NCBI GenBank assembly: GCA_029260295.1 | Contig: JAJDDN010000008.1 | Location: 682,001-746,000 of the forward strand | Reading direction: 5' to 3' | Origin: Phycisphaerales bacterium | GTDB lineage: Bacteria; Planctomycetota; Phycisphaerae; Phycisphaerales; UBA1924 | DNA length: 64,000 nucleotides | Shown here: positions 1-64,000 of the stretch, in pieces | Position numbering within the stretch: the stretch's first letter is position 1 | Layout: each line of letters starts with the position of its first letter | Notes under the pieces: generated by a model | The model's input: only the letters and a program-made list of their open reading frames with translations | What the model was told of the DNA's origin: nothing | Databases searched by the model: none | Position numbers and translations under genes: made by a program

Positions 1-146
1 CGGTTCGCCGGCGTCGTTTGGCGCGCATGAGGACCGTAACACGGATACGATGATAGTGACCGCTCACTATTTGTTAAGCCATTAAGTAGACCCATTGCAG
101 TTCAGCCCTGTGCTGACTCAATCAACCTTGAACGGAGTGATTCCGG
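1..146. other. Intergenic leader at window edge
   Basis: No coding region is supported in these first bases. The stretch just before 147 carries a GGAG at about 133-136, roughly 10 bases before the secretin ATG, which is usable as a ribosome binding site. I see no clear promoter or end of an upstream gene. Confidence 0.4.
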
Positions 147-3100
147 ATGTCACCCAGCAGACAACGATTCGTGACCTTGCTTCTTGCCACTACAGGAGCC
201 GCAGCTTCATTCGCTCATGCGAATGCTGAACCCGCGATGCCCTTAAACGGCCTGTCCAAAACAGTAAGTGTCAATTCAAATAGCGTTCTTGACCACGCAA
301 CGGCCTTGGTTTCAGACGGCCAAGTGATCCGGGCTCGAGCCATGATTTTGGCTTTGCAAGATTCCCCCGCGGGGCTCTCGCTCAGTGACGAACAAGACCA
401 GCGTGTCTGGAAGTTGCTCGCTCAGGTTGAGAGAACTATTCAACGCACAGACCGCCACGACATTGCACTCCAAAAAGCTCAGCACGCTCTTGGCTTTGAC
501 CGACTGGTTGATGCCGAGCGTCAGGCACAAACGGTGCTGAACTCTGCGAAATCAACAAATGATCAAATTGATCGCGCCAATGCGATCACGACCCAGATCC
601 AGATCCGCCGTGACCAGGCACTGCCATTGGTTCCAGCGACACTGCGATCTGCAATCGATTCATTCAACCAAGGCGACTACACACGGGCCAAAACCATAAT
701 CAACCGAATCGGTACACTCGGGCTTGATCTAGATTCATCGACCCGCCGCAAGCTCACGATCTACCGCTCACGCATCGCTGACCTGGAACAAACCAGAGGC
801 GAAACATTCGGTACACCTGCCCCATCGATGGGCATGCTTGCCCCAGAATCTGGGTCAAACTCAGAATGGCTAACCACCAATGCCCAAGAAATGCTCGGTC
901 AGCCGGCCGATGAGCCAGCTGATGAACCGGTGGTAGAGATCGTTGAAGTTGACGACTCTGATACACAAACTGAGCCTGAGGTTGATCTGGTCGAAACCGC
1001 CCGCAAGTTTGAGGCTCAGACCCTGCTTGCCAACGCCAATATCGCCTACGAGGAGCGGCGACTCAACGACGCCCTCAGCAGCTACAACAATCTGATGAGC
1101 AACTTTGCTTCCTACATCTCAGATGAAGAGCGTGCCCTTGCCGGCCAGCGCCTCAACGAGATTGAAGTCGCTCTCAATGTCCAAGGCGGACCGTCTGATG
1201 GCGGGCTCGATGATCCCATCGAAGAACGCAGCATCATTATGCAGCGTCTCACAGCAACATACGACAACCTGACCAATCAGGCCGATGATGCTTTGAGATC
1301 CGGCGACACAACAGTGGCAACCGGGCTCATTGCCCAGGCAAGGCTTGAGGTCCAGCGGGCACGCGATGTGATGCCTGAGGCAACCTACGAAAACTACATC
1401 ACCGATCTCGACAATATGGCGTCAAACATCGCCCAGCGTGAAGAGCAACTCCGCCAGTCTCGCCTCGAGCAGGAAGCATCGGATCGTGAGCAGCGTACGC
1501 TCGAACTCGAAACACAGCGACTCAACGAACGCGACGAGCGTGTACTCGCATCGCTCCAGCGTGTGCGTGCGTTGCAGTCCGAACTCAAGTACGAGGAAGC
1601 ACTGGAAATCGTAGAGAACATTCTGTTTCTCGATCCAGCAAATCCATCGGGCTTGTTGCTCAAAGACATCATTGAGGACATCATTGTCTACCGGGGGTTC
1701 TACGCGATTCAGCGTGACAAGAACCTGAGCTACGCCCATGAATCACTCGAAAATCAGGAAGCAATGATCATTCCTGATTTCTTGATTGATTACCCAGACG
1801 ACTGGCCGCAGATTAGTTTCCGTCGTGGTTCAACACTCGAATACGCAGAGTCAGAATCAAACCGGGCGGTACTCACGCAGCTCCGTGAAGCAAGAATGCC
1901 TGTCGACTTTGATGACAACTCATTCGAGGATGTGCTGGCCTTTATTGGTTCGGCCGCGGATCTTGATATCGATACCGACTGGGAATCACTTGCGGATATT
2001 GGTGTTGACCCGGATGTCCCCATAACCCTCCGACTCAATAATGTGACTCTAGAAGTCCTGCTCGATCGCGTGCTGGCAAAGGCATCCGACCCCGCGCTAC
2101 CCGCGAGCTGGGCAGTCCAGGACGGCATCCTGACCATCTCATCTGACGATGTGCTCCGCCAGAACACTGTGCTGGAAATCTACGATGTCCGAGACCTGCT
2201 CTTCGATGTCCCAGAGTTTGACAACGCCCCTGATTTTAATATATCAAGCGGTGGCGGCGGTGGCGGTGGCGGCGGCGGATCGAGCCCGTTCTCGGGGAGC
2301 AGCGGCGATCCTGATATCGCATCTCCCGAAGAACGCGTTGGTGCGATCTCTGATCTGATCCGTTCGAGTGTTGATCCTGGCCAGTGGGTTACCGATGGAG
2401 GAACGACAAGTTCGCTGACTTCATTGAACGGCAACTTTATCATCACAACAACTCCTCGGTATCACAGAGAAGTCATCGGGCTGCTCAACAAGCTCCGTTC
2501 ACAACGAGCAGTGCAGATCAGTGTCGAAGCCCGGTACATGTCTGTTGATCAGAACTTCTTTGAAAAAATCGGATTCGATCTTGATGTCTACCTGAATGCG
2601 GACAATACCGAGTTCAGAACCGCCAGCGCGATCGACCCTTCGCTCTTGCCATCGGACTTCTTCACCAATGGCCAGCTCGGCCGTACAGTCCAATCAAATC
2701 TTGACATAAACGGTGACACCGTCGTCGATGCCGCTGACACCATCCTTGTATTCGGGCCGGGCAACAACGGTGGCACGCTCCCCGACGGCACGACTGTTGG
2801 AGACGATCAGTTCTCGATCATCCAAGCGGCCCAGAACTCCTTCGGCATCAATGACAACCTGCTTACTTCCGGCTTCGGTGCGTTGGTCAACAACATGGCC
2901 CCAGCGTTGGGTATCACAGGGCGATTCCTTGATGATGTCCAGGTCGATTTTATGGTGGAAGCAACACAGGCCGATCAACGCTCGGTGACACTCACGGCCC
3001 CACGCCTGACATTCACAAACGGGCAGCGGGCAAATATTGTTGTCTCAACCCAGTCCACCTATGTCTCTGGGCTAACCGCGATTGTCGGCTCAAGCTCTGG

Positions 3101-3584
3101 TGCCTTTAACCCAACGATCTCTACACTCAACGACGGTGTCCTGCTTGACATCACCGGCGTGGCTTCTGCAGATCGCCGCTATGTCACCATGACCGTGATC
3201 ACATCACTGGCCAAGAACAACCTGACCGCTTCTTCAACTACGGTTCAGGGTGCAGTCGGCGGTACCGGTGGTACCCAGGGTGCCTCCAACTTCCAGGGAA
3301 CTATCCAGCTTCCAACCCAGGATTCGACTCAGATCAATACAACCGTGACTGTCCCAGATCAAGGCACGATTATGCTTGGTGGACAACGGATGGTTGATGA
3401 GGTCCAGATCGAATCCGGCGTGCCGGTTCTGTCCAAGATCCCCATACTCTCACGCTTCTTCTCCAACCGCCTTGATGTCAAGGAAGAGAAAACCCTCTTG
3501 GTGATGATCAAACCAACAATCCTCATCCAGAACGAAGAGGAAGAACGCCACTTCCCAGGACTCCTCGACCAACTCGGCGGATAA
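147..3584 (+). CDS. Secretin (GspD/PilQ superfamily) with long TPR/coiled-coil N-terminus
   Basis: Predicted outer-membrane secretin of 1145 residues, probably the pore of a type II secretion or type IV pilus-like machine. A signal peptide occupies about residues 1-27. TPR-like helices follow, then a strongly charged coiled coil near 430-475 and a small N-domain-like region near 575-650. A run of ten glycines lies near 702-711. The C-terminal secretin core runs from about 780 to 1130 and contains the typical closing motif VPDQGTIMLGGQ followed by GVPVLSKIPILSRFF. Family secretins are usually 600-750 residues, so the N-terminal half is an addition. Near residues 851-865 a DINGDTVVDAAD loop resembles a calcium-binding dockerin/EF-hand loop inside the secretin region. 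No other secretion genes are adjacent, although a pseudopilin is encoded near 14-15 kb. A strong terminator follows. The secretin call is secure; the substrate is unknown. Confidence 0.88.
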   Translation: MSPSRQRFVTLLLATTGAAASFAHANAEPAMPLNGLSKTVSVNSNSVLDHATALVSDGQVIRARAMILALQDSPAGLSLSDEQDQRVWKLLAQVERTIQRTDRHDIALQKAQHALGFDRLVDAERQAQTVLNSAKSTNDQIDRANAITTQIQIRRDQALPLVPATLRSAIDSFNQGDYTRAKTIINRIGTLGLDLDSSTRRKLTIYRSRIADLEQTRGETFGTPAPSMGMLAPESGSNSEWLTTNAQEMLGQPADEPADEPVVEIVEVDDSDTQTEPEVDLVETARKFEAQTLLANANIAYEERRLNDALSSYNNLMSNFASYISDEERALAGQRLNEIEVALNVQGGPSDGGLDDPIEERSIIMQRLTATYDNLTNQADDALRSGDTTVATGLIAQARLEVQRARDVMPEATYENYITDLDNMASNIAQREEQLRQSRLEQEASDREQRTLELETQRLNERDERVLASLQRVRALQSELKYEEALEIVENILFLDPANPSGLLLKDIIEDIIVYRGFYAIQRDKNLSYAHESLENQEAMIIPDFLIDYPDDWPQISFRRGSTLEYAESESNRAVLTQLREARMPVDFDDNSFEDVLAFIGSAADLDIDTDWESLADIGVDPDVPITLRLNNVTLEVLLDRVLAKASDPALPASWAVQDGILTISSDDVLRQNTVLEIYDVRDLLFDVPEFDNAPDFNISSGGGGGGGGGGSSPFSGSSGDPDIASPEERVGAISDLIRSSVDPGQWVTDGGTTSSLTSLNGNFIITTTPRYHREVIGLLNKLRSQRAVQISVEARYMSVDQNFFEKIGFDLDVYLNADNTEFRTASAIDPSLLPSDFFTNGQLGRTVQSNLDINGDTVVDAADTILVFGPGNNGGTLPDGTTVGDDQFSIIQAAQNSFGINDNLLTSGFGALVNNMAPALGITGRFLDDVQVDFMVEATQADQRSVTLTAPRLTFTNGQRANIVVSTQSTYVSGLTAIVGSSSGAFNPTISTLNDGVLLDITGVASADRRYVTMTVITSLAKNNLTASSTTVQGAVGGTGGTQGASNFQGTIQLPTQDSTQINTTVTVPDQGTIMLGGQRMVDEVQIESGVPVLSKIPILSRFFSNRLDVKEEKTLLVMIKPTILIQNEEEERHFPGLLDQLGG

Positions 3585-3607
3585 CAATCCAGTCTTTGAA
3601 ATTTCAC

Positions 3608-3644
3608 AAACTCGGAGCATGCTCGGCATGCTCCGAGTTTTTTT
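3608..3644 (+). terminator. Rho-independent terminator of the secretin gene
   Basis: A perfect 15-bp inverted repeat (arms 3608-3622 and 3626-3640, loop TCG) is followed by a run of Ts to 3644. It lies 24 bases after the secretin stop codon. Confidence 0.92.
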
Positions 3645-3755
3645 GTCTCCAGATCCCCGTTTCGATGGATGGACGCAAAGATGCTCGCAAATCACACCGC
3701 GATGCTCTATAGTGTGATCGCCAAAGCCGGCTGGTTTATACATGGGAGACGACGG

Positions 3756-4121
3756 ATGAGCGAGTCCAGACTCAGAGTTTCAAAGATTGACGACATCACT
3801 CAGATCGAGTTCATCGATCGAAATATTTTAGATGAAGCCAATATTCAAGCGATTAGCGATGAGATCAGCGGGATTATCGAGCAGGCATCAAATCCACATC
3901 TGCTCATTAACTTTGCCAATGTTGACCACCTCTCGTCTGCTGCGTTGGGCGCATTGATCACCATCAATAACAAAGCCAATGAAAAAAGCGGCAAGCTTCG
4001 TTTGGCCAATATCGATCCGCAGATTTATGAAGTCTTTGTAATCACCAGACTCAACAAACTCTTTAGTATCCACGAAACACTCAACGACGCGATGGAACAA
4101 TTCAACAAGGCAACCAACTGA
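3756..4121 (+). CDS. STAS-domain anti-sigma factor antagonist
   Basis: Protein of 121 residues with the STAS fold of SpoIIAA/RsbV-type anti-anti-sigma factors. The conserved loop around the phosphorylatable residue reads NVDHLSSAALGALI, where family members have Asp-Ser-Ser-Gly; a serine is kept at the expected site. The start at 3756 is chosen because GGGAG at 3744-3748 sits 7 bases upstream; an in-frame start at 3669 would add 29 residues with no family resemblance. Only 12 bases separate it from the anti-sigma kinase gene, so the two probably form a partner-switching pair. The sigma factor controlled is not identified; the sigma gene at about 10 kb is a possible but unproven target. Confidence 0.85.
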   Translation: MSESRLRVSKIDDITQIEFIDRNILDEANIQAISDEISGIIEQASNPHLLINFANVDHLSSAALGALITINNKANEKSGKLRLANIDPQIYEVFVITRLNKLFSIHETLNDAMEQFNKATN

Positions 4122-4133
4122 GCATTCAGAACC

Positions 4134-4562
4134 ATGGGCGATCCGCAGACATGCATCCTGGGTTCTGAAACGGTCGAACTACTCAATGATCGCCATGCGA
4201 TTAATGAGTTGATCGAGCGGATTCTTGCGCTTGCTGTCGGAACAGGATTAAAGGATGCTGCCATCTTTGCAGTCCGCTTGGCGATCGAAGAAGCAATCAC
4301 CAACGCCTTTGTGCATGGGCATCAAAACCTACCGGGCGATGTACCTGTACTTGTTGAGTTCAAAGTTTCTCAAGGCGAGATTCAGATCGCGATCGAAGAC
4401 CGGGGCCCGGGGTTCACTCCTGATACACTCCCTGATCCCACGCTCATAGAAAATCTCTCGAAACCATTTGGGCGAGGGGTCATGCTGATGAAGGCTTATA
4501 TGACCGAGGTGCTCTATAACCCGCAGGGCAATCGGGTCAAAATGCGTTATCTCACGCCTTAA
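4134..4562 (+). CDS. Anti-sigma factor serine kinase (RsbW/SpoIIAB-like HATPase_c)
   Basis: Protein of 142 residues that is almost entirely a GHKL ATPase domain. The N box reads EEAITNAFVHG, the G1 box EDRGPGF, and a G2-like GRGVMLM follows near the C-terminus, all as in RsbW-type anti-sigma kinases. These proteins bind a sigma factor and phosphorylate their STAS antagonist, which is encoded directly upstream here. There is no membrane segment or receiver domain, so it is a cytoplasmic switch protein, not a sensor kinase. No terminator is visible before the iscS promoter. Confidence 0.85.
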   Translation: MGDPQTCILGSETVELLNDRHAINELIERILALAVGTGLKDAAIFAVRLAIEEAITNAFVHGHQNLPGDVPVLVEFKVSQGEIQIAIEDRGPGFTPDTLPDPTLIENLSKPFGRGVMLMKAYMTEVLYNPQGNRVKMRYLTP

Positions 4563-4618
4563 TCTTCCCTCATTGACTCAACACTTCACTTTTTGTAGAT
4601 TCGATTGCGTATTCAAGA

Positions 4619-4647
4619 TTGCTCATTTCAGAGATCTGGACTATACT
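4619..4647 (+). promoter_or_regulatory. Candidate sigma-70 promoter of the isc operon
   Basis: TTGCTC at 4619-4624 and TATACT at 4642-4647 are separated by exactly 17 bases, a good match to housekeeping promoter spacing. They lie about 75-100 bases before the iscS start. Based on sequence alone. Confidence 0.5.
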
Positions 4648-4667
4648 TAAGATGGAATGATTCTAAG

Positions 4668-4691
4668 ACTCAGGACACACTTGTCCTGAGT
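4668..4691 (+). promoter_or_regulatory. Leader hairpin before iscS
   Basis: A perfect 10-bp inverted repeat, ACTCAGGACA and TGTCCTGAGT with a 4-base loop, lies between the putative promoter and the iscS start. No T-run follows, so it is not an intrinsic terminator. It could be an operator dyad or an mRNA leader hairpin. Confidence 0.45.
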
Positions 4692-4719
4692 TGCCGAGTC
4701 CCAGCGAGGTTTAACCAAA

Positions 4720-5958
4720 ATGGGCGTGACTCTCCCTATGTATCTTGACCATGCCGCGACGACCCCCTGTGATCCGCGTGTCGTTGAGGCGATGATGCCT
4801 TACTTCACCGAGATCTTCGGGAATCCTGGGTCTCGAAACCACAGCTTCGGCTGGGCCGCCGAGAAGGGCGTGAAGATCGCTCGCCAGCAGATCGCTGATC
4901 TGATTGGTGCCGACTCCAAAGAGATCATCTTCACCTCAGGCTCTACCGAATCCAACAACATCGCCATCAAGGGCGCGGCGAACATGTACGCCAAGAAACC
5001 CGCGGGTCAATCCGGCCGTGGCCACATCATCACTGCGATCCATGAGCACAAGGCCGTGCTCGATCCGTGCAAGCGGATGGAGAAGGACGGGTTTGATGTG
5101 ACTTACTTGGCACCAGGCCCCGATGGCTTGATTACCCGCTCGATGATCGAGGACGCACTCCGCGAGGACACGATTCTCGTCACAATCATGTGGGCCAACA
5201 ACGAGCTCGGGACGATCAACGAGATCCCTGAGATCGGCGAACTGTGCCACGAGAAGAAAGTGGTCTTCCACACCGACGCGACCCAGTGGGTTGGCAAGAT
5301 GCCCACCAATGTCAAGCTCGACAATGTAGATCTGCTGTCCCTATCAGGCCACAAGATCTACGGCCCAAAGGGTGTCGGCGCATTATATGTCCGGCGTCGC
5401 AAGCCCCGCATCCGTCTGACCGCACTCCAAGAAGGCGGCGGCCAAGAACGCGGCTTCCGCTCTGGTACACTCAATGTCACCGGGATCGTCGGGCTTGGGA
5501 AAGCTTGCGGGATCTGTGCCCAAACCATGGACGATGAACGCGAACGCCTCTTGGTTCTCCGCAATGAGCTTGAAACCAAGATCGAAAGTGCACTCGATGT
5601 CACACAGGTCAATGGCGCCCGCGACCGCCGTCTCGCACACATCACCAACATCTCCTTCGGATTCGTCGAAGGCGAATCGTTGATGATGGCGATCAAAGAG
5701 ATCGCGGTCAGCTCCGGATCAGCGTGTACCAGTGCGTCACTCGAACCCAGCTATGTGCTCAAGGCACTGGGAATCGGCGATGATCTCGCACACTCCTCGC
5801 TGCGGATCTCGATGGGACGCTGGACGACCAAAGAACAGATCGACTACGCGGGCGACAAGATTATCGAAGCGGTCCAGAAACTCCGCGTGCTCTCGCCGCT
5901 CTATGACATGCACAACGAGGGCATCGACATCACCAAGATCGAATGGGCAGCGCACTGA
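4720..5958 (+). CDS. iscS: Cysteine desulfurase IscS
   Basis: PLP-dependent cysteine desulfurase of 412 residues that supplies persulfide sulfur for Fe-S cluster assembly. It opens with YLDHAATTPCDPRV as IscS proteins do. The PLP lysine lies in SGHKIYGPKG (Lys212), and the catalytic cysteine lies in SSGSACTSAS (Cys336) on the long loop typical of group I (IscS/NifS) enzymes. The length matches E. coli IscS (404). It is followed by iscU and an A-type carrier gene, forming a compact isc operon. No iscR, hscAB or fdx gene is present here, so regulation must differ from enterobacteria; a candidate promoter and leader hairpin lie upstream. Confidence 0.96.
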   Translation: MGVTLPMYLDHAATTPCDPRVVEAMMPYFTEIFGNPGSRNHSFGWAAEKGVKIARQQIADLIGADSKEIIFTSGSTESNNIAIKGAANMYAKKPAGQSGRGHIITAIHEHKAVLDPCKRMEKDGFDVTYLAPGPDGLITRSMIEDALREDTILVTIMWANNELGTINEIPEIGELCHEKKVVFHTDATQWVGKMPTNVKLDNVDLLSLSGHKIYGPKGVGALYVRRRKPRIRLTALQEGGGQERGFRSGTLNVTGIVGLGKACGICAQTMDDERERLLVLRNELETKIESALDVTQVNGARDRRLAHITNISFGFVEGESLMMAIKEIAVSSGSACTSASLEPSYVLKALGIGDDLAHSSLRISMGRWTTKEQIDYAGDKIIEAVQKLRVLSPLYDMHNEGIDITKIEWAAH

Positions 5959-5963
5959 TTGAG

Positions 5964-6016
5964 TCGGCCCCCTCCGGGGCCGAGGAATGGGCTTAGTTGG
6001 CCCCCTCCGGGGCCAA
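5964..6016 (+). repeat. Tandem pair of near-identical GC-rich hairpins between iscS and iscU
   Basis: The 16-base palindromic unit GGCCCCCTCCGGGGCC occurs at 5966-5981 and again at 5999-6014. The flanking pair changes from C-G in the first copy (5965/5982) to T-A in the second (5998/6015), and the outermost T-A pair (5964/5983, 5997/6016) is kept, so the folded stem is preserved. They occupy most of the iscS-iscU spacer and lack T-runs. Confidence 0.75.
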
Positions 6017-6050
6017 GATAGACAGACCACAAACACCTGAGAGGTGCAAT

Positions 6051-6446
6051 ATGGCATACGGCGAAAAAGTAATCGACCACTACGAAAACCCACGCAATGT
6101 CGGGACCTTCGGCACACAAAAAGAAATCAAGGCCTCCGCCGAGATCGGGGTCGGCCTCGTCGGCGCTCCAGAGTGCGGCGATGTCATGCAGCTCCAGATC
6201 AAGGTCAACGACGACACAGGCGTCATCGAAGACGCCAAGTTCAAATGCTTCGGCTGCGGCTCTGCGATCGCCAGCTCATCACTGGCGACCGAATGGCTCA
6301 AGGGCAAATCGCTCGACGAGGGCCTTGAAATCAAGAATACAGAGATCGTTGAAGAGCTGAGTCTCCCGCCCGTCAAAATCCACTGCTCGGTACTGGCCGA
6401 GGACGCGATCAAAGCGGCAATATCTGATTACAAATCCAAACAATAA
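6051..6446 (+). CDS. iscU: Fe-S cluster assembly scaffold IscU
   Basis: Scaffold protein of 131 residues on which new [2Fe-2S] clusters are built. All three ligand cysteines are visible: PECGDVM, FGCGSAIASSS and PPVKIHCSVLAEDAI, the last preceded by the LPPVK chaperone-recognition motif. The start at 6051 gives the standard MAYGEKVIDHYENP N-terminus and has GAGAGGTG just upstream; the longer frame from 5997 would begin inside the hairpin repeat. The length matches IscU from other bacteria (about 128). It lies between iscS and the A-type carrier gene. Confidence 0.96.
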   Translation: MAYGEKVIDHYENPRNVGTFGTQKEIKASAEIGVGLVGAPECGDVMQLQIKVNDDTGVIEDAKFKCFGCGSAIASSSLATEWLKGKSLDEGLEIKNTEIVEELSLPPVKIHCSVLAEDAIKAAISDYKSKQ

Positions 6447-6522
6447 GACCTAGCGATCGCTTGGTTTACAGACCTAGAATCCCGACAAAGACATCCACTT
6501 CATAAAAACCATCTGAGGCATC

Positions 6523-6888
6523 ATGAGCACCGATACAACTCCATCAACCGAACAAGACTCCGTCATCCTCACCGAACTGGCCGCCAACGAGATCCGTGGC
6601 ATCATCGCCAAGCAAGAGCTTGCCCCGGACAAGGTCCGTCTCCGCGTCGGTGTCAAGGGCGGCGGGTGCTCAGGATTTAGCTACCTCCTCGACCTCACCG
6701 AGACCCAGAAGGACTCCGATGAGGTCTTCGAGCAGCATGGCATCAAGGTCATTGTTGATCCCAAGAGCCTGCTCTATCTGAGCGGTGTCACGGTGGATTT
6801 CAAGGACGAGATCATGGGCCGCGGGTTTGTGTTTAACAACCCCAACGCGACCAGCAGCTGCGGCTGTGGATCAAGCTTCTCGGCCTAA
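6523..6888 (+). CDS. iscA: A-type Fe-S carrier (IscA/ErpA/HesB family)
   Basis: Protein of 121 residues with the HesB fold. The three conserved cysteines are present as GGGCSGFSY and the C-terminal SSCGCGSSF. It would accept Fe-S clusters from IscU and deliver them to apo-enzymes. The N-terminal 15 residues (Ser/Thr-rich) are an extension before the domain begins at SVILTELAANEI. The position after iscU supports the iscA name, but sequence alone does not separate IscA from ErpA. The spacer from iscU is 76 bases. Confidence 0.9.
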   Translation: MSTDTTPSTEQDSVILTELAANEIRGIIAKQELAPDKVRLRVGVKGGGCSGFSYLLDLTETQKDSDEVFEQHGIKVIVDPKSLLYLSGVTVDFKDEIMGRGFVFNNPNATSSCGCGSSFSA

Positions 6889-7029
6889 TCCACCGGGCGA
6901 GTTATCCGCCTGAATGTGTAGAAACTCACTTTCTTTGCTCTCTTTGCAGCTCTAGGGTTGCGAAAGTAGCTGTTGTATGGTTCAATCACCATTGCACCTA
7001 TGCCCCTTGAGCCGGAGATGTGACCAACC

Positions 7030-7506
7030 ATGAGCGAAGCCGGATGCCCACTAGAGACAACCTCCTGTTTTTCTCCCCCCACTATGGTCCAGTTCAGTGT
7101 ATTTTTGCCCAATAAAGTTGGCAAGATGCTCGATCTCGTCGAGAACTTCGACGAATCCTCCCAGTGCCAGATCTGTGCAATCTCTGTCCATGAGGCCTCC
7201 GACCACGCTGTGGTTCGTCTCATTACCAATCACGCCCATGTCACACGACGGATCCTCAAGGACCACCAGCTTGCGTTTGCTGAGCACGAGGTCCTGGTAG
7301 TTGAGCTCTCTGAAGGGCACACGCTGTCCAAGCTCTGCCTGTATCTGCTCGGTGTGGAGATGAATATCGCCTTTGCCTACGCCCTGATGATCGAATCCAG
7401 CGGGGCCCCCACCATCGCCATCGCGGTTGATGACCAGACCTTGGCGGGGCAAATTCTCCGCCAAAAGGGCTTCCGGCTCATCGGTGAAGCCGATCTGCCC
7501 AAATAG
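7030..7506 (+). CDS. ACT-domain protein
   Basis: Protein of 158 residues consistent with two ACT-like regulatory modules. The first begins QFSVFLPNKVGKMLDLVENF, close to the FL.NKPG.L opening of ACT domains, and the second begins near MNIAFAYALMIESSG. No catalytic domain is attached, so it probably acts as a small ligand-binding regulator; the ligand is unknown. The start at 7030 has GGAG 12 bases upstream; a start at 7084 would remove a Cys-containing N-terminus that looks unrelated to the domain. It stands alone between isc and a thioredoxin-like gene. Confidence 0.7.
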   Translation: MSEAGCPLETTSCFSPPTMVQFSVFLPNKVGKMLDLVENFDESSQCQICAISVHEASDHAVVRLITNHAHVTRRILKDHQLAFAEHEVLVVELSEGHTLSKLCLYLLGVEMNIAFAYALMIESSGAPTIAIAVDDQTLAGQILRQKGFRLIGEADLPK

Positions 7507-7648
7507 GGCTCCAAACCCCTATAATCGAACTCTCAGCAACCCCGGCATGGGGGGCTGGTAATGTATTAATGAAATCAGTATCAATCACCTGATCCGACAC
7601 AGCCCTTGTGGCTTTGCCTATAGAGCGGATCCCATCACCGGAGTACTC

Positions 7649-8701
7649 ATGAAACACACCACGACACTCATCGCCGCCCTGAGCGGGCTCGCACTCCTCT
7701 CCGGGCTTCCCAGCTCGGCGTTGGCCGGTCCAGACCACAACCACGACCACGCCAAAGCAACCCACAAGGAGAGTCTCGAAGATCTCCTCCCGGATCTGAA
7801 GAAGCCTGAGCTCTGGATCGGGTCTTCTGCTCCTGAACTCTCCATCGCCAAGTTCGTCAAGGGCGATTCGGTAGACGGGTTTGAGAGCGGGCAGGTTTAT
7901 GTTGTTGAGTTCTGGGCGACTTGGTGTAGCCCTTGTATCAAAGCCTTCCCACACTTGTCTGATATGCAAGAGAGCTATGGCGAAGATGTCCGCTTTATCG
8001 GGGTCAATGTCTGGGAACGCCAGAAGGGCCAGGAACGCATGGACCTCGTCGAAGAGTTTGTCGCCAAGCAGGGCGAACGGATGCGCTACACCGTCGCGGT
8101 CGAAGACGGCAGTTCCATGTCAGACAACTGGATGAAGCCAGCCGGCCAGAACGGTATCCCCGCGGCATTCATCGTTGATGGCGATGCCAAGATTGCTTGG
8201 GTTGGGCATCCGGGTGAAATAGATAAGCCTCTCGAAGCAATCGTTGCTGGAGAGTTTGATAGTGAAACTGCTGCTACTGAAGCTTGGAAGCAGCAGGTCC
8301 TGTCCGCAGCGTTCCAATCCTTTGCCCGATCGCTGCAGAGCGGCGAGGATCTTGACAAAGCCCGAAAGATTGGCAATATCCTTGTTGATGACCATTTGGT
8401 CGACGAACCAAGAGGGCTCAACGCGGTTGCGTGGATGCTGCTCAACTCCGAGGCCGAAGGCGTTGGAATGCATGATTACCAGATGGCACTCAAGGCAGCC
8501 GCTGTTGCCTGCGATAAGACAGAGTGGAAAGACTGGGGCGTCCTGGATACCTACGCCCTTGCGATGCACAAGACCGGCGATACTGTCTCGGCGATCAAAT
8601 GGCAACAAAAAGCAATCGAACTCGCCAAGGTCGATGACGATCAAGGCGGCAAAGACGCTGTCGCTGAGCTCGAAGCAAAGCTCGCCGAGTACAAAGAATA
8701 A
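7649..8701 (+). CDS. Secreted TlpA-like thioredoxin with C-terminal TPR-like region
   Basis: Protein of 350 residues with an N-terminal signal peptide (about 1-26, ending LPSSALA) and a His-rich segment PDHNHDHAKATH just after cleavage that could bind metal. A thioredoxin fold follows with active site FWATWCSPCIKAFP near residue 90-100 and the cis-proline in NGIPAAFIVD. The last 130 residues are helical and TPR-like. It is probably a periplasmic thiol-disulfide protein. CGGAG upstream of the ATG supports the start. The divergent-terminator partner, trxB, is a cytoplasmic reductase and is not expected to reduce it directly. Confidence 0.85.
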   Translation: MKHTTTLIAALSGLALLSGLPSSALAGPDHNHDHAKATHKESLEDLLPDLKKPELWIGSSAPELSIAKFVKGDSVDGFESGQVYVVEFWATWCSPCIKAFPHLSDMQESYGEDVRFIGVNVWERQKGQERMDLVEEFVAKQGERMRYTVAVEDGSSMSDNWMKPAGQNGIPAAFIVDGDAKIAWVGHPGEIDKPLEAIVAGEFDSETAATEAWKQQVLSAAFQSFARSLQSGEDLDKARKIGNILVDDHLVDEPRGLNAVAWMLLNSEAEGVGMHDYQMALKAAAVACDKTEWKDWGVLDTYALAMHKTGDTVSAIKWQQKAIELAKVDDDQGGKDAVAELEAKLAEYKE

Positions 8702-8726
8702 TCACCCGAGTGATAATCCAATATCA

Positions 8727-8757
8727 AAAGAAGGCACCCTTGACGGGTGCCTTCTTT
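8727..8757. terminator. Terminator between the TlpA-like gene and trxB
   Basis: Perfect 13-bp inverted repeat with arms 8727-8739 and 8745-8757 and a 5-base loop. A-rich on the left arm and T-rich on the right, so it can serve both converging genes. Confidence 0.88.
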
Positions 8758-8782
8758 ATTTGAGAATATATTCGTTCGAGGC

Positions 8783-9790
8783 TCAGATCAGGTCTTTGGA
8801 TGCGAGCCAGTGCTCAGCGTCGAGTGCGGCCGCGCAGCCCATGCCTGAGGCGGTGATCGCCTGGCGGTAGGTGGAATCCGCGACATCGCCGGCGGCAAAG
8901 ACGCCCTCGAAGTTGGTCTTGCTTGAACGGTCTTTGAGATCTATATATCCTGCGTCGTCAAACTCGAGGCCTGAGCCCTCGAGGAACTTGGTGGCAGGCT
9001 TGTGTCCGATTGCTACAAAGAGGCCTTTGATGGCCAGCTCGGACTCTTCACCTGTGACGGTGTCCTTGAGCTTGATGGCATGGATTTTTTCGTTCCCGAA
9101 CGAATCCGGCGTTGACAAGCAATCGATCACCCCAGAGTTCCAGATCACCTCGGCGTTATCTTTGGCGAGGAAGCGTTCCTGCATGACCTTGCTGGCGCGG
9201 AGGGCGTCTCGGCGGTGGATGACGGAAACCTTCGATGCGAACTTGGTCAGGAATGTGGCCTCTTCCATTGCGGAATCGCCGCCGCCGACGACAGCGACAT
9301 GCTGATCGCGGAACATTGGGAGGGCTCCGTCGCAAACCGCGCAGGCGCTGACGCCCCCGCCGCCCATCGCGAGTTTCATCTCAGAATCGAGGCCGATCCA
9401 GTTGGCGGTTGCGCCCGTTGAAATGATCACGGCGTGGGCCTGGATTGTTTCTCCACCAGAGGTGTGGAGTGTGTGCGGCGAGCCATCTTTGGAGAACTCG
9501 CACTTTGTGATGTCTTCCCCAACAACATTGGTCCCGAAACGCCGGGCTTGTTCTTCGAACTTCATCATCATTTCAGGGCCGGCGATTCCCTCCGGGAATC
9601 CTGGGTAGTTCTCGACATCCGTGGTGAGCATGAGCTGCCCGCCTGGGAGTACCGGGCCAGGGTCTTGCTTGGCGACTCCGACATACACGACGGGATCAAG
9701 ATTGGCACGGGCTGCGTAGATTGCGGCGGTCCAGCCGGAGGGCCCTGAACCGATGATGACGACTTTATGGACTGATGATTCGTTGGCCAA
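8783..9790 (-). CDS. trxB: Thioredoxin reductase
   Basis: FAD/NADPH flavoprotein of 335 residues that reduces thioredoxin. The FAD-binding GSGPSGWTAAIYAA is near the N-terminus, the redox-active CAVCDG is near residue 140-150, the NADPH-binding GGGDSAMEEA follows, and GVFAAGDVAD completes the FAD site. I chose a TTG start at 9790 because GGAG lies 6 bases upstream of it and the resulting N-terminus MANESSVHKVVIIGSG has normal family length (E. coli 321). A longer frame from 9868 adds 26 residues without family resemblance. Confidence 0.93.
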   Translation of the reverse strand: MANESSVHKVVIIGSGPSGWTAAIYAARANLDPVVYVGVAKQDPGPVLPGGQLMLTTDVENYPGFPEGIAGPEMMMKFEEQARRFGTNVVGEDITKCEFSKDGSPHTLHTSGGETIQAHAVIISTGATANWIGLDSEMKLAMGGGGVSACAVCDGALPMFRDQHVAVVGGGDSAMEEATFLTKFASKVSVIHRRDALRASKVMQERFLAKDNAEVIWNSGVIDCLSTPDSFGNEKIHAIKLKDTVTGEESELAIKGLFVAIGHKPATKFLEGSGLEFDDAGYIDLKDRSSKTNFEGVFAAGDVADSTYRQAITASGMGCAAALDAEHWLASKDLI

Positions 9791-9919
9791 GCTATTCTCC
9801 GTTCGTTTGTTTATACCTGCTACCCACCGGGTCTCCCAACAATGCTTGAGGGCCTTGGAGTATTCCACCCGATCTTTCCGCGAAGAGAAATGGGTGTGAA
9901 TGGTAGCCGATTCAACACG

Positions 9920-9956
9920 AAAAAAGAAAGAGGCCGATCCGTGCTGGATTGGCCTC
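9920..9956 (-). terminator. Terminator of the sigma factor gene
   Basis: An 11-bp stem (9930-9940 with 9946-9956, one G-T wobble, 5-base loop) is followed on the minus strand by a T-rich run. It lies 29 bases after the sigma gene stop. Confidence 0.8.
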
Positions 9957-9984
9957 AGGAGTTGATTTGACTGGACCGGAGGTC

Positions 9985-10929
9985 TTAACCGGTGGCTATT
10001 TTCGAGCTTTCTTCAGCAAAGAACCGGTGTTCTTCAGTTGGTGCTGGGGTATCAAGGTTCTCGAACGCGTCTGGGCGACGGTAGAACTGGCTGGGCTTAT
10101 CGTCACTGATCCGTTCGTGGAGCCGTGAGAGCGATTCCTCGATGATCTGACGGACACGCTCACGCGAAATCCCGATATCAGCGGCGATCTCTTTGAGTGT
10201 TAATGGCTCGGCGCCATCGAGCCCAAACCGGAGGCGGAGAATCTGGGCTTCACGCTCGTCAATGGTTTCCATCAACTTGCGGAGGATCCCGAGTTCTTCA
10301 GTCTCGAGTGATTGTTCTTCAGCGGTGCCGTGACGATAATCAGCGATCAACTCGCCTAAACCGACCATATCGCCATCGATTCCACGGGGTGCTTGGTTGG
10401 GCGCACTGAAGGCTTTAACAGCACGCTTGATGATCATGATCTTCTTCACGGGAAGATCCATCGCGGCTGCCAGTTCTTCGATGCTGGGTGCATGACCGGT
10501 TTCGGACTGGATGCGTCTTGAGTGCATCTTCCACTTGGCGATCAGCTCGACCATATAGGCCGGGATGTGGATCGGCTGATTGGCGTTGATCAGGGCACGC
10601 TTGATGCCTTGCTTGATCCACCAGCTCGCGTAGGTGCTGAACCGGGCTCCCTGAGCCGGATCGAACCCCTCGACAGCACGCATCAGGCCGATATTGCCTT
10701 CTTCGACAAGATCGTTGAGCGGCAGGCCGCGGTTATTATAGTTCTTGGCGATCGAAACAACGAGGCGAAGATTCGAACGGATCATCGTTTCACGAGCAAC
10801 TGGACATTGCTCGTTGATGATTTTCCATCCGAGTTCTTTCTCTTGTTCCGCTGTTAACAGAGGGTGCCGCCGTATGTCATTGAGATAGACCTGTAGCGGA
10901 GACTTGACGCCAGAATTAGACGAACGCAT
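9985..10929 (-). CDS. RNA polymerase sigma factor, sigma-70 group 1/2 type
   Basis: Sigma factor of about 314 residues. Region 1.2 begins SPLQVYLNDIRRHPLL; region 2 has NLRLVVSIAKNYNNRG and FSTYASWWIKQGIKRAL (2.3-2.4); region 3 follows, and region 4.2 is LTLKEIAADIGISRERVRQI. Region 1.1 and the long non-conserved insert of primary sigma factors are absent, so it is a short group-2-like or RpoS-like factor, a size also common in planctomycetes. The start is uncertain: ATG 10929 is preceded by a plausible GGAAAGTGAG, while ATG 10953 has its GGAAAGG directly abutting the start codon. Its targets and any link to the anti-sigma pair at 3.7-4.6 kb are unknown. Confidence 0.9.
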   Translation of the reverse strand: MRSSNSGVKSPLQVYLNDIRRHPLLTAEQEKELGWKIINEQCPVARETMIRSNLRLVVSIAKNYNNRGLPLNDLVEEGNIGLMRAVEGFDPAQGARFSTYASWWIKQGIKRALINANQPIHIPAYMVELIAKWKMHSRRIQSETGHAPSIEELAAAMDLPVKKIMIIKRAVKAFSAPNQAPRGIDGDMVGLGELIADYRHGTAEEQSLETEELGILRKLMETIDEREAQILRLRFGLDGAEPLTLKEIAADIGISRERVRQIIEESLSRLHERISDDKPSQFYRRPDAFENLDTPAPTEEHRFFAEESSKIATG

Positions 10930-11227
10930 GTTTGTACTCACTTTCCTACCCATCCTTTCCGCGGCGAGTGCCGCCGGAAACGAGATGAATTCTCACTCAT
11001 CTCACTGTTCGTCATCCTACACGATTAGTTCCATCGGACAAAAGAGTTTTCCCCTGAACTTGGGCATTTTCTATCAATTCTTCTGGTCTCGAATCAGGAC
11101 GGATTGCACCGTTTGGGTGGATTACAGAGTATTTTGTAAATGTGATCGGTCTTTCTAGATTTTTATTGGCATCTCCCGATAATGGGTTCATAGTCTTTAA
11201 TTCGCTTTAATGCAGTTAGGATTTTTT

Positions 11228-12037
11228 ATGGAAAGAGATATTTCAAATCTGCTCGATGAATGGCCCTTTGTACCTGGACAAATCTCCGTCCGGCTAATCG
11301 AAGGGAAAGATCACGAACCCAGAATCCAGGTCCGGCTCGATCTGGGCTTCCTACAGATGCGGCTCGACGGCAGACCTGATGGACAGCGGCCACATGAGTG
11401 CGATTCCTACTTGGAATACCACGAGGCACAGCTTACCCAAATGCTTGGACAGGGCGCCGCCCCAGACCTGGACAATGAAGAACTCGATTTAGATCTCTCC
11501 GAAAGTGACGATTCAGAGGAACCGGATCGGTTTTTGGGCTCTGAAGAATGCCGTCAGCTCCGTGAGGAGTCCCAACAGTATTACCACCGCTATATCGCAC
11601 TCTTGGTCCTCGAGGACTTTGAAAGCGTTGCCAGGGACACATCACGAAACCTCCGAGTATTGGATCTATTCCGTGATTACGCGATCGATGAGGATGATCA
11701 AGTCGCAATGGAGGGTCACCGTCCATATGTGATGATGATGCGGGCACGGGCTTTGGCGAGCCATGCGCTCCAGAATGAAGAGAACAAGGTCGCAATCTAT
11801 GCAATTGACGAGGGGATTGAATCGCTCAAGCTGTATTACCATTCGACCGGTCAAGAAGATCAGTTTGATGAAGCTGGGGAAGTCGATATGCTCCGCGAGA
11901 TGCGTGATGGGCTCATCCCAAAGCTGCCTGTAAGCCAAAGGGCTGAACTCAGACAGCGGCTCGAAGCTGCGATTGTGTCTGAGAACTTTGAACTCGCAGC
12001 GATCCTGCGAGACGAACTCAGAATGATGGGCAACTGA
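11228..12037 (+). CDS. UVR-motif protein of unknown function
   Basis: Cytoplasmic protein of 269 residues. The only recognisable piece is the C-terminal UVR motif (LRQRLEAAIVSENFELAAILRDEL), the helix pair by which UvrB and UvrC interact and which also occurs in McsA-like proteins. The remainder is acidic (an Asp/Glu-rich stretch near 85-105) and helical in the middle. The start at 11228 is preferred because TTAGGA lies 6-7 bases upstream. It is divergent from the sigma gene and its stop codon directly abuts the stop codon of mnmG on the other strand. A role in DNA repair or protein quality control is possible but not shown. Confidence 0.7.
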   Translation: MERDISNLLDEWPFVPGQISVRLIEGKDHEPRIQVRLDLGFLQMRLDGRPDGQRPHECDSYLEYHEAQLTQMLGQGAAPDLDNEELDLDLSESDDSEEPDRFLGSEECRQLREESQQYYHRYIALLVLEDFESVARDTSRNLRVLDLFRDYAIDEDDQVAMEGHRPYVMMMRARALASHALQNEENKVAIYAIDEGIESLKLYYHSTGQEDQFDEAGEVDMLREMRDGLIPKLPVSQRAELRQRLEAAIVSENFELAAILRDELRMMGN

Positions 12038-13975
12038 TTACTGGCTTTGGATCGGATCGGTATCACGACGCGCGACTCGGGCCCGTTTGACAAGGACGCT
12101 GAGCAGGGTGAGATCCGCGGGGGTTACACCCTCGAGCCGAGATGCTTGCCCGAAGGTTGTTGGGCGATATTTGCCCAGAGCACCGCGGGCCTCGTTTCGG
12201 AGTGAATCCATTGATTCGTAATCAATCCAATCAGGAATCGGCTTGTGCTCCATCTCGTCGTGCCTGCGGATCTCGATCATCTGGCGTTTGACATAAGGCT
12301 CGTAGCGTCGATGGGCGTGGAGGGTCTGGTAGATCCCGGGATCTACATCACCGGTCGCATCGGCTAGTGCCTGTCCAATCGCATTTTTGAGATCGTTCAC
12401 GCTGTAGTCTGGCTCAAGGATTCGATCGCTTACTTTTTTCTCGCCGTCAGTAGTGGACTCCAGCAACGAACGCCCGTGCTCGATAGCCTTCATGCGATGA
12501 GCAAAGTTAGCCTTGCGTTGTGTCCCGAGATCGTGATAGTCCAGCAGCCCGAGCTCAATGGCCAGCGGCGTTAACCGATCCGGGGCGTTGTCTGATCGGA
12601 GCAAGAGCCGATATTCCGCCCGGCTTGTGAACATACGGTACGGCTCGCGAGGAGTCTTCGTTACTAGGTCGTCCATCAGCACACCGATGTAGCCTTGGGA
12701 GCGATCTAGAGAGAACTCTCCAGCGTCCTGAGAATGCATCGCCGCGTTTATCCCGGCGACCAATCCTTGGGCGGCTGCTTCTTCGTACCCACTGGTGCCA
12801 TTGATCTGGCCCGCGAGGAAGAACCCGCTGATCCGGCGTGCTTGGGTTGTCACATAAATCTGGTGCGGACGCACCATGTCGTATTCGACGGCATACCCAT
12901 ACATCAGAATCTTGGCGTTCTCGCATCCGGGCATCGATCGCACAATGGTGTCCTGAACATCTTTGGGCAGACTCGTTGCGATCCCGTTGCAGTAGACCCA
13001 GTCAGACTCATGGGATTCTGGTTCGAGGTACACGCCGTGCTGTTCGCGTTCTGCGAAGCGCACGACTTTGTCCTCGATACTCGGGCAATAGCGCGGCCCG
13101 GCCGAACTGATCTGTCCAGAAAACATCGGGGCCCGATCAAGATTGGCTCGGATTGAATCATGGGATCCTGGGCCGGTGTGCGTTTGACGGCAGGAGAGTT
13201 GCTCGATCAGCGGGAACCGGTTGCAGTTCACATCGCCGAAACTCCATCCTTCCCTGGAGAGCTCTGAGAAGGGTGTTGGAGAATTGTCGCCGTCTTGGAT
13301 GGGAAGCGATTCCCAGTTGATTGTGCGTTGGTCGAGCCTGGGCGGGGTTCCGGTCTTGAGCCTACCAAGTTCTAGGCCTAGATCAGCCAATGCTACGGAG
13401 ATCGGATTAGCCGCCTCTTCGCCTTCACGCCCGCCAGGTGTCGTGCTGGTTCCACGGTGCATGATCGCACTCATGAAAGTCCCCGTAGTCAGGACCACTG
13501 ACGGGGCTCCAAGCTCGATCTGCTGGCCCTGAGGCGTTGTGATGACCACGCCCCGGATCTTGTGGCCGCCTGGCGTTTCTTCTGTTAGAAGGCGTTCTAC
13601 GCCCCCCTCGACGACATCAATCTCTGGGCGGGCATTGATGAATGCTTGGACCGTTCGGGCATAAGCGTGCTTGTCGGCTTGGCAGCGTGGTCCATGGACG
13701 GCTGCCCCCTTTGAGGTGTTGAGTAGTTTGAACTGGATGCCGGTGGCATCGGCGACAAGGCCCATCAGCCCCCCCATCGCATCGATCTCGCGGACGAGCT
13801 GACCCTTGGCAAGCCCGCCGATCGCAGGATTACAGCTCATCACACCGACTTTTGATGTATCAAGTGACACAAGGGCCACCGAGTGCGGTATGCCCAGCCG
13901 GTTTGCCGCGGCCCATGCCGCTTCAACTCCGGCATGACCGCCCCCAACGATGATTGTTTGATACTCGTGTTTCAC
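12038..13975 (-). CDS. mnmG: tRNA uridine 5-carboxymethylaminomethyl modification enzyme MnmG (GidA)
   Basis: FAD-dependent tRNA-modifying enzyme of 645 residues that acts with MnmE at wobble U34. The N-terminal FAD site is VGGGHAGVEAA, followed by the MnmG signatures SCNPAIGGLAKG and GAAVHGPRCQADK. The C-terminal helical domain ends in the typical ASRLEGVTPADLTLLSVLVKR pattern. Length is normal (E. coli 629). mnmE and rsmG are not adjacent. The stop codons of mnmG and of the UVR-motif gene touch with no intervening base, so no terminator can lie between them. Confidence 0.96.
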   Translation of the reverse strand: MKHEYQTIIVGGGHAGVEAAWAAANRLGIPHSVALVSLDTSKVGVMSCNPAIGGLAKGQLVREIDAMGGLMGLVADATGIQFKLLNTSKGAAVHGPRCQADKHAYARTVQAFINARPEIDVVEGGVERLLTEETPGGHKIRGVVITTPQGQQIELGAPSVVLTTGTFMSAIMHRGTSTTPGGREGEEAANPISVALADLGLELGRLKTGTPPRLDQRTINWESLPIQDGDNSPTPFSELSREGWSFGDVNCNRFPLIEQLSCRQTHTGPGSHDSIRANLDRAPMFSGQISSAGPRYCPSIEDKVVRFAEREQHGVYLEPESHESDWVYCNGIATSLPKDVQDTIVRSMPGCENAKILMYGYAVEYDMVRPHQIYVTTQARRISGFFLAGQINGTSGYEEAAAQGLVAGINAAMHSQDAGEFSLDRSQGYIGVLMDDLVTKTPREPYRMFTSRAEYRLLLRSDNAPDRLTPLAIELGLLDYHDLGTQRKANFAHRMKAIEHGRSLLESTTDGEKKVSDRILEPDYSVNDLKNAIGQALADATGDVDPGIYQTLHAHRRYEPYVKRQMIEIRRHDEMEHKPIPDWIDYESMDSLRNEARGALGKYRPTTFGQASRLEGVTPADLTLLSVLVKRARVARRDTDPIQSQ

Positions 13976-14050
13976 CGGATAACTGTAGACAGCGTCCGCG
14001 TCTGGCTCCTTGTGAATTTTATATCTAGACTGTTCACCATGACGGCGCAG

Positions 14051-14080
14051 AAAAAAACCCCCACTGAATGAGCGGGGGTT
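14051..14080 (-). terminator. Terminator of the pseudopilin gene
   Basis: AACCCCC at 14056-14062 pairs with GGGGGTT at 14074-14080; on the minus strand the stem is followed by a run of T (plus-strand As 14051-14057). It lies 36 bases past the pseudopilin stop. Confidence 0.75.
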
Positions 14081-14115
14081 AAAGGGTTTTTAATAGTCTT
14101 CTGACGAAGATCAGA

Positions 14116-15231
14116 TTATTCTGAACAGTTTGGGTCGATCAAATCTTGATTACCCTGTGTACCGATATCTTTACCACCAAAGTCCACACCCTGGAGACCC
14201 CAGCGGGTCCACCGGTAGCGTTGGCAGTACTCAGTCTGATCGCCGAGTCCGTCCTTAGGCAGTGGGAAGGTGTCCAATGGGACATACTTTTGGCGCCACA
14301 CATTTTGCTTGTCATCAGGATTCCAACCAGGATTCGCATCTGAGGTCAACTCCTGACGGACCGAGCCGTCAAAGAACGCGAGGTTGGCTCGTGACTCTGG
14401 GTAAGCAAAGTAGAGGCCCGTTGGTTCTGAGAACCGGTCGAACTCTTCGAACATCATCACCTTCACTGATGGGTGAGCAACCTGGGTCATCTTGCGACGG
14501 CCGAGCTTGGGATCCTGTTCAATGCTGGAGAAGAGGTGAGGAGTGGAATCGATTGGGTGATAGGTGTTGGTATTGATCCCATCGGTATTCCATGCTGCTG
14601 GCACCATCTGGTAGGTTGATGCGAATGACCAGAGCTGAGTGATCGCGGTCGAAGTCCAGTTGTTGTCCTGGTCGTAACCGGCCTCTTCTGGAATCCCGTT
14701 CCCGTAAGGGACTGAGTTGCCATCTTCACGGAACTCGAGCGGAGCGTCTTGCCAATCGATAAGGTTTTTATCAAATGGTGAAGCCGCGATCGGTTCAGGC
14801 TGACGGTCAGTCAGGTAATCGAGCAGCACGAGGTGCGAGTAACGACGGTGCATCAAGCGTGTTGAAGGGTTTGCAATACGAGCATCGCCGTTGATGCGAC
14901 CCGTTGCACGCTGGAGAATATTCTGCGCCTGGCGTGATGCAGCACCTTGGTCGTCTGGCATTACTTTTTGTTTGTTGTTGTGCAACATGGTGTAGACTTC
15001 ACCTTGACGCCAAGTAAAGCTGAAAATGCGATCATCGGAGTCACCGGCGTAGTTGGCAGCACCCGTATTGAGTGAGCGAACATTGGCCTGAGCAACCACA
15101 TTCTGTGCTGATCGGCGGGCCTGTCCCAGAGCGGGCAGGAGGATACCAATCAGTAGAGCGATGATGGCAATAACCACCAGAAGTTCGATAAGCGTAAATG
15201 CCTTGTTTTGAGCTGTGTTTCGTCTTGCCAC
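14116..15231 (-). CDS. Type II/IV pseudopilin with prepilin cleavage signal (DUF1559-like)
   Basis: Protein of about 371 residues with a textbook class III prepilin leader, KAFTLIELLVVIAIIALLIG, cleaved by prepilin peptidase before the Phe; the hydrophobic helix would assemble into a pilus or pseudopilus. The long C-terminal domain contains the AFFDGSV element of the H-x9-DG pseudopilin family that is greatly expanded in planctomycetes. A GTG start at 15231 is chosen because GGAGG lies 5-6 bases upstream; an ATG at 15243 overlaps that ribosome site. The secretin at the left end of the window is a possible partner but is not linked. Confidence 0.85.
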   Translation of the reverse strand: MARRNTAQNKAFTLIELLVVIAIIALLIGILLPALGQARRSAQNVVAQANVRSLNTGAANYAGDSDDRIFSFTWRQGEVYTMLHNNKQKVMPDDQGAASRQAQNILQRATGRINGDARIANPSTRLMHRRYSHLVLLDYLTDRQPEPIAASPFDKNLIDWQDAPLEFREDGNSVPYGNGIPEEAGYDQDNNWTSTAITQLWSFASTYQMVPAAWNTDGINTNTYHPIDSTPHLFSSIEQDPKLGRRKMTQVAHPSVKVMMFEEFDRFSEPTGLYFAYPESRANLAFFDGSVRQELTSDANPGWNPDDKQNVWRQKYVPLDTFPLPKDGLGDQTEYCQRYRWTRWGLQGVDFGGKDIGTQGNQDLIDPNCSE

Positions 15232-15539
15232 GACGACCTCCATCTGTTCGCAGATCTACGGACCAGTCTTCATACTGGCCGAGAATCTTGGGTGTTTCTT
15301 TCACGCCGGCTGGCGCGGTGTGTCACTTAACTTGTCTTTCTGTTCGCAATCGAGAGCGAAATGTTCCGCTCGCGGTGAGAATTCCAACAATATCGAGTGA
15401 CTTACACGGCTATTTCCGAACGGTTCCACACGAACCGCTTCGTTGTCCTTGGTACCTTTATACAGATTTCACATGAACTTCGCAACCCTAGACCCCTCAG
15501 AATGGTACAAATTTCAAGAGTATTCAGGCTTGTTCGGGT
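15232..15539. other. Intergenic region upstream of the pseudopilin gene
   Basis: About 300 bases between the end of the glycosylphosphotransferase gene and the start of the pseudopilin gene, both on the minus strand. It should hold the pseudopilin promoter; I see no clear hairpin, repeat or small gene. Confidence 0.4.
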
Positions 15540-16991
15540 TTAGTACGCATTTTTGTGAACAAATCCACGGATGATTGTCATCAAAAGAATTCTCAAATCG
15601 AACAAAATCGACCAATGACGGATGTAAAAGAGGTCGTACTGGAGCCGCTTTCTCAGACTGGTGTTGCCTCGCAGCCCGTTGACCTGTGCCCAGCCGGTCA
15701 TCCCGGCTTTGACATGCTGGCGGATCATGTAGCCTCTCCAGTCATCACGGAAACGGTCAATGAGTTCTGGGCGTTCTGGTCTTGGCCCTACGAGAGACAT
15801 GTCACCCCAAAGGACATTGAGTAACTGCGGGATCTCGTCAAGACTAGTCCGCCTGAGCCAGTTGCCGAAACTTGTGACTCTGGGGTCATCCGGCGTGGTC
15901 CAGGCTGCATCGGCTCCTTGTGGCTGGTTCGTCATGGTCCGGAACTTGAAAATCCAGAAGGTGTCACCGGCCAAACTCACTCTTCGCTGCCGGAAGATTA
16001 CTGGTCCTGAGGAAGTGCATTTCACAAGAATCGCGATACCCAAGAATAAGGGTAAAAACACAGTGAGCCCGACGAGTGACCCAATGATGTCAATTGTTCT
16101 TTTGAGCACGCCGCCAAACCCAGACAACGGGCTTTCACGGTAACTCAAGATCGGCATGCCCTCGAGTGCAGAAACAGCCATTGATTGGGGGAGATATTTA
16201 AGGCGCACATCCGGGATAAGCCGAACATCAACCGCGAAGCGTTCGAGCCGTTGAAGAATCTGGGGCAACTGAGGAGACATCGCATTTGGAATAGCGAGAT
16301 ATATAGCGTCAACCGGGAATTTTTCGAGAATATGCTCGAGTTCTTTTGTACCACCCCGAATCGATTTTTGAATACACTCGACTCGGTTGGTCTGTTCGTG
16401 ATGGCTGATGAAGTAGGCTACCTTGATCCCGGTCCACGCATTGCGTTCGAGTGTTCTGGCAGTAATTTGACCGAGACGCCCGACGCCGAGAATCGCAACA
16501 TGCCTTGTATTCCGGCCCCTTCGCCGCATCGCTCTGAGCGATAGACGAAGGGTGAGCCGTTGAATAGAGATTACACTTGGCAACAAAATCGCGAGTACCA
16601 AGATCTGGTACCGAAATGGCTCGGTGAAGGTCGCCTCTGGAAGCACAGGCCCAACAGTCTGGCCGGCGGGGAGCCGATGCCCACCGGACATCCAGACAAG
16701 CACGATGATCCCAACCATTGCGACAAGTGCCGCCTTGACAACTTGGCCGATTTCACTGTGCAACGCCTGGTCCCGACGGGGCCTATAGAGACCCATGGTA
16801 TACATGGACACGGCCAGGCTGATGATCACAAGAACAGTCAACGAATCCTGAAGGTATGTCTCTAAGTTAAACTCGTACCCACCAAACTGTGATCTACGAA
16901 TCCACCACGCAAGCGCACAAGCACCGGCGGCTGATGCGGCATCTGTACACGCAAAGATCGTCACAAAGAGTTGGTGGCGTTGCTTAAGCAT
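15540..16991 (-). CDS. Exopolysaccharide polyprenyl glycosylphosphotransferase (WcaJ/PglC superfamily)
   Basis: Membrane sugar-1-phosphate transferase of about 483 residues that would start glycan synthesis by loading a sugar phosphate onto undecaprenyl phosphate. Four N-terminal membrane helices precede a Rossmann-like region with VAILGVGRLGQITA near residue 165, then a fifth helix (TIDIIGSLVGLTVFLPLFLG) and the bacterial sugar transferase domain with FRQRRVSLAGDTFWIFKFRTM, RRTSLDEIPQLLNVL, GDMSLVGPRPERPE and GMTGWAQVNGLRG. This is the full WcaJ/CpsE architecture. ATG 16991 is preferred to TTG 17000, which has no ribosome site. No polysaccharide cluster adjoins it, though a glycosyltransferase is encoded near 32 kb. 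Confidence 0.92.
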   Translation of the reverse strand: MLKQRHQLFVTIFACTDAASAAGACALAWWIRRSQFGGYEFNLETYLQDSLTVLVIISLAVSMYTMGLYRPRRDQALHSEIGQVVKAALVAMVGIIVLVWMSGGHRLPAGQTVGPVLPEATFTEPFRYQILVLAILLPSVISIQRLTLRLSLRAMRRRGRNTRHVAILGVGRLGQITARTLERNAWTGIKVAYFISHHEQTNRVECIQKSIRGGTKELEHILEKFPVDAIYLAIPNAMSPQLPQILQRLERFAVDVRLIPDVRLKYLPQSMAVSALEGMPILSYRESPLSGFGGVLKRTIDIIGSLVGLTVFLPLFLGIAILVKCTSSGPVIFRQRRVSLAGDTFWIFKFRTMTNQPQGADAAWTTPDDPRVTSFGNWLRRTSLDEIPQLLNVLWGDMSLVGPRPERPELIDRFRDDWRGYMIRQHVKAGMTGWAQVNGLRGNTSLRKRLQYDLFYIRHWSILFDLRILLMTIIRGFVHKNAY

Positions 16992-17065
16992 GATCCCCAA
17001 GCGGATAGTCGGATGAAGAACTCAGTTCACTCCGGATTGTATCAGATTATCAATACTGCGTATGA

Positions 17066-18181
17066 TCAGTCGTCTGTGTGATCGTGCCCTTCATGAGAGT
17101 CAACCTCGTCAGTCGTTTGAGCCGATGGTTCAGCGGCGGGCTCTGGATGATTCAAGTGGACAAGATGGATATTAAAGATCAGGATTGAATCGCCGGGGAT
17201 ATTGGCGCGAGGATTTCCACCTGGGCCATAGGCCAGCTCACTCGGGATGACGAGTTTCCTGCGTGCCCCCATTGAGAGCCCGTCCATTCCGATGCCCCAA
17301 CCGGTGATCGCTCTATTTCCAGGAGGGTAGGCGAATACAAACGGGGCATTACGGGTATAGCTTGAATCAAAGATTGAGCCGTCAGTAAGATACCCCGAGT
17401 AATGCACATGCATCTCGTCGCCTTCAGCAACGATTACATCCGATCCTGAGGCGGGGTAATCAATGATGACAATGCCATCTTCGCGCTGCTGGGCAACGGC
17501 GTATGGCTCGACCTGCTCGAATGTGTATGACGAATCTTCATTGGCACCCCAGACAATGTTGCCGTTAGCGTCGTAACCGCGATCGGTTGTCGTCAGTGTG
17601 GTGCCATCGAAAGTGACAGAACTGGTCATCTCAACGGCCCCAAGCACACCCGTTGGGTATGGATACGGGGTTGACCCGCTGAATCCCGAGCCCGAAACAT
17701 CGAGCTCTACATCGAGTGTTGCGATGAGTTGATCTTTGTTGATGGTCTGGAAATGAGACGGTGCGGCATGCAAGCCAACATAGACACCGAGTGTCTCAGC
17801 ACTCATCGCCATGGTGTAAGTCCGAAGGCGAACTTTCCCTTTGTACTCATAAAGCTGGAATATGGCCTGGCGGAATGGGGTCCACGGGGTGTCTGAAAGC
17901 GAACTCTCGATATACAGAGTGTTCTCCATGCCTTGGATGGTGATGGGCGATACGCCCATGGTCATGAAAATTTCGTTCATGGTGCCATCGTCAGACTTGA
18001 CTGATTTGTAGGGCGAAGTCGTCATCCAAGTGCCTGAAAGCTGATCTGCGACCTTTTCGATCGGCGATACAACACTGTTTGCAGACTCTGCAATGGCTGC
18101 AACCTCAAGAGCATGAACCCCTGATACTGCTCCGAGCATTGCCGCGGCTGTGGCGACGACGATTCGGTGATTTTTGAACAT
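17066..18181 (-). CDS. Secreted FKBP-type peptidyl-prolyl isomerase with CpeT-like N-terminal domain
   Basis: Exported protein of about 371 residues. A signal peptide covers residues 1-23 (MFKNHRIVVATAAAM...VHA) from the ATG at 18181, which has GAGGA upstream; a longer frame would put 20 residues before the signal. Residues about 40-220 look like the CpeT/CpcT chromophore-lyase fold, with QLSGTW, LYIESSLSDTPWTPFRQAIFQL and KVRLRTYTM in the family order; this is a moderate-confidence call. Residues about 235-345 are a clear FKBP domain: VHYSGYLTDGSIFDSSY, GWGIGMDGLSMGARRKLVIP and AYGPGG. A His/Asp-rich tail (DSHEGHDHTDD) could bind metal. The prolyl isomerase call is secure; the purpose of the fusion is unknown. 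Confidence 0.85.
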   Translation of the reverse strand: MFKNHRIVVATAAAMLGAVSGVHALEVAAIAESANSVVSPIEKVADQLSGTWMTTSPYKSVKSDDGTMNEIFMTMGVSPITIQGMENTLYIESSLSDTPWTPFRQAIFQLYEYKGKVRLRTYTMAMSAETLGVYVGLHAAPSHFQTINKDQLIATLDVELDVSGSGFSGSTPYPYPTGVLGAVEMTSSVTFDGTTLTTTDRGYDANGNIVWGANEDSSYTFEQVEPYAVAQQREDGIVIIDYPASGSDVIVAEGDEMHVHYSGYLTDGSIFDSSYTRNAPFVFAYPPGNRAITGWGIGMDGLSMGARRKLVIPSELAYGPGGNPRANIPGDSILIFNIHLVHLNHPEPAAEPSAQTTDEVDSHEGHDHTDD

Positions 18182-18502
18182 CTGTGATTTCCTCAAATGG
18201 TGTGAATTGGCCAGTTTTAGGCCAAGGACGGTCATTCTCATTCATTCTTGTTGAGTATAGCCAATATCCGCTAAAGACTCTCATTTGGGAGCCCTCGGCC
18301 TCTTTACAGATTGCCTTCCTACAAAGTCGTACTGAAACCCTAAGCAAAGATTTACGAATACTTCTCTGATTGTTTCAGTGCAGAGGGGAATAAAGTCAAT
18401 TTTTGGTAAAAATGGAGGCATTGATATTCCATAACCGATTTCTTGTTTATAGAATGGTGATTATATATTTATAACTCGTGATTTTCGAGTGGGGTTTATT
18501 GA

Positions 18503-19027
18503 ATGAAAGATCGTGACCATCCCAAACGCCGGGAACTGATGCCTGATGTCGACCCGGAACTACTTCAGGCGGCGTTGCGCCCTCTGGAGCCTGAACCCGA
18601 ACTTGAGTTTGACCCGGACGATCCGGGAGCGGCTTGGCTGCTTGGGGACGACCCCGAAGCCAACATCACACGCACAGCAGACCATCGCAACGCAATCAAA
18701 CGCCAGATCAAGAGCGAGGGTGCCCAGTTTGTCTATGGGATACTAATTCTCGCCGCATCGTTGGGCTCAATCGCATTAGCTGCAACCATTCGTACAGTGC
18801 CGTTCTTTATTGCGGCGGGGGTTATATGCCCAATCGGATTCTGGATGTTTAGATCACGCTGGAAACGATGGATTGGCTCAGCTCCATATTGCTATCAGCT
18901 CCTGACTTCGCTCGGAGAAGACGCGGAGAACATGCGGCAGGACCATGAAGACAAACAACGAAAGAAGTATGTGAATAAAATCGGCGATCTCTATGAGCAT
19001 TCACGCCCTGGTGAGAATAACGATTAA
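18503..19027 (+). CDS. Hypothetical protein with two membrane helices
   Basis: Unrecognised protein of 174 residues. The first 60 residues are acidic and proline-rich (repeated PEPE/DPDDP), then a basic stretch leads to two hydrophobic segments (about 75-93 and 98-115: FVYGILILAASLGSIALAA and FFIAAGVICPIGFWMF), and the tail is charged and helical. It is probably an inner-membrane protein with both ends in the cytoplasm. GTGGGG upstream of the ATG may act as ribosome site. It ends just before a strong terminator shared with mdh. Confidence 0.65.
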   Translation: MKDRDHPKRRELMPDVDPELLQAALRPLEPEPELEFDPDDPGAAWLLGDDPEANITRTADHRNAIKRQIKSEGAQFVYGILILAASLGSIALAATIRTVPFFIAAGVICPIGFWMFRSRWKRWIGSAPYCYQLLTSLGEDAENMRQDHEDKQRKKYVNKIGDLYEHSRPGENND

Positions 19028-19048
19028 GATTTACGCTTGTTCATATTA

Positions 19049-19077
19049 AAAAAGACCCGCTTCGTGCGGGTCTTTTT
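19049..19077. terminator. Bidirectional terminator between a membrane protein gene and mdh
   Basis: Perfect 12-bp inverted repeat (19049-19060 and 19066-19077) with loop TTCGT, A-run on the left and T-run on the right, between two converging genes. Confidence 0.9.
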
Positions 19078-19097
19078 ATTTGATTCAATAGGGTGCA

Positions 19098-20066
19098 TTA
19101 GGCGAGTTCGGGGAAGCGTTCCTTGACGACCTTGACCAGATCCTCTACATGCGACGCGGATTCGTCGAATAGTTTTTGCTCTTCGTCTGTGAGCTTGAAC
19201 TCCACGATTTTTTCTACGCCGTTCTTGCCCAAGAGAGCAGGTACACCGACAAACAAACCCTTATGACCGAACTGGCCTTCGAGATACGCTGCAGATGGGA
19301 TGATGCGTTTCTTGTCTTTGATGATCGCCTCGGCCATCTGGATGGTGCCGAGTGCAGGTGCGTAGAACGCGCTGGTGCCCATAAGTTTGACGATCTCACC
19401 GCCGCCAACTTTGGCACGGGAAACACAGGCGTCAATCTTATCTTGTGACATCAGGTCCGTGACGGGAATGCCATGGACGGAGGTGAGGCGTGGGAATGGG
19501 ACCATGTCGTCGCCGTGACCACCGAGGAGGACTGCTTGGACATCTTCGACGCTGACGCCAAGTTCCCAAGCGATGAATGCACGGTAACGGGCGCAGTCGA
19601 GCGCACCGGCCTGGCCGACGATACGGTTTGCTGGGAAGCCGGTGGCTTTCCATGCGGTGTAAACCATCGCGTCGAGCGGGTTGGAGACGAGGATGACAAT
19701 GGAGTCCGGAGCGTGAACCTTGATGTTCTCGGAGACGGACTTGACGATCTTGACATTGGTCTCGATGAGATCATCGCGGCTCATGCCTGGCTTGCGAGGG
19801 ATGCCGGCGGTGACGATCACAACATCGGAGCCGGCGATGTCTTTGTAGTCGAAGGTGCCGGTGAGTGAGGAGTCGAATCCTTCGATCGGAGCACAGCAGC
19901 CCAGGTCGATCATCTTGCCCTTGGGCATGTGCTGATCTGGCGCATCGGCGCGTGGGATGTCGAGGAGAACGATGTCGCCGAGTTCTTTTTGGGCGGCCCA
20001 GTGGGCACAGGTCGCGCCGACATTGCCTGCGCCGATGATAGAGATCTTTGCTCGTTTGGTTGCCAT
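19098..20066 (-). CDS. mdh: Malate dehydrogenase (LDH-like family)
   Basis: NAD-dependent dehydrogenase of 322 residues. The dinucleotide site is ISIIGAGNVGATCA, with Asp after IVLLD favouring NAD. IVTAGIPRKPGMSRDDL contains the first substrate arginine segment typical of malate rather than lactate enzymes, NPLDAMVYTAWK and the catalytic histidine in GGHGDDMVPFPR follow. It would interconvert malate and oxaloacetate in the citric acid cycle. The start at 20066 is supported by GGAAAGGA upstream and gives MATKRAKISIIG; the longer frame adds 21 unrelated residues. Confidence 0.94.
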   Translation of the reverse strand: MATKRAKISIIGAGNVGATCAHWAAQKELGDIVLLDIPRADAPDQHMPKGKMIDLGCCAPIEGFDSSLTGTFDYKDIAGSDVVIVTAGIPRKPGMSRDDLIETNVKIVKSVSENIKVHAPDSIVILVSNPLDAMVYTAWKATGFPANRIVGQAGALDCARYRAFIAWELGVSVEDVQAVLLGGHGDDMVPFPRLTSVHGIPVTDLMSQDKIDACVSRAKVGGGEIVKLMGTSAFYAPALGTIQMAEAIIKDKKRIIPSAAYLEGQFGHKGLFVGVPALLGKNGVEKIVEFKLTDEEQKLFDESASHVEDLVKVVKERFPELA

Positions 20067-20152
20067 TGAACGGTGTCCTTTCCGTGAACTATTTGCTCTT
20101 CGACGGCATCGAAAGTCCGTCAATTGCATCCTAGACCTTCGCTTTGCAGCGT

Positions 20153-20965
20153 CTAGCTTTCTTGCTCATCGGCATGTACAGTTGCCCACTTTACGGGGAG
20201 TGGATCAAGCGGCTTGCCTGATTTGGGGGGAAGCGAAACCGGGCAAATTTCGCCACCGATGATGACGGGCACAAGAAGTGGTTGACCGGCGGGGAGATCG
20301 CCGGTGACCGGGCTTATGAGGTCGTGGGTCGGGCCGCCGGCTAAGAAATCCATTTGGCGGTAGACTTGGTGGAGTGGACGGATGATTTCTGGAGTTTCGA
20401 GCTTACCGGTGCAGGTTTTGAGGAAGCCATCGATGAACTCGACAATCTGCTCATCGGGCATCCCACCTGATTGATCCCGGCACCAAGCGACCGGGGAATC
20501 CTTGAACATTTCGATCCCGGGAGCGGCAACGAATACCTCGCCCATAAACCCGGATTCCCGCATCGCAAGGCCGATTTCACCGGGATGACGGGTTACAAAC
20601 CGCTCGGACTTGCAACGCCAGACGACGCCCTCATTGAGCGACTCTTCCCAAGAGAATTTTGCTTCTTCGATGAGTTCAATGAGCGAATCAGGCATGGGCT
20701 CGGTGGCCCATGCGGTATTTATTGAGGTGGCGTGCTCTTTGATGCCCATCTCGGCTTTATCCATCGCGAGGGGACGCTCAGCAGGATCGAGCTTGAATAG
20801 CTCTGGGAGAGCCATGGATAAGGCGTGGAGAGCGATAGCCGGGGCGATGGAGTCCCTCCAGCGGTCGCCATCTTGGTCATCGGGCAAGGCTACGGCGGTC
20901 TGTGCGAACTGCACCCAACCCGCCAGTAGAGATGACCAAGTCGTCGCATCCATTTTTGTACTCAT
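20153..20965 (-). CDS. Conserved-looking hypothetical protein
   Basis: Cytoplasmic protein of about 270 residues that I do not recognise. It begins MSTKMDATTWSSLLAGW and has no signal peptide, membrane helix or cysteine motif. The central part is rich in acidic helices and contains PDEQIVEFIDGFLKTCTGKL and a C-terminal PAGQPLLVPVIIGGE strand pattern. The ribosome site is weak for both ATG 20965 and ATG 20953. It lies 86 bases upstream of mdh on the same strand and may share its transcript. Confidence 0.6.
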   Translation of the reverse strand: MSTKMDATTWSSLLAGWVQFAQTAVALPDDQDGDRWRDSIAPAIALHALSMALPELFKLDPAERPLAMDKAEMGIKEHATSINTAWATEPMPDSLIELIEEAKFSWEESLNEGVVWRCKSERFVTRHPGEIGLAMRESGFMGEVFVAAPGIEMFKDSPVAWCRDQSGGMPDEQIVEFIDGFLKTCTGKLETPEIIRPLHQVYRQMDFLAGGPTHDLISPVTGDLPAGQPLLVPVIIGGEICPVSLPPKSGKPLDPLPVKWATVHADEQES

Positions 20966-21290
20966 ATTTTGGGTTCGATTGGTTTTCACACCAAGATGAT
21001 AGATGTTGTACATCCGAAAAATGAACTCGTTGGGTATATCTAGATCATCAGCCGGAATTTCTCGCACAAAAATGTGTGATGGTGAAACAAAAATCACAAT
21101 ATTGGGTCGCAAAAAATATGGCCATCTCAATACCTAGACAAATACACCGCTCAAATGACAGGGTTTGATGAATTTTTCCATTTTCGCAAACTTAATATTC
21201 ATTCCATCCGATCATGATATTGCAAACACTTTTCTAAATGGAATCAGCATATGAGAATTGCGACTATCTTTTGAATGTCAGGAAGCCCTA

Positions 21291-23234
21291 GTGGACCATG
21301 TTTTTGTAGACAATTCTGAAAGGCCACACGAATATGCGGCCGTTTCAAAGCCGCCAATGGTTATTCTGTTGGCGTGCTTTCTCGGGACGGTAGCCCTCGC
21401 GATTACCAGTGTTAGGTCGGTCAATGCAGGACGGTCCCATCTCACGACGACAATTGACCAGCAAGCATCCATGTTCGAATCCGCATCGCGGGTCAAGCAT
21501 CTAGATGAAGTACTCACCATGTCCTCGATGATGCACGCAGCGACGGGTGATCCATATTGGAGGCAACGGTATGAAAGTCATATTCAGCCGCTTGATGATG
21601 CGATCAAAACTGTGCGGGCTTATTCCCCTGACCTCTTTGACACTTCGTTTGGTGTTCTGACAGCAGAAGTCAACTCTATGCTCATCGATATCGAACTCGA
21701 ATCCATACGCCTGGTTGAAACGGGTCATAAAGACGAAGCTCTTGCGTTACTCAGGAGCGAGGAATACCTTGATTTAAAGACCGTGTATTCGTCTGAAACG
21801 ACAAGCATTATCGAGTTGCTCATTGAGATGGCCATAGAACACGCTTCAGAACAGCAAGTTGAACAATCAACCGCGATCCTTACGACATCAGTGATTGCAC
21901 CGCTCACTCTCATTGGCTGGTTAATCCTGCTCCATGCCATGATTCGGTACCACAGAACCCTTCAACAGTCTTTCCGGCTCGAGATCGAATCACAAGAAGC
22001 GAGAGTCTCCAATCTAGCGAAAAATGAGTTCCTTGCCAATATGAGTCATGAGATCCGAACACCGATGACCGCGATCGTAGGCTACTCCGAAATCATTGAG
22101 CGGGACGACAATATCACACAAGACTCGGAACTCCACAAAGAAGCTCTGCGATCAATACGACAAAACTCAACTCATCTGTTGCGGGTTATTGACGACATTT
22201 TGGATATTTCTAAGATCGAATCGGGGTGTTTATCGATTGAAGAAATGCAGACCAACCTAAATCAAGTAGTGGAAGAGGTTGTGTCACTCATGCGTCCCAG
22301 AGCGATCGACAAAGGGATTCAGCTCCATGTTGAATACGCGAGTTCGCTACCCGGTTCGATTATGTCTGACCCAACCAGGATACGCCAGATCCTCATTAAC
22401 CTCACCGGAAACGCGATCAAGTTTACTGAGCATGGTTCCGTCTCTGTCCGGGTTTCGTTTACACCTGAGGATCTAAGCAAACGCAATGGAGGCATGCTCA
22501 GTGTCCAAATCATCGACACAGGGATCGGGATGTCCGAAGAACAGCTTGAGAAGATTTCATGCTTAACTAGATTCAATCAAGCCGACACCACAATGGCCAG
22601 GGAGTATGGGGGTATCGGGCTCGGGCTCTGCATTTCAAACTCCCTTGCAAAGATGCTCGGAGGGAGTATCCAATCTCGATCACAACTCGGGAAAGGAAGC
22701 TGCTTTGAGTTTCTGCTTGATCTAGAAACGCTCGATGATTCAAAGATGGTTGATCCACACCACATTGCCGAACTCGATTTGTCTGATTTCGTCGACAAGA
22801 TCCCGAAAAATTTTAATAACCGCAAGTGCCTTGACGGCCTTAGCGTATTGCTCGCAGAAGACGGGCCAGATAATCAACGGCTCATCACCTATTACATAAA
22901 AAAAGCAGGGGCGAAGATCGTCATTGCTGAGAACGGACAAGTTGCGTGTGACTATGTATACGAAGCATTACAGAATAACGATCCGTTCGATCTCATCCTG
23001 ATGGATATGCAGATGCCGATACTTGACGGATATGGGGCGACCCGCAAACTCAGAGATTCCGGTGTTACAACCCCGATTATCGCAGTCACCGCTCACGCGA
23101 TGAAACACGATTCCAGGCGATGCCTAGATGCGGGATGCAGTGATTATGTTTCCAAACCTATCGACCGTGCGACACTGATCATGACTTGTAAAAAATGGGC
23201 TGGCGGCGACAGTGCCCAAAACAATGCTGCTTAA
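21291..23234 (+). CDS. Hybrid sensor histidine kinase with C-terminal receiver domain
   Basis: Membrane sensor of about 647 residues. A first helix (MVILLACFLGTVALAIT, about 24-42) and a second (TTSVIAPLTLIGWLILL, about 195-215) flank a helical periplasmic sensor of roughly 150 residues. The HisKA box is FLANMSHEIRTPMTAIVGYS, the ATPase N box LINLTGNAIKFTEHG, G1 IDTGIGM and G2 GGIGLGL. A receiver domain with phospho-Asp in DLILMDMQMPILDGYG and Lys in YVSKPIDR ends the protein. The GTG start at 21291 has AGGA 7 bases upstream. The receiver at the end suggests a phosphorelay through a separate Hpt protein. No response regulator is adjacent, so the target is unknown. Confidence 0.92.
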   Translation: MDHVFVDNSERPHEYAAVSKPPMVILLACFLGTVALAITSVRSVNAGRSHLTTTIDQQASMFESASRVKHLDEVLTMSSMMHAATGDPYWRQRYESHIQPLDDAIKTVRAYSPDLFDTSFGVLTAEVNSMLIDIELESIRLVETGHKDEALALLRSEEYLDLKTVYSSETTSIIELLIEMAIEHASEQQVEQSTAILTTSVIAPLTLIGWLILLHAMIRYHRTLQQSFRLEIESQEARVSNLAKNEFLANMSHEIRTPMTAIVGYSEIIERDDNITQDSELHKEALRSIRQNSTHLLRVIDDILDISKIESGCLSIEEMQTNLNQVVEEVVSLMRPRAIDKGIQLHVEYASSLPGSIMSDPTRIRQILINLTGNAIKFTEHGSVSVRVSFTPEDLSKRNGGMLSVQIIDTGIGMSEEQLEKISCLTRFNQADTTMAREYGGIGLGLCISNSLAKMLGGSIQSRSQLGKGSCFEFLLDLETLDDSKMVDPHHIAELDLSDFVDKIPKNFNNRKCLDGLSVLLAEDGPDNQRLITYYIKKAGAKIVIAENGQVACDYVYEALQNNDPFDLILMDMQMPILDGYGATRKLRDSGVTTPIIAVTAHAMKHDSRRCLDAGCSDYVSKPIDRATLIMTCKKWAGGDSAQNNAA

Positions 23235-23254
23235 ACGAGTTCGAATGAATAATG

Positions 23255-23298
23255 AAAACAAAAAGAACCCCCGGGCTGTGGTGGGCTTGCCCGGGGGT
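23255..23298 (-). terminator. Intrinsic terminator of the RNA downstream of nrdJ
   Basis: Perfect 10-bp GC-rich stem (23267-23276 with 23289-23298, 12-base loop) followed on the minus strand by TTCTTTTTGTTTT. It ends the minus-strand transcription coming from nrdJ or from the structured RNA region. Confidence 0.85.
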
Positions 23299-23540
23299 AG
23301 ATGCTGAGTCCGGACTGGAGGCAGGGTCGCCCGGTCTCAGCGTAGCTTCACCCCCACCCCCCAAAACAGAAGGGGTAGAGGGAATATGTCACGATCCACG
23401 ACCCGCGGCGGGCACTCTGCCCGTTGGTCGTCAGCTCTGATCCGGCTTCAACTACTCCGTGGCTCTGGTGAGCCGACCGTCTGCCGGGGGTCGGGGTTCC
23501 GATCTGTCCGTGACCGGAATCCCGCAGCGCTCATTTCCGT
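23267..23540 (-). ncRNA. Candidate structured non-coding RNA or 3' UTR of nrdJ
   Basis: No gene is supported between the histidine kinase and nrdJ, yet the stretch is GC-rich and full of inverted repeats: GCTGAG 23303-23308 with CTCAGC 23336-23341 (extended inward by CCGG/CCGG), CGGGCA/TGCCCG 23409-23423 nested in ACGACC/GGTCGT 23398-23403/23426-23431, GGCTC/GAGCC 23461-23474, CCGACC/GGTCGG 23473-23478/23489-23494, and TTCCG/CGGAA 23497-23519. A minus-strand terminator closes it. I compared by eye with tmRNA, SRP RNA, 6S and RNase P RNA hallmarks and found no convincing match. It may be a separate small RNA or a structured trailer of nrdJ. Confidence 0.5.
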
Positions 23541-23617
23541 TCGATTGCTGACCATACTTATCTGAAATGCGACCGGTCATCCTGACACCGCCGCGTGTTG
23601 TGAATCGTCTTTCTTAT

Positions 23618-26600
23618 TTAGCTGCAGCCCATCGAGGCACCGCAGTTCAAACATTTGTAACAGGTCCCGCTCCGCACGGTGATGGTGCCGCACACATCGC
23701 ACGGCGGGGCATCGCCCGCGGCATCGAGCGCCATCGAGAGCGTCGCGCTTCGGGCGTCGATCTGGGTGCCGTCGCTTGTGCGGGCGGTGATCTTGGTTTC
23801 TGTCAATTCCGTTTTTATCACATGGCGTTCGGGCTTGGTTTCAATGGCCTTGGGTTCGATGTGATCGACCTTAATTCGGCGGACGATCGGGTCGGGCTTA
23901 TCGACTTGTTCCTTGGGCTCTGGTGTTGAGCGTGCGGGCGCGTTGGCCTCGCGGTAGCCATCAATGAACTCGATCCCGAGCCAGCGGAAGATGTAATCAA
24001 CCAGCGACTTGGCAAACGGGATATCCCGGTTGGTCGTCATACCCGCTGGTTCGAAGCGTTGGTGGGTGAACTTGCGGACCAGTGATTCGAGGGGCACGCC
24101 GTATTGAAGGGCGACCGAGGTCGAGGTTCCGAGCGAGTCCATGAGGCCGCCGATGGTTGAACCTTCTTTGGCCATGGTGATGAAAAGTTCGCCCGGCTTG
24201 CCGTCTTCGTAGCAGCCAACGGTGAGGTATCCCTCATGCCCAGCGACATTGAACTTGTGAGTCAACGAGTGGCGGGTTTCAGGGAGACGACGACGCATCG
24301 GACGATGCACGATCTCGACTTCCTTCTGGATGACAATCCGGACATTCTCATCACCCACAGCACCAGCCAGAACAGCAACATCGCTGGCGACCTCGTCGAG
24401 GGCCAATGAGTGATCGAGATCATCGACGATGGAGTCGTCGGCGAGTTCGGTATCGGTGTCGCTCTTGGAGTTGAGCGGCTGGCTGAGCTTGCAGCCGTCG
24501 CGGTAGAGGGCGTTGGCTTTGAGGCCGAGTTCCCAGCTCTGGCGGTAGGCGTTCTTGATATCCTCAACACTCGCATCGTGCGGGAGGTTAATGGTCTTGG
24601 AGATCGCGCCGGAGATGAACGGCTGGGCCGCGCCCATCATGCGGATGTGTCCACCGGCGGAGATCAAACGCGTGCCGGTGTTGCCGCAGGTGCTGGCACA
24701 ATCGAAGACGGCGAGGTGCTCGTCCTTGAGATGCGGGGCACCTTCGATGGTCTGGGTGCCACACACAAGCTCGTTGAGCTGGGCGACCTGCAAAGCGGAC
24801 AATCCGAGGAAACGGAGTGCGTTGAAGCTCGGGTCGTTCTTCGCGCCTTCGGGATCGGCACCGATGCGGGTGAGCGCCTCGTCGCCGAGTCCCCACGCGC
24901 TAAAGGCCATGCCGAGTTCAAACGCGCCGGGAAGTCCGTCCGTGATCTTCTGGAGATCGTCGTCATTCATGCCTTGGTCGATGAGCCAGGCCGCGAGCGA
25001 GACGCCGACGGAGTCTTCGATTTCTGATGGCATCGGGACATGGAGATTCAGCGTGCCGAGGATGAACTGGATCATCTCGCGCCGTTGCTCGTTGTCATAT
25101 CCGAGCGACTCAAGCGCGGGATCAATCGAAGCATTGGCGATCTTGAAGAACCCGCCCCCGGCAAGTTTCTTGAACTTGACGAGTGCGAAGTCTGGTTCGA
25201 CGCCGGTGGTGTCGCAGTCCATGAGCAACCCGATCGTTCCGGTCGGCGCGATGACGGTGGTTTGGGCGTTGCGGTATCCGTACAGCTCGCCCATGTCGAG
25301 CGCGTCGTCCCATGCGGTGGTCGCGTGATGGAGCAGGTCCATCGCGTTTCCGAGTGGGACGCCGTGATCGCGGATGAGATCATGATCGATAGGAACGGGC
25401 GAAATGCGGAGGTCTTCATATTCTCCGCTGTCGCGTGCAACGCCCATCGCGGCGCGGCGGTGATTTCGAATCACGCGAAGCATGTTGTCGCGTTCGGGTT
25501 CGTACCCTGGGAACGCCCCGTGCTCGCCGGCCATCATCGCCGACATTCTATAGGAACGACCGGTCATGATCGCACTCAAGCAGCCACAGATCGCATTGCC
25601 AGGTGCGGAATCATACGGAATACCTGCTTGCATCAGCATCGCGCCGAGGTTGGCGTAGCCGAGCCCGATGGTGCGGTAGTTGTAGCTGAGTTCGGCGATT
25701 TCTTTGGACGGGAACGCGGCCATGAGGACCGAGATTTCGAGGACGATGGTCCAGATGTCTACGCCGTGCTCGAAGCCCTCGATATCAAACTCACGCGTTT
25801 CGGCGTTGTAGAACTTGAGGACATTCAAAGAAGCAAGATTGCACGCGGTGTTGTCAAGGAACATGTATTCGCTGCACGGGTTTGATGCGTTGATCGACCC
25901 GGCACTCGGGCAGGTGTGCCAGTCGTTGATGGTCGTGTCGTACTGCACGCCCGGATCGGCACACCGCCAGGCGGCGTACGCAACATCATTCCATAGCTCG
26001 CCGGCATCGACGGTGTTCGCAACCTCGCCGGTCGTGCGGAACTTGGTCTCCCACTGCTCGCCAGCATCGACAGCATCGAAGAAGGCGTCTGGGATACGCA
26101 CAGAGTTGTTCGAGTTCTGACCCGCAACGGTGCCGTAGGCCTCGCCGTTGAAATCGTAATCGAGCTTGAGGCCGAGTCTTTCGGCGGTCTGGCCAACAGT
26201 CTCGCTGTCGGCTTCGGATGACTTGTTGTTCTGGATGACCTTGAGGCCTTCGACCATCGCCGCGACCTTGATCTCTTCGCGGACCTTCCAGTTGACGAAC
26301 TCGGAGATGTCCGGGTGGTCCATGTCAAGACAGACCATCTTCGCAGCACGACGAGTAGTCCCGCCGGATTTGATCGCGCCGGCGGCGCGGTCGCCGATCT
26401 TGAGCCATGACATCAGCCCCGACGAGTTGCCGCCGCCTGAAAGAAGCTCGTTGGCAGCACGCAGGTTCGAGAAGTTGGTGCCGGTGCCCGAACCGTACTT
26501 GAATAGACGGGCTTCGCGCTGCCAAAGGTCCATGATCCCGCCCTCGTTGACGAGGGAATCTTTGACGGACTGGATAAAGCACGCGTGCGGCTGCGGGTGC

Positions 26601-27145
26601 GAGTACGCATCGTCGGCGAGTTCTGGTTGGCCGGATTCTGGGTTGACGATCCAGTGGCCTTGTGCGGGGCCGGAGATGCCGTAGGCGAAGTTGAGGCCGG
26701 TGTTGAACCACTGCGGCGAGTTTGGCGCGCACATCTGGTGAACCAGCATGTAGACCAACTCATCATAAAACGCGGTCGCGTCTTCCGGAGCGTCGAAGTA
26801 ATCGTGGGTCTCGCCCCAGTGCTTCCAGCACCCCGCGAGGCGGTGGATGACCTGGCGGGCCGAGCGTTCTGGGCCGGTCTTGGTCGAGCCATCGTCGTTG
26901 GTGATGGTTTCGGAGTCGCCGGGGAGGGCGAACTTGCTCTCAAGCTGTGGAACGCCCGCTTTGCGGAAGTATTTCGACACCATGATGTCGGTCGCCAGCT
27001 GCGAGAACCCAACGGGCACCTCCGCATCCGGCATCTCAAAGACAACCGAACCGTCCGGGTTCGTGATTCGACTCGATCGCGTGGTCCATTTGGTGGATGC
27101 GAACGGGTCAGTACCTTCCGTGGTGAATCTGCGAGTGATTTTCAT
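23618..27145 (-). CDS. nrdJ: Class II (adenosylcobalamin-dependent) ribonucleotide reductase
   Basis: Oxygen-independent ribonucleotide reductase of 1175 residues. It shows the active-site block NPCSEYMFLDNTACNLASLN (thiyl-radical Cys and Glu), the paired redox cysteines in the family context (GGTTRRAAKMV region and CASTCGNTGTRL), and the loop GPEMGH-free C-terminal layout of the long NrdJ type. The C-terminus, CDVCGTITVRSGTCYKCLNC, is the zinc-finger-like re-reduction tail of this subfamily. AGG 7 bases before ATG 27145 supports the start. It is the third gene of dcd-orf-nrdJ, 12 bases after the small gene. This makes DNA precursor supply B12-dependent; no class I nrdAB is present in the window. 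Confidence 0.95.
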   Translation of the reverse strand: MKITRRFTTEGTDPFASTKWTTRSSRITNPDGSVVFEMPDAEVPVGFSQLATDIMVSKYFRKAGVPQLESKFALPGDSETITNDDGSTKTGPERSARQVIHRLAGCWKHWGETHDYFDAPEDATAFYDELVYMLVHQMCAPNSPQWFNTGLNFAYGISGPAQGHWIVNPESGQPELADDAYSHPQPHACFIQSVKDSLVNEGGIMDLWQREARLFKYGSGTGTNFSNLRAANELLSGGGNSSGLMSWLKIGDRAAGAIKSGGTTRRAAKMVCLDMDHPDISEFVNWKVREEIKVAAMVEGLKVIQNNKSSEADSETVGQTAERLGLKLDYDFNGEAYGTVAGQNSNNSVRIPDAFFDAVDAGEQWETKFRTTGEVANTVDAGELWNDVAYAAWRCADPGVQYDTTINDWHTCPSAGSINASNPCSEYMFLDNTACNLASLNVLKFYNAETREFDIEGFEHGVDIWTIVLEISVLMAAFPSKEIAELSYNYRTIGLGYANLGAMLMQAGIPYDSAPGNAICGCLSAIMTGRSYRMSAMMAGEHGAFPGYEPERDNMLRVIRNHRRAAMGVARDSGEYEDLRISPVPIDHDLIRDHGVPLGNAMDLLHHATTAWDDALDMGELYGYRNAQTTVIAPTGTIGLLMDCDTTGVEPDFALVKFKKLAGGGFFKIANASIDPALESLGYDNEQRREMIQFILGTLNLHVPMPSEIEDSVGVSLAAWLIDQGMNDDDLQKITDGLPGAFELGMAFSAWGLGDEALTRIGADPEGAKNDPSFNALRFLGLSALQVAQLNELVCGTQTIEGAPHLKDEHLAVFDCASTCGNTGTRLISAGGHIRMMGAAQPFISGAISKTINLPHDASVEDIKNAYRQSWELGLKANALYRDGCKLSQPLNSKSDTDTELADDSIVDDLDHSLALDEVASDVAVLAGAVGDENVRIVIQKEVEIVHRPMRRRLPETRHSLTHKFNVAGHEGYLTVGCYEDGKPGELFITMAKEGSTIGGLMDSLGTSTSVALQYGVPLESLVRKFTHQRFEPAGMTTNRDIPFAKSLVDYIFRWLGIEFIDGYREANAPARSTPEPKEQVDKPDPIVRRIKVDHIEPKAIETKPERHVIKTELTETKITARTSDGTQIDARSATLSMALDAAGDAPPCDVCGTITVRSGTCYKCLNCGASMGCS

Positions 27146-27157
27146 ATAGCTACCTTT

Positions 27158-27559
27158 TTATTTCAAAATGCCGCGACGATAAAGGTCACGAACACACGCA
27201 TTGAAAGAAGTATGAGCGTCAGTCATATTCTTTTTAATTTTGATTAGTTTGAATACGCCGAGTCGTTTTTTTAATGGAAACGGCAACTTCGAATCTTCAT
27301 CCGATTCCGTATTTTTAATCTCTCTGTCGATAGGGTGGAGATAAAACAATGGAAATGCCCTTCTCATTAGCCGCCCTGCCTCTTCTTCGCTGAGACCATC
27401 GTCCAAATGCATCAAGAAACTGGTTGTCCTAGCAACATCATCTTGAGTGGAAAGCCTTTGAACACCATTTTCTCCGAGATTTATCATCCACCGTATATCT
27501 TGTTCCCTTACAAGCCAGTGGTCATCCTTGTGAACAATCTCGTAAAGTCCATCATTCAT
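27158..27559 (-). CDS. Small hypothetical protein between dcd and nrdJ
   Basis: Protein of 133 residues that I do not recognise. Its ATG overlaps the dcd stop codon (TGATG at 27559), with AGGTGG just upstream, and its stop lies 12 bases before the nrdJ start region, so it is almost certainly translated in one unit with the two nucleotide genes. It has a basic C-terminal half (PLKKRLGVFKLIKIKKN) and an acidic segment before it, with no membrane helix or metal motif. The local composition is more AT-rich than dcd and nrdJ, which may indicate later insertion into the operon. Confidence 0.7.
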   Translation of the reverse strand: MNDGLYEIVHKDDHWLVREQDIRWMINLGENGVQRLSTQDDVARTTSFLMHLDDGLSEEEAGRLMRRAFPLFYLHPIDREIKNTESDEDSKLPFPLKKRLGVFKLIKIKKNMTDAHTSFNACVRDLYRRGILK

Positions 27560-28131
27560 CAATCCACCTTCGGCAATGTCAAGCCGTCCTGGTCTTGGTA
27601 CTTGCCGGCCTTATCCGCATAACTCACGGCACACACCTGGTCCGCCTTGAGGAAGATGAACTGGGCCAGACCCTCGTTGGCGTAGACCTTGGCCGGGAGC
27701 GGGGTTGTGTTGCTGATTTCGAGGGTCACTTTGCCGCGCCATTCGGGTTCGAGGGGAGTCACATTGACGATCAAGCCGCAGCGGGCGTAGGTTGATTTGC
27801 CGACGCACAGGACGAGGATGTCGCGCGGGATGTCAAACCATTCGACGGTCTCGCACAAGGCAAAGCTGTTCGGGGGGATGATCACATGGTCGGTCCCCTG
27901 CTCGGCGGTGTCGACGGTGACCATGAAATCATCGGTGAAGTTCTTGGGATCGACGACGGCCATGCCGCCGGTCGGGGGTGTTGGGGTGAAGATCTTGAAG
28001 ACGGTGCCGACGCGGACATCGTACCCGTAGGAGGAAACGCCATAAGAGATGGTCCCGTCGCGTTTGACGGCTTTCTCGAATGGCTTGATATCGACTAGGT
28101 TTTCGATCTGGGTGTCACATAGAACCGGCAT
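27559..28131 (-). CDS. dcd: dCTP deaminase
   Basis: Enzyme of 190 residues converting dCTP to dUTP, the precursor of dTTP. Recognisable blocks are [10 protein letters not shown] near residue 33, [21 protein letters not shown] (catalytic region, with the Arg/Cys/Gly and the Glu of PEW) and [21 protein letters not shown]. These match the Dcd family and distinguish it from dUTPase. GGAG 9 bases upstream supports the start. As first gene of the unit with nrdJ it links deoxynucleotide formation and pyrimidine balance. The long structured leader lies directly upstream. Confidence 0.94.
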
Positions 28132-28139
28132 ATCTCACT

Positions 28140-28420
28140 GCTCCGTCTCGATTGTCCGCTCAACGCCTCGCGTTGGTCGGTGGGGACTTCCGTTGTCCCC
28201 GGCCTCCGTTGTTGCCTCTCAGCGGGGTGTCCACACACCGCTGAGGGCGAAATAACGATGCAACTACCCCGCCGGGTGGTGATACATCCCAACCGTTTCG
28301 CGCGGTCGCTGAGTTCTGGTGGCCCCAAACTGACGGGGTCGCCTCACATGTTGAGCCGGTTGTGCCCCTGGTTGCCCACCGGGACGAATCCGCCTCTTGC
28401 GTGCTTATGTGGGCGTTCAA
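28140..28420 (-). promoter_or_regulatory. Structured leader RNA of the dcd-orf-nrdJ operon
   Basis: Nearly 300 bases without a gene contain many inverted repeats that would fold on the minus-strand transcript: CAACGC/GCGTTG 28161-28175, GGGGAC/GTCCCC 28182-28200, CTCAGCGG/CCGCTGAG 28218-28245, GCGAAA/TTTCGC 28247-28252/28296-28301, and a CCCC/GGGG stem within 28321-28340. The region ends at the dcd ribosome site, so it looks like a 5' regulatory element. A B12 riboswitch would be logical for nrdJ, but I cannot find its conserved core. It could also be an independent small RNA. Confidence 0.5.
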
Positions 28421-28429
28421 ATCCGAAGA

Positions 28430-28448
28430 TTTGTAAACCTTTGTAAAC
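28430..28448 (-). promoter_or_regulatory. Tandem 9-base repeat, possible operator for dcd-nrdJ
   Basis: TTTGTAAAC (plus strand) occurs at 28430-28438 and 28440-28448, a 10-base helical phase. A TATATT lies just upstream on the minus strand (within 28455-28467). This is the spacing expected for two regulator subunits bound side by side near a transcription start. The repeat does not match the NrdR box closely. Confidence 0.4.
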
Positions 28449-28469
28449 ACAAACCGAATATATTCCAAA

Positions 28470-29084
28470 CTTTTATTGGCAAACTCGGGAAACTGTCATG
28501 GTCTTGGGTTTCAGCTCGATATCGTTTGGCTTTGACGCTTGTGGATATCTTGTCGGTTGAATCCAAGTCCTCTCTAGTTCTCGACTTCCCACGATGGAAA
28601 TCTTCAGTTTTATCTTGCCGACCCCAATATATCGGGCCTGCAGGGCCTCGATCATAGCCGGACACAAGGTGTTGTGGGACTGCTTTCGTCGATAAAGTGG
28701 TATATTTCGTGGATTCAATGATTCCACCCAATTCTGTATTGTGCCATGAATCACATCGACTGAGCCTTCCGGAATCAGGAAGATGATGGAGATCAACTGT
28801 TTATCTCACACTGTGCATTTACGACATGGTTTCCAGTTCTCGTACATTTTCCTAACACAACTGATTATTGAGTTTGTGTCTGTGTTCACTTTTCCACAAA
28901 GCTGATTCTGGCCGAGACTCAAATGTTGCGATTCGGATGCTCTGTTCAATTTAAGACCAGTGCATACACTCACTGCTCGGGTGCGTATGGACACACACCG
29001 ATGAACAATCGCCGACCAAGAGTCGGCACCACCGCGTTGCTATGAAACCTCCAAGTCTTCAGTTTGCAACGCTCTAGCACACAC
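28470..29084. other. Long intergenic region
   Basis: About 600 bases between the dcd leader and the FlgI-like gene. Open frames here lack ribosome sites and resemble nothing known to me. I see no strong hairpin or repeat. It should contain the promoter of the FlgI-like gene. Confidence 0.4.
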
Positions 29085-29096
29085 GAGGGACACCCG

Positions 29097-31196
29097 TTGA
29101 GCCTGACAATGCCCATCTTTTTGAGACGCTTTACTATCCGCCCGATCGCTTTGACCCCTTGTTTAGTGACGCTACTGGTTTTGTCAAGCATGATGATGCC
29201 CGGTTGTCGATTAATGAAAAAGAAAAAGCCGGTGCCCAAGGCCCGGATTTCAACCCCCACTGTGGTGCGTGATCTGCCATCGCAGCTGCGAGGGACGATC
29301 GGCGCAGAGGCCCGGATTGTCGGCAACACACCGACGATGGTTTCAGGGATTGGCTTTGTGGTCGGCCTCGATGGCACAGGCGGACTGACACTCCCCGAGC
29401 AGTACGCTGGGCACCTTGAGCGAGAGATGGGGCTCAACGGGGTCAATGTCTCCAATGACAACCCCCAGTCGCCGTTGTTCGGCAAGAGCCCAAGGCAGTT
29501 GCTCCGTGATCGCAATACCGCAGCGGTGATTGTCCAGGCGGCTATTCCACCGGGATCCCGACCTGGTGACAGTTACGATGTGTATGTCCGTGCGATTAAT
29601 GCGACGAGTCTTGAGGGCGGGAAGCTGTGGACGACCGAACTCCGGATCGGGCCTCCATCAACTTATAACGATAAACAGGCTCACATCATCGGCAAAGCCC
29701 GTGGGCCTTTGTTTCTGAACCCGTTCGCGGAGCCCGGCGTTGAAACGAGCGGGATCTCACGGAATATTGGCCGAATTCTCGATGGAGGCTATGTCACCGC
29801 TGGGACGGAGATTCAGGTCATTCTGGATAATCCATCGCACCAGCGTGTACGACAGATGGTCAGCGCGATCAATTCAGCATTCCCGGCTAAGGCGACGGAT
29901 CGAGGCCAGACTGCCAGAGGGGTAGACGAGTCTGTATTCTTTGTCAAAATTCCACAACAGTTCAATGATCGCCGTGAAGATTTCTTGGAACTGATCTCAC
30001 ACATGACCATCGATCAGTCATTTCCCGAGGTGTACGCCCAGCGGTATGCACAGACTATCGAATCTAATGCGTATCTAGCCAACGACATGTCTTGGTGCCT
30101 GGAAGCACTTGGTGAACGGGCGATACCTCAACTCCGACCACTGTATGACCATCCTGAGTCGGCACCTCGGCTGGCTGCACTTCGTGCCGGAGCGGGGCTC
30201 GGGGACCCGAAGTGTATCGACGGATTATCCAAGATCGCGATCAATGGCCCTGAAAGCCTTCGGACCGATGCGATCGCACTTCTTGCCCGAATCGAGGACT
30301 CCCTTACACCAGACAAGGTTCTTCGAGGGCTGCTTGAATCAAATCAACTTAACATCCGAGTAGAGGCGTATGAAGGATTGATGCAGAGAGCAATCAATAC
30401 CAGAAAGCACCAAATCGCTAGGAATATCGGTGGCGTAGGGTCAGTCAATCGCGCCGCGGTCAATTCCGGGGCGATGGATCACCAGATTGATGTACTTGCA
30501 CGGATCCAGCTGCCCCCGGATCCTGTCCGTGGAGTTTCAAGAAGGCTCGTGGGCGGCAAGTTCTTCTTGGATATCGTGCCTTACGGCGATCCATTAATTT
30601 ATATAACTCAACACCGTGAACCACGGATCGTCCTGTTCGGTGCGGACCAACATGTCAAGACCCCATTGCTGGCCAGCGCGTGGTCGGACCGATTGATGCT
30701 TGCCTCTGATACCGAGGATGGCAAAATTCGAGTTTACTATCGCGATGACAAAAAACGAAGGACATACTCCCATCCTGATGTCCCCGGAAACCTTCCAGCT
30801 CTGGTCGAGTTTTTCGCTATTGAACCTACCCCAGGCTCTGTGAATCGAGGACTGGGATTGTCATATTCACGGGTCGTTGGGGCGTTGTATGAAATATACA
30901 ACGAACTAGGCATCGAAGCTGGCTTTACGACCGAGCAAGACCAACTGCTTGCGGACCTACTGGCATCGATCGAGCCGACGGATATTGAGATTCGTGCTGA
31001 AGGCCCAGAGGATTCGGTAACTATGGTCCCAGTCAACGACCCACGAAACAAGGTGGTTGATCCAGACCAATCCGCACTCACGAAGAGGCGAACACTCTTG
31101 GTGCCTGTCAATCCACCGAAAAACGATGTCAATCTAGAAGATTCTGACCAACCCGAAAGCCTAAAGAGCGAAACTCCAGAGATGCGTTCCGAATGA
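29097..31196 (+). CDS. FlgI-like (flagellar P-ring domain) lipoprotein with HEAT-like repeats
   Basis: Protein of about 699 residues. A hydrophobic N-terminal segment ends in MMMPGC, an imperfect lipobox, followed by a lysine-rich linker, so it is probably a periplasmic lipoprotein. Residues about 75-310 resemble the P-ring protein FlgI: GIGFVVGLDGTGG, AAVIVQAAIPPGSRPGDSYDV and SLEGGKLWTTEL are in FlgI order. The middle (about 340-470) has HEAT-type repeats. The last 200 residues are unassigned. The TTG start at 29097 has GAGGGA 6 bases upstream. No flagellar genes adjoin it, so a flagellar role is doubtful; a planctomycete-specific envelope protein built on the FlgI fold is equally possible. 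Confidence 0.72.
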   Translation: MSLTMPIFLRRFTIRPIALTPCLVTLLVLSSMMMPGCRLMKKKKPVPKARISTPTVVRDLPSQLRGTIGAEARIVGNTPTMVSGIGFVVGLDGTGGLTLPEQYAGHLEREMGLNGVNVSNDNPQSPLFGKSPRQLLRDRNTAAVIVQAAIPPGSRPGDSYDVYVRAINATSLEGGKLWTTELRIGPPSTYNDKQAHIIGKARGPLFLNPFAEPGVETSGISRNIGRILDGGYVTAGTEIQVILDNPSHQRVRQMVSAINSAFPAKATDRGQTARGVDESVFFVKIPQQFNDRREDFLELISHMTIDQSFPEVYAQRYAQTIESNAYLANDMSWCLEALGERAIPQLRPLYDHPESAPRLAALRAGAGLGDPKCIDGLSKIAINGPESLRTDAIALLARIEDSLTPDKVLRGLLESNQLNIRVEAYEGLMQRAINTRKHQIARNIGGVGSVNRAAVNSGAMDHQIDVLARIQLPPDPVRGVSRRLVGGKFFLDIVPYGDPLIYITQHREPRIVLFGADQHVKTPLLASAWSDRLMLASDTEDGKIRVYYRDDKKRRTYSHPDVPGNLPALVEFFAIEPTPGSVNRGLGLSYSRVVGALYEIYNELGIEAGFTTEQDQLLADLLASIEPTDIEIRAEGPEDSVTMVPVNDPRNKVVDPDQSALTKRRTLLVPVNPPKNDVNLEDSDQPESLKSETPEMRSE

Positions 31197-31219
31197 ACTA
31201 AGCGACTACTGGCTTTGCT

Positions 31220-31963
31220 CTAGGAGCGTTTTTGGCAGAGGCAATATTGGACCGGCGCCATTGGACGCATCGGGCCACTTCGCGAAAGCGTGTCGAGTAT
31301 ATTGACGACCGGGCCGAGATGGCATTTTTCCATTGCGCGAGGTGTATGAACATTTCCACGCTTGCCGATGAGATCGAGTCCGGCTTCTTCGATCATTTTT
31401 CGCACCTCGGATGGGCGTTCCCAGATCGAGTACACATCCTGACCTACTGCTCTTGAGCTCTTGTTGATCTTGTTACCCGCAGCCCAGAAGTAGCTGTTGA
31501 GGTTGGCAAAGTTAAAGAGCAGCGTTGATCCCGGCTTGGTCACCCTTGCGAGTTCCTTGATCGCGGTCCCCGCATGCTCGAGGTGGTTGAGCACATTGAA
31601 TGTAAAGGCGTGGTCAAAGCTGTTGTCCTCAAAGGGCAGTTCGTAAACCGAACCTTCGATGGCGGCTTCGAGATTCTCATCGACCCCGGCCTTCTTGAGA
31701 TTGTCCTGAGCAACAGTCAGCATCCCCGGAGAGATATCGAGGATTGTCACCTTGCAGCCCATGCGGCACAAGGGGATCGTAAAGCGAGCGGTCCCTGGTC
31801 CAATCTCAAGAACCTTCGACCCACCCCACCCAGATGTGAGGTCTGCGAGTATTTCTTGCTGTACGCGGTTGACCCGGGCGCCGGCCTTGGATTCCCAACG
31901 CTGGCTGTCGTAGATCGTGCTGTCGGCGTCATAGAACGGGGAGTTGGTGCTGTCCTTGCTCAA
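31220..31963 (-). CDS. Class I SAM-dependent methyltransferase
   Basis: Protein of 247 residues with the Rossmann methyltransferase fold. Motif I is VLEIGPGTARFTIPL, motif II follows as VTILDISPGML, and the acidic motif reads LPFEDNSFDHAFTFNVLNH, as in UbiE/Methyltransf_11 proteins. The TTG start overlaps the end of the glycosyltransferase gene to within two bases, with GAGGA upstream, so both are translated together. The substrate is not known; the pairing suggests a glycan or lipid-linked sugar. Confidence 0.85.
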   Translation of the reverse strand: MSKDSTNSPFYDADSTIYDSQRWESKAGARVNRVQQEILADLTSGWGGSKVLEIGPGTARFTIPLCRMGCKVTILDISPGMLTVAQDNLKKAGVDENLEAAIEGSVYELPFEDNSFDHAFTFNVLNHLEHAGTAIKELARVTKPGSTLLFNFANLNSYFWAAGNKINKSSRAVGQDVYSIWERPSEVRKMIEEAGLDLIGKRGNVHTPRAMEKCHLGPVVNILDTLSRSGPMRPMAPVQYCLCQKRS

Positions 31964-31965
31964 AA

Positions 31966-33177
31966 TCAGGATCCTCGCTGTGCGTAGAGGGTGGTGTGGG
32001 ACGCCGCGACTTGGGCGGGGTCAAAGTGCTGCTCAGTATAGAATCGGGCATTGTCTCCGGCTGCTTTACGCAGATCGGCGTTGCCTATAAAGTTGCCCAT
32101 TGCTTCGACCAGTTCGTCTTCATTGGCGGGGTCAATTAAGCGTCCCCGCTCGTTATCAAGGACTTCCGGCATCCCCCCGACCGCGCTGGCGATGGTTGGC
32201 TTGCCGCAAGCCATGGTCTCTAGAACGACCATGAAATAATCAGACGGACCAAATGAGTCAAGGAATGGGGCGACCAAGAGATCACAGGACTGCATCAAAC
32301 GGGGCATGTTGTCAATGATGCCCAACTGAATCAGGTCCTCACTCAGGTTTAGATCGTCCATTGTCCTCCGGAGCAACGCGAGGTGCTCATCGGTGGACGA
32401 CTGGGAGAGTTCGGTGGTGACAATGAGCCTGGCCTTGGGATATTGATCCTTGACCCGGCGAAAGGCCCGAAGTACACCGATCATGTTTTTCTGTGGCTTG
32501 GCGTTCCCCACGAATAGAACCGCGATCTCGTCATGAGCAATCCCAAGTTCTGCTCTACAAGCATCCACATCTGATTGAGCAGGTGGGCAGAAGCGTTCGA
32601 TATCAACCGGAGGGGAGGTGACCTGAACATCTTTGAGCCCGTAATCTTCCATCGATTTGGCGACATTCCCGCTCATCGCGGTCAGCGAATCAAGTTTATG
32701 CGCACTCCGGGTGAGCAGGCCTCTGATGATTGGCTTACGCCATCTTCCACCGATATGGGGAATTGGACAGTACAGCGTGTGGAGCGTGGGGAGCTTGAGT
32801 TTCTGCTTGAGGGCGCTTGAGACTATGAAGTAATCAGCGAATCCAGAGTGACAATGCACGACATCGAACTCGTCCTTGTGCGCCTTTGCCCATGGAAGCA
32901 CGGCCTTGCGGAACTGAAGCCCAAACTTCACAGTCCCGGCTTTTTCAAGTTTGAACAATGAATGCAGCTTGAGGCGTTCATCGATCTGTGCCGACCCCTT
33001 GGGAGCACAACTCACGATCGTGACATCGTGGCCTGCTTTGGCTTGAGCCAGTGAGAGCGTCAGCAAGCAACTCGCATGCCCGCCGACTATGGTGCGTCCG
33101 CCGAAGTACGGGAACTGCGGGATTACATGCAGGATCCGCATCGGCTTGCTTGTGCTTTGTTGGTTTTCTGCGTTCAT
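31966..33177 (-). CDS. Glycosyltransferase family 4
   Basis: GT-B glycosyltransferase of about 403 residues. The N-terminal domain begins RILHVIPQFPYFGGRTIVGGH; the C-terminal nucleotide-sugar domain has VLFVGNAKPQKNMIGVLRAF and the E-x7-E region GPSDYFMVVLETMACGKPTIAS, followed by GGMPEVLDNERGRLIDP. It would add a sugar from a nucleotide donor to a glycan or lipid acceptor in the cytoplasm. Of two possible starts, 33177 has AGAGG at a usable distance, whereas at 33189 it abuts the codon. It is cotranscribed with the methyltransferase. Confidence 0.9.
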   Translation of the reverse strand: MNAENQQSTSKPMRILHVIPQFPYFGGRTIVGGHASCLLTLSLAQAKAGHDVTIVSCAPKGSAQIDERLKLHSLFKLEKAGTVKFGLQFRKAVLPWAKAHKDEFDVVHCHSGFADYFIVSSALKQKLKLPTLHTLYCPIPHIGGRWRKPIIRGLLTRSAHKLDSLTAMSGNVAKSMEDYGLKDVQVTSPPVDIERFCPPAQSDVDACRAELGIAHDEIAVLFVGNAKPQKNMIGVLRAFRRVKDQYPKARLIVTTELSQSSTDEHLALLRRTMDDLNLSEDLIQLGIIDNMPRLMQSCDLLVAPFLDSFGPSDYFMVVLETMACGKPTIASAVGGMPEVLDNERGRLIDPANEDELVEAMGNFIGNADLRKAAGDNARFYTEQHFDPAQVAASHTTLYAQRGS

Positions 33178-33269
33178 GCTGATTGGCATCCTCTTGTCGC
33201 CAACTTAATGCGTGGCTGGTGCCCGGTAGTTTAGCCAATTGCCAAGGGCCGGCAACTACTGGCATGTCT

Positions 33270-33315
33270 CAAACAAAACCCAGACCGATGAACGCTCACG
33301 CACTCATCGGCCTGG
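33270..33315 (-). terminator. Terminator of the porin gene
   Basis: A 12-bp stem (33280-33291 with 33304-33315, one G-T wobble) followed on the minus strand by GTTTTGTTTG. It lies about 65 bases after the porin stop. Confidence 0.78.
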
Positions 33316-33378
33316 TATTGATTACTTCAAGGCATGGGCTCTGGCTGCCAAGTGCTACACGCAAAGCAAGACACAGAA

Positions 33379-34839
33379 TCAGAACTTATATACAGCCTGG
33401 AAGTAAAAGAAATCAATATCTTCGTCTGCAGTGCCGCCAGAAGTATCCGTAAAGTACTGGCCCGCGAAGAAGTGCGAGTAGCCAGCCTGAAGGGTCAGAT
33501 GGCGATCCACGAGGTACTTGACGGTGATGTCGATTTCTTGGCCGACATCATCTGAGGCACCAACTGTGGTGGCCCTGAGGACCCCACCACCGGCGTTGTA
33601 GACTGAGTCAGCATCGCTTGAACGGCTGAAGACATGGTAATCCGCCTTGATCAAGAACTTCTTGTGAGGCTTGAAGGACAGACCTGCTGAAAAATCAATC
33701 ATGTTCTGGCGACCGATCAGGTCCATAAAGCCGTTGTAGGCGTGGCCGAGTGGGAAGAGCTGATTGAAGGTCTCGACATCGGTATCTCCTGCGGTGTCGT
33801 CACCAGAGGAATAGTCGAAGCCGACATACATCTTCGGATTCCAATCGGTATCCTTGAAGGCGTAGCTGAGCTGGGTGGCGAACATGTAGGCGTTGATATC
33901 GGCGGCACCAACATCGCCAAACTGGTAGGCTCCCTCGACATCGTATCCGAACCCGGAATCGCCGAACTTGCCAAAGAGGCGTCCGCCCAAGGTGTGGCGG
34001 TCTTCGATACCGGCTGTGCCGTTGTAGGTCCGTGTGGCGTCGTATTCGATTCCGAGGTAATACAGATCAACACCGATTGAGTTGTCTTCGCCGATCTTGC
34101 CTGTTGCGTAAATACCCCAGAAATCGGGGCCGAGACGCCAGTCGTTGAACTTGTACTTGGCGACTGGTGTGTAACGGGTCCAGAAGCCATCGATGCGCCA
34201 ATCGCTTATATTGACAATCGCACGCCCGCCATCCCATGAGCGTTGTGAGTTGGCCCAAGGGAGGGTGGAGACGAGGCGTTGTTTGCCAAAGGAAAGGCCC
34301 TGCCGCCCGAGGCGGATGGTGAGTTTGTCCTTTGAATCGCCGAATGGGAAAATAATATCAGCAAATGCGTTTTGCAGGTCGAGTTGATCGACATCGAGAC
34401 CGCGGCGGCTGCCCGCTAAGTCACGGTCGGTTGCCCAGGCGCTCTCGCCTTCGATGAAGATCCGGAAGTTGTCACCGAAGTGCCAGTCTGTGTAGAGTTG
34501 TAGACGGCCGAGCCCGAAAGTATCGTCCGCAGTTGGGGCCGGGGAGAATCCGAACGAGTTCCATGACTCGGTTCGATAGCGAAGTTCGCCGCCCATACCA
34601 ACCCAGTTTTCGCCATCATCTGAGAGATTATGGTGCTTGATATCGTCCCAGTAATCGTCAAAATTGGCCGGATCAAACTCTGACCAGTTCTCGTCAAAAC
34701 GAAGGGTTTTGAACTTTGGATAGGTCGCCGGCGTTGCATCATCCTGCGCGAGGGTTGCCGATGCAATAAATCCTACTGAACCGATCAATGCGGCTGTAGT
34801 CAGAGTTCGAAAGGTGTTCATGTTCTTTGCCTGTGTCAT
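33379..34839 (-). CDS. Outer-membrane porin, alginate-export (AlgE) family
   Basis: Protein of about 486 residues with a signal peptide (ending ASATLAQ), a short soluble segment and then a long run of amphipathic beta strands ending in an aromatic residue (AVYKF), as outer-membrane barrels do. The pattern GELRYRTESWNSF, LGRLQLYTDW and RLGRQGLSFGKQRLVSTLPW is typical of the alginate-export domain. The start at 34839 has GGAGG 5 bases upstream. It lies downstream of the HAO-like gene cluster on the same strand, separated by about 370 bases. Members of this family are often general anion or sugar porins in non-alginate organisms, so the substrate is open. Confidence 0.8.
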   Translation of the reverse strand: MTQAKNMNTFRTLTTAALIGSVGFIASATLAQDDATPATYPKFKTLRFDENWSEFDPANFDDYWDDIKHHNLSDDGENWVGMGGELRYRTESWNSFGFSPAPTADDTFGLGRLQLYTDWHFGDNFRIFIEGESAWATDRDLAGSRRGLDVDQLDLQNAFADIIFPFGDSKDKLTIRLGRQGLSFGKQRLVSTLPWANSQRSWDGGRAIVNISDWRIDGFWTRYTPVAKYKFNDWRLGPDFWGIYATGKIGEDNSIGVDLYYLGIEYDATRTYNGTAGIEDRHTLGGRLFGKFGDSGFGYDVEGAYQFGDVGAADINAYMFATQLSYAFKDTDWNPKMYVGFDYSSGDDTAGDTDVETFNQLFPLGHAYNGFMDLIGRQNMIDFSAGLSFKPHKKFLIKADYHVFSRSSDADSVYNAGGGVLRATTVGASDDVGQEIDITVKYLVDRHLTLQAGYSHFFAGQYFTDTSGGTADEDIDFFYFQAVYKF

Positions 34840-35210
34840 TGCAGCCTCCTGGCTTGCCAATGTTAAATCCCGCTTGGTGCACGCCGAACTCACGACGCTG
34901 ATCGCCCTGCGGGCGGATTATTTAACTTTGTACCTTGCTTCCAAGGCTTTGAGTCTAATTTGCAAAACTCTTGGTCTTCTTTATCTGTTTAACGGTGAGA
35001 TATTGGATCCAGGCCAAGCATTTAAAGGACAAGATTGTCTTTTTGTAACAAGAGCGCAAATAAACTCAGCTGGTCCAATAAATCTGACCACTATTCCCGA
35101 CCACCCCAGCTTGTGCTGGTGCATCACCCAAACTAATTTAGCAACGCCGTGCTGGTATTCCTCTGACGAACTGATTTGATCACAGGAAGAATTCCCGGAC
35201 AATCGAAGCA
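34840..35210. other. Intergenic region upstream of the porin gene
   Basis: About 370 bases, likely containing the porin promoter. It is more AT-rich than the surrounding genes. I see no clear hairpin, terminator or conserved operator. Confidence 0.4.
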
Positions 35211-35684
35211 TCAGGAACACCCCCCAGAACAAGCGGATGCACCCGGGGCGCCAGGGATTGAATCCGCGAGCTCGCAGAGTGCCTGGTAGTAGGTTTCATT
35301 GTCGAGCCCAACGAGGGTGGCACCGAAATGCTCGGCGTCTTCGTGGGAGACAATCTCGCCATAGTTGATAGAGGGGATGTGGTACGCAATGAGCAGCGGC
35401 CAGGCTTCTGGCTGCTGCTCGAAATATGGATGGATGAATAAACAGAACCCTGCTGATGGATGCTCGCCTAAAGCGATGGGCATCGCGAACTCACCCGACT
35501 GCAAGTGCTCGGCGTCGAACTTAATGCTTACAGGGTACCGAACAAAGGCTGCATCGTCGAGCATCTTAATAATCGTCTCGGCGTCGATGTACATCCCGTG
35601 CGATAGCCGGGCGTTCATCGCTTTGTCACCGAGATGATCTTTGAGCGCGACGCGTGCGTCTTGTTCGGTTAGCTGGCGTGCCAT
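35211..35684 (-). CDS. Hypothetical protein with CSGGCS tail, downstream of the HAO-like gene
   Basis: Unrecognised cytoplasmic-looking protein of 157 residues. AGGA 8 bases before the ATG supports the start. It has no signal peptide or membrane segment, and its C-terminus is ACSGGCS, a possible metal- or cluster-binding pair of cysteines. It follows the octahaem gene by 66 bases on the same strand without a visible terminator, so it is likely the last gene of that unit. It could be a maturation or sensing protein for the cytochrome module; nothing in the sequence proves this. Confidence 0.65.
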   Translation of the reverse strand: MARQLTEQDARVALKDHLGDKAMNARLSHGMYIDAETIIKMLDDAAFVRYPVSIKFDAEHLQSGEFAMPIALGEHPSAGFCLFIHPYFEQQPEAWPLLIAYHIPSINYGEIVSHEDAEHFGATLVGLDNETYYQALCELADSIPGAPGASACSGGCS

Positions 35685-35750
35685 GAGAGGGTCCTTTTCA
35701 AAGGTTCATCCACTTATTTATTGGGAACCAGTTTCCTGATTCCATCGCTC

Positions 35751-37196
35751 TTAGTTGTCCTTCTTGTAACGAGCTTTGAAGTCATCGGACGCTTTTTTGC
35801 GTGCCGCGGCTTCGCTGTCGTCCATTTTGCCCAGGAACCATTTATGGTCATCTGAGTTGAGGACTTCTTCAAGCTTGGCTTCGAGTGCATGAGCGGCATC
35901 AACGAGTTCTTTGTCACCCGAATGCAGACCGTCCTCGATGAGTTCTCTGAGTTCAGGTACAAACTCTGAGTACCAGTTCCGAGCGATCTCATAGGTGCCG
36001 TGCCAGTGTGTGTAATCGGGCGCCATCATCGCTGCTGCGTGACGGGCACGACGACCTTCGTGGTGCCAAAGCTCGAACCATGTGAAGTCGATCTTGTTGG
36101 CAAACGGTACCTGGCTCTTGAGTGGCTTGGCCAGTTTCATGAGCTCAACGCCCGGCTTGGTGAACTTGTTGTTGACCAAATCAAGAAGCCCGTCATATTG
36201 AATGTAGAAGTTCTCTACCCACTGAGTTTGGTGACAGCTCAGGCAGACATCCTTCATATTGTCGCGACGGACCTGCCATGGCACATTGGCACCTGGGAGG
36301 CCCATTTTTGCGTCAGAAACCTCTGGACGCACCGAGACGGGCGGGCGGTTATTCCAACTAATCCGCATGCCCACATCGTGAGTAACAGGCTGGTTCTTGG
36401 TTTCAGACATGTGACAGGTCGCACAAGTTGGTGCGGCCCAGTAGTCTTCGCCAACAATCCATTTTTCGTTATCCAGGTTCATTTCGTCTTGCTTGGAGAA
36501 GAAGTTGATGCCATGCTTGGATTCTTCGTAGATTTCTTTTTGTGGGTGGTCTGGACCGAGGTGGCACTTGCCACAGGTGTCCGGGTGACGGGCCTGCGCG
36601 ACTGAGAAGTCGTGGCGTGTGTGACACGCGTTGCATGAGCCTTCGGAGCCATCCGGGTTCAGGCGACCGATACCGGAGTTTGGATAGGTTGCTGGGTCGA
36701 GCTTGCCACCTGGAAGCACTTTAATTTCCGAGCCGTGGCACTGCCAGCAGCCGTTTACTGCGGCCGCAGAGACACCTTCTGGAAATCCACGGGTAACCAT
36801 CCCTTTATTGCCTTCAACGACCTCTGCAAGGACATTGTCGAGCGAACCAAGAATCCGACCAGCCTTTGCGTGGTGGGAATCTGCAAACTCGCCGACTTCC
36901 TTGGAGTGGCATCGTGCACAATCCTTTGGTGTCACGAGAATCGCGATGGTAACACCTTCGTGCTTGAATGCGTCAACATCATCTATATCAGCTTGGTGAC
37001 ATTCGTAGCAGCCAACATTACCGCGGTAGTGCTTGCTCGAACCCCATTGCTGATACAAACTTGGGTTGAGTTTTTGGTGGCACTCCAAACACTCTTTCGT
37101 CTGGCGTGACATCTCTGCTGGGGCGAAGATTTGTCCCATAGCCGACGAGGCGAGGGTGCAAATTCCTGCGACCAACAACAGTTGTTTGAACTTCAT
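35751..37196 (-). CDS. HAO-like octahaem cytochrome c
   Basis: Periplasmic protein of 481 residues with a signal peptide (ending SSAMG) and eight CXXCH sites (CLECH, CYECH, CARCH, CWQCH, CNACH, CGKCH, CATCH, CLSCH), the number and spread of hydroxylamine oxidoreductase (HAO) family enzymes. The fourth site would hold the catalytic haem. After the last site a conserved-looking PDYTHWHGTYEIARNWY segment (about 394-409) contains tyrosines in the region where HAO carries its haem-crosslinking tyrosine; whether one is equivalent needs an alignment. GGAG 6 bases upstream supports ATG 37196. It follows the NrfD-type gene by 14 bases. It could oxidise hydroxylamine or reduce nitrite or nitric oxide; the quinone module beside it favours a respiratory role. 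Confidence 0.88.
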   Translation of the reverse strand: MKFKQLLLVAGICTLASSAMGQIFAPAEMSRQTKECLECHQKLNPSLYQQWGSSKHYRGNVGCYECHQADIDDVDAFKHEGVTIAILVTPKDCARCHSKEVGEFADSHHAKAGRILGSLDNVLAEVVEGNKGMVTRGFPEGVSAAAVNGCWQCHGSEIKVLPGGKLDPATYPNSGIGRLNPDGSEGSCNACHTRHDFSVAQARHPDTCGKCHLGPDHPQKEIYEESKHGINFFSKQDEMNLDNEKWIVGEDYWAAPTCATCHMSETKNQPVTHDVGMRISWNNRPPVSVRPEVSDAKMGLPGANVPWQVRRDNMKDVCLSCHQTQWVENFYIQYDGLLDLVNNKFTKPGVELMKLAKPLKSQVPFANKIDFTWFELWHHEGRRARHAAAMMAPDYTHWHGTYEIARNWYSEFVPELRELIEDGLHSGDKELVDAAHALEAKLEEVLNSDDHKWFLGKMDDSEAAARKKASDDFKARYKKDN

Positions 37197-37210
37197 GATC
37201 ATCTCCTTTA

Positions 37211-38506
37211 TCACGGCGATACGCCCGCCGATTCTTGCATTGAACTCGATTGCTTGGCCTCAAAGATTGATGGGTCGGTGTGGTAGACCTTGTCCACCAA
37301 CAGATCGCCATAGAGCACGGGGATGGTTACCCGAACCAAGATTGTGTACATCAGTAACCCAAACGCCCAGATCCCGGTGCAGACCAAGACTTCATTGAGC
37401 GTGGGGACATATTCGACGATCTCGCCTAGGGGGGAAGGGATGAAGGCGGGGACAATGAGGCCCATGCCTTTTTCTATCCAGATCCCAACGATCATCGCGA
37501 GGCATGCCGCATTGAGAATCCAGCGGTTTCTGCTTGCCGGGGTGAGTAGCGCGATGAGTGCGAATGTATTGAGTGCGATTGCTGACCAGATCCAGGGAAC
37601 AAGTGCGGAGTGGCCATGGAGCCCAAAGAAGAGGTACTTAGCAGAGACCGAGTGGGAAGTCCCTGTGTAGAACTCGGTGAAGACTTCGGAGCCGAGCAGG
37701 AACATATTGATACCAAGGGCCACGGTAACGATCCCTTTGAGGGTTGAGATCGCTTTATCTGAGACGGGGTACCCGGTGCTGGCCTTGATGACCTGGAGAG
37801 TTAAAATAATGAGTGCGGGGCCCGCGGCAAATGCGGAGGCGAGAAATCTTGGGGCGATGACTGCGCTGTTCCAGAAGGGACGAGCACCTAGGCCCGAGTA
37901 GAGGAAGGCCGTGACCGTGTGGATACTGATGGCCCAAGCGATGGCAACGAACACGAAGGGGATATAGAACTTCTTGGTTGGCGTCCGCTTGTTGTAGGCA
38001 CACCAGATGAGATAGCCGCAGATGTGGAGGTTAAGAAGGAGGTAGCCGTTGAGGGCGATGACATCCCAAGTGAGGATCGAAATCGGGAAGTTGAAGCGGA
38101 GGAGCATGTGGTGGAAGCGGTCGGGGCGTCCGAGGTCTGCGGTAATAAAGAGCAGACACATGATGATTGCGACAACTGCTAGGAGCTCACCGAAGATCAC
38201 GAGGTTGTGAAGATCTTTATTCTTGTAGACATAGACCGGGATGACGAGCATCACCGCCGCAGCCGCGATGCCGACGAGATAGGTAAAGTTAGCAATGTAG
38301 AGTCCCCACGAGACTTGGTCGGTCATGCCTGTGGTCACAAGCCCTTGAACGAACTGCTTGGCGTAGGCGTTGAGCCCGAAGAGCGCAACGACCGAGAGAA
38401 GGAACATCCATGTGTAGTATTTCCAGTCGCCGACGAAACTCAGGCGGAAGCAGCGATAGAGAAACCGGGGGTATTCTCTGGCGAACTCTTTGATTGAATC
38501 GCTCAT
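37211..38506 (-). CDS. NrfD/PsrC/DsrP-type quinone-interacting membrane protein
   Basis: Polytopic inner-membrane protein of 431 residues with about ten helices. It shows the family pattern near helices 3-4, LLFITADLGRPDRFHHMLLR, where the Asp/Arg region lies by the quinone site. Such proteins exchange electrons between the quinone pool and a peripheral four-cluster Fe-S subunit, here encoded directly upstream with overlapping ATGA (38503-38506). Order (cytochrome, Fe-S, NrfD) resembles DsrJOP, Qrc and the core of alternative complex III rather than formate-nitrite NrfABCD. The partner enzyme appears to be the octahaem protein encoded next. Confidence 0.9.
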   Translation of the reverse strand: MSDSIKEFAREYPRFLYRCFRLSFVGDWKYYTWMFLLSVVALFGLNAYAKQFVQGLVTTGMTDQVSWGLYIANFTYLVGIAAAAVMLVIPVYVYKNKDLHNLVIFGELLAVVAIIMCLLFITADLGRPDRFHHMLLRFNFPISILTWDVIALNGYLLLNLHICGYLIWCAYNKRTPTKKFYIPFVFVAIAWAISIHTVTAFLYSGLGARPFWNSAVIAPRFLASAFAAGPALIILTLQVIKASTGYPVSDKAISTLKGIVTVALGINMFLLGSEVFTEFYTGTSHSVSAKYLFFGLHGHSALVPWIWSAIALNTFALIALLTPASRNRWILNAACLAMIVGIWIEKGMGLIVPAFIPSPLGEIVEYVPTLNEVLVCTGIWAFGLLMYTILVRVTIPVLYGDLLVDKVYHTDPSIFEAKQSSSMQESAGVSP

Positions 38507-39522
38507 GCGTCACCGCCGTTCACTGGATTGGTCGGGTTCGTTTCGTTGATCGGATCACGCTCGTCGAAGTAATAGAAGAATCTTGGGAGGGTCCCTACTT
38601 CTTGCTTGAGGACAAAGACGCGTTTGGATTCGAGGATCTTGCGGACCTCTGAGTTTGGATCGAGTACATTGCCGAACTTGCGGGCGCCGGTAGGGCAGAC
38701 TTCAAGACACGCGGGCATCTTGCCCTGACGGGTGCGGTGGAGACAGAAGTGACATTTCTCCATCACGCCTTTTTCACGCGGGCGGTTGGAAAGGTAGCTC
38801 ATGTCCGGGTTGATCTTGTCTTTGGGGATCGAAGGCGTGGCAAAGTTAAACCTGCGGGCCCAGTACGGGCACGCCGCTTCGCAATACCGGCAACCGATGC
38901 ACCAGTCGTAGTCGATGACGGTGATTCCATCTGGCTCTTGCCATGTTGCCTCGACCGGGCAGACCTTGACACATGGCGGGTTGGCACACTGGTGGCACTG
39001 GATCGGCATGTAGTAGTGGTCTTCTGAGGGAACAGTCGCGCGTTCGTAGTGGTGGTTGCCCTGCTCAATATCCGTGGTGCCACGGGGCATTTCCAATACT
39101 CGGATGTACTGGATCTCAGGGCTGCGGGACTGGTTGTTTTCTTCCACGCATGCATGGACACACTTGCGGCAGCCTATACAGCGGGTCAGGTTGAGAGCGT
39201 AAACGAACTCTACGCCGTCCATTGGTTTGTAATCACGGATTTCTGGTCGGACCTCGTATCGTTTCTCGACTGCATTGGAAATCCGTTCCAATGCGGCGGC
39301 CATGTCTTGGCCGTCCATTTCTTTGTAGTGTTTTTGGAGGAATCTGTCGACGGAGAACTCATCGGTATCGGTCAGCTCCCGAAGAGGGCTCAATGAGGCG
39401 GCGATCGCGGCTACGGCCCCTGTTGCGGCTGTCCCGGTACGCAGGAAGCTGCGGCGTGTCATGCCTGGACGGGCCGCGTAATCGCGGGTCTTCTCAGGCT
39501 GGTTCATGATGGGTAACTGCAT
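38503..39522 (-). CDS. Tat-exported four-cluster ferredoxin subunit (NrfC/DsrO/HybA-like)
   Basis: Protein of 339 residues. A twin-arginine signal (TRRSFLRTG, RR at about 23-24) precedes the hydrophobic stretch, so the folded protein is exported. Sixteen cysteines form four [4Fe-4S] motifs: CIGCRKCVHAC, CHQCANPPCVKVC, CIGCRYCEAAC and CHFC-x11-CLEVC. The start is ATG 39522, which overlaps the stop of the tetrahaem gene as TAATG and has GGGAG upstream. It would wire the NrfD-type membrane subunit to the cytochromes. Confidence 0.92.
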   Translation of the reverse strand: MQLPIMNQPEKTRDYAARPGMTRRSFLRTGTAATGAVAAIAASLSPLRELTDTDEFSVDRFLQKHYKEMDGQDMAAALERISNAVEKRYEVRPEIRDYKPMDGVEFVYALNLTRCIGCRKCVHACVEENNQSRSPEIQYIRVLEMPRGTTDIEQGNHHYERATVPSEDHYYMPIQCHQCANPPCVKVCPVEATWQEPDGITVIDYDWCIGCRYCEAACPYWARRFNFATPSIPKDKINPDMSYLSNRPREKGVMEKCHFCLHRTRQGKMPACLEVCPTGARKFGNVLDPNSEVRKILESKRVFVLKQEVGTLPRFFYYFDERDPINETNPTNPVNGGDA

Positions 39523-40232
39523 TAGTGATCTCCCCCGTGTCCTGTATCGCCGTCGGATCCATGGCCTTGGCCCTCCTTGAGACGCCATCGCTGAAGCGGG
39601 TTGCGTTCATCGATGATGTCTAGGGCACCGCTCTGCTTGCCCATCCGGAGCGTGTTTGGCCCGGGGAGTGGTGGCATCGGGTCATATGCAGGGCTGTGAG
39701 GATCGTGGCACTGCGTACATGAAAGCTTGATTGCAGGACCCAAGTCGGTGTTCCAATATCCAATGGTCTTGCCGTGTACGCCTTTTTGCCAGTCCCGGTA
39801 GATTGGGCCATGGCATTGAGCACAGAGTTGCTCAACATGATCAAACCCGATTGTTTCATCATTCCGGAGCGTCAGTTTTTCTCGATCAGTCAAATCATGG
39901 CAGTTCAAACAGACATCATTGGACCCATGCGAAAGCTTGATATCCATGTGCTGAACCAGCCCCCTCTTTGGATCACGCGTTTTCATATCAATGAAGTGAC
40001 AGTGATTACAACGCATCTCCATTGATTCCAACACGATAATCGGCGGATCGGTAAGAGCAACACGCCAAACACCTGGGACGATCTGTTGTGCACGGACTGC
40101 AGGCGAGTTGTTCTGAGGCACTTCTGTGGCGGTGCCGGTCATAAACAAAGCGACGGCAGTGATCAGAAATCCGATCCCTACGAAATATCCTGCTACAGGA
40201 ATTTTGTTCTCATTTTCATCCGTTCGGGGCAT
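39522..40232 (-). CDS. Membrane-anchored tetrahaem cytochrome c
   Basis: Protein of 236 residues with one N-terminal membrane helix (about 14-34, VAGYFVGIGFLITAVALFM) and four CXXCH sites: CNHCH, CLNCH, CAQCH, CTQCH. The C-terminal tail is His/Gly/Asp-rich (GHGSDGDTGHGGDH). It is the first gene of the module and would carry electrons between the Fe-S/NrfD unit and a periplasmic partner such as the octahaem protein. AGGA 9 bases upstream supports ATG 40232 over the frame start at 40280. I do not find a precise family name for it. Confidence 0.85.
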   Translation of the reverse strand: MPRTDENENKIPVAGYFVGIGFLITAVALFMTGTATEVPQNNSPAVRAQQIVPGVWRVALTDPPIIVLESMEMRCNHCHFIDMKTRDPKRGLVQHMDIKLSHGSNDVCLNCHDLTDREKLTLRNDETIGFDHVEQLCAQCHGPIYRDWQKGVHGKTIGYWNTDLGPAIKLSCTQCHDPHSPAYDPMPPLPGPNTLRMGKQSGALDIIDERNPLQRWRLKEGQGHGSDGDTGHGGDH

Positions 40233-40323
40233 GATCGATCGTCCTTCTGATGGAACTCCAAACCCAATTGCCGACATCACTCTCCTTTATCATACTTACC
40301 GTACAACTAGAATTTCTACGCTT

Positions 40324-40351
40324 TAGCGATAAATTTATCCCTTTATCGCTA
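40324..40351 (-). promoter_or_regulatory. Palindromic operator candidate upstream of the HAO-like module
   Basis: TAGCGATAAA at 40324-40333 and its exact complement TTTATCGCTA at 40342-40351 form a 10-bp dyad with an 8-base spacer. Inside it GATAAATTTATC (40328-40339) is itself a perfect palindrome, and another TTTATC lies at 40286-40291. The site is about 90 bases before the tetrahaem start codon, fitting a regulator of the whole module. Confidence 0.6.
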
Positions 40352-40658
40352 TTGAGATCGGTTCTCATCATACGAATTGTCACCTGAGATGGACATAAAT
40401 ACATTTATTTCAAGACTCTCCGTCTTATCAATCCCCCACCGCTTATCTATTATATACAACTAAATTGATTATTTGTTATGGATTTGTTTAGGCAATTACT
40501 GCGACAGCAGAATCTGCTTGTCCACAAAGGGCCTCCATTTTGACCTGGTTTCGCAGCAGCATTGAACTTATTCACAACGAATTGAAAGACAAATAGCTGT
40601 GATTCATTGAATCTGAGGCTTGTTTCTTGGCCCTGAAACTGACGAGCATCCACTGGAC
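40352..40658. other. Intergenic region between the cytochrome module and the dockerin gene terminator
   Basis: About 300 bases, AT-rich toward 40380-40480. It likely carries the promoter of the minus-strand cytochrome operon. No gene is supported. Confidence 0.4.
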
Positions 40659-40697
40659 AATTAAAGCGAGCCGGCATCTGTATTGATGCCGGCTCGC
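40659..40697 (-). terminator. Terminator of the dockerin-tailed surface protein gene
   Basis: Perfect 13-bp stem (40666-40678 with 40685-40697, loop TGTATT) followed on the minus strand by TTTAATT. It lies about 55 bases after the stop codon at 40753. Confidence 0.8.
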
Positions 40698-40752
40698 GAG
40701 AGGCCTTGAGGTGTATCAGCCCACATGATGAATACAAACATGTGGCATTGGC

Positions 40753-43116
40753 TTATGGACAACCAGATTCAAATGCACTCAGGAATCCTGCAATATCAAA
40801 GAAATCAAACTGGCCATCGTTGGTGAAATCTGCGATCGGATCCTGCACTCCAAAGGCCGTTAGGAAAGTGGAGATGTCGAAGAAATCAAGATCGCCATCA
40901 GCGTTTAAATCAGCACGGCAGGTCACCAGAACATCGATATGATCCTCATACATAACAGCAACCGCGCTCTGCCCGAGTTCCAGCCCAGTGTAATCAATGT
41001 TCGTAAATGAACCAGAAACGGTTTGGGCGGTCAGGATAGTAAATACATCTCCTAGCGAAACAGAGAACCCGTCAATCAATCCAACTTCAAGAGTTCCGGA
41101 CACGCTTGCTGAACCGAGCACTTGTAGCTGATCATGTTCAATGCCGTTGTTGTCGCCGGCAAGATCGATCCGAAGCTTCGAGGTACTCGCCAAAGTGAGG
41201 CTCGCGACAGATGCCTGTCCTACGCCTTCGAAGAAATCACCGAACGATATCGCCCCATGATTCACAAGCCCGACATTCTGAAGATCCGCTCCGCTGGTCA
41301 TGTTCATCGTTTTAGCTGTATGAACCGCGACAATGGAGCCATCGCCTGAAAACTGGGCACCGGCATCAACCCGAGAGTGCCCGTCTATTTCCAGTGCTCC
41401 AGAGATGGTGTTTACACCCGTATCAACAAACCGGACCCAATCTGCGCTATTGGCGCCAGATGCCCGGAGTTGCGATGTGCCCTGAGTCGAAAAATCTGCA
41501 CCCAATATGAGCCCCAAGCCTCGGAGTCTTCCCGAGTTCATAGAGAGCTGTGACGGGACTCCCTCTAGTGCTCCAAAGATAATGCCACCGTTGGTTTCGA
41601 GCACTTCTCGGATGCCCGCCCCGTCACCAACATACATATCGCCGCCAAAGAACTGGTATCCACCAGAGTTATGCGACGAGGAGAGATCTCCCAACTCGGC
41701 ACGGATCACCCCACGCGTTGCAAGATCAAACCCGCCCAGGTTCAGATGATCGAAGGCCAGCGTGCTGCCGTCCGCAATGATGGTGCCATAGTTGAGCACT
41801 ACCGGCGTAATCGATCCACTCCCTTGGATCAAAGATTCGTTCTCAAGAATCCGCCCATGAATCGTGCCGCCATCTAGATTGATGGTGCCGGTTGAGTTTG
41901 TCCATCTGACCATCGGGACTGTTTGCATGACATCGAGCGTGCCATCAATATTGAGCACCGAGTCAAAGTCATTGGACCCGAACCGTTCGATGAACTCGAC
42001 ATCAAGCACGAGCGATGAACCTGAAGCGATGTTCACGGTCATCGCACCAAACCCGTCGAGATCAAACTGACCGCCAACCCCTGTGTCGATGGTGGTCGTG
42101 CCCCCATTGACATTGAGTGTCGTTGAGTTGACTCCGAAACGGATAAGCGCCCCGTCGTCGTTGATCGGAGAGACGCTCAGCGAATCAAAGATAATGCTCG
42201 TCGCATCAATATTCAGTTCGCTGTCACTCCCCATCTCTCCCGTTCCACGCAGCGCGATAAACGGTGCCCGCAACACACTCTGGCGATTGATCGTCATTGA
42301 TCCGTACAGATCGATGACTGGGGCATCAAGGACCGCATGGTCAGGGCCGGCCACTACCCCACCAAACAGACTCACATCAGAGTTCTGCGAACCCACAATA
42401 GCGTTCTCGCTCAGAATTGTCGAATCGCTTGAGATACTGAGCGATCCACCAACCGAACCCCTGTATGGTATTTGGATATCAATGGTCGTCCCAGGCCACG
42501 CGATCAGGGCCGAATCTGGACTCGTCAAGTCGAGGCGTGAAGTGCTCGACTGCGTTCGCGAGATGAGGATGGTATCACCATTGGCCCCTCCAATATCTGC
42601 CCAGATCGCGCCGTGGACAATATCAAGATCACCGGTCGTCGAGTTCATCTCAATAGTCCCGACGCCAAGTATCGCACTCCCCAGTTCGATTGAAACTGAA
42701 TCATCAAACTGCGCAAGCCCATCGTTCAATATCAGAAACGCACCGTTCCTGATGAGCAGTGAATCTGTATCAAAGTCATTCAAAGCCGCAGTCTCATTGA
42801 CCACCAGCGTAGAACTGCCGCCATTGATCTGCGTATCGCCATTGACAAACATCGAGAACCCATGGCTGTACACGCCCGCACCGTTCAGGATATTGAGTGT
42901 TCCCGTGACCGTATTAGCGGCCAAAAGCACCTCGACAGAGTTGCCAGAAACGGTCGCTGAATCAACGATCGAGTTCGGGTACTGACCCGCAGGCCCGAAC
43001 CACAGATTGTCGTTATCCCAATCGCCACTCCCCCCCGCCCAGTTAAAGATATCTGCTGATGCGGCCGTGCCCGTTACCGCGATCATCGTCAGTATGAGTG
43101 TTGATTTGTGTGTCAT
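40753..43116 (-). CDS. Large exported beta-helix-like protein with dockerin-type C-terminus
   Basis: Exported protein of 787 residues. A signal peptide (about 1-20, ending TAASA) is followed by FNWAGGSGDWDNDNLWFGP, the start of the repeats found in autotransporter-like and planctomycete surface proteins. The body is low in Cys and Lys, rich in Gly/Ser/Asn/Ile, and consistent with a long beta-solenoid. The C-terminus holds two EF-hand-like loops, DLNADGDLDFFDISTFLTAF and DFTNDGQFDFFDIAGFLSAF, and ends ESGCP, the dockerin-like ending common in Phycisphaerae. GAGGAAAA upstream supports ATG 43116. No cohesin is encoded nearby. It is probably a cell-surface or secreted structural or adhesion protein. 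Confidence 0.8.
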   Translation of the reverse strand: MTHKSTLILTMIAVTGTAASADIFNWAGGSGDWDNDNLWFGPAGQYPNSIVDSATVSGNSVEVLLAANTVTGTLNILNGAGVYSHGFSMFVNGDTQINGGSSTLVVNETAALNDFDTDSLLIRNGAFLILNDGLAQFDDSVSIELGSAILGVGTIEMNSTTGDLDIVHGAIWADIGGANGDTILISRTQSSTSRLDLTSPDSALIAWPGTTIDIQIPYRGSVGGSLSISSDSTILSENAIVGSQNSDVSLFGGVVAGPDHAVLDAPVIDLYGSMTINRQSVLRAPFIALRGTGEMGSDSELNIDATSIIFDSLSVSPINDDGALIRFGVNSTTLNVNGGTTTIDTGVGGQFDLDGFGAMTVNIASGSSLVLDVEFIERFGSNDFDSVLNIDGTLDVMQTVPMVRWTNSTGTINLDGGTIHGRILENESLIQGSGSITPVVLNYGTIIADGSTLAFDHLNLGGFDLATRGVIRAELGDLSSSHNSGGYQFFGGDMYVGDGAGIREVLETNGGIIFGALEGVPSQLSMNSGRLRGLGLILGADFSTQGTSQLRASGANSADWVRFVDTGVNTISGALEIDGHSRVDAGAQFSGDGSIVAVHTAKTMNMTSGADLQNVGLVNHGAISFGDFFEGVGQASVASLTLASTSKLRIDLAGDNNGIEHDQLQVLGSASVSGTLEVGLIDGFSVSLGDVFTILTAQTVSGSFTNIDYTGLELGQSAVAVMYEDHIDVLVTCRADLNADGDLDFFDISTFLTAFGVQDPIADFTNDGQFDFFDIAGFLSAFESGCP

Positions 43117-43229
43117 GGTGTTTTCCTCTTCCGTATGCGTGTTGTTCAGTTCGTTCGTCGAATGATGTTGATGAAGAATTCCTCTTCTTCGTCGAATCTG
43201 ATTCAATGACCAAATCCCACTGATATGGC

Positions 43230-43262
43230 CCCCCTTCAATGCGAGGAACGCATTGAAGGGGG
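43230..43262. repeat. Long hairpin between the kinase and dockerin genes
   Basis: Perfect 14-bp inverted repeat, 43230-43243 with 43249-43262, loop AGGAA. There is no T-run on either side, so it is either a weak terminator for the kinase gene or a stabilising hairpin in the leader of the dockerin gene. Confidence 0.6.
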
Positions 43263-43305
43263 ACGCAAAATCTAAAATTATTTCATTGATTGATCAAATG
43301 CAATA

Positions 43306-45993
43306 TTAGAGTGTGTTTTTTGCACTCTCAAGAAACTCCCGCAACGCCTGGGCCCCATCCAAATCCCCAATAGATTCCAGAACACTCACAAACTCATCCC
43401 CAACATCAAAGTAGAGTGATGACGATGGTTCCAGCCGTCTGAAGATCGTTACCCCGCGTTGAGCCTCAATATCCGCTTTTTGTAGCTGCTTGAGTATCAC
43501 ATGCGCCTTTGCGAGAAGAAGAATCGATTCAGATTCTCGTAAGCTGTTCGCTTTGACAATCTCCAAGGCCGCGATCGCCTCGCCCTGTGCCCCCTCACCG
43601 TTGCCGAGTTCAATATAGCATTTAGCGATATTCATATGTGCAACTGCATTAAACACATGCCCCGCGCTCCATTGCCTAGCGCGATCATCACGCACCTGAA
43701 GCAACAACATGAGCGCCTCGTCAACCCGCCCTGCCCGCAGGTAGTGCTCGCCCAGCACAGAGCATGTCCCCGTGTGAGAGGTACTCGACGCCCCGAACCT
43801 CGCACGGTACCCACGCTCGCATTCTTCAAGCAAACGGATCGCTTCCTCCGGGTCTTTGAGCTTCCCGAGCAAGTTCGCGTAGGTCCGCATGCTGCTCAAT
43901 GTTGTTGGGTGCTCGAGGCCCAAAATTCTGCGTGCCGGCTCGTACGCCCTGTAGAGCAGATCAAGCGTTTCCTCGCTGGGGTCATTGCCCATCCGCAACG
44001 CCGCATAGTGACCAAGCCGATTGAATGTAGCGCTGTGATCAGGGCCATAGATCTCATTGCTGAGGTCGTAGGCCCTTTTTCGGATTCCCAATTCTTCGGC
44101 AGGGTGAAACGCGAATGAATACAAATTCCCGAGCGATGAGAGCACCTTGAGATGCTCCCTGGGGTCTGCATCGGGATCCGATTCGAAAGACAAAAGAATA
44201 GCGTTGAGTTCCTCAATCGTATCACTCGTGCGGATGCGGATACTCTGGTACAACGGATCTGATGGATTGAGCAACGCTTGGGCGTCTTGATTGAGCCGCT
44301 CGCTCAGCTTGGTCATCCCACTCCTCCCGTTGGAAACGATGATGTCCAGCAGGCTCATCCGAATCTCGATCGCCTCCCGGCAAGGGCCTCCGTGATACCG
44401 TTCGGCCAGCTCCGCCGCCCGCTCAAACGCCCCCATTGCCTCGTCATGAGCCCCGATCTCGCTGTACACCATACCGATTAGCCGGAGCGTGGTGTACTGA
44501 GTTTCAATATCCAGATCTTCGCGTTCTGTCAGCCGCTCAGAAGCTATATCAAACACCTCACGCACCGTGATGTCACGCCCATGGCTCACATTTGGATCGA
44601 TCACCGCGAGCATATCCTCAAGCAGAAACCGATTCACAAACTCAGCCCGCAAGAGCTGACGCTCTGAATCCGCAAGCGCCGTTCGCGCAATATCCCCACT
44701 CGTCGTCGCTCGGCTAAAGCCAACCCCAAGCCCAACCCCACCAGTGATCAACGCGATCACTGCAATACTCGCAAATGCAGAGGACATCTTGTGCCTCAGC
44801 ACAAACTTGGTGCTCCGGTACACAATCCCTGCATCTTTTGCGAGCACCGGCCGCCCGTCAAGGTACCGTCGCAGGTCCTCGGACATTGCGGCCGCGGATT
44901 GGTATCGCATATCCGGGTCAGTGGCGATCGCTTTGAGCACAATCCGATCGAGATCCCCCTTGAGTTCGCGTGAGAGTACAATGTTTTTGTGAGTGGCATC
45001 ATCAACCAGTCCGCTCGGGCGGGTACCCGAATTTGATCGTTTGGTGCCGATACTCCCATGGGGCACCTTGCCGGTCAGGGTCTCGCACAGGAGCACGCCC
45101 AGTGCATACACATCGATCCTGATATCAATGTCTCCATCGCCGCTGCGTTGCTCCGGGCTCATGTACCGCGGTGTTCCGAGGCGACGCCCCGCCAGCGTAT
45201 GGGTTTCGACGACGCCGTCTTCGAGCAACTTTGCAATCCCGAAATCAATCACACGCGGACGGGCTTGGTGGTTGTAACTTTCCACAAGAACATTCGCCGG
45301 CTTGAGGTCCCTGTGAATCACCGCACGCTGGTGCGCGTGATGAACCGCGTCACAAACCTGTTCAATAAGACGAGCCCGATCACGGGTTGGGATCGTTTGC
45401 TTTTGGCAATATTCGACTATGGGAACCCCTTCTATCAGGTCCATCGCAACAAACGGTCGGCTGTCATGATCGATTCCAGCGTCAATGACTCGTGCGATTC
45501 CCTCGTGATTCATGCGGGCGAGAACCGAAGCTTCGGATTGGAATCGTGCGACCATTTCCGGGGTTGCAAGATCCGTCCGAAGAAGCTTTATAGCCACCGC
45601 ACGCTGAACAGGGACGAGCTGCTGGGCCCGGTAGACAACACCGAAGCCGCCTCTTCCGATCTCTTCGTAGACTCGGTAGCCATCAATAATGGGGGGCGTG
45701 ACTTTGGAGCCAATATTTTGCTCATAGTCACCTGATAGTGCATTGAATCCGTCGGATTCGCATAGCAATCCGGTATCAGCTCGATGATGAGCATCCATAA
45801 GCAACTTGGCCGCGCTTGCAACGGCCGAGCTTGCAGACCCGATCGCTTCGTCGGCTATTGAGATGATTTGCTGGGAACTCGTGGCGCTCGAATGGCCCGC
45901 TTCATCGGCATCTAGAAGTAGCCCAAAGAGCTCCTTTACCTCAATCCTCTGGGATGCATTTAAACTGGATTTTGCATCGTTAGTAGGATCCAT
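43306..45993 (-). CDS. Membrane Ser/Thr protein kinase with C-terminal TPR sensor region
   Basis: Protein of about 895 residues. A PknB-type kinase domain occupies about 105-385: glycine loop GRGGFGVVYRA, Lys in VAIKLLR, catalytic HRDLKPANVLV, DFGIAKLL and SPEQRSGDGDIDIRIDVYALG. A single membrane helix (about 405-425, SSAFASIAVIALITGGVGLG) is followed by some 450 residues of TPR repeats that would lie outside the inner membrane. The ATG at 45993 lies inside the last codons of the ECF sigma gene, so translation is coupled. Such ECF-kinase pairs in planctomycetes are thought to form a signalling unit in which the kinase activates the sigma factor; that is known for related groups, not shown here. 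Confidence 0.93.
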   Translation of the reverse strand: MDPTNDAKSSLNASQRIEVKELFGLLLDADEAGHSSATSSQQIISIADEAIGSASSAVASAAKLLMDAHHRADTGLLCESDGFNALSGDYEQNIGSKVTPPIIDGYRVYEEIGRGGFGVVYRAQQLVPVQRAVAIKLLRTDLATPEMVARFQSEASVLARMNHEGIARVIDAGIDHDSRPFVAMDLIEGVPIVEYCQKQTIPTRDRARLIEQVCDAVHHAHQRAVIHRDLKPANVLVESYNHQARPRVIDFGIAKLLEDGVVETHTLAGRRLGTPRYMSPEQRSGDGDIDIRIDVYALGVLLCETLTGKVPHGSIGTKRSNSGTRPSGLVDDATHKNIVLSRELKGDLDRIVLKAIATDPDMRYQSAAAMSEDLRRYLDGRPVLAKDAGIVYRSTKFVLRHKMSSAFASIAVIALITGGVGLGVGFSRATTSGDIARTALADSERQLLRAEFVNRFLLEDMLAVIDPNVSHGRDITVREVFDIASERLTEREDLDIETQYTTLRLIGMVYSEIGAHDEAMGAFERAAELAERYHGGPCREAIEIRMSLLDIIVSNGRSGMTKLSERLNQDAQALLNPSDPLYQSIRIRTSDTIEELNAILLSFESDPDADPREHLKVLSSLGNLYSFAFHPAEELGIRKRAYDLSNEIYGPDHSATFNRLGHYAALRMGNDPSEETLDLLYRAYEPARRILGLEHPTTLSSMRTYANLLGKLKDPEEAIRLLEECERGYRARFGASSTSHTGTCSVLGEHYLRAGRVDEALMLLLQVRDDRARQWSAGHVFNAVAHMNIAKCYIELGNGEGAQGEAIAALEIVKANSLRESESILLLAKAHVILKQLQKADIEAQRGVTIFRRLEPSSSLYFDVGDEFVSVLESIGDLDGAQALREFLESAKNTL

Positions 45994-46639
45994 CGGACTC
46001 GTCCTGCTCCTCGATAATCTGTTGCAATCTGGCTCTTGCAAACTCCCAGTCTCTTTTCACTGTACGAGAAGACACCTCGAGCATTTCTGCGATCTCATCG
46101 ATCTGACGGCCAGCAAAGAATCGCAGACGAACCACCGACGCGGCACGCTCGTCCTCACCCTCAAGGCGGCAAAGAGCGCCATCGAGTGACAACAAATCGT
46201 GCGGATCGGCCAAAGTTGATGCCTCGATTAGATCAATACTGATCCGTCGCCCACGAACAGTCCCTGCACGCTTGTGCGTAGCTTTGGCCCGCGCGTGATC
46301 GATTAAAATTCTCCGCATAGCCGTGGCCGCGGCTTTGTAGAACGCATGTCTATGCGTGAATGAATACGGATCAGTCTCAGGATTAGGCTCTGGCTGATCA
46401 CTTCCACCAAGCGAATGAATCAGGCGGAGGTATGATTCGTTGACCAGTGCAGTAGCGCCGAGCGTGTGATTACTCCGTTCATGACGCATGTGTGAGGCGG
46501 CGATTACTCGGAGCTCGCTGTACACTTCTTTCAGCAAGTTTTCACGAGCCTCGGCTGAACCCGCACCTGCTTGCTCGAGCAATTGAGTGATATTGCCTTG
46601 CTTACCTGGCTGGTTGTTTGTGTTTGGCTCTTCGTTCAT
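45980..46639 (-). CDS. ECF-type sigma factor paired with a Ser/Thr kinase
   Basis: Sigma factor of 219 residues with region 2 (NHTLGATALVNESYLRLIH, FYKAAATAMRRILIDHARA) and region 4 (RLRFFAGRQIDEIAEMLEVSSRTVKRDW) of the planctomycete ECF group annotated as Sigma70_ECF. Its gene overlaps the start of the kinase gene by 14 bases. No anti-sigma factor is encoded, which fits regulation by phosphorylation. The targets are unknown; the dockerin-tailed gene downstream on the same strand is a candidate. Confidence 0.9.
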   Translation of the reverse strand: MNEEPNTNNQPGKQGNITQLLEQAGAGSAEARENLLKEVYSELRVIAASHMRHERSNHTLGATALVNESYLRLIHSLGGSDQPEPNPETDPYSFTHRHAFYKAAATAMRRILIDHARAKATHKRAGTVRGRRISIDLIEASTLADPHDLLSLDGALCRLEGEDERAASVVRLRFFAGRQIDEIAEMLEVSSRTVKRDWEFARARLQQIIEEQDESDGSY

Positions 46640-46776
46640 TTGGATGCTTTATACAAACTCATACCACGCGGTTAAATGCGCATTGCGCAAGCATGAACCT
46701 TGAAATGCCTATTGATCTCTGTGACTGGACCGATTGTACACAACTATGAAATCCACTGCAACTATTATACTTAGCA
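46640..46776. other. Intergenic region upstream of the ECF gene
   Basis: About 135 bases, AT-rich, carrying the promoter region of the ECF-kinase unit on the minus strand. No gene is supported. Confidence 0.35.
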
Positions 46777-46820
46777 AATTTAAAGGCCTGCGGCAGATGA
46801 GTTGGGTTCTACCGCAGGCC
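46777..46820 (-). terminator. Terminator of the decahaem gene
   Basis: GGCCTGCGG at 46785-46793 pairs exactly with CCGCAGGCC at 46812-46820; on the minus strand TTTAAATTT follows. It lies about 65 bases past the decahaem stop. Confidence 0.75.
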
Positions 46821-46885
46821 ATTTCCTTCTCGTAGGGTTATTCACACAGATTCTGATTTTATGGAATCTGAATCCATGAACTTTG

Positions 46886-48889
46886 TTATGGACATCCTCC
46901 TGCAAAGTCTACAAGGAACTCCGAAATATCGAAGAAGTCGAGCACGCCATCACCGTTCGAATCGACAGCGAGATCGCCTGCAGCGAACAACACAAGGAAC
47001 TCACTGATGTCAAAGAAATCAACATTCCCATCACTGTTCAGGTCTGCTGCGCAGCCCGCGAGGATGGGCAGCGTGGCGTTGTGATTGGTATGAATCCTCA
47101 CTGCATAGTTTGATGCCTCTTCCATAGTCAGAGGTTCATTGTTCTCGATGTGGCATCCCATGCACGCATAATCAAGGGTGACGAATGATTCGTCATTCTC
47201 TTGATTCCAGTACAAGCCGCCGTTGTCTTCGTAGACATTGTCGGCCGCGAATATTGGTGCGTCGGTGATGTTGAAGATATGGGCTCGGATGTCGCCCTTG
47301 TACATATTGACCGCGACAGCGTTCTTGCCCATATGTGGCATATGGCATTCGATACAAGCGACATCTTCCATTTCATCAACCAGATAGAAGCTGTTGCTCG
47401 CGTCGCCCTCGTGACAATCCGTGCAGGACGCGATCAGGCCGCCGTTGCCTTGGATAGTCGAGCGGTGCGGATCATGGCATGTGTTACAGGTCAGCATCAC
47501 ATCGTGTGGCGAGTGTGCAAAGTCCTCGGCCTGCTGGTGATGCCTCGTGAATCCACCTTTCCACGGGATTCGGAACTCAGAATCACGGTAGTGGCATTCG
47601 GCACATGATTTGCCTTTGACAGGGAGCATGTCTGTTGGGTTTGCAACATGGTCGCTGCCAGGGCCGTGGCATGCTTCACAGCGGACGCCGTCCTCTTCCC
47701 ATGTCCCGATCAACCCTGGAAGATCAAACTGGTGGCCTTCGGGTTGGTACCCGGTCGTGTGACACCTGCCGCAGTTGTAAGGCTTGCCAATTTCGCCGGC
47801 GTGGTACGGGACCCATTCCTCGGTTGCGAGGTTCCATTGAGTTCTGTCATCCACATCACCGGTATAGATGTAGCCGTCAGGATCAACAAACCGGGCTTTC
47901 CAGTTGTAGTTCCCGATGACATACTCGATGTCGGTCCATTCAAGCTGCTCTCCATAGACGACTGGGAGCGGAGGTGTTGGCGAATGTGGCCATGCATCGG
48001 CTGGTGGTTGTTCACCTGCGACATGCAACAGCTTGTATGGGTGAGCTGAATCAACATAAGCCTCGAAGAAATCTGGTGTTGGCCAGTGCTCGTGGCACTG
48101 CTTGCAAGCCTGATCGCCGACATACTCTGCGATGGGGAATCCATCTTGCAAGTAACGGCCAATATCTGCCGCACCTTGGTCTTGACCGTTGACCAACAAC
48201 CAGCTTGTCATTTGCGTGCTTGGCTGTCCAAATCGGATCTTGTGGAGAAGCTCCCAAGGGTTCCCGGAGGCGACATCTGTGACATACTGCGGGTTTATGG
48301 CGTCACCGAAGTTAATCTCGGTGCCGTCGTCCCCGTGGCAACTGGCGCAGTTGTAGTACCCACCGGCGGCCTGGTATCCCCAACGGCCGACAGCACTGTC
48401 ACCAACAAACTCATTGTTTGCGTCGATGTACTGATCTGTATCAATCACTGATTGCCGAAGGAATGTCACGATGTTGTTGATGTCTTCATCGGAAAGCCCG
48501 GAATTGCCGTAGCCGTGACCAAAGGTCCCGGAATCTGTTTTGATCAAATCAAACATTTCTTCGGTGGTCATGGTTGAACCAAACACGCCACCGATTCCTG
48601 TGAAGTGCGAGCCTGATCCGTAGGCTCCATCAACACCCTTGTAATCCCAGCCGTGGCATTCTTTGCAACGCCATGTGGTTGAACCGGTTTTCTGTCCGAC
48701 TGCTGGGTAGAGCGGGTGATCCCCGGTTGGCTCGGGTACATTTGCAGCCGCCCACCATTTGTCGTAGAGCTGACCGCCCAGAACGCGCCCGATCACTTCT
48801 TGATCGCTTGATTCGGCTGCTGTGATGCTGGCCCCTCCTCCGATCACAAGCAGTACTAGGGTCGAAATTGCCATTCTTCCTAACTTCAT
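46886..48889 (-). CDS. Exported decahaem cytochrome c with dockerin-type C-terminus
   Basis: Protein of 667 residues with a signal peptide (about 1-25, ending ITAA) and ten CXXCH sites (CKECH, CASCH, CKQCH, CGRCH, CEACH, CAECH, CNTCH, CTDCH, CIECH, CMGCH). The first two lie in a class-I-like cytochrome region with an FLRQSV helix, the rest in a compact octahaem-like block. The C-terminus carries two EF-hand-like loops (DLNSDGNVDFFDISEFLVLF and DSNGDGVLDFFDISEFLVDF) and ends GGCP, as in the large surface protein at 40.7-43.1 kb. GAGG 7 bases upstream supports the start. The tail suggests display or anchoring outside the cytoplasmic membrane. Substrate unknown. Confidence 0.88.
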   Translation of the reverse strand: MKLGRMAISTLVLLVIGGGASITAAESSDQEVIGRVLGGQLYDKWWAAANVPEPTGDHPLYPAVGQKTGSTTWRCKECHGWDYKGVDGAYGSGSHFTGIGGVFGSTMTTEEMFDLIKTDSGTFGHGYGNSGLSDEDINNIVTFLRQSVIDTDQYIDANNEFVGDSAVGRWGYQAAGGYYNCASCHGDDGTEINFGDAINPQYVTDVASGNPWELLHKIRFGQPSTQMTSWLLVNGQDQGAADIGRYLQDGFPIAEYVGDQACKQCHEHWPTPDFFEAYVDSAHPYKLLHVAGEQPPADAWPHSPTPPLPVVYGEQLEWTDIEYVIGNYNWKARFVDPDGYIYTGDVDDRTQWNLATEEWVPYHAGEIGKPYNCGRCHTTGYQPEGHQFDLPGLIGTWEEDGVRCEACHGPGSDHVANPTDMLPVKGKSCAECHYRDSEFRIPWKGGFTRHHQQAEDFAHSPHDVMLTCNTCHDPHRSTIQGNGGLIASCTDCHEGDASNSFYLVDEMEDVACIECHMPHMGKNAVAVNMYKGDIRAHIFNITDAPIFAADNVYEDNGGLYWNQENDESFVTLDYACMGCHIENNEPLTMEEASNYAVRIHTNHNATLPILAGCAADLNSDGNVDFFDISEFLVLFAAGDLAVDSNGDGVLDFFDISEFLVDFAGGCP

Positions 48890-49589
48890 TACTGTACCTC
48901 ATTTCTCAAGAATTTTGATATAGGACAACCCTCTCGGCTACGAAGCCGAAGAGCCAATTCTTGATGTCCTGTCCACAACGAAGTTTCTCGGCTGATCCCG
49001 AGACCACTACGCATTCTGGATTCTCGAATTAATCATCTAATCAGTGCATTTTGTTTCCAGTCCAACATCTCAAACCGGATTGCGCGTCTTATCTCCACAT
49101 TGAAATTACAGAGCCGACACAACACATGTGCGGATTCATGGGTTCGATTGAAGTGACCGTCTGGCTTGAAGAACTGGAAGAAGATGTAGCCGAGTGCGTA
49201 CTGAATTTATTAAACCGTAGTTCATTCAGTGTCATCTAAGCATTTTTCAGTTGCAAACTGAATGCCAACGATACGCATTAAAGCGTTGCACCAATCTTAC
49301 CATCCGCTTGGAACATCATGATTCTGGTTCTCTGCTTTAAATGATTTAAACATGGCCTCCACTGGCCGCGTTCACCATCCGTTCGAATAGTGAGGATCAA
49401 TCATTCCCATCGACAAGAAGCTTGATTTTCCACTGCCCCCATCTCTGAGAAGCGGACACGGAACAACTGCTTAAACAAGCGTTAATCCATGACCCCCACG
49501 CATTGAACCGTTCGCGTTTGATAAGAATCCACCCTAAGAAAGCTCATTCAAATAGATCTCATTGCCCTGATCTACATGAACAACTCGGG
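48890..49589. other. Long intergenic region upstream of the decahaem gene
   Basis: About 700 bases without a supported gene. Near the decahaem start it contains small hairpins (about 48931-48953, and CTCGG/CCGAG at about 48987-49003) that may lie in its leader. A perfect 15-base palindrome TTTAAATGATTTAAA lies at 49336-49350. A 62-codon frame at 49051-49239 has no ribosome site. Confidence 0.45.
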
Positions 49590-52046
49590 TTATTGTGAAG
49601 CAGAACTTGTTGAATCCTGAGAGTGCGGAGTACGGAATTCATTTCTTGCCGCGCACATCGAGACAAAGAATAGTTCTGTTGCGAACCAGATGTATAACCA
49701 GGTGTGCCCGCCGGAACCTGAGCCGTACGAGTGAATGGAGGAACCAGTTACATAGTTTACACCATAGAAAGTCCAGATTACGCATGCGAATCCGGCTATT
49801 GCCCCCACCGCCAATCCGAAGCCTCGGATCCAATCGGCGTACTTCGCGTGGAATAGGCACACATAGAAAACTATAACGACCAGTGACCAAGATTCCTTCG
49901 GATCCCACCCCCAGAATCTACCCCACGACTCCGCAGCCCACACGCCTCCCAATATTGTGCCTGCGGTCAGCAAGATGACACCACCCTGCATCGAGCGAGT
50001 TAGTGCGGCCAGAACCCTTGATGAGATCTCATTGCTCTGAGGAAGAACGATCGACCTGAGAAGGTAAATATGCGCCATGACCGCGGCCAGCAACATGAAT
50101 CCAAACGACGACACAATCGTCAGCACATGGACAACAATCCAGTAGTTTGATCGGAGTACCGCGGGGAGTACGCCAGTTTGATCTGCGATGGGAACAAACA
50201 TCGACAACAAAAGACAAAGCTGACACGCCCCGACGCCGGCCAAAACGCAAGCCTTGCTTGACTCCCGTAACCCACCCACCGCTCCTAGGAGAATGGCGAT
50301 GAGCCCTATCCATAACAGCACTTCGTATGTATTGGAAACGGGGATATGCCCTAAGAACATGAACCTCAAGTAGTGTCCCAATAGCTGCTCGCTGATCGAC
50401 CACACAATGCATACGCCGGTGCATAATCTGAGCCATGAATGACCGTACTTTGCCCACACCACAATAAACAGTAAGCAGATCCAGTTGGCATACATTGCCA
50501 TTTTCCATGGCGAGCGGTAGTTATACACGAGCTCTAGGGCCACGGCGTTGCTCGCATGGCCTTGTAATTCCCAATGACGCTGCATCGCCGCTGCGAGTTC
50601 GCTTGCCGCCCCGTTCGGAACGACGCCACCAAGATACGCGGATTCCAGTTTGGAGAAAGCGGCTTGAATGTTGTCCGGGACCATGTCTCCATGAGTATCC
50701 ATATCAACCAAAGATTGACCTTCAATTGATTCCGCTCCGATTGATTTCCTAAAGCTCTCTGGGAATCTGACAAGCAGTGTGATTCGCCGCTGGCTGTCCA
50801 TCAGATCGACTTCCAAAGATGACGGGCGGTACCCATGCTGCGAGATCATCTTTGATTGGATTTCGACCGAGAGTTGATGGATACTGTCATTCTCCATGAG
50901 CTGCGCCGCTGAGAAATGGTCTCTCGCTAGAGCCAAACCAAGGCGTGCTTTGAGCTTGTAGTTGGCCACCAGAACTACAGGCTCATCAAATAAATCAGAA
51001 TGCCTGAACAGAAGATCAGCAAATAGATCGAGATGATCCCTGCCTGCCAAGAGCTCTGAGGCATGGCCGCTTGGCCAGTGTGTGCTGCCCGTGAGCTCTG
51101 AAGCAACAATCCTTGCGTACGAATCCAGAGGCATGACCCGGCCCTGATACTGTAAAGGAACATCAGCGAATGACCCTTTCCACCCATCTCCTATCTGGCT
51201 TGGGGTCAACGCGGGCCTGGCGAAAATCAACGCAAAGACAATCAGCCCGAACACCATGGGCGGCATCCAGCCCCTGGCGACTCTTCCGCCCTGAGCTTCT
51301 CGCGAGTCGTGTGGAACTCTTTGAGTCGCACGCCCGTCCAACGATGCCCAGAGCAAAATACAAACCCCGGCGAGCAGCATCCAGCATCCGGTATACAAGA
51401 ATGGGACTCCTGGGTCTTTCATCAACCCAAAGCGGATCGCCCCGGCCCCATCGGGTCCCAATAAAGAAACCCTCCAACCCATGTGCGAGAATGCTTTGGC
51501 ACTGCTGACCGTATGCTTTGACGAGGATGAATCATTGAATTTAAGGTTGACATCGGCCTGCTCTGATAGCGTAATCGATGTCCCCGGGTAATGATCGATC
51601 CGATAGTTGAGAAGCTCAATTGATACAGGCGAAACACCGCTTCGTAGAACAGTGCTTGGCTGATCCATCTGGGCTGAAACAACCTCATCAACCCTGTACA
51701 AAGAGGTCACAATTCCTGAAACGATGATGATTACGATCGAAAGATGCACGGCTACAAACCCTGCGTGCCCCACCTTCAACGGGAAACGAAGGCCTATCGA
51801 AGCCAGCAGGCTCAGGCAGATGCAAGCCATGAGTACCCGTTGAAACCACGAGTTGAACACAAGATCCATCGCCGCTTGTGAACCGAATGCGTATCTGATC
51901 AAAGACCCAAAGACGATTGTTTCAATGGTGATGACAAGAATCAGCACGGCGAACTTTGCCGATCCAAAAAATGACATGGCCTTCTGGAGACTCTCTTCAA
52001 ACCGGACTGGTGTGGATTCGGTTGGCATCAGACCATTTGTGCTCAT
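49590..52046 (-). CDS. ccsBA: System II cytochrome c synthase CcsBA (ResB-CcsA fusion)
   Basis: Membrane protein of 818 residues that exports haem and attaches it to CXXCH motifs. The N-terminal ResB/CcsB part has several helices and a periplasmic segment containing YQGRVMPLDSYAR, a pattern of fused CcsBA proteins. The C-terminal CcsA part has a multi-helix bundle and the tryptophan-rich haem-handling motif ESWGRFWGWDPKESWSLV. Fusion of the two parts is also found in Bacteroidota, Helicobacter and anammox planctomycetes. It lies 19 bases after the redoxin gene and ends a minus-strand unit that begins with the NapC-like gene, so it is probably dedicated to, or co-expressed with, the adjacent multihaem proteins. 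Confidence 0.92.
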   Translation of the reverse strand: MSTNGLMPTESTPVRFEESLQKAMSFFGSAKFAVLILVITIETIVFGSLIRYAFGSQAAMDLVFNSWFQRVLMACICLSLLASIGLRFPLKVGHAGFVAVHLSIVIIIVSGIVTSLYRVDEVVSAQMDQPSTVLRSGVSPVSIELLNYRIDHYPGTSITLSEQADVNLKFNDSSSSKHTVSSAKAFSHMGWRVSLLGPDGAGAIRFGLMKDPGVPFLYTGCWMLLAGVCILLWASLDGRATQRVPHDSREAQGGRVARGWMPPMVFGLIVFALIFARPALTPSQIGDGWKGSFADVPLQYQGRVMPLDSYARIVASELTGSTHWPSGHASELLAGRDHLDLFADLLFRHSDLFDEPVVLVANYKLKARLGLALARDHFSAAQLMENDSIHQLSVEIQSKMISQHGYRPSSLEVDLMDSQRRITLLVRFPESFRKSIGAESIEGQSLVDMDTHGDMVPDNIQAAFSKLESAYLGGVVPNGAASELAAAMQRHWELQGHASNAVALELVYNYRSPWKMAMYANWICLLFIVVWAKYGHSWLRLCTGVCIVWSISEQLLGHYLRFMFLGHIPVSNTYEVLLWIGLIAILLGAVGGLRESSKACVLAGVGACQLCLLLSMFVPIADQTGVLPAVLRSNYWIVVHVLTIVSSFGFMLLAAVMAHIYLLRSIVLPQSNEISSRVLAALTRSMQGGVILLTAGTILGGVWAAESWGRFWGWDPKESWSLVVIVFYVCLFHAKYADWIRGFGLAVGAIAGFACVIWTFYGVNYVTGSSIHSYGSGSGGHTWLYIWFATELFFVSMCAARNEFRTPHSQDSTSSASQ

Positions 52047-52065
52047 CGCCGAACAGTACCTTTAT

Positions 52066-53067
52066 CTATTCAAATGGCTCATTCAACAATCTACCAATGG
52101 ATTGACGGTAGTAGCTCATCGCCTGATCAACATCGCCCATCGCTTCATTGACAAGCCCGAGGTAGTACAGCGTGCGGGCAGGATCTGGATTCAGAACCAA
52201 CGCTTTCTGGAGGACAACCCGAGATTCTGGATAGTCGCCCTGGCGGAACAGCATTATTCCTTCGAGGAGCATCGCCCGGCGGTGTTCAGGATCTGCACTT
52301 TGAACCTGACCGATGTAGGTTGCCGCATCTGAAACCCGTCCTAGATGCAGGTACAAATCGGCGAGATCCAGCCGGGTATCCTGGCTCTCTTGATCGTACT
52401 CGAGTGCCACGATGAGTTCTTTTTCTGCTGTTTCATAGAGCCCTTTGTCTTGCATTAGCCGAGCAACCGCACGGTGGCGTGAGGCCACGCTCTTTGGAGA
52501 ACTTGTAGGGAGGCTCCGTGCTTTGAGATGTTCCTGGAGCGCCGCATCATCCAACTGGCCAATCGCGTGCTGTATGTACCCCTCCAGAACATAGGGATAG
52601 TTTGAGCTATGCGTCGAGAGAGAATGGATCAGCTTACCATTGGTATTGACGATCAGTGTTGTTGGAAATGCGATGAGACCGAGATCCCCATACAGGGAAC
52701 GCTCTGGATCAACCGCGAGTGTTGCCCGGATTCTTTTCTCTTTCCAGAACTCTTGAAAGTACTCTGAATGATCCGGATTGCCAGAAATAACAACCAGGTT
52801 CACTGCCTGGTCTTTCATTTCACTGACCACCATACTCGCGTCAGCGATGGCGCGTTCTGATCCCTGCTGTTTGGCGATTACATAGATGAACACCGTTGTA
52901 CGATCGCTGTACACCGTATTAGTGATTGCTTTGCCTTGGTCGGACCGGAGCGTGAACTCAGGCATCTGATCGCCGGGCTGTATCTTCTTTCCGGGATCCG
53001 CCTGAGCATTCCCGACTGCGAAAGCAATGGTGATACAGAGTCTTGATAGAGTCGATTGTATTTTCAT
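52066..53067 (-). CDS. Periplasmic redoxin-fold protein lacking active-site cysteines, with TPR tail
   Basis: Exported protein of 333 residues with a signal peptide (ending GNAQA). Residues about 30-165 have the AhpC-TSA/TlpA thioredoxin fold, including GDQMPEFTLRSDQGK and the cis-proline strand IAFPTTLIVNTNGKL, but the position expected to hold CXXC reads YVIAKQQGSERA and the mature protein contains no cysteine at all. The remaining part is TPR repeats. Its ATG overlaps the stop of the 15-haem gene (ATGA), and CcsBA follows. It may act as a binding or scaffold protein in cytochrome c maturation rather than as a redox enzyme. Confidence 0.85.
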   Translation of the reverse strand: MKIQSTLSRLCITIAFAVGNAQADPGKKIQPGDQMPEFTLRSDQGKAITNTVYSDRTTVFIYVIAKQQGSERAIADASMVVSEMKDQAVNLVVISGNPDHSEYFQEFWKEKRIRATLAVDPERSLYGDLGLIAFPTTLIVNTNGKLIHSLSTHSSNYPYVLEGYIQHAIGQLDDAALQEHLKARSLPTSSPKSVASRHRAVARLMQDKGLYETAEKELIVALEYDQESQDTRLDLADLYLHLGRVSDAATYIGQVQSADPEHRRAMLLEGIMLFRQGDYPESRVVLQKALVLNPDPARTLYYLGLVNEAMGDVDQAMSYYRQSIGRLLNEPFE

Positions 53068-54536
53068 TTTTCGTGCTCCTTCTCTTTCTGTCCTTTGGTC
53101 GTTTGATGGATCAAGTTTGTGTTTATGGGATTGACCCTGTTGTATTCAAGCCCCTGATGGCAGCCTGATGCGCAGCTCCCGCCGTTCTCGAGCTTCTGGA
53201 AATAGATCGGAAGTTTCCAGCCACCGGGACCGAACGGGACTGTATCGTGAATGTGGCGTTCACGGTTTGCCGCATGGGAATCATGACAAACCGAACACGC
53301 CCGGCCCTTCTGGTCATTGTTCACATGGACATTGTGCAGGTTCATATCGCCGTTCCGGAACTGCGTCACGGTTGTTGTTCGCTCGTCCATGACCATCGCA
53401 CGGTCATGGCATCCAAAGCATAACGCGTACTGCGTCTCATCGAAAGGCAGATACAGCTTTTCTGAGTAATCGCGGACCAGTAATCTACGGTTATTTCCGC
53501 CGTGAATTTCATGGCAGGCTGTGCAGTTCCCGGACGCCACTGGCCCGTGCAGGCTCGTACCAGTCTCGACAATTTCTTTGATATTGGCGAGCACGGTCCC
53601 ATCCTCGAGCTCGATCTCTTGGTTGTGACACTCAAAGCAGAGTGTCTCGATATCATTCTTGAGTAATCGAGTGTGGTCGCTGGCGTGCGGGGAATGGCAG
53701 TTCACGCAGGATCGTTCTGTAAGAATGGCGCCGTGAGCTGTTGTAGATTCTTCGATTTTCTGATGGATATCTTCATGGCATCGGACACACAAATCGGCGG
53801 GCTCCATGATTAATAGCGATTTATTCTCGGTTTCATGGGGATTATGACACAGCTGGCAATCCGCTGTCGCTGGTTCATGAACCACGCGGGCTGTTTCGAT
53901 CTCGATATCAAGCGACACATGACACTGCAAGCACAGTTCTCGGCCATCAAGCTCCAGAAGCTTCCGCTCCTTCGAAGCGTGAGGCTCATGACACGCATTG
54001 CAAGCACCGGCCGATGCCGGGCCGTGGCTCAGGTTACGGGCCCCACCGTGATCGTCGTGGCAACTCAAGCAGAGATCGCCGTAGCTTTCTAATTTCAACA
54101 GGCTGGGACCGCTCCCCCCATGGGGACTATGGCAAGGCAGGCATGTGCCATTGGCAAACGGCTCGTGGATCTGTAGTTTGTCGGCCATGTCAAACTCATG
54201 ACAAAATATACACAGCTGTTCAGTTGCCCGTGCAAGCTCGTATTGATGCAGCTTTGGATCAACGGAAACATGACACGCATTGCAGGCATCAACAAACAAG
54301 GGCCCGTGGAGATACGAATACTCTTTCTTTCCGGGGTGACAATCTGTAACAGAGCACCCTGAGAGCTCGGTAGCCCCGACAGGCCGAATACGAACGGGCT
54401 CCTGGGACTCGTCTTGGTTCTGGCGTGCATGTATCAACGCCTCAAGAGGCGATGGCTGCGCCTGCACGGCACTGGCCACTATCGTCACCAGTGCTCCAAG
54501 GCGAATGATCGATTTATGTGTCGCCAACCGCATCAT
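53064..54536 (-). CDS. 15-haem cytochrome c (doubled-CXXCH family), copy A
   Basis: Exported protein of 490 residues. Thirteen CXXCH sites are preceded by one CX4CH (CSVTDCH) and followed by one CX3CH (CASGCH), giving up to fifteen haems. Repeats of the kind LCLSCHDDHGG...ACNACHEPHA and LLKLESYGDLC mark the doubled-CXXCH family. Near the C-terminus are FRNGDMNLHNVHVNN and PFGPGGWKLPIYF, which recur in the copy on the other strand. The start overlaps the NapC-like stop as TGATG with GGAGG upstream. It is likely a periplasmic or surface electron conduit that receives electrons from the NapC-like protein. Confidence 0.9.
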   Translation of the reverse strand: MMRLATHKSIIRLGALVTIVASAVQAQPSPLEALIHARQNQDESQEPVRIRPVGATELSGCSVTDCHPGKKEYSYLHGPLFVDACNACHVSVDPKLHQYELARATEQLCIFCHEFDMADKLQIHEPFANGTCLPCHSPHGGSGPSLLKLESYGDLCLSCHDDHGGARNLSHGPASAGACNACHEPHASKERKLLELDGRELCLQCHVSLDIEIETARVVHEPATADCQLCHNPHETENKSLLIMEPADLCVRCHEDIHQKIEESTTAHGAILTERSCVNCHSPHASDHTRLLKNDIETLCFECHNQEIELEDGTVLANIKEIVETGTSLHGPVASGNCTACHEIHGGNNRRLLVRDYSEKLYLPFDETQYALCFGCHDRAMVMDERTTTVTQFRNGDMNLHNVHVNNDQKGRACSVCHDSHAANRERHIHDTVPFGPGGWKLPIYFQKLENGGSCASGCHQGLEYNRVNPINTNLIHQTTKGQKEKEHEK

Positions 54537-55963
54537 CAATCCTCCAATAGCCGCAAGATTACTGGGTCTTTCTCATCCTCAGCGAGCACATAATGGCACG
54601 AGCTGCAATCGTTGGTGATCTGGATCCCATCGGGATCAACCAGCAGCCCACCGTGACACCGGAAACATGCCGAGGTATGTGCTGTAGGGTGGCCAATACG
54701 GGCGGGGTAGGTATTCCACTCGATCTTCATCTCTGGATAGACATAGGTCTCGTGCAACTCTTGGAGGACAGGAACTGCATCATTCAATGCTTCAGCGTAC
54801 TCATTTCCGAGATCCCCGAATTGCTCGCTGTACAACCTGGGCAAATCCGCAATCCCAGACATCGCGGCCTCATCAGTTTCATACCGCGCCGTCAGCACAT
54901 CGAATGAAATCGCACGAATCCATGGGATCTTGGGATCGATCACGCCGGACGCAAGAAGATTATCGAGTACAAAATCTGGAGCAAGGAAATCATGTGTTGG
55001 TCGATTATGGCAATCTGTGCAATCCATCAACCGGCCGTGACCTGCCCCCTCATCATGACCTTCCTCGGCATGAGCGCTTTCATCACTCCCTGGCTTGGTC
55101 CATACATTCGTATGACCATGCTCATCGACCATTTCTACACGAACCACATTCTCCCGTTTTTTGTCGGATGACCAGTATCGGATCTCTAGACCCTCTTGGC
55201 TGTGCCAATGAATACCACTCAGGCCTTCTCCATGATCCGACGGCTCACCGAGTCGAAGATTGATCACGCTGAAAGTCTTGGTGTTGTATTCGTCGGATTC
55301 ATATCGCTCAAAGACCTTGAGCTTTTGACCGAGGTAGCTGTCCTGGCTGTGACACTCGCCGCAGATATGCTCAGCGGGACGCATGTTGTGGATCGGGGTT
55401 TCAATTGGCCTGGAATAGTTATCCAGTACAACGCCAGCGAGCTGCCTTGTGCCGTCGAGCTTGGACTTGATCAGCCATCCAATGCCGGGCCCAACATGGC
55501 ATTCGACACAAGCGATCCCTGAATGATGTGATTTTTGATAGACGGTGTATTCCGGTGACATGACTTCGTGGCAGGTCAGCCCGCAGAACTCCGCGGATTC
55601 CATAAAGTGAATGCTCCGGTAGCCCACAAAGGCAAAGAGCACAAAGTTGATGAGCGTGAGACTCACAATCATCTGTCCTACATGCTTTCGGCTTGCCTTT
55701 CGAACCAGCTTTCCTACAGGATCACGGTGAGACTTCCGAATTACAAGCCATATTCCGAATGGAATCAATCCAAGGCCGGTCGCGGCCATTCCCGGAAATA
55801 AGACATACGCGACAATTCCGATGTATGGATTGCTCTCAAATATGAGAAGTTCTCCAAGTATCAACATCGCGTCTGCACCAACGGCGGTGGTCACCAATAC
55901 TGACCCAAGGATTGATATTTTGCTCATCGCTATCAGGTCTAGAAAGTGCTTTATTCGGATCAT
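54536..55963 (-). CDS. NapC/NirT-like membrane cytochrome c with six haem sites
   Basis: Protein of 475 residues. Three N-terminal membrane helices (about 17-42, 45-75 and 97-115) precede a NapC-like start, EFCGLTCHEVMSPEYTVYQKSHH, in which the first haem site is CX3CH, followed by CVECH, CGECH, CTDCH, CFRCH and CSSCH. NapC-type proteins oxidise menaquinol and pass electrons to periplasmic cytochromes; usual members have one helix and four or five haems, so this is an enlarged version with two extra helices and a His/Glu-rich insert (AHAEEGHDEGAGHG). It heads the minus-strand unit with the 15-haem, redoxin and CcsBA genes. Confidence 0.9.
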   Translation of the reverse strand: MIRIKHFLDLIAMSKISILGSVLVTTAVGADAMLILGELLIFESNPYIGIVAYVLFPGMAATGLGLIPFGIWLVIRKSHRDPVGKLVRKASRKHVGQMIVSLTLINFVLFAFVGYRSIHFMESAEFCGLTCHEVMSPEYTVYQKSHHSGIACVECHVGPGIGWLIKSKLDGTRQLAGVVLDNYSRPIETPIHNMRPAEHICGECHSQDSYLGQKLKVFERYESDEYNTKTFSVINLRLGEPSDHGEGLSGIHWHSQEGLEIRYWSSDKKRENVVRVEMVDEHGHTNVWTKPGSDESAHAEEGHDEGAGHGRLMDCTDCHNRPTHDFLAPDFVLDNLLASGVIDPKIPWIRAISFDVLTARYETDEAAMSGIADLPRLYSEQFGDLGNEYAEALNDAVPVLQELHETYVYPEMKIEWNTYPARIGHPTAHTSACFRCHGGLLVDPDGIQITNDCSSCHYVLAEDEKDPVILRLLED

Positions 55964-56068
55964 GTCTTACAATCCTGTTCTTCCCGCCTTTTCATTCTTG
56001 CACCTGTCTTTTATGTTCTGTGACTTGAAAGGCAAGAAAGAGAAAGCCTAAAATGCGCCGAGGTTAAA
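55964..56068. promoter_or_regulatory. Divergent promoter region between the NapC-like and second 15-haem genes
   Basis: About 105 bases, the only space between two divergent cytochrome genes, so it must contain both promoters. GAGGTTAAAATG at its right end gives the ribosome site of the plus-strand gene. I cannot assign clear -35/-10 elements. Confidence 0.45.
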
Positions 56069-57574
56069 ATGACCTGCAAATGGCGCACCAACATACTTTC
56101 ACCCGGAGCATTGCCTGCTCCCCGCCTCGCGAACTCGTCAGCGTCTCCTTCCAAACTTTCACACCACTGGATAACTCTTTGCAACATCGTTATTGTTTCG
56201 GCCTTGCATTGCAATGCATTTGCTGGTACTGATGCTTCTATTGACCCACCAGCCCCAGACATGACCATGACCAACTACGAAGTTGGGTGTTCGACTGTTG
56301 GCTGCCACCAGTTGCTTACCAAAACTAGATGGGTCCACGCGCCAGTCTCAACGGGTGATTGCACGCTTTGCCATGAAGCTGTCGGCGAGCCTGAATCCCA
56401 TGCCTTTGAAGCGGCAACGCCGGACACCTCTGGATGCGTCGATTGCCATTCATTCCCTGACGACCCCGTCAGTTCGCATGAACCGTTCGCTCTCGGGACT
56501 TGCATCGATTGCCACAATCCGCACGGAGGAAAGCGGAAGAGCTTCATCCGCACCCAATCTACACAAGAGCTCTGCGTCAGTTGCCATGATGAATCAGACA
56601 ACGAGATCATGCATCACCCTGTAAATGAGGGCGATTGCCTGACTTGTCATGAGGCCCATCAATCCAGCCATGAGAAGCTCTTGGTTCAAAGCCGGGACAC
56701 GCTGTGTATGAGCTGCCATAAGGGCCTTGGGATCGGCGGCTTGATCGGGATCTATCAGCTGACAGAGCAGAGGCCATCCATTCACGATCCGGTCGCCAAA
56801 GAAGGATGTGTCGCCTGCCATGTCCCGCATGGATCAGACGAGCCCGCTCTGCTCATCGATAGTCAACGCACGATTTGCCTGGGCTGTCATGAGGACATGG
56901 TCAACAACCTGCCCCTTGCCAAGAGCGTTCATAACCCGTTCGAATCTGACCAACTCTGCACGCAGTGCCATTCGCCCCATTCAAGCGACCATGACAAACT
57001 GCTCACCGAATCTTCCAGCGAATTATGCTTCACCTGCCACAACAAAGAAACCGTTTCTGCTTCAGGATTTGTGATCCAAGACATGAAGTTGCTCATCGCC
57101 GAGTCGCCCGTAGTGCATGAACCCGCGGCAAGAGGCGAGTGCACCAGTTGCCACGCCTCACACTACTCAACGCATGAGTCGCTGCTTCTCAAGAACTACC
57201 CCGATAAAGAGTACACTGAATACAACCCCGAGAACTACGCGATGTGCATCGGCTGCCATGATCCGAATCTCATCGAAGACGAGTTTAGTACACTGACACA
57301 CTTCCGAAATGGCACCCAGAATCTGCATTTCCTGCATATCAACAGAGAGAAAGGCCGATCGTGCGGCATCTGCCACGAGCCGCACGCTGGTTCGCAACCC
57401 GCACTCATGCGCGAACGCTTCCCCTTCGGACCTGGGGGCTGGGAACTGCCCATCGGGTTCACACAATCAATCTCAGGCGGCTCGTGCATCTCGGCCTGTC
57501 ATGAACCACGGTCATATGACTACATCACACCCGTTGTTCAAAGCCTTCCACACAAAGGCGAGCCCGACCTTTGA
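56069..57574 (+). CDS. 15-haem cytochrome c (doubled-CXXCH family), copy B
   Basis: Protein of 501 residues and clear paralogue of the 15-haem protein at 53.1-54.5 kb. It has thirteen CXXCH sites framed by a first CX4CH (CSTVGCH) and a last CX3CH (CISACH), in the same order. The C-terminal FRNGTQNLHFLHINREKGR and PFGPGGWELPIGF match the other copy. The N-terminus is unusual: about 30 polar residues precede the hydrophobic segment WITLCNIVIVSALHCNAFAG, so the signal peptide is long or the true start lies further in. GAGG 5 bases upstream supports ATG 56069. It is transcribed away from the NapC-like gene and probably functions with it. Confidence 0.9.
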   Translation: MTCKWRTNILSPGALPAPRLANSSASPSKLSHHWITLCNIVIVSALHCNAFAGTDASIDPPAPDMTMTNYEVGCSTVGCHQLLTKTRWVHAPVSTGDCTLCHEAVGEPESHAFEAATPDTSGCVDCHSFPDDPVSSHEPFALGTCIDCHNPHGGKRKSFIRTQSTQELCVSCHDESDNEIMHHPVNEGDCLTCHEAHQSSHEKLLVQSRDTLCMSCHKGLGIGGLIGIYQLTEQRPSIHDPVAKEGCVACHVPHGSDEPALLIDSQRTICLGCHEDMVNNLPLAKSVHNPFESDQLCTQCHSPHSSDHDKLLTESSSELCFTCHNKETVSASGFVIQDMKLLIAESPVVHEPAARGECTSCHASHYSTHESLLLKNYPDKEYTEYNPENYAMCIGCHDPNLIEDEFSTLTHFRNGTQNLHFLHINREKGRSCGICHEPHAGSQPALMRERFPFGPGGWELPIGFTQSISGGSCISACHEPRSYDYITPVVQSLPHKGEPDL

Positions 57575-57705
57575 GCCTGAGAATGCTTGGATTCCCAAAA
57601 TTGATCCTCAAAGGCCAGTTTGTAGTGGTTTGGTTTTGGTAGAATACTCTAAATGTCCACAGCCGACATTGAATGAGTCCTTGTACAAATAGACGGAGCC
57701 AATCT

Positions 57706-58911
57706 ATGAATCTGTTTTTATCCGGAATCGTACTTGCGGCGGTTTCGATGACCGCCTGTGGAACTTTGCCTATCGGGCAAAATGCTGCGACTAAGCCTGC
57801 CAATGAATCGGGCTGGGCCCAGCTCCTCAACAACAAGGACCTCACCGGCTGGTCATCGCAGGGCGACCTTGACGCATGGGGAGTCGTCAATGGCGAACTG
57901 GTCACACTCAAACCGGGCCAAGGGCACTGGATCAGGACCGACAGAATGTACCGCGACTTCGAGCTCATGCTCGATTTCTGGATGCCAAAGGGCGGGAACT
58001 CCGGCGTCGGGATCAGGGGATCATCAAACGGTGACCCTGCATTCACCGGCTTTGAAGTCCAGATCCTTGACACCAACGGCCAAGAACCAGAGGACCACAC
58101 CTGCGGGTCTATTTATACCGCGATCACCGCATCCGAGATGGCCGTCAACCCGGCTGGCCAGTGGAACACCTACCACATCACTGTTGTTGGCGATACCATC
58201 AATGTTGTTCTCAACGGGATCAATGTGATACACAACGAGTCCCTCGACGAGCGCGGGTACTTCCGATCACCAGATAGCCCACTGCCACTGAACACCCGGG
58301 CAACGACCGGCTATATCTCGCTCCAAGATCACGGGCACCCGTTCCGCTACCGCAATATCAAAATCAAAGACCTTTCACCCGACCCCGAACCGGCCGGGAT
58401 GCTGCCGCTCATTGATGAGAACCTTGACAACTGGTTCTCTGAAGACAACGCGGTCTGGACGAATGAGAACGGCTCGCTTGTTGGACGCAAAGGCCCGGGC
58501 CATCTGTTTACCGAGGCAAGCTATACAGACTTCGAGATGCGGGCATTGGTCAAAATCAATGACCACGGGAACTCCGGGATGTACTTCCGCGTCAAACCCA
58601 ATCCAGATCCGAACAACCCTTGGCCGATCGGATACGAGGCTCAGGTTGACAACCACGACCCCAAGAACTTTACCGGCGTTGTCTACGACAAAGCCTGGGC
58701 CGCCGATGTGAGCAAACCGATTACCCGAGATAACGCATGGTTTGACTACCGCGTCCGGGTCGAGGGCAACCACATCCGAACCTGGATCAACGGGCAACCA
58801 ATGGTTGATGCGCAACTCAGTGAGTTTAAGTCTGGACACCTAGCTGTTCAGGGGCACCACGACGGGAGTGTCATCGAGTACCGCGACATCAGGATCATCG
58901 AACTCGACTGA
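57706..58911 (+). CDS. DUF1080 (3-keto-disaccharide hydrolase family) lipoprotein, two domains
   Basis: Protein of 401 residues. A lipoprotein signal ends SMTACG, followed by two DUF1080 beta-sandwich domains (about 35-225 and 235-400). Each has the family look of a LTGWSSQGDLDAWGVVNGEL strand and an SGVGIRG or SGMYFRV turn, with the aromatic-rich strand DFEMRALVKI or DFELMLDFW. Characterised DUF1080 proteins cleave 3-keto-glycosides. GGAG 7 bases upstream supports ATG 57706; the longer frame adds 11 residues before the signal. The converging gene pair of dehydrogenase and isomerase fits this pathway. Position after the 15-haem gene is probably incidental. Confidence 0.85.
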   Translation: MNLFLSGIVLAAVSMTACGTLPIGQNAATKPANESGWAQLLNNKDLTGWSSQGDLDAWGVVNGELVTLKPGQGHWIRTDRMYRDFELMLDFWMPKGGNSGVGIRGSSNGDPAFTGFEVQILDTNGQEPEDHTCGSIYTAITASEMAVNPAGQWNTYHITVVGDTINVVLNGINVIHNESLDERGYFRSPDSPLPLNTRATTGYISLQDHGHPFRYRNIKIKDLSPDPEPAGMLPLIDENLDNWFSEDNAVWTNENGSLVGRKGPGHLFTEASYTDFEMRALVKINDHGNSGMYFRVKPNPDPNNPWPIGYEAQVDNHDPKNFTGVVYDKAWAADVSKPITRDNAWFDYRVRVEGNHIRTWINGQPMVDAQLSEFKSGHLAVQGHHDGSVIEYRDIRIIELD

Positions 58912-58941
58912 TTGACAAATTCACACTAATTCAAACCGACA

Positions 58942-60096
58942 TCACGCCCAGTTGACCTGGGTGTTTTTCTGGGAGCTCTCAACACACTTCTCAACGAACC
59001 GAACTCCTTGAGTCCCATCGTCCATCCCGGGAATCAACTCGGCAAGCCGAGACAGATCTGCACGCTCACCCCCGCTCCCCAAAGAAAGAATCCGATCGAT
59101 AGCCCCCCGGTAGATATTTGAGAATGCTTCGAGGTACCCCTCTGGATGCCCGGGCGGTGTATGGGATGAAACGACCGCGTCGCGATGAAGCCCCGGCCCT
59201 GATCTCGTATACAAAACCGGATTAGCACCAACTTTCGTTACCCTGAGGTCGTTGGCTGAATCTTGATACCAGACCAAACCGCCCTGATCGCCGTAGACCC
59301 TGAGTGATATGCCGTTGCTTTCCCCAATGCACACCTGCGAGGCGGTGAGTATTCCATGCGCCCCTCCTGTGTACCGGATCATTACGGAGACATCGTCGTC
59401 CAGTGTTCGGCCGGGAACGAAGGCTTGCAGGTTTGCGTAGAGCGATTCCATCGAGAGTCCGGTCACAAAGGAGATCAAGTTCTCGGCATGCGTCCCGATA
59501 TCACCCAACGCACCGCCGAGACCGGCCTTTGTAGGATCAACACGCCAGCTCGCTTGCTTGTGCCCTTGCGATTCAAGATCCGTAGCGAGCCAATCCTGGT
59601 GGTATTCCAAGAACACCTTGCGGATATTGCCCAGCACACCATCCCGGACCATCGCCCGCGCCTGGCGGATCATCGGATAGCCCGTGTAGTTGTAAGTGAC
59701 ACAACAGACCAATCCCTTGGATTCTGCGAGATCACAAAGCTCCTGAGCTTGAGCGGATGAATGGGTCGCAGGCTTGTCGAGCACAACATGAAAACCGTGC
59801 TGGAGCGCCATCTTGGCGATCGGGTAGTGGGTGTCGTTGGGCGTCACTATCGAAACAAAGTCCACGCGGTCTTCCCGGTTGGATTCAAGCTCAAAGAGTT
59901 CTTGATAGGTTCCGTATGACCGCTCCGGATCAAGACCGAGTTCCTTGGCACTCTCGGCTGATCGCTCGGGGGTCGACGAAAGCGCCCCCGCGACAAGGCG
60001 GGCCCGCCCATCAAGAGCGATCGCCCGTCGGTGCACAAGCCCGATATTGGCCCCGATCCCGCCCCCGATCATCGCGTATGTAAGCTCTGCACTCAT
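58942..60096 (-). CDS. Gfo/Idh/MocA-family sugar dehydrogenase, copy 1
   Basis: Cytoplasmic oxidoreductase of 384 residues. The N-terminal NAD(P) site is [20 protein letters not shown], followed by [20 protein letters not shown] and [10 protein letters not shown], the conserved K-P of the family. The C-terminal alpha/beta domain contains [16 protein letters not shown] with the catalytic histidine. It would oxidise a sugar or cyclitol, typically at C3. Its gene overlaps the upstream isomerase gene by 4 bases (ATGA at 60093-60096). GGGAG 8 bases upstream supports the start. The substrate is not known. Confidence 0.9.
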
Positions 60097-61115
60097 GACA
60101 ACTTCTCCCCAGTTTCCGAATCCGAGTCAAATGAAGCATCAAAGGCTTTCGAGGAACTCGGGAAGTCTAATCCCTCAACAAACTCGGCCGCTTCTCGTGC
60201 ACCATGCTCCCGATCCATCGCGCTGTCTTCCCACTCCACACTCAGCGGCCCGGCGTATTCGATTCTGTTGAGTGCTCGGATAATCCCCTCAAAGTCAACA
60301 TCCCCCCGTCCGGGCGAGCGGAAATCCCACCCTCTCCGGTGATCACCGAACCCGAGGTGCCCACCAAGGATCGAGTTGGTGCCGTCGAGTGTTGTGGATG
60401 CGTCCTTGACATGCACATGGAATATCCGATCAGCAAACCGATCAATGAGCTTGACAGGATCAAGCCCTTGCCAAATCAGGTGTGACGGATCGAAGTTGAT
60501 GCCGAAGGCTTTGTGCCCGTCAAGGGCGTCGAGGGCTCGTTCAAAGGTGACGATGTCATAGGCGATCTCGGTTGGGTGAACCTCAAGAGCAAACCTTACG
60601 CCTTGCTTGGAGAAAGCATCGAGAATGGGCTTCCACTGCAATGCGAACTGTTGGTAGCCGGCATCGATTTCTTCAACTGATGTCGGCGGGAAGAAATAGA
60701 GCTTGTTCCATATCGGCGATCCCGTGAACCCGTTGACCACATCAACCCCGATCGCCTTGGCAGCCGCAGCCGAATCCATCATGTCCTGGGAGGCCCTGAA
60801 CTGAACTCCAGCCGGATCGCCATTACCCCAGATCCGATCCGGCAGGATGGATCGGTGGCGGGGATCGATGGGATCTGAAACCGCTTGCCCGACCAGGTGA
60901 TTTGAGATCGCGAAGCATTTCAAACCGTTTTGCTCGAGGATATCGAGCTGCCCTTGGCCATACCCGTCTTCACTCATCGCCCGATCGATCTCGAAATGAT
61001 CTCCCCAGCACGCGAGTTCGAGACCGTCATAGCCCCACTCCGATGCCTTTGCGGCCAGCGTAGCGAGCGGCAAATCGGCCCATTGGCCTGTAAATAAGGT
61101 GACGGGTCTGCTCAT
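60093..61115 (-). CDS. Sugar phosphate isomerase/epimerase (TIM barrel, xylose isomerase-like), copy 1
   Basis: Protein of 340 residues with the AP-endonuclease-2/xylose isomerase-like TIM barrel. Metal-binding residues appear in [31 protein letters not shown] and SVEWED at the usual positions. It would isomerise or epimerise a keto-sugar, or cleave a 3-keto-glycoside as some members do. The gene precedes and overlaps the dehydrogenase gene. AGGA 8 bases upstream supports the start. Confidence 0.88.
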
Positions 61116-61216
61116 TTCGTTGATTCCTTATTCAAACACCAGCGCAAGTACAGTATTTTTCTGGTATCCTCTGCGGAAACCAATTCGCGATATCTACACC
61201 CACAGGATACACCAGA

Positions 61217-62530
61217 ATGGCTCCCAAAGAACAAAGACTCGGCGGAATCGTCGGCATTCAACTCTCCGTGATGATGTTCCTTCAGTTCTTCCTGTGGGGG
61301 GCTTGGTTCGTCACTCTTGGTCCTTTCATGGGGGCGCACGGCTTCTCAAACACTGATATTGGCAACGCCTACTCAACCGCACCAATAGCAGCGATCCTGT
61401 CACCGTTTATCTTGGGGATTATCGCCGACCGTTTCTTCCCCAGCGAAAAGGTTATGGGTGTGTTACATGTGCTCGGGGGTCTTCTGCTATTGATCGCGCC
61501 GCAGTTTGTGTCCGATGGCGGTCCGCAGTCATGGCTATTCATCGGCGTTCTGCTCGCACACATGCTTTGCTATATGCCCACACTCGGCCTGTCCAACACA
61601 ATTGCGTTCCATTCAATGACCAACCCAGAAAAACAGTTCCCACTCGTCCGAGTTTGGGGCACCATTGGTTGGATTATCGCCGGCCTCTCAGTTGGATTCA
61701 TCGCGAAGGGTTTGGTAACTGACGCTGGGACTTTCGAAACGATTGAGACAGCGAGAGGAGCACATGATCAGTTCTTCTATGTTGCGGGGGTATCTGGTGT
61801 CATTCTTGGTATTCTCAGTTTCTTTCTCCCACACACGCCAGCACCTTCCAAGGGCAAGCCCTTCTCTCTTGGATCGATCGTCGGCGTAGAGGCGTTGGCA
61901 CTGCTCAAACAGCCATCGTTTGCGATCTTCATCGCCGCGTCTATGCTAATCTGTATCCCGCTGGCGGCCTACTACGCGTTTGCAGCGAAGTTCGCTGGCG
62001 ATGCTGGCGTTGAAAGCGTTCCCATTAAAATGACCTTTGGCCAAATGAGTGAAATCTTCTTCATGCTATTCATGCCTCTGCTGTTTCGTAGGCTTGGCGT
62101 GAAATGGATGCTCTCGATCGGAATGTTCGCTTGGGTGGTTCGCTACGGTTTATTCGCTGGCGCATGGGTTGGATCCGGCGAAGACCAAGTGATTTGGATG
62201 ATCCTCGGCGGGATCGTGCTTCACGGCATTTGTTACGACTTCTTCTTTGTAACAGGCCAAATCTATACAGAAAATACCGCTCCGAAACAGATCCGCGCCC
62301 AAGCCCAAGGAATGCTCGTGCTTGTTACCCAAGGCATCGGAATGCTCATTGGAAATCAGTTGTTCGGGCGTCTAGTAGATGGACATACAACAGATGGCGT
62401 TGTGGATTGGAAGTCTGTCTGGATCTACCCCGCAGGATTCGCCCTGATTATTCTCGTAATTTTCGTACTGCTGTTTAAAAATCCATCAACAGCATCTGAC
62501 GAACCAGAACCTAGTGCCAACACGGATTAA
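61217..62530 (+). CDS. MFS permease, nucleoside/sugar H+ symporter type (NupG-like)
   Basis: Inner-membrane protein of 437 residues with twelve predicted helices. The opening, MMFLQFFLWGAWFVTLGPFMG, and LVRVWGTIGWIIAGL in helix 5 resemble the nucleoside:H+ symporter family, which in Bacteroidota and planctomycetes also includes sugar permeases. AGGA 8 bases upstream supports the start. It sits between two copies of the isomerase-dehydrogenase pair on the other strand, so it probably imports their substrate. Its stop codon overlaps the stop of the converging dehydrogenase gene. Confidence 0.87.
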   Translation: MAPKEQRLGGIVGIQLSVMMFLQFFLWGAWFVTLGPFMGAHGFSNTDIGNAYSTAPIAAILSPFILGIIADRFFPSEKVMGVLHVLGGLLLLIAPQFVSDGGPQSWLFIGVLLAHMLCYMPTLGLSNTIAFHSMTNPEKQFPLVRVWGTIGWIIAGLSVGFIAKGLVTDAGTFETIETARGAHDQFFYVAGVSGVILGILSFFLPHTPAPSKGKPFSLGSIVGVEALALLKQPSFAIFIAASMLICIPLAAYYAFAAKFAGDAGVESVPIKMTFGQMSEIFFMLFMPLLFRRLGVKWMLSIGMFAWVVRYGLFAGAWVGSGEDQVIWMILGGIVLHGICYDFFFVTGQIYTENTAPKQIRAQAQGMLVLVTQGIGMLIGNQLFGRLVDGHTTDGVVDWKSVWIYPAGFALIILVIFVLLFKNPSTASDEPEPSANTD

Positions 62531-63567
62531 TCCTTGACTGAAACCCTCGCCCCGCTGCTCATGCTTTCCAGCTGAGCGTCGAGCAAACAAGCGACATCGA
62601 CCGCATCGTCCATTGAGCATCCCAAGTGTGGTGTCTTGCCAAGAATCACATTGATGATTCCTCGAATCTGGCCGTCATATCCGGTGAGGTGGCCGACATC
62701 AACCGCACTTGAGTCAGTCCCCTGATGGACAACCAGTTGATCGTCTCTGTTGATATCAAAATCAATCGTGGCCTGATCGCAGACGATGGAGCATCGCATT
62801 TCAAATCCGGCCGCGGGTTGATGGTCCCAGGCGGCATGGGCGAGCACATGGACCGGGCCATCCTCGTAATGGAATGAGGTACTCAAATGCAACCCATCGC
62901 CCGTAGTGACCACCGAGTCCGGGAGCCCGAAGCATTGAACAATAAAATCGATGTCGTGGATATGGAGATCGTAGAGGACTCCACCAGATCGGTTTTCATC
63001 CGCATAAAATCCGGCGGACCAGTTGGGCCTTGACCCAAGCCGATGGAAGGTCGCACTACGAACCCCGCCGAACTCTTGCGACGCGATCATCTCACGCATC
63101 CGAATCCACGCGGGCCAGAACCGCATGCACATCGCGGGGATACACACTCGGCCTGAGTTACCCGCAGCCTCGGCGAGTTCTTTGACATCATCCGAGTTGA
63201 TCGCGATCGGCTTCTCGACAAGCACATGCTTACCAGCCAACAGCGACTGGAGTGCGAGGCCCACATGTGTATCCGTATGGGTACAGATCGAAACAAGATC
63301 AATATCATCCCGAGCGAGGAGTTCTTCAGCACTCCCCAGAACATCAGTCGACGAAATGTCAAACTGTTGATCCGAAGATTCAATATTCCCGGTGGATTTC
63401 CCCGCATGACCCGTCGCTTTCAATGCTGGATCTGCGATTGCAATGACACGGCATGGATACCCGTCTGCCGCAGCATTCTGATACGCCAGTGCATGAGTCT
63501 TCCCCATAAACCCATAGCCGATGATGCCAACCCGTATCATCGGATTGTCTTGTTCATCTGCACTCAT
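62527..63567 (-). CDS. Gfo/Idh/MocA-family sugar dehydrogenase, copy 2
   Basis: Oxidoreductase of 346 residues. MIRVGIIGYGFMGKTHALAY is the nucleotide-binding start, and HVLVEKPIAINSDD holds the family K-P. The C-terminal domain has GVLYDLHIHDIDFIVQC with two His and Asp residues in the place of the catalytic H-x2-D-x3-H-like pattern. It is distinct in sequence from copy 1 (58.9-60.1 kb), so the two likely act on different sugars or steps. Overlap of 4 bases with the upstream isomerase gene indicates coupling. Confidence 0.9.
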   Translation of the reverse strand: MSADEQDNPMIRVGIIGYGFMGKTHALAYQNAAADGYPCRVIAIADPALKATGHAGKSTGNIESSDQQFDISSTDVLGSAEELLARDDIDLVSICTHTDTHVGLALQSLLAGKHVLVEKPIAINSDDVKELAEAAGNSGRVCIPAMCMRFWPAWIRMREMIASQEFGGVRSATFHRLGSRPNWSAGFYADENRSGGVLYDLHIHDIDFIVQCFGLPDSVVTTGDGLHLSTSFHYEDGPVHVLAHAAWDHQPAAGFEMRCSIVCDQATIDFDINRDDQLVVHQGTDSSAVDVGHLTGYDGQIRGIINVILGKTPHLGCSMDDAVDVACLLDAQLESMSSGARVSVKD

Positions 63568-64000
63568 CGTTCATACCCATATGCCTTTGCGATCTTGCAC
63601 GCTTCAATAATATCTTTGACACGCTGATCGCCTCCTTCTCGTTCTATGACAACATTGATGTCGCCAGAGAGCGTCTCCAGGATCTCAAAGAAGCAATCCC
63701 AATCAACCTCACCCTGCCCAACCGGTGTTTCGATGCCCCATGTACCTGGGACATCGGCCGAGATCGCATCTTTCATATGAACCTGAACAGTCCGGCCTTT
63801 GAGTAAATTCAATGCAGATGCCGGATCACCCATGCCATACAGAATCATGTTGGCCGGATCGAAGTTAATACCGACATGCGAAAGGCCCGGACGATCCAGA
63901 AGATCGAGCAACGACTCGGCACGCTCCTGCCCAGTTTCCAGTCCAAGCTGGATCTCATACTTGCCAAAGATATCTGCGATTGCATTGATCCGATCAATAA
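63564..64000 (-). CDS. Sugar phosphate isomerase/epimerase, copy 2 (cut by the window end)
   Basis: The C-terminal 144 codons are present; the frame is open to the last base, with no start inside the window, so the gene continues beyond 64000. GINFDPANMILYGMGDP, VQVHMKDA and NVVIEREGG show the metal-site strands of the AP-endonuclease-2 TIM barrel. It overlaps the downstream dehydrogenase by 4 bases, the same arrangement as copy 1. Confidence 0.85.
   Translation of the reverse strand, partial: IDRINAIADIFGKYEIQLGLETGQERAESLLDLLDRPGLSHVGINFDPANMILYGMGDPASALNLLKGRTVQVHMKDAISADVPGTWGIETPVGQGEVDWDCFFEILETLSGDINVVIEREGGDQRVKDIIEACKIAKAYGYER

Follow-up and report, generated by a model that had tools for sequence, protein, structure and literature searches.

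Phycisphaerales contig JAJDDN010000008.1 encodes an HAO-like octahaem cytochrome (OCC) in one unit with an NrfD-type quinol module, which raises the question of what reaction such a pairing carries out and in which direction its electrons run. From the 64,000-nucleotide stretch of this contig that we analysed (the window; positions 682,001 to 746,000), and from the neighbourhoods of OCC relatives, we conclude that the unit is probably a quinol-driven nitrite reductase that works downstream of Nap, ammonium being its more probable product.

Results

Layout of the Unit and Type of the Quinol Module

Five genes on the minus strand, at window positions 35211 to 40280, make up the unit in the order TETRA, FES, NRFD, OCC, and SMALL (Table 1), and both the gene set and the cofactor motifs can be read directly from the sequence. 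FES overlaps NRFD, and NRFD overlaps OCC, by 4 bases each, and OCC and SMALL lie 66 bases apart. The junction of TETRA and FES depends on the FES start: the longest reading (39588) gives a 67-base overlap, the ATG at 39507 a gap of 14 bases. Gene order, content, and spacing are as given in the initial annotation, whose 14-base TETRA-FES gap holds with the latter start; the extent to position 40400 claimed there is corrected to a start near 40280.

Table 1. Genes of the unit, with positions in the window
Gene	Position	Strand	Length (aa)	Description
TETRA	39522..40280	-	252	Tetrahaem c-type cytochrome; GTG start, alternative ATG at codon 17
FES	38503..39588	-	361	Tat-type ferredoxin for four [4Fe-4S] clusters; likelier start 39507
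NRFD	37211..38506	-	431	NrfD/DsrP-type membrane protein; predicted quinone site
OCC	35751..37214	-	487	Octahaem cytochrome c, predicted HAO fold; probable signal peptide; predicted catalytic subunit
SMALL	35211..35684	-	157	No known family; without hydrophobic segment

TETRA combines four CXXCH motifs with a single N-terminal hydrophobic segment and falls below every curated family cut-off, at 14.9 bits against 24.1 for NapC/NirT, 13.7 against 134.2 for NrfH, and 18.1 against 100 for DsrJ. The NapC/NirT and NrfH scores lead us to reject a NapC-linked HAO of the epsilonHao or HURM type, and the former bears out the earlier suggestion that a quinol-type module stands here in place of a NapC-type protein. 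FES carries 16 cysteines, grouped by eye into four [4Fe-4S] motifs, and a twin-arginine motif (TRRSFL); its top family is DsrO (175.5 bits, under the cut-off of 200), and its PDB relatives include 2vpw (NrfC protein), 6cz7, and ACIII subunit B (6btm). NRFD, for which a simple hydropathy scan gives nine hydrophobic segments, matches PF03916 at 8e-41 and the DsrP equivalog at 420.8 bits, above the cut-off of 350, and its three PDB matches are 6f0k and 8k9e, both named polysulphide reductase NrfD, and ACIII subunit C (6btm). The DsrJOP/Qrc-like character first ascribed to the module is thus retained for its DsrP component and lost for DsrO, DsrJ, and QrcD. A DsrMKJOP identity is rejected in spite of the DsrP-type subunit, given that TETRA is tetrahaem where DsrJ is trihaem and that the DsrJ and DsrO cut-offs are missed; none of the five genes encodes a DsrMK subunit. 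A Qrc identity fails at both QrcD (43.2 of 570 bits) and QrcC (140.9 of 400). The curated NrfC and NrfD cut-offs are also unreached by the unit's proteins. SMALL, which has no match in Pfam (E 10), NCBIfam, or PDB, is possibly an accessory or maturation factor.

Family and Predicted Fold of OCC

All eight haem motifs of OCC are CXXCH, with no CXXCK, and their cysteines and histidines are invariant across 142 aligned rows except for C42, which is conserved in 90% or more. A 15-row profile matches PDB entry 4qo5 at E 1.9e-64, and an AF2 model built on the 142-row alignment (pLDDT 94.6; a model built on only 15 close rows reached 53.2 and was set aside) matches 4qo5 at 8.3e-19, HAO at 6.1e-11, and HAOr at 8.1e-11. 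Each of the 11 fold matches that reach E 0.001 is an entry for 4qo5, HAO, HAOr, HOX, or HDH, with 4qo5 the top PDB relative by both structure and sequence (26% identity in the structural alignment). Neither ONR (E 0.087 or worse) nor NrfA (E above 1) is a significant fold match, and together with the lack of a CXXCK active-site haem this leads us to reject pentahaem NrfA and octahaem ONR as identities for OCC. By sequence and predicted fold OCC belongs to the HAO family, and the HAO-like identity first assigned stands, no other multihaem family offering a better match.

The same fold search bears on a reading that we consider unlikely, namely that the unit reduces a sulfur compound (tetrathionate, sulfite, or polysulfide) with electrons from a Dsr-like quinol module. 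It would account for the NRFD score above the DsrP cut-off and fit the source of 4qo5, the closest structure, which is presumably Ignicoccus hospitalis, a sulfur-reducing archaeon. Tetrathionate or polysulfides have been named as an alternative role of a four-gene locus of this kind (PMC5276818), and sulfur reduction has been proposed for HAO-family proteins of Desulfobacterota (PMC9213671); the octahaem cytochromes of Ignicoccus have no established role in the available text of PMC4429474. Against a sulfur substrate, no entry named as an OTR- or MccA-type tetrathionate or sulfite reductase appears among the 11 fold matches at E 0.001 or the 50 matches listed, and among the non-sulfur genes sought NapA is the recurrent neighbour of OCC loci.

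Active Site and Direction of Catalysis

D222, H223, and H234, which we take to be the HAO pocket residues, are present together with W404 in all 85 close OCC rows. W404 occupies the column of the P460 crosslink tyrosine, so that where four of five HAO/HDH-type rows have Tyr, 85 of 85 close OCC rows have Trp; the L246 row has Trp there as well and reads, by eye, like HAOr 6h5l. The suggestion that a tyrosine in the 394-409 segment might match the crosslink accordingly gives way to a tryptophan. The column was read from multiple alignments, because the global OCC-HAO/HDH profile alignment misaligned the C-terminal part. The tyrosine is reported to be present in oxidative HAOs and absent from reductive ones (PMC12758564). 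In a quick tree (108 of 208 rows) OCC falls in a 65-row clade (SH-aLRT 99), with an 8-row HAO/HDH group elsewhere, and the missing tyrosine in the alignments and the lack of grouping in the tree lead us to reject OCC as an oxidative HAO, HDH, or HOX. The comparison holds no Campylobacterota sequence, the “Epsilonproteobacteria” MAG L129 being in the same phylum as two Bdellovibrionales MAGs.

These observations weigh on a unit run in the opposite direction, in which OCC would oxidise hydroxylamine or hydrazine and pass electrons into the quinone pool. NrfD modules can in principle run both ways. Hydroxylamine and hydrazine are both oxidised in vitro by the native octahaem protein of Guaymas Beggiatoaceae, BOGUAY_0691 (PMC6449678). 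With the crosslink tyrosine absent from the alignments and with nitrate reductase co-occurring, we hold an oxidase to be highly improbable.

Conservation and Genomic Neighbours

NRFD or FES relatives lie near OCC in 56 of 92 non-duplicate close loci, 49 of them with NRFD, FES, and TETRA, so that the association is more than chance. Linkage was counted in those 56 close loci that extend 5 kb or more on each side of OCC. The module occurs in 37 of them, NapA within 7.5 kb in 18, both in 14, and neither in 15. SMALL accompanies 20 of the 37 module-bearing loci, and all 20 of its occurrences among the 56 go with the module; over the searched OCC loci it has 35 matches, 33 of them distinct. Joint conservation, which the initial annotation suggested checking for all five genes, applies to the four redox genes and to SMALL in that fraction of loci.

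NapA adjoins the OCC locus in several relatives and is found near Thioglobus locus L124, within the OCC clade. Two Calditrichota rows (L121 and L173) also fall inside the clade, and the wider stretch round L173 (L273) carries Rieske/cytochrome b near the OCC relative; Rieske/cytochrome b replaces the NrfD module both in the sister clade and in Calditrichota within the clade.

The window's genome encodes a single OCC (E 0.001) and a NapA-like protein (best family NapA, 680.5 bits, under the cut-off of 904) adjoined by a tetrahaem protein at 424-427 kb, about 290 kb from the OCC unit. The best NrfA match there scores 19.9 bits (PF02335, cut-off 24.1), and no Hcp or cytochrome cd1 passes its cut-off. 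Of 36 OCC genomes with a linked module, 3 have a clear NrfA, as do 6 of 25 module-free ones, a contrast too weak to carry weight; after a first set with none in 12 module genomes, a second, drawn from 45 of 80 named loci and free of the three duplicates among the close loci, gave 3 of 24, which rules out strict replacement of NrfA by the module.

The host's gene content also touches on the product. The same enzyme and electron path could yield NO, as in anammox HAOr, from which a NorB-like protein may then make N2O. L254, a COX1-family protein encoded in this genome next to a cytochrome c, would suit such a scheme, as would the lack of an Hcp match there and the place of the reducing HAO-like 6h5l among the nearest folds to the OCC model, HAOr being reported to convert nitrite to NO (PMC12758564, PMC12485887). 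L254, however, matches neither NorB models nor any PDB chain, two thermophiles with the four-gene locus ammonify nitrate (PMC5276818), and other relatives are shown or proposed to form ammonium, all of which makes NO a rather unlikely end product, if a better candidate than a sulfur substrate.

Discussion

The initial annotation had left a reductase and an oxidase both open; W404 in the crosslink column and the recurrence of NapA as a neighbour together favour a nitrite reductase. We infer electron path, direction, substrate, and product as follows: quinol would be oxidised at NRFD, the electrons would travel by way of the four FES clusters and the anchored TETRA to OCC, and the active-site haem of OCC would reduce the nitrite made by NapA. 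Such a design would resemble NrfABCD, except that an HAO-fold octahaem enzyme lacking the crosslink would stand in for NrfA, and a tetrahaem cytochrome for NrfB. Counting against it are the 15 of 56 flanked loci with neither module nor NapA and the 290 kb between the unit and nap in the window's genome.

Published physiology bears on this proposal from several sides. Nitrate ammonification supports growth of T. dismutans and D. thermophilus, whose four-gene locus lies beside nap and which have no NrfA; both also have Hcp and OTR (PMC5276818), so that the locus is not the sole candidate there. In its native form the Beggiatoaceae protein BOGUAY_0691, encoded downstream of napAB, reduces nitrite, whereas the recombinant protein showed lowered nitrite activity (PMC6449678). 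In Deferribacter desulfuricans nap and hao occur together, yet nitrate reduction is reported to end at nitrite (PMC6896113). The literature searched yielded no assay of a module-linked OCC member.

The four-gene arrangement has been described before (PMC4911364, PMC5276818), and a coupling to nitrate or nitrite reduction has been proposed for it (PMC5276818); the open literature searched, as far as its text was available, yielded no earlier description of the planctomycete unit. New relative to the published locus are its wide spread, the active-site and fold evidence, the linked SMALL family, and the exchange for Rieske/cytochrome b in relatives. More tentatively, nitrate ammonification may have a branch, widespread but little noticed, that depends on HAO-fold octahaem reductases. 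The enzyme would be its constant part and the quinol module the part exchanged, perhaps between NrfD/Fe-S/tetrahaem, Rieske/cytochrome b, and none nearby, with SMALL dedicated to many of the NrfD-type units. If so, units of the NrfD type would be complete quinol:nitrite oxidoreductases of a kind that has yet to be purified and that might conserve energy, and the swap of quinol modules round one enzyme would open the energetics of HAO-type respiration to experiment. For some anaerobes with Nap but without NrfA the step from nitrite to ammonium has been left open (PMC5276818, PMC6896113). A quinol:nitrite reductase of this type would mean that nrfA-based surveys miss nitrogen retention, and that annotation as hydroxylamine oxidoreductase suggests nitrification where the opposite occurs.

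Comparison with Known Systems

The closest published counterpart is the redox locus beside nap reported from the two thermophiles in 2016 (PMC4911364) and 2017 (PMC5276818), which we compared by gene content and order. It has the same content (a HaoA-homologous multihaem protein, an NrfD protein, a 4Fe-4S protein, and a second cytochrome c), and its locus tags, 0609 for the cytochrome, 0608 Fe-S, 0607 membrane, and 0606 HaoA-like, reproduce the window's order when read towards nap. There, two unknown periplasmic-type genes stand between the locus and nap, whereas in the window SMALL comes next and nap is distant; and PMC4911364 places the complex facing the cytoplasm on the grounds that signal peptides are lacking, whereas in the window FES carries a Tat motif and OCC probably a signal peptide.

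Among single enzymes, 4qo5, the closest OCC relative in the PDB, is a hypothetical multihaem protein. Two others were compared by description. Caldithrix abyssi epsilonHao Cabys_2556 is, like members of the OCC clade, an octahaem protein without the tyrosine beside nap, in a genome without NrfA, but its quinol link is Rieske/cytochrome b, unlike the window's NrfD module (PMC5317091). The orange octahaem protein BOGUAY_0691 lies downstream of napAB, has a SUP05 sister, and is a nitrite reductase in native form, with no NrfD module in the accessible description (PMC6449678). Like OCC, Kuste4574 of the anammox Rieske/b-3 complex is an octahaem HAO-like protein associated with a quinol complex, there of the Rieske/cytochrome b type rather than NrfD (PMC12485887). 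Other NrfD clusters in Planctomycetota MAGs have other partners (PMC10732223), and an NrfD operon repressed by nitrate, as far as its report is available, has no demonstrated link to this unit (PMC11896075). The common design is that of E. coli NrfABCD, in which electrons from quinol reach the nitrite reductase by way of NrfD, a four-cluster Fe-S protein, and a multihaem carrier (PMC12285233); the present unit differs in having an HAO-fold octahaem enzyme, as predicted, instead of pentahaem NrfA, and a tetrahaem carrier instead of pentahaem NrfB.

Results

OCC is HAO-like, with a reductive-type active site

As the initial annotation had claimed, genes for a tetrahaem c-type cytochrome (TETRA), a Tat-type four-[4Fe-4S] protein (FES), an NrfD/DsrP-type membrane protein (NRFD), an octahaem HAO-fold cytochrome c (OCC) and a 157-aa protein (SMALL) lie in this order, all head to tail. 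NRFD belongs to PF03916 and exceeds the DsrP cut-off, FES is closest to DsrO with a score under cut-off, TETRA reached no family cut-off in profile searches, and SMALL was without match in Pfam, NCBIfam or PDB searches.

Features in the window, and related loci (L numbers) elsewhere
Feature	Position	Strand	Remarks
TETRA, FES, NRFD, OCC, SMALL	40280-35211	minus	
Alginate-export-type porin	33379-34893	minus	317 bases beyond SMALL
828-aa repetitive secreted-looking protein	40753-43239		upstream of unit; dockerin-like end by eye; no Pfam match
Second multihaem cluster	46886-57574		
10-CXXCH protein, MtrC-like domain and GC-type dockerin	46886-48889		family and motif searches
Protein matching CcsB	49590-52046		family search; score under cut-off
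Two 13-CXXCH DmsE-like proteins	within 46886-57574		family and motif searches
NapC/NirT-type protein, five CXXCH	within 46886-57574		family and motif searches
Unit in Ca. Scalindua	L099:7968-9491		no SMALL match
Unit in genome G239	L046:9191-10669		no SMALL match
Cytochrome c and 479-aa COX1-family protein, window's genome	L254:590-2847		two-gene set; no NorB model matched the latter

The second multihaem cluster possibly serves extracellular electron transfer.

The HAO-like assignment of OCC likewise stood: its first PDB sequence match is 4qo5 (5.3e-49 as a single sequence, 1.9e-64 with a 15-row profile), followed by HAOr (6h5l) and the HAOs (~1e-18 as a single sequence, ~1e-22 with the profile), and a model built from 142 rows (pLDDT 94.6, pTM 0.88) matches 4qo5 (8.3e-19), HAO (6.1e-11) and HAOr (8.1e-11), as well as HOX and HDH; the same structure search gave E 0.087 for ONR and above 1 for NrfA, the pentahaem nitrite reductase. 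D222, H223 and H234, which we take to be the HAO pocket, are conserved in 85/85 close rows (close meaning >640 bits against the window OCC, a stand-in for the tree clade and not the tree itself). The P460-crosslink tyrosine that the initial annotation had raised is replaced by Trp (W404) in 85/85 close rows and 43/43 nearer relatives, the same column holding Tyr in 4/5 HAO/HDH-type rows, and the adjoining His405 is present in 80 of the 85 close rows; as Tyr is absent from both columns, the verdict is the same whichever register is chosen. According to PMC12758564, oxidative HAOs carry Tyr and reductive ones His at the key site, and the reductive form is predicted for most species outside the anammox group. 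Judged from the alignment, the OCC active site is of the reductive type.

The redox module often accompanies OCC

A quick tree, with a long-branch warning for distant rows, places OCC in a 65-row clade (support 99). Counting more distant relatives too, OCC matches occur in 88/294 planctomycete genomes and 192/395 genomes from the phylum of one Desulfobacterota MAG (1e-20), and in 27/40 and 11/191 genomes from the phyla of loci L121 and L129 (1e-10). A scan of named genomes yielded at least 573 relatives, the best 80 of which carry titles of Planctomycetota, Verrucomicrobia, Nitrospirae, Bdellovibrionales, Acidobacteria, Scalindua, Gammaproteobacteria (Ca. Thioglobus and a Solemya symbiont among them) and others. 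L129, titled Epsilonproteobacteria, shares its phylum set with two Bdellovibrionales MAGs, so its label seems wrong.

In neighbourhood maps, where only genes resembling the queries were labelled, 56 of 92 non-duplicate close loci contain NRFD or FES and 49 contain NRFD, FES and TETRA; NapA occurs in 28, module and NapA in 20, neither in 28, and SMALL in 29 (28 with the module). Among the 56 close loci with at least 5 kb either side, the module is found in 37 (35 complete), NapA in 18, both in 14 and neither in 15. Conservation of the gene set, a check suggested in the initial annotation, holds for the redox module; SMALL is present in 20 of these 56 loci, each time with the module. SMALL is a conserved family, with 33 distinct relatives beside OCC modules or NapA among the OCC loci searched. 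In one set of maps the module lies upstream of OCC in the loci from Planctomycetota and Verrucomicrobia and downstream in L107, L118, L120, L125, L127 and L129, whereas L105 has it in divergent orientation, indicating that the link survives rearrangement.

Diverged second OCC copies in genomes G019 and G192 (L047 and L048; 55% and 54% identity to the window's OCC) have relatives of FES and NRFD beside them and may represent another version of the unit. In the family of G239, HDH exceeded its curated cut-off in 4/4 searched genomes.

In more distant Desulfobacterota octahaems (L260-L263, represented in the tree by L260 alone, as L213, in the sister group), TETRA, FES and NRFD lie downstream, followed by a tetrahaem protein and NapA. 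At L051-L054, L056-L059, L264 and L265 cytochrome b directly precedes the octahaem gene, with a Rieske match in 6/10 and NapA also at L052, L053 and L056; the L055 map contains neither cytochrome b nor Rieske. L273 (L173, inside the OCC clade) reads NapA-G-H, OCC, Rieske, cytochrome b. The enzyme type is thus constant while the quinol module varies.

Nitrogen genes in the window's genome

The genome holds one OCC copy and, on the same contig, a 776-aa NapA-like protein (Tat-type start) with a tetrahaem protein, adjoined by genes resembling, by eye, those for molybdenum cofactor. The NrfA search peaked at 19.9 bits and neither Hcp nor cytochrome cd1 was found, absences that are soft because the assembly is 92% complete. 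The genome also has oxidases of aa3 and cbb3 type and a third COX1-family protein, that of L254, which is possibly a NorB-like, divergent NO reductase but matches no NorB model. Clear NrfA (>150 bits) occurs in planctomycetes in 0/12 module-linked and 3/4 module-free OCC genomes and in 3/9 OCC-free genomes, and in named genomes in 3/24 module-linked and 3/21 module-free ones. Pooled, 9/61 OCC genomes have it, and the contrast by module is not firm.

Discussion

We propose that Nap would reduce nitrate to nitrite and that OCC would act as a nitrite reductase, with electrons supplied by NRFD, FES and TETRA, a reading supported most strongly by the nap pairing, by the reductive-type active site and by the nitrite reductase activity of native BOGUAY_0691, the orange octahaem cytochrome of Beggiatoaceae (PMC6449678). 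What is new here is the breadth of distribution, the evidence from the active site, SMALL and the module exchange; the gene arrangement and the idea of nitrite reduction were already known. According to PMC4911364 and PMC5276818, T. dismutans and D. thermophilus have a four-gene locus hypothesized to reduce nitrite or, alternatively, to act on sulfur compounds; its content is as in the window and its order alike by locus tags, but it lies two genes from napMADGH, whereas the window unit is 290 kb from its NapA-like gene. A nitrite role is also proposed for Hao beside nap in Deferribacter (PMC6896113) and Caldithrix (PMC5317091), where the quinol links are other than the NrfD module, or unknown.
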